From a virus: 39,957 nucleotides of DNA. Position 1 is the first letter of the stretch. Every line of letters starts with the position of its first letter. The translations under genes and the position numbers were made by a program. Of this stretch, positions 1 through 39,957 are shown piece by piece. The notes beneath the pieces are model-generated. The model was not told the DNA's origin. It saw only the letters and a list, made by a program, of their open reading frames with translations, and did no database searches. The DNA is taken from the IMG/VR virus record IMGVR_UViG_3300028388_005781, positions 1 through 39,957 of that record, one strand, 5' to 3'.

Positions 1-312
1 GTCGATCATGTTTCATCACAAGTTGATGTAAATCAAGTTGTTTATGATGTGTTTGGCAAGTCCTTCAAGGATTATTTGAAAATAAGACTCCCTAGTTTTC
101 GTCCAGTAGTTTTTTTCTGTGACAATGGTAATAAGCCAGATGAAGTAAAATTGATTGCTCCTATGCTAAAAGAAAATGAATGGTTTGTTGTCCATGATTG
201 GAATGTTGAAATTAATGCTTCTCATATTCCACGTGGCTTTGTCATGTGGCGCAAATTAGATTGTGAAGCTTGCAATAGCATGACGCGTTGGTTTAGAAAA
301 GGAGATTTGTAA
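1..312 (+). CDS. C-terminal part of a class I SAM-dependent methyltransferase (cut by window start)
   Basis: The frame is open from base 1, so the gene begins outside the window; 103 residues remain. Seen: a hydrophobic strand followed by CDNGNKPDE, then LKENEWFVVHDW. This resembles the late Rossmann strands of small sugar or peptide O-methyltransferases, where an acidic strand end is followed by 'a loading phase is over, the product sits at a HD motif'. The SAM-binding glycine motif would lie upstream and is not visible, so the assignment rests on the C-terminal pattern only. The stop overlaps the ATG of the next gene, whose ribosome binding site AAAGGAG lies inside this frame, so the two are probably cotranslated. 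A GTG at 49 could start a shorter product but has no reason to be preferred. A relative of cephalosporin hydroxylase-like methyltransferases is an alternative. Confidence 0.5.
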   Translation, partial: VDHVSSQVDVNQVVYDVFGKSFKDYLKIRLPSFRPVVFFCDNGNKPDEVKLIAPMLKENEWFVVHDWNVEINASHIPRGFVMWRKLDCEACNSMTRWFRKGDL

Positions 313-1883
313 TGCTTGTTAATCATACAGCGCCCGGAACTTATGTGATGTATCCGTTTGTAACAGAAGATGCTTTTACACTGGATAAATTGAATATGTT
401 AGCTCAATATCATGTTGTTGAACTCAATATGGATATTGCGCACAAGGATTTTCCGCTGATTGATGATTTGCCAGTGTGGGAATATTTAAGACGAGCAAAT
501 CCGCAAATTCTTCTATTTGCTTATGTCCCTGGAATGTATTGGTGGACGATCAAGTTTAACGCGACCAAATCTCCTATTATTGCTAGCACTCAGAGCGTCA
601 TTACACAAGGTAATTTGTGGGTTCATGATTACAGCGGTGGCAGGATAGAGCCTATACCGGGGCATGGAGTACTTGCATTAAATAGACCCAGTGCTCGTGA
701 TGCGTTGGTTAGTTGTGCTTTGCAAATTGAAAAAACAAGGGTGTTTGATGGAATACGTTGGGATGTAACTCCTTCTACTCCACATTATTGGCAATTACAT
801 GATGCAGATTTGAATGCGAATGGCATTCCAGATGTTGAAGAATTTGACGGTTATGGAGAATTTAATAACCAAATGAAGAATGGGATGGAGGCTGTTTTTG
901 CAGAAGTAAATACATCCACTTCTTTGTTACAATGTGCGAATCCCGGACATTTGGAAGATCCGGTCAGTTATTCTCAAGGCATCGCTTATGCCAATGTGCT
1001 TGAAGGAACGATGTCTGAAAATTTTCCTACGGAACTTTGGTACGGACCGGACAACCAAAAATTACCCCCCCGTGCTTATGCTGCCCAACATTTCTTTAAT
1101 AGGTTGACGCAGTGGGAGGATGAGCGTGGATTTACCGTTTTTACAGTGGTTGCTGCTAGTCTGTTGAATGATGGCTATTTTTCAAAGTATATTAGAAATG
1201 ATGCACACGCTCATCGTTTTGTCGCTGGAAGTGCTGCTGTAGCTGGGGGATATGTGATGATTGGACCAGGGCTAATGACGCCGAATAGGTGTGATGAGTT
1301 GTGGGTTGAAAATAAAAAAAGCGTATATGCTCCTGGTGAAAAAGCTCGCGGCCTTGGTTGGTTAGGACATCAACGCATGAGGAGATCAATAGATGATTCG
1401 TTGCACACAGCCCTCTTCGATAACGGATTTGTTGTTGTAAATTTATCTCGCGAATTTAGAAAAATTATTATTGATCAGCACTATGGGGTTTCTTCGAAAA
1501 AAATAGGACGAATTTCAGGTATCTATGATCCTTTAGTGAACGATGGTAGGGAGATAAGCGGGGAGGAAGCAATTACGATTCCACCCTACGATGCGAGATT
1601 TTTTTGGGTTGAACCACAAGAAGAGGATGATGACATTCCACCAAACGAATTTGAGAATTTGTGGGGTGCAATTCGTAATTTGGAGGTTAAGGTCGAAGAT
1701 ATCAATCGAACTGTTTTTGAATTAAATTCTCGTATGGATAAACAGGATGAACTAATATTGGCAACAACAGCGCGAATTAACGAAAAATTAAATGATTTTG
1801 ATCAAAAAATACAAAAAAATTCTATCGCATTGCAGCGAATTACCGATGCTATTGAAAAATTCGTGTCAAGTTGGGATTTTTGA
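312..1883 (+). CDS. Putative glycoside hydrolase-like protein (GHL15-type) with C-terminal coiled coil
   Basis: 523 residues, ATG preceded by AAAGGAG. The first ~430 residues look like a TIM-barrel glycosidase-type fold: FDGIRWDVTP is a barrel strand ending in an acidic residue, and aromatic-rich strands such as LLFAYVPGMYWW occur earlier. This is most like the hypothetical glycosyl hydrolase family 15 (GHL15) group; catalytic residues cannot be assigned. Residues 166-177 form a calcium-loop-like DxNxNGxxDxxE motif. After an acidic linker (EEDDDIPP, about residue 430) the last ~85 residues have heptad-like spacing typical of a trimeric or dimeric coiled coil. In a virus this architecture suits a receptor-binding or glycan-degrading appendage, but location beside a methyltransferase would also fit a glycan-processing role. 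No signal peptide is seen. Confidence 0.5.
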   Translation: MLVNHTAPGTYVMYPFVTEDAFTLDKLNMLAQYHVVELNMDIAHKDFPLIDDLPVWEYLRRANPQILLFAYVPGMYWWTIKFNATKSPIIASTQSVITQGNLWVHDYSGGRIEPIPGHGVLALNRPSARDALVSCALQIEKTRVFDGIRWDVTPSTPHYWQLHDADLNANGIPDVEEFDGYGEFNNQMKNGMEAVFAEVNTSTSLLQCANPGHLEDPVSYSQGIAYANVLEGTMSENFPTELWYGPDNQKLPPRAYAAQHFFNRLTQWEDERGFTVFTVVAASLLNDGYFSKYIRNDAHAHRFVAGSAAVAGGYVMIGPGLMTPNRCDELWVENKKSVYAPGEKARGLGWLGHQRMRRSIDDSLHTALFDNGFVVVNLSREFRKIIIDQHYGVSSKKIGRISGIYDPLVNDGREISGEEAITIPPYDARFFWVEPQEEDDDIPPNEFENLWGAIRNLEVKVEDINRTVFELNSRMDKQDELILATTARINEKLNDFDQKIQKNSIALQRITDAIEKFVSSWDF

Positions 1884-1898
1884 TGGCATAAAAAAAAC

Positions 1899-1918
1899 GG
1901 GGCGGCTTCGGTCGCCCC
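1899..1918. terminator. GC-rich hairpin with UUCG loop
   Basis: An 8-bp stem (GGGGCGGC / GTCGCCCC, one G-T pair) closes a TTCG tetraloop, just after the stop at 1883. Eight A residues precede it and only TT follows, so as a Rho-independent terminator it is better in the minus direction; on the + strand it could be a weak terminator or a processing and stability hairpin. The ribosome binding site of the next small gene follows at once. Confidence 0.55.
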
Positions 1919-1939
1919 TTCACACAAAGGAGAAATGTT

Positions 1940-2032
1940 ATGAAGAATCAACGCGAAAAAGCATCTCAGAAAATTGCCGCCCTATTGTGGCAGGGAGTCG
2001 ATTACCAACAAGCCGTCAACCAAGTATTGTAG
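1940..2032 (+). CDS. Small hypothetical protein (30 aa)
   Basis: ATG preceded by AAAGGAG with 7 bases of spacing, directly behind the hairpin at 1899-1918. The 30-residue product begins MKNQREKASQKIAALL and has a basic N-terminus followed by a predicted amphipathic helix (IAALLWQGVDYQQAV). No family recognised. The strong ribosome binding site is the main support; there is no other gene in the 200 bases before ssb. It might instead be a leader peptide for ssb. Confidence 0.5.
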   Translation: MKNQREKASQKIAALLWQGVDYQQAVNQVL

Positions 2033-2088
2033 TTACGAATTTCGGAAGCAAGTTAAGGGTGTTGGTAGATCGTGGGAGAAACGATTAA

Positions 2089-2478
2089 ATGTATCAAAAA
2101 ATTGTCATAGTTGGTTATGTCGGTGGTGATGCAGAGATAAAATTTACCGCAAGCGGTGCTCAGGTAGCAACCTTTAGCGTAGCAACGTCTGAAAAGTGGA
2201 CGGATAAAACAACTGGTGAGAAGAAGGAGAGAACCACATGGTTTAAAGTTAGTGCTTGGGGACGTTTATGCGAACTTGCTGAAAATTACGTGAGAAAAGG
2301 TGACAAGATTCTTGTTGAGGGAACAGTTCATGCGAGTGCATTTTTAACAAGGGAGGGAAACCCAGCGGCGTCCTTGTGGTTACGAGCAAATCAGTTTAAG
2401 TTTCTTGGTTCTTCAGAGCAAAGAAGTTATAGTGATCAATCAGACGACTTGCTTGACGGCGAAGAAATTCCATTTTAG
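2089..2478 (+). CDS. ssb: Single-stranded DNA-binding protein
   Basis: 129 residues, bacterial SSB type. An OB fold spans about residues 1-108: MYQKIVIVGYVGGDAEIKF, then TFSVATSEKW, TTWFKVSAWG and the KGDKILVEGTVH strand. A short linker leads to the acidic tail DDLLDGEEIPF, the conserved tip that binds partner proteins. It coats single-stranded DNA during viral replication and recombination. GGGAGAA lies about 9 bases before the ATG. The MYQK start and the conserved strands resemble Chloroflexota SSBs, but that is a pattern impression only. It is shorter than many bacterial SSBs because the linker is reduced. Confidence 0.95.
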   Translation: MYQKIVIVGYVGGDAEIKFTASGAQVATFSVATSEKWTDKTTGEKKERTTWFKVSAWGRLCELAENYVRKGDKILVEGTVHASAFLTREGNPAASLWLRANQFKFLGSSEQRSYSDQSDDLLDGEEIPF

Positions 2479-2493
2479 TTTTAGGAGGCGATT

Positions 2494-3798
2494 GTGAGTA
2501 AAAATTTAGTAGTAATGTTGGTAGTTGTTCTTTTATTTGTAACTGGTTGTCAGCAAGAGTTGGTGTCGGTTGTAAATCAAGATGTTTCACCTGATTATCG
2601 TGTCGCTGTTTTGATGGCTGAAAACGAAACAGATAAAGGGTGGAATATGGCTCATTGGCGTGGTTTTGAGAGTGCTATGGACAGATTGGGTTTAGCGGTT
2701 GAGGCAGCAGATAGGGCGAACAGTTATTTGGTCAGCCTTAATGATGGCGATTTGTTACAAGTTGATTTTTATAAAGATATCGGTTACAACGAAGCAGATA
2801 TCGATAAGGCGTTACGTGACGCAATAAAATCGAGTCCAAATCAGGTTTTTACAACGTGGTGGGATAGCGGGTTACCCACATCACGAATTGCTGAAGAATA
2901 TTCAGATACCTGGTTTCATAATGCTAGCACTTTTCCGTTTACCAGTCCAGATGTTGTCGAGTATGATAGCGAAGGAAAGGCTGTTGAGAGAGAGCACGAG
3001 AATTATTCAACTTATATGATTCGAATCGAGCAGGGGGATTATGCGGCTGGATGGGCTGCCTGTTTGATGAAGGATACAAAAGTTGGGGTTGTAATTACAT
3101 TTCCTATCCCAGAACCAGTCAGAGGTGCCAGCGCGTTTACGGACGGGATGATTGATTGTTTGATGGAAGAAGAAGGACTAGACTACGAAAACGCCGTTGA
3201 GCAGGTGCATGTTCAGTTGCAATACATTTTTTCTTGGTTGGATCGTGTTGGTGAACAAGAAGCCACTGTTGCATTGCTTGATACCACAGTAGAAGGAACA
3301 GAAAATAAATTTACAGCTATTCGGCAAATGGCCGACACTCCCTATGCAAGCCAGGTTGCGTGTGAAAACGGAGCTAGTGCATACGGTTATGGGTCAACGC
3401 CATTTGATGTCGCTCCATGTGCTTATTTGAGTACAAATTGGGAATGGGGTGAATATTATTACGAAATGATGAAATCAATGATTGATGGAACACTTTCGAA
3501 GGGATTTGATTGGTGGGGCGGTTTCCCAGAAGGTGCCGTCGGTTTTGTCTGGAATGACAACGTTCCGGATAGTGTTGTGACGCGCGTAAATCAGGTGGTT
3601 TCTGAGTTGGAAGCGGGTGCGAATATTCTTTGCGGGCCATTTCAGTATTATGGCAAAGCGGGAGATGGGTTTGTTCCTGCTGGGCAATGTTTGAGTGATC
3701 GAAGTATGTTAGAAATGAGTTTTTATTTGCGTGGCATGTATGGTAATTTACCCGATCCACCCGGCGGTCAATACGTGATTGAATTGATAAATGAGTAA
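2494..3798 (+). CDS. BMP-family (PnrA-like) substrate-binding lipoprotein
   Basis: 434 residues starting at GTG 2494 behind GGAGG. A signal peptide with lipobox VTGC predicts lipidation at Cys19, so the mature protein would sit on the outer face of the cytoplasmic membrane. The body matches the basic membrane protein family of periplasmic binding proteins: VAVLMAENETDKGWNMAHWR at the start of lobe 1, and KVGVVITFPIPEPVRGASAF, corresponding to the family's 'G-x-PIPEVIRGxNAF' hinge region. Known members bind nucleosides or related ligands for ABC import. No ATP-binding or permease gene is nearby, so the protein would have to work with host components or act as a surface protein. It is framed by ssb and a small gene overlapping its last 8 bases. 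Such a gene is unusual in a virus and is likely host-derived. Confidence 0.85.
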   Translation: MSKNLVVMLVVVLLFVTGCQQELVSVVNQDVSPDYRVAVLMAENETDKGWNMAHWRGFESAMDRLGLAVEAADRANSYLVSLNDGDLLQVDFYKDIGYNEADIDKALRDAIKSSPNQVFTTWWDSGLPTSRIAEEYSDTWFHNASTFPFTSPDVVEYDSEGKAVEREHENYSTYMIRIEQGDYAAGWAACLMKDTKVGVVITFPIPEPVRGASAFTDGMIDCLMEEEGLDYENAVEQVHVQLQYIFSWLDRVGEQEATVALLDTTVEGTENKFTAIRQMADTPYASQVACENGASAYGYGSTPFDVAPCAYLSTNWEWGEYYYEMMKSMIDGTLSKGFDWWGGFPEGAVGFVWNDNVPDSVVTRVNQVVSELEAGANILCGPFQYYGKAGDGFVPAGQCLSDRSMLEMSFYLRGMYGNLPDPPGGQYVIELINE

Positions 3799-3997
3799 GG
3801 TGTTTTATAACGAGCGTATTTTTTCTAGATTTAATGTGGGTGATTGTGTTGTAGCTCGTGAATCTAATGAATATGGCACAGTCATCCGCGTTATTCGATA
3901 TGGCATGATGGTGTTAGGTTATGTTGTCCAGTTTTGTGATGGTGAAAAAAAACAAGTCGGTATTAACGATTTAGTAGAAGGGGTTGTTGATGAATAA
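3791..3997 (+). CDS. Hypothetical small beta-barrel protein (68 aa)
   Basis: The ATG overlaps the end of the lipoprotein gene by 8 bases, suggesting translational coupling. The pattern FNVGDCVVARESNEYGTVIRV, then GYVVQFCDGEKKQVGINDLV, has the strand and turn spacing of an SH3-like (KOW/Tudor-like) barrel, in which the phrase 'G-x-V-x-x-V' follows the first strand. No function can be given. Expressed as part of the small-gene operon that continues to 7785. Confidence 0.6.
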   Translation: MSKVFYNERIFSRFNVGDCVVARESNEYGTVIRVIRYGMMVLGYVVQFCDGEKKQVGINDLVEGVVDE

Positions 3998-4361
3998 ATT
4001 CATTTGGATTAGGCAAGAAAAAAATCCAGTAACCGGGAGATTTTCGGGATATTTTTGGCATCATCGAGGAAAAGATGCTGTCATTAAAAAGGATGCGTCT
4101 AGCCTTGATCTAGAAACTTGCATTAATAAATTGCTTGAAATAGCAGAAGATCCGCAATGCCCTATTGTTACTGTTGCGTTTTCACCAGCGAGTCTTCATT
4201 GGAAAAAGTTAAATTCCATGAACAAATATAATCGAGAACGTAATAGTGATGAGAATGAAGGAGAAGATGATGTCGGATTTTTGATGTTTGAGCAAATGAT
4301 TGATGACACAATGAAAGAACCGTTTATGGGTGGTTGGGAAAACGATATAAATGAAATGTAA
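3990..4361 (+). CDS. Hypothetical protein (123 aa)
   Basis: I chose ATG 3990, which follows AGAAGGGG and overlaps the previous stop by 8 bases; upstream TTG codons at 3984 and 3987 are less likely. The protein has an aromatic N-terminus (MNKFIWIRQEKN, FSGYFWHHRG), a central helix, and a C-terminal half rich in Asp and Glu (residues about 80-95). It is soluble and acidic. No family recognised. Confidence 0.6.
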   Translation: MNKFIWIRQEKNPVTGRFSGYFWHHRGKDAVIKKDASSLDLETCINKLLEIAEDPQCPIVTVAFSPASLHWKKLNSMNKYNRERNSDENEGEDDVGFLMFEQMIDDTMKEPFMGGWENDINEM

Positions 4362-4382
4362 ATTTTTATGAGGAGTATTCCA

Positions 4383-4994
4383 TTGATACCAAAAACGCAA
4401 ACTTATTATTTCAATAACGAAATGTTGGAACTTTCAATTGTTAAATTGGCTGGAATGTATGTCCCATGGTTTGATTATTCTACATATCCGCTCAAGACAC
4501 AAAAAGCGATTGCTGATGTTGTAGCTCGTGATTTGATTTACCAAGATTATGGAATGGAATCTAGTAAACTTGCCATCGTTGGACTTCCGACTCAGGGGGC
4601 GTTAATCGCTAGGAATTCGTGCGATAGTTTAGGGGTAGAACAGTACTGGATTCCATTCACAAAAATAAAAGAACCTTATCGGAAAGAAAAAATGTATAGC
4701 GTTGAGTTTAAAAGCGTTACTACAGCGAATAGGGGTTTGTTTTTTGTTTTGGATCGATGGGTGCAGTATTGGAAAAAAAATGCAATGCCAGTTGTAATTG
4801 TTGATGATGTAATTGCTACTGGCGGGACACTGCTTGCAGCGTGTCAGGTTTTAGGAATGGCAGGTTTGCATGTTGCAGGGATTTATACTGTTTTTGTTGA
4901 AAGTCGTAACGGTGAATGGAGGGAAAACTTATCAAGATATGATGAAAGAATTAAATATTTGTATGAAATGAAATCTTATCAAGGGGATGAATAA
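4383..4994 (+). CDS. Phosphoribosyltransferase (PRTase fold)
   Basis: The PRPP-binding signature VVIVDDVIATGGT lies at about residues 137-149, with the paired Asp residues and TGGT loop of type I phosphoribosyltransferases. LAIVGLPTQGALIAR is the flexible-loop strand region, as in adenine and orotate phosphoribosyltransferases. The enzyme would join PRPP to a base, or the reverse; substrate is not readable. ATG 4368 is possible but has no ribosome binding site, whereas TTG 4383 sits 7 bases behind GAGGAG, so I prefer TTG (203 residues). It is followed after 3 bases by an MT-A70 methyltransferase. A nucleotide-salvage or modified-base role is an inference from that pairing. Confidence 0.85.
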   Translation: MIPKTQTYYFNNEMLELSIVKLAGMYVPWFDYSTYPLKTQKAIADVVARDLIYQDYGMESSKLAIVGLPTQGALIARNSCDSLGVEQYWIPFTKIKEPYRKEKMYSVEFKSVTTANRGLFFVLDRWVQYWKKNAMPVVIVDDVIATGGTLLAACQVLGMAGLHVAGIYTVFVESRNGEWRENLSRYDERIKYLYEMKSYQGDE

Positions 4995-4997
4995 TTA

Positions 4998-5549
4998 ATG
5001 TATGACGTGATTTTGGCAGATCCACCATGGGATTTTAAAACATATTCTGTTAAAGGACTTGGGCGTAGTCCCAAATATGATAAGTTGTCAATTGAGGATA
5101 TATGCCGTTTGGATGTATCGACAGTTGCCAATGATAATTCCGTTTTGTTTTTGTGGGTTACTTGGCCTTTTCTTTTTCACGCTAAACAAGTTATGGAGGC
5201 ATGGGGTTTTTTTTATAGTACAAATGCGTGGGTATGGGTAAAGTTAATAAAAGATGGTTCTCGGCCAAGAATTGGAAAGGGGTATACTACGCGCAAGAGT
5301 ACTGAGGTGTGTCTTTACGGCAGAAGGGGCAGAATTGTCGTTGCTGACAGAAGCGTCTCTGACTTGATTTGTGAATCTTGGCGAAAAGAAAGCGGAAAGC
5401 CAATTCAGCAATATGAAAATATCGCAAAATTGTTTCCTGGGACCAAAAGACTTGAATTGTTTGCTCGCAATAAATATGATTTCACATGGGATGTTTGGGG
5501 GAACGAGGTAGAATGCGACATAGATATAGAATTCAAGGATCATTTGTAG
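4998..5549 (+). CDS. MT-A70 family adenine-N6 methyltransferase
   Basis: 183 residues. The catalytic DPPW motif is at residues 8-11 in MYDVILADPPWDFKTYSVKG, followed by LSIEDICRLDV, LFLWVTWPFL and GFFYSTNAWVWVK, then KSTEVCLYGRRGR and the late KRLELFARN. This is the complete small, stand-alone form of MT-A70 enzymes common in phages. Family members transfer methyl from SAM to adenine N6 in DNA (or RNA in eukaryotes). In a virus the usual role is to mask restriction sites. It directly follows the phosphoribosyltransferase, with an unremarkable spacing of 3 bases. Confidence 0.93.
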   Translation: MYDVILADPPWDFKTYSVKGLGRSPKYDKLSIEDICRLDVSTVANDNSVLFLWVTWPFLFHAKQVMEAWGFFYSTNAWVWVKLIKDGSRPRIGKGYTTRKSTEVCLYGRRGRIVVADRSVSDLICESWRKESGKPIQQYENIAKLFPGTKRLELFARNKYDFTWDVWGNEVECDIDIEFKDHL

Positions 5550-5593
5550 TAAATGTTACAGATTTTATGACAAAAATGTGATTTAATTGAGTT

Positions 5594-5926
5594 ATGATGA
5601 ATAACTTGCTTAAACACTTGTCTATATTTCGTTTAATGACTTTGTGGGGAGAATTGGTGGAGCTATATTGTCAGTGTGGGGAAGATAACTCGACTATCTT
5701 TTATCCTTCAACGTTTTCTCCGCAATACACTGGAAATGATTTAGAACACGTTCATGCATTTACGGCAATGCATGAACTATTTATGCTTTTTAAAAGTGTT
5801 TATTCCTGTGACATTTATGTTGATGGAAGACTTGTACAAGATATGCCTATTATGGGGTACATGCCGAATTCTGTTCGAGTTTCAATCACAAATAAAATAA
5901 ATCAGTTAAACGAAACAAACGGTTGA
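5594..5926 (+). CDS. Hypothetical protein (110 aa)
   Basis: Starts at ATG 5594 (a second ATG follows directly) after a 44-base gap, with only a weak TTGAG ribosome binding site. The protein is soluble, with a hydrophobic helix near the start (LWGELVELYCQCGED) and an HVHAFTAMHELFMLF helix in the middle. Not recognised. Its stop overlaps the ATG of the next small gene (TGATG arrangement), so it belongs to the same operon. Confidence 0.55.
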   Translation: MMNNLLKHLSIFRLMTLWGELVELYCQCGEDNSTIFYPSTFSPQYTGNDLEHVHAFTAMHELFMLFKSVYSCDIYVDGRLVQDMPIMGYMPNSVRVSITNKINQLNETNG

Positions 5927-6102
5927 TGACAAAAATCGAAGGTGATTTATTAGCATCAGTTTATAAAACGATAAAGACTGTTGAGGGTCGATCAATTCAT
6001 ATGAGTAATGCGTTTACAACCATATGTTTAAAAATGGCTGCTGTTGTGTTGCTCGATTTTGATTTTGCAAGGCGAATTTTAGAAGAACACAAGAATGAGT
6101 GA
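5926..6102 (+). CDS. Small hypothetical protein (58 aa)
   Basis: The ATG at 5926 shares a base with the previous stop, and the stop at 6100-6102 overlaps the next start (6095), the usual sign of translational coupling. The sequence begins MTKIEGDLLASVYKTIKT and ends ARRILEEHKNE, with a hydrophobic helix CLKMAAVVLLDFDF between. No family recognised. Without this gene the stretch 5927-6094 would be an unexplained gap in an otherwise gap-free operon. Confidence 0.55.
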   Translation: MTKIEGDLLASVYKTIKTVEGRSIHMSNAFTTICLKMAAVVLLDFDFARRILEEHKNE

Positions 6103-6343
6103 ACAATTATCTTTTAGGGATTTACGCGATAAAGGGGAAAGACTTAAAAAGAAAAAAGATACATTTATTAATTTTGACCGATTTTGTAAAATTCATGGAA
6201 TTTTTGGTCACTGGCGGATTGATTTTTATGATTATTGTGAATATCATGAATGGATTGGCAGGACTGATCAAATCATGTGGCAAACTCGATGGTATGCTTA
6301 TTTGAGTGCAGTAAAATCGTTAGAGCAAATAGTGTCGGATTAG
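6095..6343 (+). CDS. Hypothetical protein (82 aa)
   Basis: ATG 6095 overlaps the previous gene by 8 bases. The protein has a very basic N-terminal helix (residues 8-22, with four Lys in a row) and is rich in aromatic residues, including FGHWRIDFYDYCEYHEWIG. A nucleic-acid-binding role is possible from charge but not shown by any motif. Not recognised. Confidence 0.55.
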   Translation: MSEQLSFRDLRDKGERLKKKKDTFINFDRFCKIHGIFGHWRIDFYDYCEYHEWIGRTDQIMWQTRWYAYLSAVKSLEQIVSD

Positions 6344-6364
6344 CAATGAAATTTTGCTTTGTGC

Positions 6365-6652
6365 ATGAAAGAAAATTTGAAGTTTTTGGACGATCCAACA
6401 CCAGTCGCTCTTGTGTTATCTGTGGACTGGAACACATTGGATATATATACAACAGTTTTTCGCGGCCCTAGAGCGGTATTTGATGCAATTGATAGGAGAG
6501 ATTTAGAGGCAAAAGAAAATCCATTGTACGATCACGTGGTTTTTGCAAATCGAGAAGGAAGAAGTGATTGGGCTACTGATTTTGTTGCAACGGTTTCTTT
6601 TTTGCCTCCTCCAAGAAAGCCTTATACAAAAAAGAAGAAAAATGATACATGA
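6365..6652 (+). CDS. Hypothetical protein (95 aa)
   Basis: ATG 6365 is taken as start (TTG 6359 is the only other upstream option); neither has a good ribosome binding site. The sequence contains ALVLSVDWNTLDIYTTVF and DHVVFANREGRSDWATDF, a plausible small alpha/beta fold, and ends in a proline- and lysine-rich tail (PPPRKPYTKKKK). Not recognised. Another frame (6346-6471, 41 codons) overlaps its start; see the rejected list. Confidence 0.5.
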   Translation: MKENLKFLDDPTPVALVLSVDWNTLDIYTTVFRGPRAVFDAIDRRDLEAKENPLYDHVVFANREGRSDWATDFVATVSFLPPPRKPYTKKKKNDT

Positions 6653-6992
6653 TAGGGTAAATTTGCTTCTTCAGGAAGTGAAATTTTTAGAAGTTTATTC
6701 TAAAAGGCGTTCCGAGTACAGAGAGGCTACCAATATTTTGATTACAATACGTTTGCAATTGGAAAAATTGGATGGCTTGGTGTTTGTATTAGAATCTCAA
6801 TTAGACGAAGAAAAAAAAGTAAAACCAGAAAATTTTTGGGCGAAAAGCGTGTTTGCTATGAGATTAAGCATATCTGAGGACGATGATATTGAAATAATAA
6901 AGTGGGATAACGTTGCTGAACAGTTTTTTATAAAGTATAATAATATTAATTACACAATGGGCATTGAAGGGGATGTAGAAAGAATTGATTAA
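6642..6992 (+). CDS. Hypothetical coiled-coil protein (116 aa)
   Basis: I chose ATG 6642, which overlaps the previous gene by 11 bases and follows AAGAAGAAA; the frame is open further upstream but that part is a shadow. Residues 1-55 form long charged helices with heptad-like Leu spacing (LLLQEVKFLEVYSKRR, ITIRLQLEKLDGLVFVL), followed by a short beta region that ends at FIKYNNINYTMG. No family recognised. Confidence 0.55.
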   Translation: MIHDRVNLLLQEVKFLEVYSKRRSEYREATNILITIRLQLEKLDGLVFVLESQLDEEKKVKPENFWAKSVFAMRLSISEDDDIEIIKWDNVAEQFFIKYNNINYTMGIEGDVERID

Positions 6993-7235
6993 ATGCTGGA
7001 AATGATTTTTACAATATTGTTTTTTTCTTATGTTTTATACGGGTTCGGATATGGTTTTAACGAAATCAATAAAACAGATCAACCTGGTTTTGTGATAATT
7101 TTGTATTGCCTGTTTTGGCCTTTTGCAAAAGGTTTTAACGATAGTGAATTTGAAAATTTGACTTTAAAACTTTATGATAAAGTGCAAGAAATAAACTCGC
7201 ACAAAGAAAACACAGATGAAACGGAGAATGAATGA
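6993..7235 (+). CDS. Small membrane protein, two hydrophobic segments (80 aa)
   Basis: Residues 3-20 (MIFTILFFSYVLYGFGYGF) and about 32-46 (FVIILYCLFWPFAKGF) are hydrophobic and separated by a short polar loop; the C-terminus is acidic and soluble. The size and layout would fit a class II holin or another small membrane protein, but it does not lie beside any visible endolysin, so I do not name it a holin. The stop overlaps the next start. Confidence 0.55.
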   Translation: MLEMIFTILFFSYVLYGFGYGFNEINKTDQPGFVIILYCLFWPFAKGFNDSEFENLTLKLYDKVQEINSHKENTDETENE

Positions 7236-7396
7236 TGGAGATTTATGTTCCCAATCAATTACTGCCATTTTGTGGAGGCGTAATATTTGGTGCAGCAATG
7301 ATTGTGTTAGTCTTTTATGCTGTGTATAAACTGGCAAAAAAGTATGGTATATCGGAAGAGGTTGTAGATGATGTTGAAATTACTTGGGAAGATTAA
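7235..7396 (+). CDS. Small single-span membrane protein (53 aa)
   Basis: Adjacent ATG codons at 7232 and 7235 overlap the previous stop; GGAG at 7223-7226 favours 7235. Residues 10-33 are one transmembrane helix (GGVIFGAAMIVLVFYAVYKL), followed by a basic KLAKKYG and an acidic C-terminus. Together with the gene before it this makes a pair of tiny membrane proteins, a layout often seen in holin-antiholin pairs, though no lysis gene is in view. Confidence 0.55.
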   Translation: MEIYVPNQLLPFCGGVIFGAAMIVLVFYAVYKLAKKYGISEEVVDDVEITWED

Positions 7397-7413
7397 AGTT
7401 TGAGGGGATAGAT

Positions 7414-7785
7414 ATGAATGATGAACAATGGGTTAAATTAAAGAACATACTAGATCATGATGAAGAAGATATTAATTTAAGTGAATTGTTTGACTTAGTA
7501 AAACAAGTTTTTCTTGAATGGCAAGGGGAAAAGGGGTTTGTAGCTTCAATCGAAAATCATGATGAAAAACGAATTATAAGTATTGCTCCACTGATCGAGG
7601 TTATGATTGCGGGCAAGCACGATGTTCGAAGAATTGATGTCACGGATACGGGCATGTTGCGTCGTGCTATTTTGTTTGTTAAGGGGTATACCCCCGTTTC
7701 TGATTTACTTAGTGTTAATCAAAAATACGCATCTTTTTTTGCTTATCGAGATATTGTAAAAGATGCTTTAGTGTTAAAACATTAA
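7414..7785 (+). CDS. Hypothetical protein (123 aa)
   Basis: ATG 7414 follows GAGGGG with 6-7 bases of spacing, which decides the start over the in-frame upstream extension. The N-terminal third is acidic and helical (LDHDEEDINLSELFDLV), the rest mixed alpha/beta with RIISIAPLIEVMIAGKHDVRR. Not recognised. It is the last gene of the small-gene operon before the palindrome and promoter at 7796-7872. Confidence 0.55.
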   Translation: MNDEQWVKLKNILDHDEEDINLSELFDLVKQVFLEWQGEKGFVASIENHDEKRIISIAPLIEVMIAGKHDVRRIDVTDTGMLRRAILFVKGYTPVSDLLSVNQKYASFFAYRDIVKDALVLKH

Positions 7786-7795
7786 AAAAAGACAT

Positions 7796-7809
7796 CCGTT
7801 ACGTAACGG
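7796..7809. promoter_or_regulatory. Perfect 14-bp palindrome, candidate operator
   Basis: CCGTTACGTAACGG is an exact palindrome in the gap between 7785 and the ParB-like gene, 35 bases before the -35 box. As RNA it would be a hairpin without a U tract, so it is a poor terminator. Position and perfect symmetry suggest a binding site for a dimeric DNA-binding protein. Confidence 0.4.
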
Positions 7810-7843
7810 AAGAGACCGCATGAAAACTTTTGGTTTTTCCGCC

Positions 7844-7872
7844 TTGCAAAAAATCAAATAGTTTGATATTAT
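7844..7872 (+). promoter_or_regulatory. Sigma70-type promoter upstream of ParB-like gene
   Basis: TTGCAA (7844-7849) and TATTAT (7867-7872) are separated by exactly 17 bases, each box one or two bases from consensus. The predicted start of transcription is about 7879. That would leave the upstream ATG 7882 almost leaderless and favours the GTG at 7945 as the start of the next gene. Confidence 0.65.
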
Positions 7873-7944
7873 ATTGTTAGTATGTGTCATGGTCGCGATA
7901 AGCTTCACATGACTTTTTTGTATTTCAACAAAAAGGAATATTGT

Positions 7945-8592
7945 GTGGAAATAAATTGGAAGAACTTTAAGTTCAAAATTGAGCCTGACGCGTGGATGCC
8001 AATTGAAGAATTGATTACTTGTTTTCATCCGGATAACACGCAAACGCGGGATAGCTATGAAGAAGCAGCTATAGACGAAAGCCTTATGGATTATGGTTTT
8101 GTTGGGGAACCAATAGTATTTAATCCTTGGAATCGTAAAATTGTAAGCGGTCATGGCAGGACGCAAAGAATGTGGAATTTGGGCTATCGGGAAAAATTAC
8201 CGGTAGTTTTTTTGCTTTTAGAATCAGAGCACGATCATAGATTTGCCATGATGCGTTTTAATCAAGCTCGCGGGCATCAAAATCCAGAAATGCAGGCACT
8301 AGAAATTCAATATTTTTTAGATAACTTGGATATTAATGCCGATAAAATACAAGTTTCCTTAGCAGCAGATGATAATATGTGGCAAAGTTTGATTCAAAAC
8401 GAGAATGAAGAAGACAGCGAGGAGAATGATATTGGAGATTTAGTGGGTAAAGCAAATCTTAAAACTATTAAGGCATCTGTTAGACCATTAGATTTTGATC
8501 GCTTTTGGTCATATATGGATTTTTTTGATGGAAATGAAGCTGATCAGTTTTCTCAGCTACTTGATACAATCGATATGCGTCATTATAGATAG
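7945..8592 (+). CDS. ParB/Srx-fold (ParB-like nuclease domain) protein
   Basis: The core MPIEELITCFHPDNTQ, a loop, FVGEPIVFNPWNRKIVSGHG, RTQRMWNLG and KLPVVFLLL follow the order of ParB N-terminal domains: a strand, 'GxxxPIVV', then the G-H-x-R box and the 'LG...VPVV' strand. Family members bind DNA, hydrolyse CTP, or act as nucleases; in phages such genes often stand near DNA methyltransferases. Start: GTG 7945 has AAAGGA seven bases upstream, while ATG 7882 and ATG 7909 have none. The product is 215 residues. The C-terminal half lacks an obvious helix-turn-helix, so this is not a full chromosome-partition ParB. It has its own promoter and a palindrome upstream. Confidence 0.8.
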   Translation: MEINWKNFKFKIEPDAWMPIEELITCFHPDNTQTRDSYEEAAIDESLMDYGFVGEPIVFNPWNRKIVSGHGRTQRMWNLGYREKLPVVFLLLESEHDHRFAMMRFNQARGHQNPEMQALEIQYFLDNLDINADKIQVSLAADDNMWQSLIQNENEEDSEENDIGDLVGKANLKTIKASVRPLDFDRFWSYMDFFDGNEADQFSQLLDTIDMRHYR

Positions 8593-8603
8593 GAGTGAGT
8601 ACA

Positions 8604-9026
8604 GTGCAAAATGACATGTCGGAAATCATGATTTTTTATCAATCTCCAGAAATTATGTTTCCAGAAAGCGATGTTCATGATGAGTGTTATCAGGTGGCGG
8701 TTTTGTATGGTGGGGTTAGTTCTGAAAAACTCACGGCTGACATATTGTGGAAATACATAAAAAAACATTTAAAAAAAGAAGTTGAATTGAGTGTTTTTGC
8801 TGCGCAAATGAGTAATTATCTTTTTGAAGAATATAAGCTTTATCGAGTGACTGTGACGGTAAGTCAAAAAAGTCCCGTTGGCTATTTTGAGGTCGAAAGT
8901 AAAACTGGATTTCCTATAAATTATACAGGGTGGTCATTCAATGAGAATATAACTTACATTCCCCCTCAGACTTCGCCAGATAATGATCCAGAAGATGGTT
9001 GGACATGGCTACCGTATACGGCTTAA
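8604..9026 (+). CDS. Hypothetical protein (140 aa), possible tunnelling-fold relative
   Basis: GTG 8604 is placed 8 bases behind AGGAG; the GTG at 8595 overlaps that ribosome binding site. The middle section, with TADILWKYIKKHLKKEVELS, a helix AAQMSNYLFEEYKLYRV and the strand TVTVSQ, has a strand-helix-strand order reminiscent of the T-fold enzymes (dihydroneopterin aldolase, QueD), and a QueD-like gene lies 550 bases downstream. I see no catalytic residues that prove it, so this stays a hypothesis. It ends with a proline-rich acidic tail. Confidence 0.5.
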   Translation: MQNDMSEIMIFYQSPEIMFPESDVHDECYQVAVLYGGVSSEKLTADILWKYIKKHLKKEVELSVFAAQMSNYLFEEYKLYRVTVTVSQKSPVGYFEVESKTGFPINYTGWSFNENITYIPPQTSPDNDPEDGWTWLPYTA

Positions 9027-9586
9027 ATATCGGTAAGTTCGTACAACAATATATTGAAAAAGAAGATCGTGTATTGGAAATAGGTACTGGATCTGGAAGA
9101 ATTACAAAATTATTATCCAAAAAGGCAGGATTTGTAGTAACTTGCGATTCGAATCCGTATTTAAAACCAGAGCTTTTGCGAGATTTGCCGCTGTCTGTTA
9201 TTTTTTTGCCGGTTTCGATATATGTAAACAATCAAGATGTTCCGCTTTTTTTAAATTTCAATCATACAAAAGCAAGCATTCTTGAAAATCCAGTTGATTT
9301 CAAAACAGTTTCTGATGCAGTATACACAACGGGATTAGATATTAGAACCGTTTTAGAAATATTTAGGATTAATTCTTTAGTCGTTGATGTATCTGGAAGC
9401 GAATTTGAGTTGGTGAATAGAGCAGTCGCTGTTAGTTCTTTAAAAAAAATGATTATTCAATGGTATCCGATCAGACCAGGTTTACGCATGATGAATGATC
9501 AGTTTTTGTTTCGCAATGGTTTTAAGGTAGATGATTTTTCAAAACAAAAGAACAGCTTAGAAATGAGTTATTATGTACGAAGTTAG
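9005..9586 (+). CDS. FkbM-like class I SAM-dependent methyltransferase
   Basis: From ATG 9005 (193 residues). The SAM-binding motif VLEIGTGSGRITKLL is at about residues 23-37; VVTCDSNP supplies the acidic ribose-binding residue; SLVVDVSGSEFELVNRAV matches the FkbM-family 'D-x-(E/S)-G-x-E' strand. FkbM-like enzymes usually methylate sugar hydroxyls or related small molecules. The substrate is not readable, but the virus also carries several glycosyltransferases, so O-methylation of a virion or surface glycan is a reasonable guess. The gene overlaps its neighbours on both sides (by 22 and 14 bases). Confidence 0.75.
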   Translation: MATVYGLNIGKFVQQYIEKEDRVLEIGTGSGRITKLLSKKAGFVVTCDSNPYLKPELLRDLPLSVIFLPVSIYVNNQDVPLFLNFNHTKASILENPVDFKTVSDAVYTTGLDIRTVLEIFRINSLVVDVSGSEFELVNRAVAVSSLKKMIIQWYPIRPGLRMMNDQFLFRNGFKVDDFSKQKNSLEMSYYVRS

Positions 9587-9923
9587 TATTTGTTCAGAAT
9601 TTGATTCGAGTCATTTTTTGCTTGATTTGCCGGATGATCATCCGTGCAAAGGCGTTCATTGGCATCATTATGTTCTGGAAGTTTTTTTACGCAATAAAGA
9701 ATTGGATAAAAGTGGATTTCTTGCTGATCAAAAGCAAATAGATTTATTAAATGCTTTTACAAGTGAAATGTTTGATAAAAAATTTATTAATGACAAGGTT
9801 AAAATTGTTCCGACGTTAGAAAATTTAACCAGGTTTTTTTACAAATGGGCTTTGACTGTGTGGAAAGATACATGTCGTGTTCGTTTGTCGGATGAAAATA
9901 AAAGTGTAAGTTATTGGGAGTAA
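9573..9923 (+). CDS. QueD-like / 6-pyruvoyl-tetrahydropterin synthase family protein
   Basis: 116 residues, the normal size for the T-fold subunit. The N-terminal FDSSH (zinc-binding His at residue 13), the CKGVHWHHY box (Cys nucleophile followed by two zinc-binding His, like C-x3-H-G-H of the family), LDKSGFLAD and PTLENLTRFF correspond in order to the QueD motifs. The terminal SDENKSVSYWE replaces the usual glutamate-containing ETP motif. QueD makes 6-carboxytetrahydropterin in 7-deazaguanine (queuosine, preQ0) synthesis, and phages use the same route to modify DNA. No QueC, QueE or DNA transglycosylase is in view, so the pathway would need host enzymes or genes outside the window. Confidence 0.8.
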   Translation: MYEVSICSEFDSSHFLLDLPDDHPCKGVHWHHYVLEVFLRNKELDKSGFLADQKQIDLLNAFTSEMFDKKFINDKVKIVPTLENLTRFFYKWALTVWKDTCRVRLSDENKSVSYWE

Positions 9924-9924
9924 C

Positions 9925-10632
9925 ATGGCAGATCTAGCCTTGACAAGCTTTGCGCGTGATTGGGATGAATATGATCCTTTATTGCCCGCTCCTGATGAGT
10001 ATAGAGTTGCGAATCAAGCCTTGAAAGATTACGCTTTGATGGGGCCACATCGAAGTTTTTCTCGTCTTGCTCGGCAATATCACGAAATGGCACGAGATGA
10101 AACTAGCAAGTATAAACCGCCTACTACCGATCAAAGAAAACTTTCGGCATGGTCAAAGAAATATGATTGGCCCGCTAGAATTGAGCGTTGGGAGCAACTG
10201 GAATTAGAGTATGACTTAAAGCGATGGAGGGACAGGCGAAACGAGTTTAGGACGCGTCAATGGGAGTTAGCAGAAGAAATCAGGAAAAAAATCACTGATA
10301 TGCTTAAGTTTCCGTTGGCTCGCACCATACGAGAAGACGATGGCAAAACCATTATTGTTCTTCCGGCTGAATGGAAATTACCTGATGTTGCAAGGCTTGC
10401 TAAAACTTATCAAGATTTAGCCGATTTGGCAACTAGCAACGGAAAACAAGCCGAAAAAGAACCACAAAACATTGTGCATTGGACACCAGAACAGTGGAAG
10501 AGCGAACAAACAAAACAGCGTAATTTAGCGGAAGAGACTTTAAACTTATTCAATGATGCTGATGTTATTGATGGCGAAACTAGTGAAGTTGAAGTCGTGA
10601 AACCGAGAGTGATTGAAGAAAGTGAAGTTTAA
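9925..10632 (+). CDS. Terminase small subunit
   Basis: 235 residues, located directly before the large subunit and overlapping it by 20 bases. The N-terminal half shows the HTH-like phrase RSFSRLARQYHEMA, followed by LSAWSKKYDWPARIERWEQ, which is the characteristic sequence around the recognition helix of many phage small terminases. A long charged helical region (residues 95-130) would be the oligomerisation domain, and the C-terminal part is acidic and probably disordered. It recognises the packaging start on viral DNA and loads the large subunit. Confidence 0.8.
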   Translation: MADLALTSFARDWDEYDPLLPAPDEYRVANQALKDYALMGPHRSFSRLARQYHEMARDETSKYKPPTTDQRKLSAWSKKYDWPARIERWEQLELEYDLKRWRDRRNEFRTRQWELAEEIRKKITDMLKFPLARTIREDDGKTIIVLPAEWKLPDVARLAKTYQDLADLATSNGKQAEKEPQNIVHWTPEQWKSEQTKQRNLAEETLNLFNDADVIDGETSEVEVVKPRVIEESEV

Positions 10633-12094
10633 TACTTATCGTGCCCAATTTTTGGTTGATTATTTGGATTTACCTAATGCGAGCGGTGTGGCTGACGCTA
10701 GGTGGGAGTTTTTTCAGTTAAATCATTTAAACGATGATTCCGTATTTCGTATTGAAATGAAAAGCAGACAGATTGCCTGGAGTTGGGTTGTCAGCGCCGA
10801 GGCTGTTGCGGACGCAATTTTAGATAAAAGGGATACAATTATTGTTTCGATTAATCAAGATGAGGCAATGGAGAAAATTCGGTATGCGTCGCAAGTCATA
10901 GACAGCTTGCCGTTAAAAGTCAGACCAGAAATTGTGAGTGAAAGTAAAACGGGGATTGAGTTAGCAAACGGTGCAAGAATTAGGTCATTGCCAGCAAGAC
11001 CTCCGCGTGGTCGAGCCCGGAGTAATTTAGTTCTTGATGAGTTTGCACACGTTAGAAACGATAGGATTATTTATCAAGCTGCTATTCCAATTGTTTCTAA
11101 AGGCGGAAGAATCAGAATAGGCAGTAGCCCCATGGGGGCTTCCGGTATGTTTTACGATATTTTTACTCAGCAAACAAGACGATATCCAAATTACAAAAGG
11201 CAAAAAACGCCGTGGTGGTACACGTATGCATTTACAGAAAATTTGCCTGAAGCCATAAAACTTGCAGACAATCTTTCTACAGCAGATCGAGTGGAAAAAT
11301 TTGGGTCAAAGCGTCTTCAAGAAGTTTATGAAGCGATGCTACTTGACGATTTCAGACAAGAATACGAAACGGAAGTCGTAGATGAAAACAGGGCATGGAT
11401 TACGTGGGATGAAATTAGAAATGTGCAAGACGAAAATTTAATGTTTTGGCATGTTAGTGGTGTTGACAGTAATATTGACAAAGCGCTTTCAGTCATTTCT
11501 ACTGTGGCTGATGCATCCAGATCTGGAAAAATTGAAAAAAGATTTGTCGTCGGTGTTGACATCGGTCGGCAAAAGAACGCGACTGAAATTTTTGTTTCCG
11601 GTATGGCGGCTGGTAGGAATCAAGTTGTGTTGCGCTTGGCTATTAGCATGACGAGATGCGATTTCGCTAGTCAAGAAACTGTGTTGATGCGACTTATGGA
11701 ACTGTTACCTGTTACGCAAATGAATATTGACAGAACGGGACTGGGGATGAATCTTGCTGAAAACATGGAGTTGCGATGGCCTTCAAAAATAGAGGGCGTT
11801 GATTTTACGAATGCGGCAAAAAAGGAATGGGCCACCAATGTAAAAATGGCAATGAATCAAAAATTGGTGATCATTCCGGTTTGGCGAGATTTTGCTTATC
11901 AAATTCATAGTATTAAAAGAAAAGTAACACAAGCAAAAAATCTAATATTTGACACGGAAGCTAGCGAATTGCATCATGCCGACATGTTTTGGGCGTGGTC
12001 CATTGGGGTAACTCTCGGTATTTCTAAACCGGAAAAACGGAGAATACCAATTGTTAGTAGAAGTGCTAGATCTAATTGGGCTGCTGTTGCCTAG
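10613..12094 (+). CDS. Terminase large subunit (ATPase-nuclease)
   Basis: 493 residues from TTG 10613; GTG 10622 is an equal alternative. The ATPase half has a degenerate Walker A, MKSRQIAWSW, of the kind used by Mu-like and related terminases, and Walker B LVLDEFAHV followed by the GSSPMG coupling motif. The C-terminal RNase H-type nuclease is shown by VVGVDIGRQKN, the middle acidic stretch DRTGLG and the closing HHADMFWAW Asp. It drives DNA into the procapsid and cuts concatemers. The small subunit lies upstream and portal follows 9 bases downstream. Confidence 0.95.
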   Translation: MKKVKFNTYRAQFLVDYLDLPNASGVADARWEFFQLNHLNDDSVFRIEMKSRQIAWSWVVSAEAVADAILDKRDTIIVSINQDEAMEKIRYASQVIDSLPLKVRPEIVSESKTGIELANGARIRSLPARPPRGRARSNLVLDEFAHVRNDRIIYQAAIPIVSKGGRIRIGSSPMGASGMFYDIFTQQTRRYPNYKRQKTPWWYTYAFTENLPEAIKLADNLSTADRVEKFGSKRLQEVYEAMLLDDFRQEYETEVVDENRAWITWDEIRNVQDENLMFWHVSGVDSNIDKALSVISTVADASRSGKIEKRFVVGVDIGRQKNATEIFVSGMAAGRNQVVLRLAISMTRCDFASQETVLMRLMELLPVTQMNIDRTGLGMNLAENMELRWPSKIEGVDFTNAAKKEWATNVKMAMNQKLVIIPVWRDFAYQIHSIKRKVTQAKNLIFDTEASELHHADMFWAWSIGVTLGISKPEKRRIPIVSRSARSNWAAVA

Positions 12095-12103
12095 GAGTTT
12101 ATC

Positions 12104-13717
12104 ATGGCATGGTATGATTTTTTATTTCAAAGTAATTCGAAATTACAGTCTTCAAGAAGGGTGTCTCCTTCTTTGGGAGGACGTGCGTTAGCTGGGGGGC
12201 GTGTAAGCTTTGACACAGAAGAGGAAAGCTGGACTGCGTTCGGTAGTTTTTTTGCAGTAGAGGAGCCTGATGATCCAGAAACTAATTGGAGGACATATCA
12301 GTTAGATGCTAAAACTCTTAGCAGAATGGCTCCACACCGGTTAATCAAGTTGTTATCCGATTTAAGTCCTGAATTGAGTCGAGCGTTATTTGATTTTATT
12401 ACTTTGTGTGTTCCTGGTTGGAATATTAAAGTATTTTCCACTGACAGTGATGATATTGATGCTGAAGGACAAATGGTTGTCAATGAGTTTATGAGCTTGT
12501 TGACTGAACGATACGGATCGCTTCACGTGCCATTTTCCACTATGTTTTTGGGGCTGTTTACTCGTGGAGCACTATGTGCAGAATTAGTACTGAATGAAGA
12601 TATTACTGGAGCAATTGATCTTGCAACTCCGGACCCATACAGTATACGTTTTAGAAAAATAAGTGATCCTATGAGAAACGTTATTTATATTCCTGGGCAA
12701 TGGCAAGATGGAGAATGGATTAGCCTTGATAGACCAACGTTTAGATACATACCATTACATAAGTTTCCTGGATCTCCATTTGGCAGATCAATGGCTAGTC
12801 CTGCTTTATTCAGCGCGATTTTCGCATTAGCTTTGCTTCATGATGTAAGGCGCGTGATTGCCCAGCAAGGTTGGCCCAGAATTCATATTAGCGTGGATAT
12901 AGAGAAATTGGTTGAAGCGATGCCGAGTAGCGTCGGTGATGATGATGATACATTTTATGAATGGATTAATTCTGTTATAAGTGAAATTCAAACTGCGTAT
13001 TCATCGTTAGAACCAGAAGACGCTTATGTTACAAGTTCGGTAGTTAACCTGAATAATCCAATAGGCGCAATCGATGCTTCCAGTTTGGGGGCGTTTGATA
13101 GCATCATTTCTTCAATCGAGCGATTTTTGGTGAGGGCACTAAAAACAATGCCACTTTTAATGGCAATGAATGAGGGGGCGACTGAAACACATGCCAATCG
13201 TCAATGGGAAATTATGGCTACTGCTGTGAAAAATGCTCAACATTTGTTTGAGAACATGATGGAATATTTTCTTGAAATTGTGTTGCGCGTTAATGGTTTG
13301 CAGGGTCGAGTTGAATTCAAGTTGGCTCAGGTTCGAGCGATAGAAGAATTAAGGGATGCACAAACAGAAAGCCTAAAAATCCGAAACGCTTGGCAGAAGT
13401 ATTTGGCTGGTTGGATTACGATTGACCAAGCAAGTGAAGAGGTTACTGGTTCTAAGGCTGTTTTGGAGTCTCCCGTGGCATTGACAATGCCGCCAAGTGT
13501 TGGGTCTGATCCCATGGAGTTGCAATCTGAGCCAGGCAGCACAAAATCAAAAACAATTATCAACCGCAATATAGAAGGAAAAGGTGACCAGTTACCAATT
13601 GTTCCAATAGAAATTTCTTTTACTCCGGACGATTTGAACGGAACATATAAGAGGTGGGACGCAGCAATGGAAGATTATGAGAGATTGTGGGACGCTACTG
13701 TAATTGAAAAAAGGTAG
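12104..13717 (+). CDS. Portal protein
   Basis: 537 residues, ATG behind AGGAG, immediately after the large terminase. Typical portal phrases are RFRKISDP, FRYIPLHKFPGSPFGRS, and the long helix APALFSAIFALALLHDVRR-like stretch, followed by a clip and crown region with IERFLVRALKTMPLLMAMNEG and THANRQWEIM. The last ~80 residues (about 450-537) are low-complexity and acidic. The dodecameric ring is the channel for DNA and joins head to tail. Gene order supports the call as much as the sequence. Confidence 0.9.
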   Translation: MAWYDFLFQSNSKLQSSRRVSPSLGGRALAGGRVSFDTEEESWTAFGSFFAVEEPDDPETNWRTYQLDAKTLSRMAPHRLIKLLSDLSPELSRALFDFITLCVPGWNIKVFSTDSDDIDAEGQMVVNEFMSLLTERYGSLHVPFSTMFLGLFTRGALCAELVLNEDITGAIDLATPDPYSIRFRKISDPMRNVIYIPGQWQDGEWISLDRPTFRYIPLHKFPGSPFGRSMASPALFSAIFALALLHDVRRVIAQQGWPRIHISVDIEKLVEAMPSSVGDDDDTFYEWINSVISEIQTAYSSLEPEDAYVTSSVVNLNNPIGAIDASSLGAFDSIISSIERFLVRALKTMPLLMAMNEGATETHANRQWEIMATAVKNAQHLFENMMEYFLEIVLRVNGLQGRVEFKLAQVRAIEELRDAQTESLKIRNAWQKYLAGWITIDQASEEVTGSKAVLESPVALTMPPSVGSDPMELQSEPGSTKSKTIINRNIEGKGDQLPIVPIEISFTPDDLNGTYKRWDAAMEDYERLWDATVIEKR

Positions 13718-13723
13718 TGAATT

Positions 13724-14353
13724 ATGCGCTGGGGATACGATAAAGACAGGCATGTTTATATTAATTTAGATAGTGGAAAAGTAATCGGACCAGCGACTTT
13801 AATTGCTATGCGTGACCAATTCCTTATGAGCCAGCAAAAAGAGTTGCAAGATCTTGCTAATTTTTTAATAGAGGGAAGAACTCCTTTACCCAATTGGGTA
13901 ATGTTTAAAAGGCAAATATTAAAAGAAGTCTATTTGGCAGAATATATCATTGGTCGTGGCGGAAGACATGCAATGACGCAACGTGATTGGGGAATTATTG
14001 GAAACATGTTGCGTAAACAATATGAATATTTACAGCGATTTGCAGAAAGAATTAGAGACGATTTGGTAACTCCTAGACAAATCACGGCTGTTACTGGAAT
14101 GTACATTGATTCAGCACGTCATGCATTTGAACGGGCTAGAACTGAAGAGCTTGGAATGCCCGTGTTGCCAGCATATCCAGGAGATGGTGGAACTAAATGC
14201 TTGACGCGTTGCCAGTGTCATTGGATGATAGAAGAAACAGAAACAGAGTGGAATTGTTATTGGATTGTTGATGTCGCGGCCGAAAGTTGTCCGGATTGTA
14301 TTCAAAGGGGTGCTACATGGTCTCCATTAGTGATACCGAAGATGACGGCTTGA
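13724..14353 (+). CDS. MuF-like minor capsid / head morphogenesis protein
   Basis: 209 residues right after portal. The N-terminus has long amphipathic helices, and the C-terminus carries the metal-type cysteine pattern of the Mu gpF family: TKCLTRCQCHW, then ESCPDCI and GATWSPL. Such proteins join the portal inside the procapsid and may be injected with the DNA. The usual N-terminal portal-binding segment is present only in short form. The next gene begins inside the last 37 bases of this one. Confidence 0.75.
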   Translation: MRWGYDKDRHVYINLDSGKVIGPATLIAMRDQFLMSQQKELQDLANFLIEGRTPLPNWVMFKRQILKEVYLAEYIIGRGGRHAMTQRDWGIIGNMLRKQYEYLQRFAERIRDDLVTPRQITAVTGMYIDSARHAFERARTEELGMPVLPAYPGDGGTKCLTRCQCHWMIEETETEWNCYWIVDVAAESCPDCIQRGATWSPLVIPKMTA

Positions 14354-14553
14354 TAATCGGTGAACCTTGTTTAGATAATGCTGGGAATATTGGCACTGCA
14401 ATTTCGGACGTTTATGGTGTTTTCGAAATAAACGGAAAGAAAGTGTATCGTCCCGCTTTTCCAGTATCGGAAAAATTTGTGTCACGAAATAAAGACGCTG
14501 GTGATTATGTCAGAAGACAGCATAAATTCCGGAACGAATCAAAGCCAATATAA
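14317..14553 (+). CDS. Hypothetical protein (78 aa)
   Basis: Start ATG 14317 is set by AAAGGGG six bases upstream and lies within the end of the MuF-like gene. The product is acidic (ISDTEDDGLIIGE), has a VFEINGKKVYRPAFPVS beta hairpin and a basic tail. Not recognised. Position in the head gene cluster suggests a virion-assembly role, without direct evidence. Confidence 0.55.
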   Translation: MVSISDTEDDGLIIGEPCLDNAGNIGTAISDVYGVFEINGKKVYRPAFPVSEKFVSRNKDAGDYVRRQHKFRNESKPI

Positions 14554-14791
14554 AAATCATATCAGATATACGTCTCGATCTAACGATGGCGGACATATTT
14601 GGTATTTAAGAATTTCAGATCCAAATGCAGTAGTGTATCGTTGTTTGAATTGCGGTGCTGGAATTGGTGTAACAACGCATAGCACTCTGTATATCGGCGG
14701 GGCGAGATTTCGTAGCAGAATCAAGATTCGTTGTTGCGTCTGTGATAGTGAAAGAACATGGCGACCCAGCAACGAAAACGTCGGAATGTGA
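14507..14791 (+). CDS. Hypothetical zinc-ribbon protein (94 aa)
   Basis: ATG 14507 overlaps the previous gene by 47 bases. Two Cys pairs, CLNCG and CCVC, spaced about 30 residues apart, form a probable zinc ribbon. The rest is small and polar. Not recognised beyond the zinc-binding layout. Upstream TTG 14477 is possible but adds only a poorly supported extension. It is the last gene before the promoter at 14808. Confidence 0.55.
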   Translation: MSEDSINSGTNQSQYKNHIRYTSRSNDGGHIWYLRISDPNAVVYRCLNCGAGIGVTTHSTLYIGGARFRSRIKIRCCVCDSERTWRPSNENVGM

Positions 14792-14807
14792 CTTTTCTCT
14801 CAAATAC

Positions 14808-14836
14808 TTGACAATTGTAGAGGTTTTTGATATACT
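14808..14836 (+). promoter_or_regulatory. Near-consensus sigma70 promoter of the capsid operon region
   Basis: TTGACA (14808-14813), a 17-base spacer and TATACT (14831-14836). This is the best promoter in the window: perfect -35, one mismatch in the -10. Transcription would begin at about 14843, within the gap that precedes the protease-scaffold gene. Confidence 0.85.
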
Positions 14837-14842
14837 TTTTAA

Positions 14843-14937
14843 GTACTCATAAAATCAGATAAAATGCGGCAGCCGCTAAGCGGCTCCAATTTTAATCGGT
14901 TTGAGCGCCCGATTGTTTTCGAACAATCGGGTTTTTT
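14843..14937 (+). ncRNA. Candidate short terminated RNA (about 95 nt)
   Basis: A predicted transcript from the promoter at 14808-14836 meets a strong intrinsic terminator at 14908-14937 before any gene. It contains a first hairpin at 14871-14885 (AGCCGCT-A-AGCGGCT) and the terminator stem itself. No start codon with a ribosome binding site is seen inside. It could be a small regulatory RNA or a leader in which readthrough controls the capsid operon. I found no cloverleaf, so it is not a tRNA. Confidence 0.55.
14908..14937 (+). terminator. Strong intrinsic terminator
   Basis: A 10-bp perfect stem CCCGATTGTT / AACAATCGGG closes a TTCG loop and is followed by TTTTTT. It lies between the promoter at 14808 and the ATG at 14955, with the ribosome binding site AAGGA right behind the T run. 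Confidence 0.9.
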
Positions 14938-14954
14938 ATTTAAGGACATAAATC

Positions 14955-16811
14955 ATGCCATGGAAATGCGTCGCAAATAAATCATGGCCGCTTTTGAAAC
15001 AAGAATCTTGGGATGGGGCAGCAGCAAAAGAAAAAATTTTTGAATGGGCTGGATGGCCTGAAAATCCGAATGCATCAAAAGCGCGACGTTGTTTCTTAGC
15101 ATATGACAGCGATAATAGTGAGAACAAGGGGGCTTATAAATTACCCTTTGTTTGGGTAGTTGATGGAGAACCAAAGGCGAGCAACGCCGGTGTTAATGCG
15201 GCTGCTAGCCGATTGCCAAACACTGATATTCCTCAATCTGTAAAAGATGATGCAAGATCCGTGATTGACTATTATCAAAATAGATTTGAAGAAGAAGAGG
15301 ACAGGTTTATTGTGGATAAACAAAATACCATTTTGTACACGCCTATGCGAGTTCGAGATCAAACATCGCTTTCGAACGATGCTTTGTTCAATCGTTTGTT
15401 ATTGAGAATTGGTGCTGATTATTTGAGTAATATTAGGGATCGCGTCGCTTTTATTCCGGCGGAAATTAGCTCTACAAGGTTGGATGCTTATTTTACCCAT
15501 ATGACATTAGGAACACTTAAGAATTTCGCGAATCAAGCGAATGAAGGGATTTCTTTTCAAGACAGCCACAACGTAAAACAACTCGGTATTGGCTATAGCC
15601 TTTCTGGTAGTGTAGAAATGATAGATGAACCTGTTCCAACCACCATTGACGGTGCAAACGTTAATTTAGGAACTGATTCTGCTAGGGCTGTAGTTGATTT
15701 TTATACCGTGAAAGGTCTTAAGCTTGGTAGCAACTTTAGTTACCAAAGTACAGATGATTTTTTGGCGGCTTTAGAGGCCGGTTTGGTTAGGGATGTTTCT
15801 GTTGGTTTTTATGGCGGTACGCTGACTTGTGACATTTGTGGAAATGATTTCTTTTCTACGGATTGTGTTCATTGGCCCGGAACACGATATCCCATGAAAA
15901 ACGCATCTGGTGATATTACTGGGGAAGTCTTGAGCACTTTAACCATTGATAATGCAAATCTTGCTGAAGTTAGCGCTGTTTACGATGGTGCTACACCAGG
16001 GGCTGGCGTGATTAAAGCGCAAAGGATGGCCGACGCTGGTTTGTTGGAGCCTAAATTGGCAAGAAAATTGGAAAAACAGTATCGTATCGCGTTACCCCAA
16101 GCGCGTGAAATATATAGAGGAATCGATTCTTCAACTACTACCCCCGAAATAGTTGAAAATGAAACTCCGAGCAAAAATGAAGGAGAAGTTCGTATGGACC
16201 CAATCCAAGTAACTGAGGAAACGCTGCTGCAATTGGATGGCAGCGAAAAAACTATGCGGATGGGCGATCTTCTGGAAACAATTGCGGAAATGAATGATCT
16301 TCGTGAGCGGCTAGAACAAGATGTTGATGTGGATGAAGATGCGGAACGAGCCATTGCAGAACGCGATGCTCGTATTGCAGAATTGGAAACTCAACTTCAA
16401 AAAATGGAAAACGAAGCTGCAAACGATGAAAACGAACAGGAAATCGCGAAACTGCGCGATAGGTCCGCAAAGGTTGATGAGTTGGAACGAACTGTTTCTA
16501 AGTTGAGCAGGCGAGTTGAAGAACTTAAGCCGCTTGCTGAACAAGGAGAAGCATATCGTGCCGATTTGGTTGAAGATGCTTTGGCCGCTGGTGTACGTGC
16601 ATATGGCAACGATTTCAATCGTGATGTTTATGCTACGGTGATGGAAAAGATTACGCTGGACGCGATTAAGCGCATGAGGGACGATTGGAACAAGTTTGCG
16701 CAAAGCGTTTTCCAGTCAGGAAGAGCAAGTAGCGACGATCCGGAATATGAGCATGAGGAAATTGAGAGTAAATCCAATCAAATTCCTGATGACGTGTACC
16801 GCATCAAGTAG
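14955..16811 (+). CDS. Prohead protease with N-terminal accessory domain and C-terminal scaffold
   Basis: 618 residues. Residues 1-110: a domain with RRCFLAYDSD, GAYKLPFVWVVDG and VNAAASRLPNTDIP, a helical module found fused to many phage head proteases. Residues about 120-370: HK97-type serine protease, with His205 (DSHNVKQLGIGYS), Ser282 in VRDVSVGF, and LAEVSAVYDGATPGAG. A zinc-type insert (Cys292, Cys295, Cys304, His306) follows the catalytic Ser. Residues about 430-560 are long acidic coiled coil, the scaffold, with a C-terminal helical domain that probably binds the capsid protein. The protease would digest the scaffold after assembly. The start has AAGGA 8 bases upstream. Confidence 0.85.
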   Translation: MPWKCVANKSWPLLKQESWDGAAAKEKIFEWAGWPENPNASKARRCFLAYDSDNSENKGAYKLPFVWVVDGEPKASNAGVNAAASRLPNTDIPQSVKDDARSVIDYYQNRFEEEEDRFIVDKQNTILYTPMRVRDQTSLSNDALFNRLLLRIGADYLSNIRDRVAFIPAEISSTRLDAYFTHMTLGTLKNFANQANEGISFQDSHNVKQLGIGYSLSGSVEMIDEPVPTTIDGANVNLGTDSARAVVDFYTVKGLKLGSNFSYQSTDDFLAALEAGLVRDVSVGFYGGTLTCDICGNDFFSTDCVHWPGTRYPMKNASGDITGEVLSTLTIDNANLAEVSAVYDGATPGAGVIKAQRMADAGLLEPKLARKLEKQYRIALPQAREIYRGIDSSTTTPEIVENETPSKNEGEVRMDPIQVTEETLLQLDGSEKTMRMGDLLETIAEMNDLRERLEQDVDVDEDAERAIAERDARIAELETQLQKMENEAANDENEQEIAKLRDRSAKVDELERTVSKLSRRVEELKPLAEQGEAYRADLVEDALAAGVRAYGNDFNRDVYATVMEKITLDAIKRMRDDWNKFAQSVFQSGRASSDDPEYEHEEIESKSNQIPDDVYRIK

Positions 16812-16842
16812 CTTGCGTATTAAATAATTAGGAGCTACAAAT

Positions 16843-17274
16843 ATGTCGAATCCACGTTTGACAACTAGTTTTAATGAAATCAACATCGCTACTGCGACGT
16901 TCTTGATTGATAACAGCACGATTACCTATAGCGTTTCGCAGGCCAATGGGTCTGCGCAGGTAGGTAAGGCTGTGAAGTTGAGCACTAACGCAACTGTTGC
17001 ACTAGCTGGTGATGGCGAACATGTTGTCGGAAAATTGATGGAAGTATTCAAGGACAATACCTGCACGGTACAAGTGGGCGGATTTGCTACGCTGCCTGGT
17101 GGCACGAGCGCTACGCTAACTGTTGGTACGGGTATTGTCGGTGACCAGGGTGGTGCCGGTGGAACGCATAACGGTTACATTCAGAGTGCGTCCGGAACGG
17201 CACAGGCGCTTTTGCGCAATGGCATGATTATCAGTGCCGCTTCCACCGCTTCGGTTGTTGTTAATTTTGGCTAG
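16843..17274 (+). CDS. Capsid decoration protein (head stabiliser)
   Basis: 143 residues, ATG behind AGGAG, placed between protease-scaffold and the major capsid gene, the standard place for head-decoration proteins. It is mostly beta strand with many small residues: GKAVKLSTNATVALAGDG, HVVGKLMEV, GGFATLPGG, and a hydrophobic strand end. The GDG turn followed by 'GK(L)' and the GGFATLPGG loop match the decoration folds (DUF2190-like). It would bind the outside of the capsid and help against internal DNA pressure. Confidence 0.7.
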   Translation: MSNPRLTTSFNEINIATATFLIDNSTITYSVSQANGSAQVGKAVKLSTNATVALAGDGEHVVGKLMEVFKDNTCTVQVGGFATLPGGTSATLTVGTGIVGDQGGAGGTHNGYIQSASGTAQALLRNGMIISAASTASVVVNFG

Positions 17275-17319
17275 ATAAACTGACAACCAGTAGTTGTTTT
17301 ATACAATCAGGAGACTATT

Positions 17320-18486
17320 ATGGATATCAAAACCAAGCCACGGTCTCAAGAAATGTTTCGGACGATAAGTCCTAACACATATCGAGAGGCTTATGGGCAG
17401 GGAATGACTCTTACTGAGTATCTAAATGTAGAACTCAAGGATGAAGTAGAAGCTTCTAGGCGTGATGGTTCTAACATGGATGGCTTTGAGCTTTTGATGA
17501 AGCAAGCCGGTATTAGAACACAGCCATATGGACCTTGGGGATTGCCCGCTTCTACGTATGAAGATTTTCAAAAAACAGATGAAAGCAGGGCGCTGATTCC
17601 GGAGTGGATGGCGCGTCAGTGGCGTTCAGTTAGCTTCGCGACTGATCAGCGAGCGCTTTACCTGTCAAACGATGAAATTCCGGGATCGCTAGCGAATCCC
17701 TATGCTGATGCTTCTACCCCGCGCTATCAGCAGTTGCAGGCTGCCATTCCGTTGACTGAGTTGGTCGCTTTTACCACTCCGATCACTGGTGCTGTATATC
17801 GTGCTCATTTTTTGAGCAGCACGGCGGCTGAGCGACGCATGGTTCGTGTCGGTGAAGCGGCAGAAGTGCCGCGTGTGCGCCTTGTGGGCGCTGACCATAC
17901 TGTGCAGCTATACAAGTATGGTCGTGCGCTGGAGGCTTCATATGAAAGTTTGCGGCGCATGCGGATTGATCGCATCGGGTATTGGATTCGCATGCTTGCA
18001 ATTCAGGCTGAAAAAGATAAGGTTTCAACGGTGGCGGATGTTCTCGTAAATGGTGACGGTAATACCGGAACCAGCGCTACGAATTACAACTTGACCACTC
18101 TCGATTCTGCTGCTACTGCTGGAACGCTGACCTTGAAAGCATGGCTGAATTTCAAGATGCAGATTGAATCGCCTTACGCAGTTACCACTGCATTGGCGCG
18201 TAACGATATTGTTCTACAAATGATGTTGTTGAACATGGGGAGCGCAAATGTTCCTGCGGTTATGATCAACGCCCTATCTGGCTTTGGCGGTCTAACCGCT
18301 ATCAACCCTGGTTTGGGTGATAACGTGCGCGTCGGCTGGACTACTGATGTAGCGGCTAATAAGATTCTGGCTTTTGACAATCGCTTTGCGGTCGAGCGTG
18401 TGTACGAAGTCGGTGCCGACATTCAGGAAGTTGAACGATACGCGACTCGCTCTTTTAGAAGAAGACGAACGACATCCGAGCGGTGA
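17320..18486 (+). CDS. Major capsid protein (HK97 fold)
   Basis: 388 residues, with GGAG before the ATG. The N-terminus (about 1-60) is helical and charged; AEVPRVRLVGADHTVQLYKYG and RALEASYESLRRMRID are the E-loop/P-domain phrases of this family, followed by VNGDGN, AWLNFKMQIE and the long A-domain. The end is odd: after DIQEVERYATRSF the frame runs into RRRRTTSER and stops, whereas relatives usually continue with a hydrophobic strand. An open frame (+1) continues through this point and encodes the next protein, so either the two genes overlap or an indel has shortened the capsid protein. Confidence 0.9.
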   Translation: MDIKTKPRSQEMFRTISPNTYREAYGQGMTLTEYLNVELKDEVEASRRDGSNMDGFELLMKQAGIRTQPYGPWGLPASTYEDFQKTDESRALIPEWMARQWRSVSFATDQRALYLSNDEIPGSLANPYADASTPRYQQLQAAIPLTELVAFTTPITGAVYRAHFLSSTAAERRMVRVGEAAEVPRVRLVGADHTVQLYKYGRALEASYESLRRMRIDRIGYWIRMLAIQAEKDKVSTVADVLVNGDGNTGTSATNYNLTTLDSAATAGTLTLKAWLNFKMQIESPYAVTTALARNDIVLQMMLLNMGSANVPAVMINALSGFGGLTAINPGLGDNVRVGWTTDVAANKILAFDNRFAVERVYEVGADIQEVERYATRSFRRRRTTSER

Positions 18487-18694
18487 AGCATTTATTACGG
18501 GTGGAAAAGGACCAGTCCAGGTTGCCAGAACATGGCGCGTTCAGGGCAAAATCTCTTTGGGAGAGCTTATTGAAGTAGAAGCGCCGCCCAAATTGAAAGA
18601 AGAGCAGGAAGAAAAAACCACTTCCAAAGCCGCCCCGTCGAAACCTGCTCGCAAAAGTAGGTCAACGCGCTCAACAAAGGCAGAGGACAAATAG
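18431..18694 (+). CDS. Hypothetical protein overlapping capsid gene end (87 aa)
   Basis: In the +1 frame of the capsid gene; TTG 18431 is the best start I see (AGGA lies only 2 bases before it, so weak). The N-terminal half TRLALLEEDERHPSGEAF and PVQVARTWRV, ending GELIEVE, resembles small phage proteins that sit after the capsid gene. The C-terminal third is a Lys/Ser/Thr/Arg-rich tail (KPARKSRSTRSTKAEDK). If the start is wrong, the gene could be a capsid extension made by frameshift or an error-shortened fusion. Confidence 0.5.
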   Translation: MNDTRLALLEEDERHPSGEAFITGGKGPVQVARTWRVQGKISLGELIEVEAPPKLKEEQEEKTTSKAAPSKPARKSRSTRSTKAEDK

Positions 18695-18703
18695 GAGATA
18701 GAA

Positions 18704-19405
18704 ATGAAGCTAAATGTAATCGCTGTAGCGGTTATTGCTTTGTTTGTGCTTGTCGCTTGTCCATCCTTGTTCGTTCAACCAGAACAGGGGGCAATCGGCG
18801 CGCAGGCTTATGGCGATACGAATGTAACCAACCTTGTTGCATCTGGTGATGTGACCGTTGGTGACGATCTTTCCGTAACGGATGATACGACTTTCACCGG
18901 AGATCTTGGTGTCGATGGCGCAGCAAATCTTGATGAGGTCGATATCGATGGCGTAACTAATCTTGTGGTTGGAACTGAGCATATCGGTGTTTCCACATGG
19001 CTTACGGCAAGTGTGACATATACGCCCACAACGGGAACACTTGCAACCATTGGCGATGGAGAAGTGTGGTTCATTCATGGCCTTGTGTGCAATGTAACAA
19101 CTAACTTTGATTGCACTGGAGATGATTGTACGTTGACCGTTGGCGACGGAAACGATGCAGATGGTTTCCTTGCCGCTGCGGATGCTGCGTTGCAAACCAC
19201 ATTCACTGAGGATACCGGCTTCGCTGCCGGTTGGTTTGGCATGGAAACAGCCGCAGAAAATGGCGCGTATACCCTAGACGATGGGCAGCCTATGTTTGTA
19301 TACGCACCATCCGGTTCTGACGAAACAATCGATTATACAGTAGGTGGCACTGATCCGGCGGCGGGTGAAGTCACCTGCTATATTCGATATACGCGCTTCC
19401 AGTAA
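18704..19405 (+). CDS. Exported lipoprotein or secreted repeat protein (233 aa)
   Basis: ATG behind AGGAGA. Residues 1-19 form a signal peptide with lipobox LVAC (Cys19). The following part (residues about 38-90) has a run of short strands of the type NVTNLVASGDVTVGDDL, DTTFTGDLGVDG, ANLDEVDIDGVT, a parallel beta repeat often seen in tail fibre and surface proteins. The rest is a small beta domain with two Cys pairs. A lipidated export signal inside the capsid operon is unexpected. Either the protein decorates the host envelope, or the leading helix is a different structural anchor. Confidence 0.65.
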   Translation: MKLNVIAVAVIALFVLVACPSLFVQPEQGAIGAQAYGDTNVTNLVASGDVTVGDDLSVTDDTTFTGDLGVDGAANLDEVDIDGVTNLVVGTEHIGVSTWLTASVTYTPTTGTLATIGDGEVWFIHGLVCNVTTNFDCTGDDCTLTVGDGNDADGFLAAADAALQTTFTEDTGFAAGWFGMETAAENGAYTLDDGQPMFVYAPSGSDETIDYTVGGTDPAAGEVTCYIRYTRFQ

Positions 19406-19425
19406 AAAGAATTGTAAGGGGCATT

Positions 19426-19672
19426 ATGCTACTTTCTGCTAGCTGCGCGGCTGTTTACGGCTGCGCGGCTATGCCCTTCTATTCCAGCAATTCTTGCGCG
19501 CACAGTGGAAGACACTAGCACGCGATGGGCAAGTATCAACTGGGAAGAAAAAGCCGAACGTCTTAGGGCATCTGCGCAAGATGAAATTAACGCCGTGGAA
19601 TCTGTAAGTCCATTGACAACGGTTTCTCGCCCAACAATGTTTGCCTTAGCCACTGGCGAAAGAGGTAAGTAA
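19426..19672 (+). CDS. Small head gene with apparent frame error near its start
   Basis: AAGGGG and ATG 19426 give a clean start, but its frame ends after 30 codons. A different frame (+1) is open from about 19418 to the TAA at 19670 and reads LLAARLFTAARLCPSIPAIL, then TSTRWASINWEEKAERLRAS and SPLTTVSRPTMFALATGERG: clearly protein-like, and its stop overlaps the next ATG (TAATG). The likely explanation is a one-base indel just after the start codon; an 11-base direct repeat (GCTGCGCGGCT) lies there. A true frameshift is also possible. Family not recognised. Confidence 0.5.
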
Positions 19673-20082
19673 TGGTTCAACCCAAAAGTTCCTCTGTGAG
19701 TTTTGCACTTGCTAGTGATCATGAAGCATTGGAAGTGTTGGCAAGTGCAGTATCTCTCGGTACTGGAAACTATAATGCGCCAGCGGCCAATACTGCTGCT
19801 GTAATTCAATACAGCGGAACTGCAACTTATCAACACGTAATTGGTGGAATCGCTTGGTCGTATAGCGGAACACCAACAGCAGGTGCAATTACAATTGCAT
19901 TTGGGAGTCCAAGCGTTGAGGCTTTTGGACTTGATGTTGCGAATAAGGGGGTTGGCTATGTCCCGTTTAGACCCCCGCAATACGCACCAGCGGGAGATGA
20001 TGTCACAATTTCTCTTTCTGCCGGAGGCTCCGGCGTAACGGGTAAATTAAATGTTGTTTCTCACTGGCGTAAAGCAGTATAA
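19672..20082 (+). CDS. Virion structural protein (136 aa)
   Basis: ATG 19672 overlaps the previous stop (TAATG) behind AGAGG. The product is beta-rich with small residues: GTGNYNAPAANTAAVIQYSG, IGGIAWSYSGTPT, VTISLSAGGSGVTGKLNVV. This is a single jelly-roll-like beta-sandwich pattern seen in head fibres and decoration proteins. No catalytic motif. Its place between the capsid and an intrinsic terminator makes a head role likely. Confidence 0.65.
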   Translation: MVQPKSSSVSFALASDHEALEVLASAVSLGTGNYNAPAANTAAVIQYSGTATYQHVIGGIAWSYSGTPTAGAITIAFGSPSVEAFGLDVANKGVGYVPFRPPQYAPAGDDVTISLSAGGSGVTGKLNVVSHWRKAV

Positions 20083-20134
20083 AGTTCACAGTTCGTTTCA
20101 AATTTTAATTTAGAATGTGGTAAAGGAGTAAAAA

Positions 20135-20722
20135 ATGACAGAGGGATCAATTGACCCCAGTGTGAATGATAGTTGGGATGCTGCAACTTTGGAGGCTATG
20201 GTTACCAATCTTAAGCGTATTGTTGACGATTACGCTAATCATACGTTGAGACGTGGTGATCGTGAACAGGAACTTCAAAACACTTTGTTGCAACAGCATC
20301 TACGGTATACCGATGATGCTCATGGCGTTGTGATGCGCCTAGCTAATGCTGGTGCTACCAATGATACGAGGTTGCAGACCAATGCTGCCACCCTGGATCA
20401 CTTGGCTAATATGGCGGCGCTAACTAATCCGCAAGAATTGGCTGAAGCTTCAATTGGTGCCAAAGTTGCTGGTGAAGTGCGCAGCGCAGCCAAGGAGGCA
20501 ATGGAAGCCGCTACTGCATCTGTTGCTCAGACCAGCGCCGCCGCTCAGGGAACTACCGGTGTAGCCCAGGGCGCTCTGCAATCTGGAGAACCAATTTGGT
20601 TGGCGGAATCGTTGCGTGCCCTGCTTGAGACTAATAAAGCTCTTGGCGTCCAGATGGCGAAGCTGGCCGAATCGCTTGACACTATTAAAATCGAAGTTGT
20701 TGGCGAAGCCACCGAACAATAA
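20135..20722 (+). CDS. Hypothetical helical virion-module protein (195 aa)
   Basis: AAAGGAG lies 6 bases before the ATG. The protein is almost entirely predicted helix, with Ala-rich stretches such as AKEAMEAATASVAQTSAAAQ and a Gly-rich hinge (GTTGVAQGALQSG), and an acidic start. This resembles internal or neck-associated helical proteins, but no family can be named. It is the last gene before the terminator at 20776. Confidence 0.55.
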   Translation: MTEGSIDPSVNDSWDAATLEAMVTNLKRIVDDYANHTLRRGDREQELQNTLLQQHLRYTDDAHGVVMRLANAGATNDTRLQTNAATLDHLANMAALTNPQELAEASIGAKVAGEVRSAAKEAMEAATASVAQTSAAAQGTTGVAQGALQSGEPIWLAESLRALLETNKALGVQMAKLAESLDTIKIEVVGEATEQ

Positions 20723-20775
20723 GTGACCAGCGACAAAAACTTTAGGTAAATGTTTTTATCGCGTATGTTAAGGAG

Positions 20776-20818
20776 GGGCGATCAGAATTGCGATTTTTGT
20801 ATTTCTGATCGCCCTTTT
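20776..20818 (+). terminator. Intrinsic terminator after capsid operon
   Basis: A 12-bp perfect stem GGGCGATCAGAA / TTCTGATCGCCC with a 15-base loop is followed by TTTT. It closes the capsid operon 55 bases after its last stop codon. Confidence 0.9.
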
Positions 20819-20820
20819 GG

Positions 20821-20850
20821 TTAACAATTAAATTCTGAAAATGCTAAAAT
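20821..20850 (+). promoter_or_regulatory. Sigma70-type promoter after the terminator
   Basis: TTAACA (20821-20826) and TAAAAT (20845-20850) are separated by 18 bases, directly behind the terminator. Transcription would begin about 20857, at the foot of the long hairpin of the structured leader. Confidence 0.6.
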
Positions 20851-20858
20851 GCTATCTA

Positions 20859-20924
20859 GGCTCCACTGGTCGTTGGCATTTTTGTGAAAAAAGAATGGGT
20901 GACGGTGCCTCGGCCAGTGGAGCC
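20859..20924 (+). ncRNA. Structured 5' leader, long imperfect stem-loop
   Basis: Perfect 11-bp outer stem GGCTCCACTGG / CCAGTGGAGCC (20859-20869 and 20914-20924). Inside lies a second stem GGCA / TGCC and a small T5-GTG-A5 hairpin (about 20879-20891). The element starts within two bases of the predicted transcript start and ends 33 bases before the ATG of the next gene, whose ribosome binding site is free. It could stabilise the mRNA 5' end or bind a regulator; I do not recognise a known riboswitch or ribozyme core. Confidence 0.6.
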
Positions 20925-20957
20925 GAAATTTCCATTAATAATTTAGGAGAATAAATA

Positions 20958-21443
20958 ATGGCTGCAACAGTTTCAATCAGGGTAAATACTGGCGCTAGTG
21001 CTGGCACTGAAAGTGGTGCCACCACCGCTATTGATTTCATGTCTGCCGATGGTGCTACAAGTAGCCTGGCAAATCGTCAGGCAAACCCAATCACTGTTGG
21101 AAATAAAAGTTACGAAAAGTGGCTTACGGCAAGGGTGGATGTTGCACCGGATAACTCAGTAAGTAATTTCAAGTGGTGGGGTGACGAAGCAGTGCAATCG
21201 AGCACACACCTCTATATTGGTACAACTGATACTGGTGTTACGCCAACCAGTGCGGATAGCACTGTAGCAACTAACGATTTTACTAGTTATAGTTCAAGTG
21301 CTAAGTTTGATTGGCACAGTACGAGTATGACTGGTGTTGGCAGTACAACGGTTTTCGCTGTGTTTCAGTTGGATGTTGATGCGGATGCGGCGGCTGGTAA
21401 CTGGACACAAGAGACGTTAAGTTATTCATACGACGAAACTTAG
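20958..21443 (+). CDS. Virion structural protein (161 aa)
   Basis: AGGAGA precedes the ATG. Sequence is beta-rich, Ser/Thr-rich and poor in charged residues: TVSIRVNTGASAGTESGATT, VAPDNSVSNFKWWGD, TTVFAVFQLDVDADAAAG. This is the signature of a phage beta-sandwich surface or connector protein, with no enzyme motif. It has its own promoter and structured leader, so it may be made in large amount. Decoration or fibre function is inferred from its place in the module. Confidence 0.6.
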   Translation: MAATVSIRVNTGASAGTESGATTAIDFMSADGATSSLANRQANPITVGNKSYEKWLTARVDVAPDNSVSNFKWWGDEAVQSSTHLYIGTTDTGVTPTSADSTVATNDFTSYSSSAKFDWHSTSMTGVGSTTVFAVFQLDVDADAAAGNWTQETLSYSYDET

Positions 21444-21462
21444 ACTCGGAGAAGACAATACA

Positions 21463-22947
21463 ATGTCTAGAGCGGTTTTTGTTTTAGGTTCTGGCCGGAG
21501 TGGAACGTCTGCTGTGGCAGGTGTGCTACACAAGCTTGGTGTTCCTATGGGAGAACCTTTTGTTCAAACGACATCGGCCAACTCACGGGGAACGTTTGAA
21601 GATTATCAATTATACCAGTTGAACCGTGAATATCTTGCAAATGGGATAGCTGATTTTGATTCTTGGGTAGAAGAGAGGAGTGGCCCGCCAGTATGGGGGG
21701 CGAAAGCGCCTACGTTATCTTATACCTTTAATCAAATTTGGCCGATGTTGAATGACGCGCGGGTGATCGTTGTTACACGGTCACCCGCCGCTTCAATTTC
21801 AAGCTATCAGCGCGCATATGATACTAAGCTGGTAGATGCACAAGCTTGGTATCAAAAAACTATTGATGCGCTCGATGAACAGTTATCGAAATTTCCAGGA
21901 GAAATTAAAACTGTTAAATACGAACAATTATTGAATAGCCCGAATACCGTCATTGATAAAATTATTGACTTTGTGTTTGATGGAATTGATCGTCCAGGCT
22001 ATTTGCAAATTGATGATGCAATATCATTTATCGAACCGGCGATGCAACGTTATGATGCAGACGGAAAATGGATTCAACGGCCAATAGAAAAAAAGAATGA
22101 CTTTGGTTCTGTTGCTGTTGGTGTCAGGCTTGCTAAACATCCTGAGTTTAGTTTTTTTACAGATTGCATTGCTCTTATGACGGGGGGATTAAGAACAGGA
22201 GATACAATTCTTTATCCGCGCGGTCATATGCCAGCGCATTGGGCAGGGGATGCTATTGTTCGTGATTTTTTGCGAACAGACAAGGATTCTCTTTTAATGC
22301 TTGATGACGACATGACTTTTCCGCCAGATTCATTGGAGAAATTACGTTCAAATCCAGAAAATCAAAAGTATGATATTGTTTTTGGGTTTTGTACCTTTAG
22401 GGTGTGGCCTCCTAAACCTGTGGTTTACAAGTTGCAAGAACCGAAACCAGAACCGCAATCGTTATTGGGTGACAGTTTTTCTCCTGCATTGGATTTAATA
22501 GATGGTGAAGTAAGACCTGTCGATGCAGTGGGTCTTGCTTTTACGCTAATTAAGCGCCATGTATTTGAAGCGATGATTAATCCAACATGGGGACCGCAGT
22601 GGTCATTTATTTTTAAGTCTCTATCAAGGGAGGGATTATTTCGAGAAATTGTTGGACAAAAGAATATTAATCTTGAGCTTACTTCATTTTTTTCTTATGG
22701 AGAAGCAAAAGAATCTGATGATATTCCATGGAGTCGTGTTTGTCGAGAGTTGGGTTTCACCATGGCTGTGGACACCAATGTTAAGATCGGACACATAGGT
22801 CATTTGCCGCTTGGATGGGAAGACTATCAGAGATGGCTTAAAACGAAAGATACTAAAGAAGTCGATCTTGACATTGATAAATTGAAAAGAGTTCTTGAAA
22901 ACAGTGATACTGACGAAGCCAGAGAATTGTTGGAATTAATCAGCTAA
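21463..22947 (+). CDS. Fusion of sulfotransferase and GT-A glycosyltransferase
   Basis: 494 residues in one clean frame. Residues 1-190: sulfotransferase fold with the 5'-phosphosulfate loop GSGRSGTS at 9-16 and VIVVTRSPAASISSY as the 3'-phosphate box. Residues about 205-494: glycosyltransferase of GT-A type, with HWAGDAIVRDF, SLLMLDDDMTFPPDSL (D281-D283, DxD metal site) and a C-terminal hydrophobic end WEDYQRWL. One chain could attach a sugar and add sulfate from PAPS, or both ends could act on the same surface glycan. It stands in the virion operon directly after a structural gene. A second, separate sulfotransferase is at 33531-34214. Confidence 0.85.
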   Translation: MSRAVFVLGSGRSGTSAVAGVLHKLGVPMGEPFVQTTSANSRGTFEDYQLYQLNREYLANGIADFDSWVEERSGPPVWGAKAPTLSYTFNQIWPMLNDARVIVVTRSPAASISSYQRAYDTKLVDAQAWYQKTIDALDEQLSKFPGEIKTVKYEQLLNSPNTVIDKIIDFVFDGIDRPGYLQIDDAISFIEPAMQRYDADGKWIQRPIEKKNDFGSVAVGVRLAKHPEFSFFTDCIALMTGGLRTGDTILYPRGHMPAHWAGDAIVRDFLRTDKDSLLMLDDDMTFPPDSLEKLRSNPENQKYDIVFGFCTFRVWPPKPVVYKLQEPKPEPQSLLGDSFSPALDLIDGEVRPVDAVGLAFTLIKRHVFEAMINPTWGPQWSFIFKSLSREGLFREIVGQKNINLELTSFFSYGEAKESDDIPWSRVCRELGFTMAVDTNVKIGHIGHLPLGWEDYQRWLKTKDTKEVDLDIDKLKRVLENSDTDEARELLELIS

Positions 22948-22964
22948 ATGAGGAGTAGCAGTTG

Positions 22965-23360
22965 ATGCAACCCATAAAATATGATGTTTTAATTGAAGGT
23001 GAATATGAAAACGGTCAAAAATATAATATTAGGGTTGCCTGGGGGCAAGAATCTGAGTGGATTAAAAAACATCGCAAAGAACTAGACGGTGCAAGATATA
23101 TTACGCTATATCCTAAAAAAGATTTTTTAAATATGCCCACCGTTGTAGTTTCACTAGATGAAAATAAACGATGGATTTTATTCTCCAGGGTGTATGGAGC
23201 AATAGGGGCATACAATTCAGGAGCAACGGAAATTCGGTTATATTGTATTGGTTGGCAATTAGAAACAAGGGGTGTAAATGTAAAGAATTTAATGTGGATT
23301 TACCCTAATGGTTCAGTAGAATCAGCAGAAGAACCAGGTTTTGTCAATTTGTTTTTTTAA
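22965..23360 (+). CDS. Hypothetical protein (131 aa)
   Basis: ATG 22965 follows GAGGAG; TTG 22962 is an alternative. The protein is rich in aromatic and charged residues, with YDVLIEGEYENGQKYNIRV, a central PTVVVSLDENKRWILFSRVYG and a closing hydrophobic end. Beta-rich and soluble, not recognised. It follows the fusion transferase gene and precedes hairpin DNA at 23369-23436. Confidence 0.5.
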   Translation: MQPIKYDVLIEGEYENGQKYNIRVAWGQESEWIKKHRKELDGARYITLYPKKDFLNMPTVVVSLDENKRWILFSRVYGAIGAYNSGATEIRLYCIGWQLETRGVNVKNLMWIYPNGSVESAEEPGFVNLFF

Positions 23361-23368
23361 TAGTTAGC

Positions 23369-23436
23369 AACGGAATACAATCCGTTCAATAGTCCGATAC
23401 AACGGCGGCAGAACATTAAAAACTGAATACTGCCGC
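23369..23436. promoter_or_regulatory. Two hairpins before a ribosome binding site
   Basis: AACGGA-(6)-TCCGTT (23369-23386) and GCGGCAG-(18)-CTGCCGC (23405-23436) lie in the 89-base gap before the next gene; AAAGGAG follows the second stem directly. Neither has a T run, so they are RNA structures that may tune translation, not terminators. The stems are perfect but short. Confidence 0.4.
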
Positions 23437-23449
23437 AAAGGAGATTGTC

Positions 23450-23857
23450 ATGCGATCAGTAAGTAAGCGGTCTATGATTCTGCTTGTGCTGGTGTTAGCG
23501 TTATTGCCGATGCCAGCACATGCAGAAATCATTACTACGCCATTTAGCGAATTTGCTAATGGCGATGTTGTCATTAATTTCGATCACAATCGAGGCAATG
23601 GCAACGTGCTGCGTTTTCGTTGCATCAACAATGCGGACCAGGATGCATGGTTGGGCGTGTACGATTGCCCAAATGGCGAATGTACGCTTGTTGGTGACGC
23701 CATCTGCTATGCCGGGGAAACTTACGAAGTGAATGTTCCCGGAATTTCGGTGGCGTGGAAATGCGAACTGCTTGATCCTGAGCATCCCGAGTGGGGCGAG
23801 GATTGCGGGCTTGACATGGCTGATTATCAGTTTCACGCTCGTTATCCGGCAAACTAG
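23450..23857 (+). CDS. Secreted small beta protein with Sec signal peptide (135 aa)
   Basis: AAAGGAG precedes the ATG. Residues 1-25 are a typical signal peptide: KR, a Leu/Val core and the AHA cleavage site before Glu26. The mature ~110 residues contain six Cys (in pairs CIN...CPNGEC, CYAG...CELL, DCG) that could form disulfides after export. The body is homologous to the next gene: both share a strand with NxGNGN, then W-x-V, and end ARYP/ARWPA. Function unknown; export from the host cell is the clear prediction. Confidence 0.75.
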   Translation: MRSVSKRSMILLVLVLALLPMPAHAEIITTPFSEFANGDVVINFDHNRGNGNVLRFRCINNADQDAWLGVYDCPNGECTLVGDAICYAGETYEVNVPGISVAWKCELLDPEHPEWGEDCGLDMADYQFHARYPAN

Positions 23858-23859
23858 CA

Positions 23860-24177
23860 ATGGCCAACGTAGAGCACACATTTGCAGTGTTGGGTGACGG
23901 CTTGATCGTCGCCACTTTCACTCGCAATACAGGCAACGGCAACATCACCGGCGTGACTGTCACCAATGACAGTGATGCTGATATGTTTTGGCGTGTGCTA
24001 GAAAACGATGTTGAACGTTTCACTGGGACAGCACCGTCAAACGAGGTGTCAACATGGCCGGTCGCCGGGATAGCATTTGAGCAGCAGCCGGATTACTGGA
24101 ATAGTGTTACTGAACAATGGGAACCCGACGGCTTAGATTTTGGACCGTGGGTAATTCAAGCAAGGTGGCCCGCATGA
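23860..24177 (+). CDS. Paralogue of preceding protein, without signal peptide (105 aa)
   Basis: Begins 2 bases after the previous stop. VLGDGLIVATFTRNTGNGN and the end GLDFGPWVIQARWPA align to the neighbour's matching regions, but there is no signal peptide and only no Cys pair pattern, so the disulfide set is lost. This pair looks like a tandem duplication in which one copy was retargeted. Not recognised as a known family; the ending overlaps the next ATG by 4 bases. Confidence 0.6.
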   Translation: MANVEHTFAVLGDGLIVATFTRNTGNGNITGVTVTNDSDADMFWRVLENDVERFTGTAPSNEVSTWPVAGIAFEQQPDYWNSVTEQWEPDGLDFGPWVIQARWPA

Positions 24178-24770
24178 GTGATTCATTGGCCTTGATCCAA
24201 CAAAGCGGATTGTTGGATGCGTCTGACCAACGACAATTGGCTACGCTGATGAGTGACGTGTCTCAGTCGTTTGAAACGGCTCAAGTGTTTCGAACGCAAA
24301 CTGAAATGCGGGTCAGCGTTTTAAATGACGTAAAGCACCCGACTCCTGACAGCAAGTATTGGCAAGCGGTTAGAGAACAGGACGTGCATTTTACTGAGCT
24401 TGTGCATCTTAGTTATGAGTACCGCAAGAAAATGCTTGAGATTAAACGGCTAGAACGTGACCGAGACGCCGAAGAAGATGATCTTGAGCGTGCCATGCTC
24501 GACCTAGAGATTGAGCACCAGAACTACATACTAATGCTCATGCGCAGGCAAGCCCACCATCGGACCAGAGAGGTAGCTTCATGGGCGGCGATCAAAGACG
24601 AATTACGCCCACTGCTTAAGTACGGCGATGCCGACGTGAACTCCCACCAATTGGAAGCGATGCGAATCCGATTTGGGAATGAAGCCCGATTGGTCAACGA
24701 TCATACGCCGGTTGCCGATGCCAGAAATGTACTGGCTTTAGCCATGCAGGCTGAGAAGGAAAGTAAGTAG
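24174..24770 (+). CDS. Hypothetical coiled-coil protein (198 aa)
   Basis: ATG 24174 overlaps the previous stop (ATGA) by 4 bases. Residues about 70-140 form a long acidic and basic helix (KKMLEIKRLERDRDAEEDD, LERAMLDLEIEHQNYI). The remainder is helical too. A linker or adaptor role for the following large repeat protein is possible, because the two are coupled (TAG/GTG overlap at 24770). Confidence 0.55.
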   Translation: MSDSLALIQQSGLLDASDQRQLATLMSDVSQSFETAQVFRTQTEMRVSVLNDVKHPTPDSKYWQAVREQDVHFTELVHLSYEYRKKMLEIKRLERDRDAEEDDLERAMLDLEIEHQNYILMLMRRQAHHRTREVASWAAIKDELRPLLKYGDADVNSHQLEAMRIRFGNEARLVNDHTPVADARNVLALAMQAEKESK

Positions 24771-27331
24771 TGGCTCTCTTTCCTGGTTGGTCAAGCGGTG
24801 GCAATCTCAACACGGCACGGGATTCCCTAGCCGGTGCTGGTACGCAATCGGCGGGACTATCGTTTGGGGGAAGTACGGCCACCAGCGCCCTCGCTGTCAC
24901 AGAAGAGTATGACGGATCGTCATGGTCAAGCGGTGGCGACCTCAACACGGCACGACGCATTTTAGCTGGTTGTCGTACGCAATCAGCGGGGTTGTCGTTC
25001 GGGGGATATGTGACTGCCCCCCTCGCTGTCACTGAAGAGTACGATGGATCATCATGGTCAAGCGGCGGTGATCTCAACACGGCACGGTATCGATTGGCCG
25101 GTTGTGGTACGCAAACTGCGGGGTTGTCGTTCGGGGGATATGGACCAAGTGCAGTCACCGAGGAATATGATGGATCGTCGTGGTTAATCAGTGGCAATCT
25201 CAACACAGCACGGTATTACCTAGCCGGTGCTGGCACGCAGACGGCAGGACTGTCGTTTGGTGGGTATGACAGTGACTATTCCGCAGTCACCGAAGAATAT
25301 GGCGCAGGCGTTGAGTATGTTCGTATTTTAGGCACTGCGAATGGCAATGATTCTTGGTTTGAGATAATCATCAACGGGCTTATAGAAATAGATGACGTTG
25401 TTATTATCTGTGCGGCTAATGACACTGGTATAAGTACTACGTCGTTTCTTGCATCGTCATCTAACGCTCATTCAACGGCATGCTACACAGCCGCCACTGC
25501 GACAAATAGCGGGAATACCGTTGCCACCATTCGGTATGGTCAAGTAACTGATTTGTATTATGCCTACAAGATTCGTGTATGGTCAAGTGGGGCCGGTGGA
25601 CTCACGGCTTACGCTGTGAGGGGCCTTGATCTTTCAGATGTTGCGAATCTTGTAGACAAAACGGCTACATCTACTGGCAGTAGTGGTTTTCCTTCGTCTG
25701 GTTCCACAGCGACCTTAACGCAGGCAGAGGAGGTTGTGGTTGGTGCCATCGGCATGGAGCACAAGGTCGATGAATCCACCGGTTCGTGGAGCACAGGCAC
25801 AACCACCGTCAGCGGCTACGAACAAATTGCGGGCACGACTGGTAATGGCTCTGCGGCCAATAACGTCATTCGCAGTGCGGCAGAAACCGTTAGCGCAACT
25901 GATCCGCAAACGGCGGCGATTATTGGTGAAAATAGCGCCGACTGGGCCGCAGCCATCGCAACATTTTTGGTTAGTGCTGGCGCTGAAACGCAGACGGGTA
26001 GCATCACGGCTGACGCCACGATTGCAGTCAGTCAATCTGGTTCAATTGCCGGCGATGCTGTTATCAAAGATACGCAGACGGGGAGCATCACCGCCGATGC
26101 GACGATTGTAATCACGCAAAGCGGCTCAATAACCGCTGATGCAATTATTCAGGCAACGCAAACGGGGAGTGTAGTTGCCGATGCTGTCATCAAAGACACG
26201 CAAAGCGGCTCAATAACAGCAGATGCTGTTATACTGGTGGCTGGCACCGGAAGCATTACCGGCAACGCCATCATTCAAGCCACGCAGACGGGTTCTGTCA
26301 CAAGCGATGCTATTATTCAGGCGACACAGACTGATAGCATCACTGGTGATAGCATCATTCTGCGGTCGGAGAGCGGCAGCATTACCGCTGATGCCGCCAT
26401 CGTCAGGACGGAAACGGGGAGCGTAACCGCAGACGCAATCGTCAAAGCGACGCAAACGGGGTCCATAACTGGTGATGCGGTTATATTGGACACGCAATCA
26501 GGCTCAGTTACAGCCGACGCCTGGTTTGCTCCAGGAACATTAATTGATAGTATTTCTTCAAATGCTATTATTCATGATACTCAATCAAATAGCATTACGG
26601 CTGATGCTGTTTTAAAACAAATTCAAGCCAGTAGTATTACAGCGTTAGCTGTAATACGAGATGTACAAACTGAAAATGTTACTGCTGATGCTGTTACTTT
26701 AAAAATACAATTAAATTCAGTTACCTTAAATGCAATTGTTGAGCGAACTGAAGCTGACAGTATTACAACAAACGCTATAATTAATCGAGTTGAAACAAAG
26801 TCAATAACCGCAAATACAATTATTGCGGATACGCAAGTTAACTCGATTACAGCAAATTCAATTGTCTTTGTCACACAAACTGAATCTGTTACAACTGATG
26901 CAGTTATTGCCGTAACACAATCTCAAAATATAACAGCAGATGCAGTTAAAACTGCATCACAAGCCAATTTTATTACGGCTAATGCAGTAATTTCATTAAT
27001 TGGTAAATGCACATGGGTTTCGCCGCCTAATACATCAAGCACCAGTGATAATACACCAATACTAGTTTTTAATATGCCAGATTCTACTTCTGGTAATATG
27101 CATTTTAATATCGAATTTGATACTGCTGACACATTTGATACTGTAAATTTAATCGTTATAAAATCGCATTACAATCAAACTGGGTGGGAATATCATAATG
27201 GGGTGGATTGGCAAGCATTTCCTGCAAGTGGTATAGATGTAGCGTATGCAGGAAATCAATGTCGATATACCATTCAATCATCTCTTGATGTTGATACATG
27301 GTATAGACGTGTAAGGGGCGGCGTATCATGA
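24770..27331 (+). CDS. Giant repeat protein: kelch-like repeats, beta domain and 14-aa repeats (853 aa)
   Basis: GTG 24770 overlaps the previous stop. Residues 1-180: four kelch-like repeats with WSSGGDLNTAR, LAGCGTQ and FGGY...VTEEYDGSSW, each 42-45 residues, a possible beta-propeller (a full propeller usually needs more blades). Residues about 180-405: beta domain with VEYVRILGTANGNDSWF and SADWAAAIATFLV. Residues about 405-745: some two dozen 14-residue repeats of the type TQSGSITADAIIQA. The last ~100 residues (TWVSPPNTSSTSDNTPIL to the stop) form a separate beta domain. Surface fibre or adhesin-like part of the virion is the best reading. Its stop overlaps the next start. Confidence 0.7.
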   Translation: MALFPGWSSGGNLNTARDSLAGAGTQSAGLSFGGSTATSALAVTEEYDGSSWSSGGDLNTARRILAGCRTQSAGLSFGGYVTAPLAVTEEYDGSSWSSGGDLNTARYRLAGCGTQTAGLSFGGYGPSAVTEEYDGSSWLISGNLNTARYYLAGAGTQTAGLSFGGYDSDYSAVTEEYGAGVEYVRILGTANGNDSWFEIIINGLIEIDDVVIICAANDTGISTTSFLASSSNAHSTACYTAATATNSGNTVATIRYGQVTDLYYAYKIRVWSSGAGGLTAYAVRGLDLSDVANLVDKTATSTGSSGFPSSGSTATLTQAEEVVVGAIGMEHKVDESTGSWSTGTTTVSGYEQIAGTTGNGSAANNVIRSAAETVSATDPQTAAIIGENSADWAAAIATFLVSAGAETQTGSITADATIAVSQSGSIAGDAVIKDTQTGSITADATIVITQSGSITADAIIQATQTGSVVADAVIKDTQSGSITADAVILVAGTGSITGNAIIQATQTGSVTSDAIIQATQTDSITGDSIILRSESGSITADAAIVRTETGSVTADAIVKATQTGSITGDAVILDTQSGSVTADAWFAPGTLIDSISSNAIIHDTQSNSITADAVLKQIQASSITALAVIRDVQTENVTADAVTLKIQLNSVTLNAIVERTEADSITTNAIINRVETKSITANTIIADTQVNSITANSIVFVTQTESVTTDAVIAVTQSQNITADAVKTASQANFITANAVISLIGKCTWVSPPNTSSTSDNTPILVFNMPDSTSGNMHFNIEFDTADTFDTVNLIVIKSHYNQTGWEYHNGVDWQAFPASGIDVAYAGNQCRYTIQSSLDVDTWYRRVRGGVS
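24788..25310 (+). repeat. Four kelch-like coding repeats
   Basis: Copies begin near 24788, 24923, 25055 and 25181, so periods are 135, 132 and 126 bases. The shared core is TGGTCAAGCGGTGGC followed by ctCAACACGGCACG. The DNA of copies 1-3 is very similar, suggesting recent expansion; copy 4 has drifted. Confidence 0.85.
25990..27000 (+). repeat. Array of 42-bp coding repeats, first block
   Basis: About 24 units of 42 bases (14 codons), consensus V/I-I-x-x-T-Q-S/T-G/D-S-I/V-T-A/S-D-A. Base composition changes at about 26530: units before it are GC-rich (GCC, GAC, CGG codons), those after it are AT-rich. The protein pattern does not change at that point. Confidence 0.85.
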
Positions 27332-30129
27332 CGCAATATGCTCGCCCTACTTCACCAGATATTACAACTGGTAGTTGGTCGCCATCTACTGGAACAACGC
27401 TTTATGGTTGTATTGACGAAGCTACCGCTGCTGACGGTGACTTTATTTATTGTCCTGCGGCAACGCTTTCGACTTGTGAAGTAACATTATCGTCTGTAAA
27501 TACCCCTACGACTAACACAAATCATGTGGTTAGTTACAGGTTGCGTCGAGAAAAAACAAACAAATCTCAAACAGTAGTTGTGAGATTGATGGAAGACACA
27601 ACTACAATTGCATCTTGGACTGAAGTAGATCCATCTGGCACTTTTGCAACTTTTCAAAGAACTTTAACAACTACACAAGCTGATAATATATCAGATTATA
27701 GTGGATTAAGTTTGCAGTTTGAAGTTACCGTTGCTGAGGTGGGCGGCGGTGAAATGGAGGTGTCTTGGGCTGAATTCGCCGTACCGGACGGGGCAACGAC
27801 GGTTAGCGATTCAATTATAGCAAATGCCATTGTTCAAGATACACAATCTGGTAGCATTAGTGCAGATACTATTGTTCAACGGATTGAGACGGGGAGCGTC
27901 ACAGGTGATGCAACACTTGTTGTTGTTCATGACGAAAGCATTACTGCTGATGCAATAGTTGGGGGTACGCAATCTGATTCAATAACAAGTGATGCTGTTT
28001 TTCTTGTTAATCAATCTGGTTCTCTTACTTCGGATGCTCTAATTAATGTTGGCTTTAGCGATGCAATTACAGCCAATGCAATAATTTCTAAAACTCAATC
28101 CGAAAATGTTTCTGCTGACTCGACAATACTTAAGCAGCAATCTAATAATGTAATTTCTAATGCTTTTGTTAAGCGGATTGAAACAGGTAGCGTTACTGCC
28201 AATGCAGTTTTTGATCTGATTTACGGGCCATGGTCAGAAACTTGGTCGTTAACTATAACGGCTGTTACTGGTGGAAGTATTACTGCCAATGCGATTATAC
28301 AAGTTACGCAGTCTGGCAGTGTTACCGCTGATGCAGTTGTACAGGCTGCGCAGTCTGGCAATATCACTTCTGGCGCAGTTATACGAGCTTTACAAACCGA
28401 TAGTGTTAATACAAATGCAATTATACGAGTTACGCAGTCCGATAGTATTACTGCTAATGCGGTTGTAAAAGCTACGCAGGTTAGTAATGTTACAGTTGAT
28501 ACAATTATTACGGGGGAACAATCTGGCAGTGTAACTAGTGATGCAATTATTCAAATTGCTCACACTGATAACATTACATCTGATGCTATCATTCAGATTG
28601 TACAAGCTGGTTCAGTCACTGCCGATTCGGTAATTTTAACTACCCAAGCGAGGAGTACAACTGCTGACGCAATCGTTAAGGCGATCCAAGCGCAAACGAT
28701 TGACGCTAATGCAATAATTCAAGCAACGCAATCAGGTTCAGTTACTGCCGATTCGGTGTTATTTGAGGCACAATTTAGTAGCATCACTGCTGATGCTATT
28801 TTGCTAGTTGCGCAGTCTGCGGACATTACAGCTAACGCTATCATCCAGTCTACTCAAACTGACTCGATGTTAGCCGATGCGGTAATAACGGCAACACAAT
28901 TTAATTCAATAACAAGTGATGCTGTAATAACAACTGCGCAATCTAATAACATAACATCTAATGCTGTTATTACGGCAACACAATCCAGTAGTATTACGGC
29001 TAATGCTATTGTTTTGATTGCACAAGCGGGGGATATAACCGCTGATGCTGTAGTTCAGGCTACACAATCAAACAACATCACTAGCAATGCAATTTTCAAA
29101 GCAACGCAGCTTGATTCGATTGTCGCTAATGCAATAATACAGATCGCACAAGTAGAAAGTGTGACCGCTGATGCAATTATTAAAATTGTTCAGTCTAAAA
29201 ACATTATTGCTGATGCAGTAGTATTAAAAATACAATCAGGTAGCACTACAGCCGATGCCATTTTACTTGGCACACAATCTGATTCTATCACATCCAATGC
29301 TGTTTTATTTGATACGCAATCAGATAACATTACGGCTAATGCGGTTGTACAAACCTTACAATCTGATAGCGTTACTGCTGATGCAGTCGTACAAGCTACG
29401 CAAGCTAGCAGCATTACAGTAGATGTAGTCATACAAGCTACGCAAGCTGATAACATCACAGTAGATGCGGTTGTACAGGTAGCGCAAGCTGGCGATATTA
29501 CAGCAGGTGCGGTTGTACAAGCTGTACAGCCCGGTAGTATTACTGTTGATGCAGTTATACAAACCACGCAATCTGATAGCATCACAGCCAATGCAGTCAT
29601 ACAAGTTACGCAGTCTGATAGCGTTACCGCCAGTGCAATCACTTTAAGAGTTGTATCAGATGGTATTACATCTAATGCAGTTATTAAAGCCACTCAGCTA
29701 AACAATGTTATAGCCAATGCTGTTATCACCGGAACGCAATCTGGTTCGATTTCAGCAGACGCTTACTTACTAGAAGTTTCTACTGGTGTTGGCAGTGTAG
29801 AAGCAGATGCGGTAATTAAATCAGAGTATTCTGATTCAGTCACAGCCGACGCAAGAATTGTTCAGAGAATAACTGACAATATTACATCTGATGCAGTTAT
29901 TCAAACAACAAATCTTGGCTCCATTACAGCCGACGCAGTTACTTTAACAACAAAAGAAAACAATGTCGCTGGTAATGCCTTAATATACGCTGAGTATATT
30001 TGGAGCATCACAGCAGATGCGGTTGTAAAAGTCGCACAAGCTGATAGTGTTACTGCGAACGCAGTTGTACAAGTTGTTCAGTTTGGTAGCATCACAGCCG
30101 GTCCGGTAGCGTTACCGCTAGTGCAATAA
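27328..30129 (+). CDS. Giant 14-residue repeat protein (933 aa, broken by frame shift)
   Basis: The ATG overlaps the previous stop (ATGA). Residues 1-155: beta-sandwich domain (SWSPSTGTTLYGCIDEA, HVVSYRLRR, VSWAEFAVPDG), a phage structural type. Then more than fifty copies of the 14-residue unit, interrupted once at about residue 297 by a short spacer (YGPWSETWSLTITAVTGG). Repeats with 14 residues and Ser/Thr, small and Ile/Val at fixed places suggest a beta-solenoid fibre. The frame ends at 30129 because a 488-bp duplication changes frame at about 30101; see 30102-30656 and 30590-31396. Confidence 0.7.
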   Translation: MTQYARPTSPDITTGSWSPSTGTTLYGCIDEATAADGDFIYCPAATLSTCEVTLSSVNTPTTNTNHVVSYRLRREKTNKSQTVVVRLMEDTTTIASWTEVDPSGTFATFQRTLTTTQADNISDYSGLSLQFEVTVAEVGGGEMEVSWAEFAVPDGATTVSDSIIANAIVQDTQSGSISADTIVQRIETGSVTGDATLVVVHDESITADAIVGGTQSDSITSDAVFLVNQSGSLTSDALINVGFSDAITANAIISKTQSENVSADSTILKQQSNNVISNAFVKRIETGSVTANAVFDLIYGPWSETWSLTITAVTGGSITANAIIQVTQSGSVTADAVVQAAQSGNITSGAVIRALQTDSVNTNAIIRVTQSDSITANAVVKATQVSNVTVDTIITGEQSGSVTSDAIIQIAHTDNITSDAIIQIVQAGSVTADSVILTTQARSTTADAIVKAIQAQTIDANAIIQATQSGSVTADSVLFEAQFSSITADAILLVAQSADITANAIIQSTQTDSMLADAVITATQFNSITSDAVITTAQSNNITSNAVITATQSSSITANAIVLIAQAGDITADAVVQATQSNNITSNAIFKATQLDSIVANAIIQIAQVESVTADAIIKIVQSKNIIADAVVLKIQSGSTTADAILLGTQSDSITSNAVLFDTQSDNITANAVVQTLQSDSVTADAVVQATQASSITVDVVIQATQADNITVDAVVQVAQAGDITAGAVVQAVQPGSITVDAVIQTTQSDSITANAVIQVTQSDSVTASAITLRVVSDGITSNAVIKATQLNNVIANAVITGTQSGSISADAYLLEVSTGVGSVEADAVIKSEYSDSVTADARIVQRITDNITSDAVIQTTNLGSITADAVTLTTKENNVAGNALIYAEYIWSITADAVVKVAQADSVTANAVVQVVQFGSITAGPVALPLVQ

Positions 30130-30598
30130 CTCTAAGAATTGTATCAGATAACATTACATCTGATGCAGTTATTGAAGCTACTCAGCCAAACAATGTTATA
30201 GCCAATGCTGTTATTACCGGGACGCAATCCGGTTCGATTTCAGCAGGCGCTTACTTACTAGAAGTTTCTACTGGTGTTGGCAGTGTAGAAGCAAATGCAG
30301 TAATTAAATCAGAATATTCCGATTCAGTCACAGCCGACGCAAGAATTGTTCAGAGAATAACTGACAACATCACATCTGATGCAGTTATTCAAACAACAAT
30401 TTCGGATTACATCACAGCAAATGCTGTTACTTTAACAACAAAAGAAAACAATGTCGCTGGTAATGCCTTAATATACGCTGAGTATATTCGGAGCATCACA
30501 GCAGATGCGGTTGTAAAAGTCGCACAAGCTGATAGTGTTACTGCGAACGCAGTTGTACAAGTTGTTCAGTTTGGTAGCATCACAGCCGTACGCAAATT
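29623..30598 (+). repeat. Tandem 488-bp direct duplication inside repeat gene
   Basis: Copy 1 runs from 29623 to 30110 and copy 2 from 30111 to about 30598, offset 488 bases, with a few substitutions (for instance CCAGTGCAATCACTTT versus CTAGTGCAATAACTCT). 488 is not a multiple of 3, so a frame change follows. Both copies end at the same words, AGCATCACAGCCG, and then differ: GTCCGGTAGC versus TACGCAAATT. Confidence 0.8.
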
Positions 30599-30656
30599 AG
30601 CAGTATTTCAGCTAATGCCTATCTTATTGAATTATCGGTGGGTGTTGGAAGTGTAA
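30102..30656 (+). pseudogene. Out-of-frame middle segment of the repeat protein
   Basis: After the first junction (30101) the next frame is open from 30102 to 30656 and reads the same repeats (TASAITLRIVSDNITSDAVIEAT pattern, shown here in part). It has no start codon with a ribosome binding site and would only be translated as part of a continuous protein. The second junction at about 30589 shifts the frame again. This is either a real inactivating or phase-variable rearrangement, or an assembly fault in repeat DNA. Confidence 0.6.
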
Positions 30657-31396
30657 CTGCTGACGCAATTATTTGGGCTAAACGCCTTGCTTCAATTACT
30701 GCTGATGCTTATTTTGTCGTTTCTGCAACGGGGAACATTGTCGCCAATGCAATAGTAAAAACGACGCAATCGAACAACATTGCTGCAAATGCAGTATTAC
30801 ATGATATACAAAGTAGTAGTGTCACTGGTGATGCTACTATACAAAAAACAGAAACTAATGATGTAAACGCTAATGCCATACTGAAAATAGCGCGCATAAA
30901 CAGCGTAACCGCTAATTCAGTTGTGCGAGAAATAAAAAGCGGCAGTATTCTAGCGGAAGCCGTAATAGAAAAAACAACTTCCAAATCTATTACGGGAGAT
31001 GCCGCAATCTCTGTTCCTGCACAGGGATTTGTTACTGGTGATGCCGTTGTTTGTCAAGTACAAACTGGTAACATTCAGGCAGACGGTGTTGTTTTAGCGA
31101 CGAACACAGGCGAAATTACTGCTGATGCTCGCTTTAGATTAGCGATAATATCGCAGTCAATTACAGCTAGTGCAATCCTGAGCGGAACGCATACAAATGA
31201 TTTGCTGGCTAATGCAATAATAAGTGGGGTCAATTCGGCAACGATTATTGCAAATGCCTTCATTACAGCGCAAACATTAACTTGTCAAATACTTACTGTT
31301 GAAGAAGAGAATAGAACTTGGAATATAGCTTCTGAAACCAGAATACTGAACATCGATTTAGAAGCCAGAACACTTACGGTGCAATGCAATGACTGA
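30590..31396 (+). CDS. C-terminal part of the repeat protein (third frame)
   Basis: Continues the repeat protein in a third frame: TQISSISANAYLIELSVGVG, then 16 or so repeats. A GTG at 30638 exists but lies inside the repeat and lacks a ribosome binding site, so it is not a true start. The end differs: residues near the stop read LTCQILTVEEENRTWNI and LEARTLTVQCND, a beta closing cap. The stop overlaps the ATG of the next gene (31389), which shows the frame is real. Confidence 0.65.
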   Translation, partial: TQISSISANAYLIELSVGVGSVTADAIIWAKRLASITADAYFVVSATGNIVANAIVKTTQSNNIAANAVLHDIQSSSVTGDATIQKTETNDVNANAILKIARINSVTANSVVREIKSGSILAEAVIEKTTSKSITGDAAISVPAQGFVTGDAVVCQVQTGNIQADGVVLATNTGEITADARFRLAIISQSITASAILSGTHTNDLLANAIISGVNSATIIANAFITAQTLTCQILTVEEENRTWNIASETRILNIDLEARTLTVQCND

Positions 31397-31661
31397 AACA
31401 GTTTATACAAAAGATCCGGATGCAAAATTAGATTATCAAGTGAATTGGTCAAACTGGCTTGGAATTGATACCATATCCTCATCGACATGGGTTATTGAAG
31501 ATGGTATTACAAAAGTCAGTGATACCAATACAACAACCACTGCTACAGTTTGGCTGTCTGGCGGCACTTCCGGAGAGACGTACGCGATTACAAATCGAAT
31601 TCAAACTGCTGGAGGCAGAATTGATGACCGGACATTTTATGTAGATGTGGAGAATCGTTAA
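31389..31661 (+). CDS. Phage structural beta protein (90 aa)
   Basis: Overlaps the repeat gene by 8 bases. KDPDAKLDYQVNWSNWLG, DTISSSTWVIEDG, TATVWLSGGTSGETYAITNRI, DDRTFYVDVENR is a pattern very common in phage structural clusters between head and tail genes: an Ig-like beta-sandwich with a 'TVWLSGGT' strand. Its exact job is not known to me; surface exposed decoration or fibre-cap is likely. The coupling to the repeat gene suggests it is part of the same structure. Confidence 0.7.
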   Translation: MTETVYTKDPDAKLDYQVNWSNWLGIDTISSSTWVIEDGITKVSDTNTTTTATVWLSGGTSGETYAITNRIQTAGGRIDDRTFYVDVENR

Positions 31662-31663
31662 CT

Positions 31664-32017
31664 ATGCCGGACTTCATGAATTTGTCTCCCCTCAGAACTC
31701 TTGCAGAACAGGCAATGGACGATACATGTGTAATTCGTCGCGTTACTTATGGGACAGATAATTTTGGCGGCGAAACTCAAATTATTACGACGCTCGGAAC
31801 ATATAATTGTCGTTTAAGAGAATGGGGCGTTACGCCACGCGAACAGCATATAATGGGTATGATGCAAATTTCTAATGCGTATGCTCTGTTTTTGCCTTAT
31901 GATACGGACGTTGAAAACGAAGACCGTGTTTCATTTAATTCTCAATTGTTTGAAGTTATAGACGCAGATAAACATCAAACAATCAACGTGCAAAAAAAAG
32001 TAATGTTGAGGGACTAA
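31664..32017 (+). CDS. Head closure / head-tail stopper protein
   Basis: 117 residues, 2 bases after the previous stop. CVIRRVTYGTDNFGG, GTYNCRLREWGVTPRE, YALFLPYDTDVENEDRVSF, LFEVIDADKHQ fit the DUF6093-like head closure proteins: a small beta barrel with a 'NAYxLxLPxxTDVxxxDRV' strand. It seals the connector after packaging. The gene lies before the HK97 gp10-like gene, which is the usual order. Confidence 0.8.
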   Translation: MPDFMNLSPLRTLAEQAMDDTCVIRRVTYGTDNFGGETQIITTLGTYNCRLREWGVTPREQHIMGMMQISNAYALFLPYDTDVENEDRVSFNSQLFEVIDADKHQTINVQKKVMLRD

Positions 32018-32018
32018 A

Positions 32019-32531
32019 ATGAAACCGAATGACAAAATAACAAACTTTGTTAGAAAAAAACTAGGCAAACACAGGACTGGCGTTGTTGTAGAGTATGATT
32101 TATTACCACAAATGACTGCTCATATGCTAGCAAACGCTGAAAGAGAAACTAAGCGAGCAGCAGAGGAAGTTATTGATGAGGCAAGACGGTTGATGGAATT
32201 ACCCAAAACTGGCAGATGGTATTATGGACATCACGCTTCTGCTCCAGGTGAAGCACCGGCTATTTACACTCAAGAGCTTTATGATTCTTTGAAAGTAGGT
32301 AAGATAAATCCATTCCAGTGGATGACGTTTTCAGATTCAGATCATGCTTATATCATGGAGTATGGAACGCCTAATGGGCAGATTGCTCCGCGCCCTTATT
32401 TCAAACCTGCTTACGAATATGCAAAAAAGCGCTATACAAAACGAATGCTTTGGTATTTATTTAAACTTGATTTAGCTGATTGGATACGGCTTAGAAAAAG
32501 TATGAAAGTCGAAATTTATGAGGGATATTGA
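32019..32531 (+). CDS. HK97 gp10-like neck/tail protein
   Basis: 170 residues behind TTGAGGGA. The characteristic core is SAPGEAPAIYTQELYDSLKV, DHAYIMEYGTPNG and IAPRPYFKPAYEYA, as in HK97 gp10 and tail-completion proteins. Residues 35-70 form a helix rich in Ala, Glu and Arg. The protein links the head connector to the tail and its stop overlaps the next start (ATG 32531). Confidence 0.85.
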   Translation: MKPNDKITNFVRKKLGKHRTGVVVEYDLLPQMTAHMLANAERETKRAAEEVIDEARRLMELPKTGRWYYGHHASAPGEAPAIYTQELYDSLKVGKINPFQWMTFSDSDHAYIMEYGTPNGQIAPRPYFKPAYEYAKKRYTKRMLWYLFKLDLADWIRLRKSMKVEIYEGY

Positions 32532-32950
32532 TGCAAGAATCTGAAATCGCAGTTCAATGGGTTTATAAAACTCTATCACAAGATTCGACATTGATGTCGC
32601 TAATAAACGGTGTACATGATACGGCGATACCAGAAAGATATGCGGATGATTTGCCTAGAATTCAGATATCCGTGTTAGATTCCAGGCCATTAAAAGTTGT
32701 TGATAGACATAAAATATTTACACGCGTCCCCGTGCTTGTCAGAATTGTTAATTCGAGCACATCGTTTTCAGATATACATGTGGCAGCAAATCGTGTTGAC
32801 GCGTTGCTTCATAGACAGGGCGGAGTGGCGGATGATGGTGCTGTTTTGTCATCGGAATTAAGTCGAGAATTAAGGGAGGCTGATCGCGTGGATGGTAAAG
32901 AATATAGAAATTTGGGTGGAGAATATTTTTTGATCGTGAAAGCCACATGA
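32531..32950 (+). CDS. Tail terminator / tail completion protein
   Basis: 139 residues from ATG 32531 behind GAGGG. Residue pattern: WVYKTLSQDSTLMSLI, PRIQISVLDSRPLKVVD, RVPVLVRIVN, AANRVDALLH and a closing YFLIVKAT strand. This is the alpha/beta fold of small tail terminators that ring the top of the tail tube; gene order supports it. The last 4 bases overlap the first glycosyltransferase gene, so the morphogenesis operon runs straight into the glycan genes. Confidence 0.75.
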   Translation: MQESEIAVQWVYKTLSQDSTLMSLINGVHDTAIPERYADDLPRIQISVLDSRPLKVVDRHKIFTRVPVLVRIVNSSTSFSDIHVAANRVDALLHRQGGVADDGAVLSSELSRELREADRVDGKEYRNLGGEYFLIVKAT

Positions 32951-33534
32951 ACAGATTATCTGTTGACTTAATCGTTCCATCATTGAATAAAGATCGAGCG
33001 AGGGAAACCGGACAGCGAGCGCGTGTTTCCGCCGGATATCCAAGTACATTATTTGTTGCGTATGATAAAGATAGGAGTGGATTTACAAAAACAGTTAACA
33101 ATGCGCTAAGAAAAACACAAAGCCCATTTGTTTGTTTGCTCAACGATGATGCAAGGCCGTTTACATCTGGTTGGTTGAGACATTTAGTAAATGCATTAAT
33201 AGAAAGACCGAATGCCGGATTCGCAGGTGTTTCAGGAAATTGCAGGACGAGGCCACAGGCATTTGGTTTGCCCGGATCTCCATATGGTGTTATTGAAGTT
33301 GGACACGTTGCGTTTTTTTGCACACTTATTAGACGGCGCGCCCTTGAAGACGTAAAATATTTAGATGAAAAATTCATTCACTATGGAAGTGATGTCGATG
33401 TGCAATGGCGAGCAAAACGTCATGGTTGGAAATCAGTATGGGTAAGACATGTTTATGTGTATCATGATCTTGGAGATTTCATACAACCGTGGAAAAACAT
33501 AGATCAAGAAACATTTGATCGGAGATGGAAATGA
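32947..33534 (+). CDS. GT2-type glycosyltransferase (195 aa)
   Basis: MNRLSVDLIVPSLNKDRA starts the GT-A fold; SPFVCLLNDDARPFTSGWL gives the DxD-type metal site (NDD), and LDEKFIHYGSDVDVQWRAKR resembles the GT2 'ED' region. It is short for GT2, the minimal catalytic domain. It would move a sugar from a nucleotide-sugar donor, probably to a protein or glycan. Overlaps the tail terminator (ATGA) before it and the sulfotransferase after it. Confidence 0.85.
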   Translation: MNRLSVDLIVPSLNKDRARETGQRARVSAGYPSTLFVAYDKDRSGFTKTVNNALRKTQSPFVCLLNDDARPFTSGWLRHLVNALIERPNAGFAGVSGNCRTRPQAFGLPGSPYGVIEVGHVAFFCTLIRRRALEDVKYLDEKFIHYGSDVDVQWRAKRHGWKSVWVRHVYVYHDLGDFIQPWKNIDQETFDRRWK

Positions 33535-34214
33535 CGACTGGTATTACTGTGTTGACACTACCGAGATCAGGAAGCAGTTTAGTTGCCAACATAATGAAAC
33601 ACCTTGGCGTGTTTATGGGAGAAAATCTTCAGCCTCCAGATTTTTTAAATGAAAAAGGCTATTTTGAAGATATGGATTGGCATGCAATTATTAAACCCGT
33701 CGTCGGTTATCAATATGTAACAAGACGTGTGACAGCGTTATCTCTGCCAACAAAGACCAGAATTGGTGGATTAATTAATCAAAGAAATAGAGATCACAAT
33801 TTGTGGGGATTCAAAAACCCAAAATCTGTTTTTTTGATCCAACATGTTTGGCCTATTATGAAAGAATTGGGTACAAACATTCTAGTTGTAAACTGCGAAA
33901 GAGATTATGATGCCGTAATACGTAGTTTTCATAATCATAGCCAACTTGCATATGGTGGAACTCGCAAAAAATCCGAAGAGGAAATTAGAAACATTCTAGA
34001 TAACTGGAAAAGCGAAAAGCAAAAGCGTTTGAATGAGTTTAGAAGTGAGTATGGGAACGACATATACACAATCAGTTTTGAAGGTCTAATTTCAAATCCA
34101 GAAAAAGAAATTTTAAATCTGGAGAGTTTTATTAGAAAAGACTTAAATCCATCTGCGCCGCATCAAATTAATGCTGCGATAAACGTTATTGATCCGGAGT
34201 TGAAACACCAATGA
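33531..34214 (+). CDS. Sulfotransferase family protein (227 aa)
   Basis: ATG 33531 follows GGAG. The phosphosulfate-binding loop TLPRSGSSLV is at residues 9-18, with the 'G-Y-F-E-D' helix (residues 43-47), GFKNPKSVF, and the 3'-phosphate strand LVVNCERDYDAVIRSF. The N-terminal 50 residues resemble those of the fusion protein at 21463, so the two are probable paralogues. It would use PAPS to sulfate a sugar or tyrosine. Overlap with both neighbours shows one translational unit with the glycosyltransferases. Confidence 0.85.
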   Translation: MTTGITVLTLPRSGSSLVANIMKHLGVFMGENLQPPDFLNEKGYFEDMDWHAIIKPVVGYQYVTRRVTALSLPTKTRIGGLINQRNRDHNLWGFKNPKSVFLIQHVWPIMKELGTNILVVNCERDYDAVIRSFHNHSQLAYGGTRKKSEEEIRNILDNWKSEKQKRLNEFRSEYGNDIYTISFEGLISNPEKEILNLESFIRKDLNPSAPHQINAAINVIDPELKHQ

Positions 34215-34933
34215 TTGAGGTGCAGCAAATATCGTTAAAACAATTAATAAGTTGTTTAAATGCCGGAGATGCATTCACCTGGACACGTTATGGCGATGGT
34301 GAATGGTACAGCATTCTTGGTGAAACTGGTCAAACGCAATGCGGGCAAAAATATTTGCCAGCGCTTAGACAAGATTTAATATTGACGCTGGCTAAACCGC
34401 ACAAACACAATTATTATTACGGAATTTCAAGAAAAGCGACAATAGATCTTGGTAATAGAATCTATATGTTTTTGCGAGAAACAGGGATAGATATTGATTG
34501 GATTGATAGTCAAGTCTTTCATTTTGCCAATATAGGTGGCATGCTTTTCCCTTTTATAGATTTTTTGAGAAAAAGCAGGGTGGCAATCGTAGGTCCAAAA
34601 AGGCATAAAGAAATTGCCACATTAATTCCTGTTCAAATTCATGTTCAAATTCCAGAAGTGACTGCTTATGAAGTCGCCAGTGATATTACTGAAGAATGTG
34701 AGCAAGTGATTAGTTCTGGCGAGATTGATGTTTTGACATTGAGTGCCGGAATGGCAAGTGAAGTTATTGCGCACAGTTTGCATAAAACGGCACAATCGTA
34801 TAATGTAAGCGTTATAGATGTTGGATCAATGTGGGATGGTTATCTCACAAATGTCGGCAAAGGTAAAAGGGGTTATATGAATAGGCTGGACTTTGAAGTT
34901 TTAAGAAAAATGAATTTTCAGGGCGTAGAATGA
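34211..34933 (+). CDS. GT-D fold glycosyltransferase-like protein (240 aa)
   Basis: The N-terminal phrase FTWTRYGDGEWYSILG matches the 'RFGDGE' signature of the GT-D domain (DUF1792), where DxE is the metal site. RVAIVGPKRHKEIATLIPVQ and YNVSVIDVGSMWDGYL correspond to the later conserved strands of this family. Known members extend protein O-glycans, as in serine-rich adhesins of streptococci. The overlaps (ATGA) on both sides tie it to the sulfotransferase and the next glycosyltransferase. Confidence 0.8.
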   Translation: MIEVQQISLKQLISCLNAGDAFTWTRYGDGEWYSILGETGQTQCGQKYLPALRQDLILTLAKPHKHNYYYGISRKATIDLGNRIYMFLRETGIDIDWIDSQVFHFANIGGMLFPFIDFLRKSRVAIVGPKRHKEIATLIPVQIHVQIPEVTAYEVASDITEECEQVISSGEIDVLTLSAGMASEVIAHSLHKTAQSYNVSVIDVGSMWDGYLTNVGKGKRGYMNRLDFEVLRKMNFQGVE

Positions 34934-35724
34934 AACGAATCGGATGGATTGCGGACGCAACGATGGTTAATTTCGGCGCAGAATTAAGCGGTGGATCGCT
35001 TATTAAATCATGCCCGGATGAATATGAAATTATCCCGTGTCAACCGAGGTTAATTCCGCCATGCGACGCATATATTTTTCAGAACAAATATACATTTGAT
35101 AAGAGAGTAATTTCTTTCATAAAAGACAAACCTGTAATCAATGTTATTCGAGATATGTGGCTTGTTGCTGATGAAACTCTTCGAAGTTGGTTGTTACAAA
35201 ATTCAGCGTTGACTATTTTCGGTAGCCCATTGCATAGACAGAAGTTTGTTTTTCCTGTCGAAACACCGATTGCGTATGTTCCTCCACCGGTAAATTTGAA
35301 GCCGTTTAAGGATGCAGCAAGAAATGCAAAAAATCGGAGTGGCGTTTTTTGGCTTGGTCAAATGAGCGGACCATGGAAAGGAATAAACGCAGCAGTTACC
35401 TGGGCAAAAAACAACCAAACGCTCGTTGATTTTTACGGTTTTGGAAGAGATGCACCGAGAGACGGAAAATATGTAAAAAATCACGGTTATGTGGCATATG
35501 AAGATGTGCCTGGCATAATGGCAAAATATAAAAGTTTTTTGTTTTTGCCAGCGCAAATGGAATCGTTTGGTAGGACGGTTGTAGAAGCCGTTGCTGCTGG
35601 CTGTGAATTGATTGTGAATACAAATATTGGAGCCTTGTGGTGGTTAGAAAACGATCCGGCGGCTATACTCAGAGCTAAACAATTGTTCTGGGACACTGTA
35701 AAACCAGTTATAGAAGGAGATTGA
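34930..35724 (+). CDS. GT-B type (GT4-like) glycosyltransferase (264 aa)
   Basis: The C-terminal Rossmann half is clear: SGVFWLGQMSGPWKGINAAV is the donor-side start, KNHGYVAYEDVPGIMAKYKS, then FLPAQMESFGRTVVEAVAAG (the E-x7-E motif of GT4) and CELIVNTNIGALWWLEND. The N-terminal half is shortened to ~115 residues, so this is a compact GT-B enzyme. It overlaps the previous gene by 4 bases. Confidence 0.85.
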   Translation: MKRIGWIADATMVNFGAELSGGSLIKSCPDEYEIIPCQPRLIPPCDAYIFQNKYTFDKRVISFIKDKPVINVIRDMWLVADETLRSWLLQNSALTIFGSPLHRQKFVFPVETPIAYVPPPVNLKPFKDAARNAKNRSGVFWLGQMSGPWKGINAAVTWAKNNQTLVDFYGFGRDAPRDGKYVKNHGYVAYEDVPGIMAKYKSFLFLPAQMESFGRTVVEAVAAGCELIVNTNIGALWWLENDPAAILRAKQLFWDTVKPVIEGD

Positions 35725-35725
35725 T

Positions 35726-36946
35726 GTGACCGATTCAGTTGTTGAGGGTAACGCCCTAAATATTTTCTGGCTTAGTAATGCGCCATTTTCTAATAGTGGA
35801 TATGGTACTCAGACGAAGCTTGTGACGCCAGAATTACAAAAGCTTGGTCACAACGTTAGGTTGATGACCAACTACGGCCTCGAAACGGGAACTTTAGTTT
35901 ACAATGGAATGGAAGTTTATAGCCGTGCTTTAGACGTATGGGGAATGGATATTCTTCCTGCTCACATGGGGCACACTAAATCTAATGTTCTCGTCACACT
36001 GCAAGATCTATGGACTATCAGCAATTTGGGATTAATGGCAGTAGAAAATGGATGGACATGGATTCCATGGCTACCTATTGATTTTGATCCGATCCCGGAC
36101 AAGGTTTTGCGCAACTTAGATGGAGTTCACACTGCGCTTCCGTTCAGCCGTTTCGGGGAACGGCTGTTGACACAGGCCGGTGTGAGAAATCGATATATTC
36201 CTCATGTTCTTAATCCAGCGTTTTATCCAGAAGATAAACGCAAGGCTAAAGAAAAAATGGGAATACCGCAGGAAAAGTTTTTGATTGGGATGGTTGCTAT
36301 GAATAATGCCGACCCAAGTCGGAAAGCGATTCCTGAGCAGCTTATGGCTTTTTCTCGTTTCCACGAAAAGTATCCAAATACAATGATGTATTTGCACACA
36401 TTCGTTGGTAGACAATATAGGGGCATCAACGTAGTTGATGTTGTCAATAGCTTGGGGTTAAACGATTCGGTAATGTGGTCAGAACAATATGCGTATACTC
36501 TTGGCTTCAGTGATGATGACATGAGAGTACTATATAATGCTTTTGACTTGCTAAGTTGTGCTTCCAGGTTTGAGGGATTTGGTTTACCGATATTAGAGGC
36601 ACAAGCTTGCGGGACTCCAGTTGTAACGACAGACGCCACTTCGATGAGTGAATTGACGTGGTCTGGAATTGCTGTTGGAAACACTCGCAAGACTTGGCAT
36701 CCGCTATCTCGATGGATTGATGTACCAGATCCTAATGAGATTTTCAATGCGTACTGCCAAATGTACGAAACAATGCAGACTGAAGATGGAAGAAACGAGT
36801 TTAGGAACAATGCAATTGAAGGCGCTAAATTCTTTGAAAAGGATCGCGTTATTCAAGAATATTGGAAACCTTTGCTTGATGACATTGTTGTCGAACGCAT
36901 GGCAGAACGAGTTAGACGAATAAGGTACGAAGTACCGGACGAATAA
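35726..36946 (+). CDS. GT4-family glycosyltransferase (406 aa)
   Basis: GTG 35726 is behind GAAGGAG with 6 bases of spacing. Full-length GT-B enzyme: FWLSNAPFSNSGYGTQTKLV with the N-terminal glycine-rich loop, LPFSRFGERLLTQAGV, NPAFYPEDKRKAKEKMGI, then CASRFEGFGLPILEAQACGTP, the classical E-x7-E donor site. It retains sugar stereochemistry if it follows its family. It ends the transferase cluster; the major tail protein gene starts 10 bases later, so the cluster lies wholly inside the tail module. Confidence 0.95.
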   Translation: MTDSVVEGNALNIFWLSNAPFSNSGYGTQTKLVTPELQKLGHNVRLMTNYGLETGTLVYNGMEVYSRALDVWGMDILPAHMGHTKSNVLVTLQDLWTISNLGLMAVENGWTWIPWLPIDFDPIPDKVLRNLDGVHTALPFSRFGERLLTQAGVRNRYIPHVLNPAFYPEDKRKAKEKMGIPQEKFLIGMVAMNNADPSRKAIPEQLMAFSRFHEKYPNTMMYLHTFVGRQYRGINVVDVVNSLGLNDSVMWSEQYAYTLGFSDDDMRVLYNAFDLLSCASRFEGFGLPILEAQACGTPVVTTDATSMSELTWSGIAVGNTRKTWHPLSRWIDVPDPNEIFNAYCQMYETMQTEDGRNEFRNNAIEGAKFFEKDRVIQEYWKPLLDDIVVERMAERVRRIRYEVPDE

Positions 36947-36956
36947 GGAGTCTATA

Positions 36957-37958
36957 ATGACCGAAAGAGCAACCGTTTTTGAAGCGGTACAAATCGGTGT
37001 TGAGGCAACGCCGGGAACGGATGTCGCTGCTAACAAAGCCATGGAGGCGTGGTCAGTTAGTCCAACGCGGCAGGGGAACATTTCCCCGTTCCGTCCACTC
37101 GGCAGTAAATTTAATACGCTGGTAACCGTTGGCAAGGAACATACTGAAGCAGGGATTGAAGGCGTTCTGGACTATAGCAACATCGTCTACCTGCTTGCTA
37201 GTCTTGTTTCTTATAGTACACCGGTTACTGCTGGCACTGCTGGAACTCCAAACGCTTATGCTTGGACATTCCAGCCAGACACGGATGGTCCGGACACTGT
37301 AAAAACCTACACGGTAGAGCAGGGATCATCCGTTCGTGCGCATCAGTTCACTTATGGTCAGGTTACCGGTTTGACATTTAGTTTTACCAACAATGCCGAA
37401 TCTGTTGACCTTGGTGGAACTTTTATTGGACAGGAACTTGAAGACGACATTACTATGACGGCAACGCCAACCACGGTAACTGCTGTTCCCGTAATGCCGA
37501 AGCAAGTTTGTGTTTATATTGATTCCACAAGTGCTGGCCTTGGTACGACCAAGCTAACCAGGCTACTCGCGCTAGATTTCAATTTCACTGGTAAGTACGG
37601 TCCAGTATTTACCATTGATTGCGAAGAAACATCGTTTTCTGCTACTGTGGAAACTGCGCCAGAGCTTGGCGGAACAATGACACTAGAGGCGGATGCGAAT
37701 GGCATGACGTATTTGACTGGCGCTCGCGCTGGAACCAAATACTGGATGCGCATTGAGGCGACCTACAGCAGCACTGACCTTAATGGCGGGACTGACTACA
37801 CCTTCCGAATTGATGCTCCAATTCGCTTGACGTCGCTTGGTGATCTAAGCGATAGCGATGGCGTTGTCGCTGTTCAGTATGCTTTTACTGGCGTACATGA
37901 TGGTGATTGGGGTAAGGCTGTTCAATTCTACGTGATCAACGGCGTTGACGCGCTATAG
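36957..37958 (+). CDS. Major tail tube protein (333 aa)
   Basis: AAGGAG precedes the ATG. FEAVQIGVEATPGTDVAANKA at the N-terminus, GKEHTEAGIEGVLDYSNIVY, GSSVRAHQFTYGQVTGLTFSF and FIGQELEDDITMTAT are the signature of long-tailed phage tail tube proteins; residues 165-333 may form an extra Ig-like domain. Abundant structural protein and possible glycan acceptor. Followed by the tail chaperone pair, the expected order. Confidence 0.85.
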   Translation: MTERATVFEAVQIGVEATPGTDVAANKAMEAWSVSPTRQGNISPFRPLGSKFNTLVTVGKEHTEAGIEGVLDYSNIVYLLASLVSYSTPVTAGTAGTPNAYAWTFQPDTDGPDTVKTYTVEQGSSVRAHQFTYGQVTGLTFSFTNNAESVDLGGTFIGQELEDDITMTATPTTVTAVPVMPKQVCVYIDSTSAGLGTTKLTRLLALDFNFTGKYGPVFTIDCEETSFSATVETAPELGGTMTLEADANGMTYLTGARAGTKYWMRIEATYSSTDLNGGTDYTFRIDAPIRLTSLGDLSDSDGVVAVQYAFTGVHDGDWGKAVQFYVINGVDAL

Positions 37959-37997
37959 CTTCAAAGTGAAGCACAATTAATTAATTGGAGGTTTGAA

Positions 37998-38321
37998 ATG
38001 GGATTTTCGTTAAAAAACTTGAAAAGTGGCCGCAGGACTATTGAAGTCGCCTACTTTGACGAAGTAGGGATGGTCACGTACAACCCCGGACAGATTACTG
38101 ATGACATGCTGCGAACGGCTGACGAGGGCGAAAATGCTGATGAAAATCAGTTGAATAAAATGCTTTTGCAGCTAATCGTTGCTTGGGAGTTAACTGATGA
38201 CGGGGAAGATGTACCGGTAAGTGACGATGTTGTGTCTAGTCTTCCCATTCCGTTCAAGGCAGCAATTTTGACACAGGTGATGGAAGACGCCGGTAACCCA
38301 AAAGCGAGCAGAAAGCCCTAA
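37998..38321 (+). CDS. Tail assembly chaperone, short form (gpG-like, 107 aa)
   Basis: TTGGAGG precedes the ATG. The product is acidic in the middle (GENADENQLNKMLLQLIVAW ELTDDGED region, shown in two parts), with a helical core, as expected for lambda gpG. It lies between the tail tube and the tape measure and carries a slippery site near its end, producing a longer form (see 38297-38566). It coats the tape measure during tail assembly and is absent from the mature virion. Confidence 0.85.
   Translation: MGFSLKNLKSGRRTIEVAYFDEVGMVTYNPGQITDDMLRTADEGENADENQLNKMLLQLIVAWELTDDGEDVPVSDDVVSSLPIPFKAAILTQVMEDAGNPKASRKP
38297..38303 (+). promoter_or_regulatory. Programmed -1 frameshift site CCCAAAA
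   Basis: The heptamer C CCA AAA is in the frame of the short chaperone (codons CCA 38298-38300, AAA 38301-38303), exact X-XXY-YYZ form. A -1 slip moves ribosomes into a frame that is open from there to 38566. Hairpins of the type CCGGAT-TATT-ATCCGG lie about 60 bases downstream. Confidence 0.8.
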
Positions 38322-38566
38322 GACGATGGATTGCTACTAGCGGTCAAGTGGGCTATAGCCCGGATTATTATCCGGTAATCCGGGCCGCTCGCTATCTTGG
38401 GGTTGCGCCCTGGGTATTGATTGAAAGACCAGATGGATGGATATGGCAAATGTGGGCGCTTGTTTCAGAGGGAGCAGAGCTAGAAGCTCAATCAATGCTT
38501 CACGAACAAGCTAAAAAATCGAATTTAGGGCGACGTTCTGGTATGGGTAGAAAAAGTTGGCGGTAA
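38303..38566 (+). CDS. Frameshift extension of tail assembly chaperone (gpGT-like T part)
   Basis: The -1 frame adds 87 residues to the 102 encoded up to the slip, giving a 189-residue fusion. It begins SEQKALRRWIATSGQVGY and includes PDGWIWQMWALVSEGAELEA, a tail of the T domain. The upstream ATG-less start (M at 38348 would need GTG with no ribosome binding site) makes independent translation unlikely. The long form is needed in a fixed ratio to the short one for tail tube assembly around the tape measure. The tape measure starts 3 bases after the stop. Confidence 0.8.
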   Translation, partial: SEQKALRRWIATSGQVGYSPDYYPVIRAARYLGVAPWVLIERPDGWIWQMWALVSEGAELEAQSMLHEQAKKSNLGRRSGMGRKSWR

Positions 38567-38569
38567 ATT

Positions 38570-39898
38570 ATGGCATTTGAAGTTGCAAGACTTAATGTAG
38601 TTGTTGGGGCCAATACCACTGAAGCTGAAAAAGGTCTCAAACAAATGGATGAGCAAGTCCAGGGATTTGCTGGACGTGTTCGTTCTTCTACTGATATTAT
38701 CGGTAAAAGCATTGCTGGAATAGGTGTTGCCATTGGAACAGCAGTTGGTAAATCTGTTCAAATGGCAGCCGGGTTTGAGCAACAAATGCGTAATGTGAAC
38801 GCGATTGCTCAACTTGGACCGGAGGCTTTTGAAAAATTGACAGATCAGGTTTTGCAATTTTCTTTAACCACTCGCGCTTCGAGCGAGGAGGTCGCTAATG
38901 CTTTGTATCAAGTCGCCAGCGCTGGTATGGAGTTAGATGAAACACTTGGAACTGTGACATTTGAAGGGAAAGAAATGTCAGAGGCCATGGCTGTTATGTC
39001 TGCGTCCAGTCGTGCTGCTGGTGCTGGTCTAGCCAGCACAGAAGATGTGGCTCGGTTGCTGATAGCAACGATGAGCAACTATAACTATACCGCACAAGAT
39101 CTTACATATATAAACAATTTGTTCCTGCAAACTGTTAATGAAGGTCTTACAACGCTACCACAGTTAGCACATTCAATGGGTATGATTTTGCCAACAGCAA
39201 AAAATGTTGGCGTTAGCCTTGAAGAATTGAATTTTGTTCTCGCCAGAATGACTCAAACTGGTTTAAGTACAGAACATGCTGTAACCAGGCTGAATTCGCT
39301 AATGGTTAGCATGATGAAACCAAGTACAGCGCTTGAAGAAGCGTTATCTGATTTAGGATACACTTCAGGAATTGATCTAATAGAATCTGTTGGCGGTTTA
39401 ACGGCGGCATTGAGAGTACTAAAAGAGAATGGATTTATAGACACCAAAGATGCTGTAGCAGATCTATTTCCTAATTTTAGAGCAATTGGCGGTTCGTTAG
39501 CACTTCTAAATGATACACTTGCATTATCTGAAACTGGATGGAAGGATTTTGCTGCTGCGGCACAAGAAGGTGGCGGTGCGGTAGAAAGAGCGAGACAACA
39601 ACAGTATGCCAGTTTTAGTACCGCCGTTTTGAAATTAAAGGGAGCATTTGAGGTTCTTTCAATCGAAATTGGAATGCAAGTTTTACCTCATTTAACTGAT
39701 TTAGTGACTCTTATTCGAGACTTCGTTGTTGCTGCTGCTCCCAAAATTATTAGTGCGGTTGAAGGAATTAATGAGGCGTTTAGCACTTTATCCGTTTACA
39801 CAAGACGGGTTATCACATTTGTGGCAGACAAAGTGACCCTCTGGTATGTCTCCCTTGAACACCTTATACGACATCTGATGGGCTCTTGTTACTCCTAA
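38570..39898 (+). CDS. Tape measure protein, N-terminal part (broken near window end)
   Basis: N-terminal 1-405 residues match the TP901/lambda-type tape measure: [20 protein letters not shown] start, then [37 protein letters not shown] and [19 protein letters not shown]. Tape measure proteins usually exceed 800 residues, and helical continuation is expected after [11 protein letters not shown]. From about 39790 the frame runs into unrelated sequence and stops at 39898. That part reads as an HNH motif on the other strand (see next feature), so the real gene is probably longer. It sets tail length and is ejected during infection. Confidence 0.9.
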
Positions 39899-39957
39899 AT
39901 CTTTTGCAGAATTTAAAGCATCCTCTCCTATTTTTATAGCTTTTTCATAATCATTAA
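39788..39957 (-). CDS. Inverted fragment encoding HNH endonuclease motif
   Basis: Read on the minus strand from base 39955 to the stop at 39788, the frame gives [20 protein letters not shown] and then KCDNPSCVN, which is the HNH homing endonuclease core (IPEG-x-x-V-C-H-x-C-D-N-P-x-C-V-N). The family continues with P-x-H-L; here the frame stops two codons later, exactly where tape measure sequence begins on the + strand. The part before the motif ([18 protein letters not shown]) does not look like the usual HNH lead. It may be an inserted or misjoined fragment. Incomplete at both ends. Confidence 0.6.

Follow-up and report, generated by a model that had tools for sequence, protein, structure and literature searches.

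A 14-residue repeat array beside a Gp77-type adaptor gene in an uncultured phage, a candidate shaft of a modular virion fibre

Gene organization of the locus

The DNA analyzed here, referred to below as the window, is a whole linear IMG/VR virus record of 39957 bases. The genes described in this section all lie on its plus strand. Genes for the terminase large subunit (10613-12094), the portal (12104-13717) and the major head protein (17320-18486) come first, and in this record the module ends downstream with a tape measure gene (38570-39898). Between them lie two large genes, ORF1 (24770-27331, 853 aa) and ORF2 (27328-30129, 933 aa), which overlap through the sequence ATGA. Behind the end of the repeat array that these genes carry, a small adaptor gene (31389-31661) is followed by genes for a head-tail adaptor (31664-32017) and a Neck1/tail completion protein (32019-32531), which puts the array in the neck module. 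Three glycosyltransferase genes come next, at 32947-33534, 34930-35724 and 35726-36946 (phrog_2170); two unnamed genes are interspersed.

Three genes upstream of ORF1 recur with such arrays. The first (20958-21443) encodes a 161-aa protein with no family match that is conserved in 12 array-carrying loci; aligned with 11 relatives from array-bearing loci, it shows 39 to 71% identity, and it is the best sequence marker of the module. The second (21463-22947) combines a sulfotransferase domain (PF13469, 1.6e-12) with a weak glycosyltransferase-2 match, an unusual pairing in a phage, and its close relatives adjoin arrays in loci L073, L069, L089 and L010. The third (22962-23360) encodes a 132-aa protein; its 18 relatives are spread over 16 loci, almost all of which have arrays.

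ORF1 begins with a 132-bp repeat in 3.7 copies (24788-25268), whose units (phrog_27227) look kelch-like by eye and have a relative in locus L119. A middle beta-domain (25331-25984), conserved in L073 and L089, leads into 24 array units and a C-terminal domain (26996-27331), of which relatives were found in L073 and L064 (twice in each), L095 and L049. ORF2 consists of an N-terminal domain (27328-27795), with relatives in L073, L009, L011 and L064, and 53 array units. Neither ORF matched Pfam, and the kelch-like repeats of ORF1 likewise gave no Pfam match. AlphaFold2 predicted the ORF2 N-terminal domain as a confident beta sandwich (residues ~50-152) with a CBM4/CBM15-like fold. Its nearest folds were the cellulose-synthase protein BcsB and CBM4/CBM15 (Z 8-8.9; for CBM4/CBM15, 8-8.6), middling values since a Z of ~8 is common among beta sandwiches.

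A repeat array of 101 units

The array was mapped with an iterated 14-position score matrix. This gave 101 non-overlapping units of the motif A-T-Q-S-G-S-I-T-A-D-A-V-I-x between 25985 and 31225 on the plus strand, compared with a mean of 0.4 and a maximum of 3 units in 200 shuffles of the same proteins. The first-pass annotation had counted about a hundred such repeats, and this count was borne out. When the matrix was run over the whole 39957 bases, no array units were found on the opposite strand or elsewhere in the window. Conservation among the 101 units was highest at I/V7 (96), D/N10 (92) and A11 (89), followed by T8 (76), A9 (70), S6 (70) and Q3 (65).

It had also been proposed that a 42-base unit recurs across two coupled genes. 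The spacing stood up, neighbouring units being exactly 42 bases apart in nearly all cases, as did the coupling through the ATGA overlap. However, only 77 of the 101 units are in these two genes, and the array is interrupted. The 24 units of ORF1 (25985-26995) are parted from the 53 units of ORF2 (27796-30114) by ~800 bases of non-repeat domain sequence, made up of the end of ORF1 and the start of ORF2. The other 24 units lie downstream in two further frames, with 10 in a second frame (30093-30560), within copy 2 of a duplication described below, and 14 in a third (30587-31225). A C-terminal tail (31226-31396; ..VEEENRTWNIASETRILNIDLEARTLTVQCND) follows, which by eye resembles the tails of the array proteins of L010 and L044.

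A duplication and two frame breaks in the last third of the array

The reading frame is broken twice, once at the joint inside a duplication and once at its end. The duplicated segment of 488 bp is present in two copies that are 93% identical (29619-30588, plus strand), and because 488 is not a multiple of 3, copy 2 is out of frame with copy 1. Each copy is nonetheless open in its own frame. Of the changes between them, 19 are synonymous and 15 non-synonymous, with a dN/dS of 0.24, which together with the open frames argues that both copies have been under selection as protein. The copies end on the same base after ~100 nearly or wholly identical bases, and both frame breaks fall within a unit, just after the same sequence. 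Downstream of the breaks, the frame still runs into the start of the adaptor gene.

The best fit to these features is either an error of assembly or a lesion of very recent origin. We lean slightly toward the first of these, namely that the end of the array (30090-31396) was produced when a short-read assembler misjoined near-identical copies, and that the true gene is one open frame with another number of units. Selection on both copies, their shared end point, the position of the breaks inside units and the reach of the last frame into the adaptor gene all speak for such an artefact, although a real recent duplication with a small deletion would give an identical picture. Most of the array would in any case not be artefactual, since its first 77 units are diverged (~41% mutual identity) and stand in intact frames. 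The artefact is compatible with the fibre interpretation given below. The exact copy number of the array is uncertain, as its last third could come from faulty assembly or belong to a broken gene.

The repeat family in other phages

Relatives of the array were sought in IMG/VR with degenerate DNA patterns, first of one unit and then of two. The one-unit pattern matched four other contigs, all of them true arrays, and the two-unit pattern matched at least 119 stretches. After a re-scan, from which coiled coils and a family with a 20-residue period were excluded, arrays were present in ~35 distinct viral contigs, with the consensus x-T-x-S-G-S-F-T-A-D-A-V-I-x. The unit is thus found in other viral contigs, all from uncultured phages, where the first-pass annotation had proposed to look for it. 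An exact-peptide search of IMG/VR with ORF2 returned nothing. A tblastn search of cultured phages with ORF1, ORF2 and the L010 array also returned nothing, although the low-complexity filter of BLAST may hide some matches. No model in Pfam, PHROGs or NCBIfam matched the arrays of the window, and the relatives gave only weak scattered matches; no paper on the motif was found in the literature searched.

Several candidates were rejected as members. The repeats of L022, L047, L063, L085, L096, L102 and L141 were leucine/alanine rich and coiled-coil-like. A 298-aa protein with a spacing of ~20 residues (for example in L025) was kept outside the 14-residue family. This protein is widespread: phage proteins of ~298 aa with a ~20-residue repeat (..SGSITANADVVADAIRIQ..) and a C-terminal NTWTPVS repeat occur in L025, L061 and dozens more IMG/VR loci, and they are close in style to the 14-residue array.

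Outside viruses, the two-unit pattern gave 14 matches in 84,980 bacterial and archaeal genomes. Those inspected were coiled coils or chance pairs and were rejected; none was a true array. A link to Chloroflexota, suggested in the first-pass annotation, was not supported: one match of the pattern fell in this phylum, and a profile search of 400 of its genomes gave one weak match.

The number of units ranged from 2 to ~80, with 81 in L092. Units were more alike within a phage than between phages (identity of 0.41 versus 0.34, higher within in 30 of 36 arrays), a pattern that would result from growth and shrinkage of arrays through duplication. The architecture of the genes also varied. In L064, one gene joins an ORF2-type N-terminal domain, two units and an ORF1-type C-terminal domain, and several members have whole domains inserted between units. 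A search of 17 array phage records, several of them fragments, did not recover the major head protein of the window; its absence suggests that the module moves between lineages.

Predicted fold of the array

A beta-solenoid fibre had been suggested for the repeat at the outset. AlphaFold2 was run on 13 units with a 41-row family alignment, and it returned an all-beta model with a pLDDT of 83.6 and a pTM of 0.78 (pLDDT 83.6 to 59.5 over the five models). With five rows only, the array part of ORF2 reached a pLDDT of ~45. Fibre folds with repeats of similar length exist, such as the adenovirus triple beta-spiral with its 15-residue repeats. In VIA, the array model resembled a SufB/SufD-type beta-helix (5awg; Z 13.4, rmsd 2.9, 180 residues) and curli CsgA (8enq; Z 11.7, rmsd 7.8, 111 residues). 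These are structural likenesses of the model without a sequence relation, and they are subject to a known bias, AlphaFold2 giving confident but unrealistic beta-solenoids for random perfect repeats (PMC11795689). Foldseek found nothing significant for the model in the PDB (best E 0.05) and only weak matches to uncharacterised proteins in BFVD. PDB profile searches with the array, the ORF2 N-terminal domain, the 161-aa protein and the 132-aa protein gave no convincing relative.

The sequences themselves carry some regularity. Hydrophobic positions 7, 9, 11 and 13 alternate, and A11 is near-invariant over ~35 phages. The residues at position 12 were correlated at a lag of two units (z ~4, stable to leaving out loci) and not at a lag of one (z ~-1), with the lag-2 signal visible individually in only 23 of 36 arrays. 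This hints at a coil of 28 residues made of two units, with which the signal would be compatible.

Alternatively, the array could be a linker, either disordered or with a loose structure, and not a regular fibre. The low pLDDT with the shallow alignment would agree with this, as would the variable spacing of units (10, 15, 17, 18 and 24 residues occur) and the domains that interrupt the array. The alternating hydrophobic positions and the near-invariant alanine, kept over so many phages, and the lag-2 correlation argue in the other direction, and we consider a linker unlikely. A beta-solenoid is a plausible fold for the array and consistent with the deeper model, which has to be read with the shallow-alignment result and the AlphaFold2 bias in mind; the other part of the earlier suggestion, the fibre, is backed by the adjacent adaptor gene.

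An adaptor gene behind the array

The small gene at 31389-31661 starts within the last codons of the array. Its product matched PF23148 ("Podophage GP4 fiber-tail adaptor gp77") over positions 1-83 of 84, with 96 bits against a cut-off of 27 (E 1.9e-27), and in phmmer it matched chain D of PDB 8jou (E 9.6e-8). Judged by its sequence, it is a clear member of PF23148, and its product would be expected to bind the array protein. Relatives of this adaptor are encoded behind the arrays of L010 and L044. Among 22 small genes or C-terminal domains located right after arrays, 11 matched BppU_N and 3 matched Gp77. BppU_N was present in 16 of 35 array records and in 0 of 50 random phage records, statistics that ignore kinship; the random records were contigs holding an arbitrary 15-base pattern.

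The window array is flanked by the major head protein gene (from 17320) and the head-tail adaptor and Neck1 genes (from 31664 and 32019), and it therefore belongs to the head/neck module. In L016 the order is array, BppU_N, glycosyltransferase, head protease, major head protein, head-tail adaptor, Neck1, tail terminator and major tail protein. Placement at the neck is not general: some relatives have their array genes in the head module, others have them elsewhere.

A modular virion fibre as the probable function

Because a Gp77-type adaptor gene overlaps the end of the array and Gp77 or BppU_N adaptors follow the arrays of many relatives, we propose that the array probably forms the shaft of a modular fibre on the virion, located most likely at the neck (collar) or else on the tail. 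Binding-type domains would lie on the N-terminal side (the kelch-like repeats of ORF1 and the carbohydrate-binding-module-like sandwich of ORF2), with 14-residue beta units, varying in number, as the spacer between them and the virion. The fibre would be anchored by an Ig-like adaptor encoded in a gene of its own, of the Gp77 type here and of the BppU_N type in relatives. Such a fibre could hold on to the host surface in a reversible manner ahead of tail engagement, its reach being set by the number of units. The analysis directly shows the repeat and its family, the arrangement of domains, the adaptor gene next to the array, the vicinity of neck genes and an enrichment of glycosyltransferases (see below); we infer the presence of the protein in the virion, an extended beta fold of the array, binding of the adaptor to the array and sugar binding by the tip. 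Several points count against the proposal: the adaptor is assigned from sequence, the CBM-like match is middling, the array model is confident only with the deep alignment and subject to the AlphaFold2 bias, the place of array genes varies among relatives, and the last third of the window array is out of frame.

What is new here is the type of shaft; the kind, a modular phage adhesion fibre, is known. The proposed fibre would act much as do the neck passage structure (NPS) fibres of lactococcal 936 and TP901-1 phages, which are tied to the neck and have a BppU_N-like domain, a long shaft and carbohydrate-binding domains (PMC6669499, PMC10747895). In the neck-passage fibres, the BppU_N-like domain is at the collar and the carbohydrate-binding modules are terminal, and one such module bound host cells (PMC6669499). 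The TP901-1 collar is non-essential and is expressed with the capsid (PMC6669499; cf. PMC10747895). However, the BppU_N-like domain of NPS fibres is the N terminus of the same protein, whereas the window adaptor is a separate downstream gene; the TP901-1 shaft is a predicted trimeric coiled coil, whereas that of the window consists of a beta-type repeat of 14 residues; and array proteins have their binding-type domains at the N terminus or inserted. With its anchor in a separate gene and a different repeat in its shaft, the window module falls outside the NPS definition.

Gp77 of podophage GP4 (PF23148, PDB 8jou) provides the second comparison, since the gene behind the window array is a member of its Pfam family and matches the solved chain. 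Unlike GP4, the window record has the neck and tape measure genes of a long-tailed phage, and its array had no PDB relative by profile search. A third system, gp34-36 of siphophage LSH1, is similar by description, being a three-gene accessory module with a putative adhesin, a GP4-like fibril and an Ig-fold protein (PMC13243795). Beta-helix predictions of poor quality were reported for it beside the adhesin domain, and it differs in its genome place, downstream of lysis (PMC13243795).

Adhesion devices decide which bacteria a phage infects, and in uncultured phages they are mostly unannotated. A tandem GS[IFLV]TA[DN]A every 42 bases offers a simple marker for a fibre module that is missing from Pfam, PHROGs and NCBIfam.

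Glycosyltransferases associated with the arrays

PF00534 glycosyltransferases were present in 21 of 35 array records and in 5 (over the cut-off) or 6 of the 50 random phage records (Fisher p ~2e-6 to 4e-6, ignoring kinship). They were commoner in the array records even though these are shorter than the controls, and a glycosyltransferase often lies directly behind the array and BppU_N. Glycosylation of the array is possible given these transferases, and the array is a candidate acceptor. Arrays accompanied by a detected transferase had the same Ser/Thr fraction (0.241) as those for which none was detected (0.227), and fixed Ser/Thr alone is therefore no evidence of glycosylation.

The array might instead be mainly a glycan-bearing coat, its exposed Ser/Thr loaded by the phage's own glycosyltransferases and sulfotransferase, which would shield the virion or mimic the host surface and leave adhesion secondary. 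The PF00534 enrichment and the frequent position of a transferase right after the array and BppU_N fit this, as does the sulfotransferase/glycosyltransferase gene, whose relatives were found in 13 loci, nearly all array-bearing. The enrichment figure, however, ignores the shared ancestry of the module, the Ser/Thr fractions indicate that Ser/Thr conservation needs no glycan, and the transferases also adjoin capsid genes and could modify the capsid or nothing in the virion. We regard a coat as a rather improbable main function and continue to favour the fibre shaft. Through the repeat, a giant gene is connected with a known adaptor family and with glycosyltransferases, so that the repeat's place in the virion and its glycosylation can be tested directly.

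A broader generalization is more doubtful still. The arrays might define a phage-only class of fibre in several uncultured tailed-phage lineages, with a glycosylated beta-solenoid shaft of two 14-residue units (28 residues) per coil, a length tuned by unit number, exchangeable sugar-binding domains along the shaft and interchangeable Ig adaptors (Gp77 or BppU_N).

Additional observations on neighbouring genes

Two adjacent genes of the window, at 23450-23857 and 23860-24177, have their matches in the same genes of L073 and L089 and are therefore probably paralogues; the first has a signal-peptide-like start. In L119, kelch-like repeats resembling those with which ORF1 begins make up most of an open frame of 2018 aa (2440-8493), which also holds four array-like units. 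In L073 (3442-5688) and L069 (5752-7884), the stretch that separates the major head protein gene from the fibre module encodes a large protein with a glycoside hydrolase 25/endolysin-like domain.
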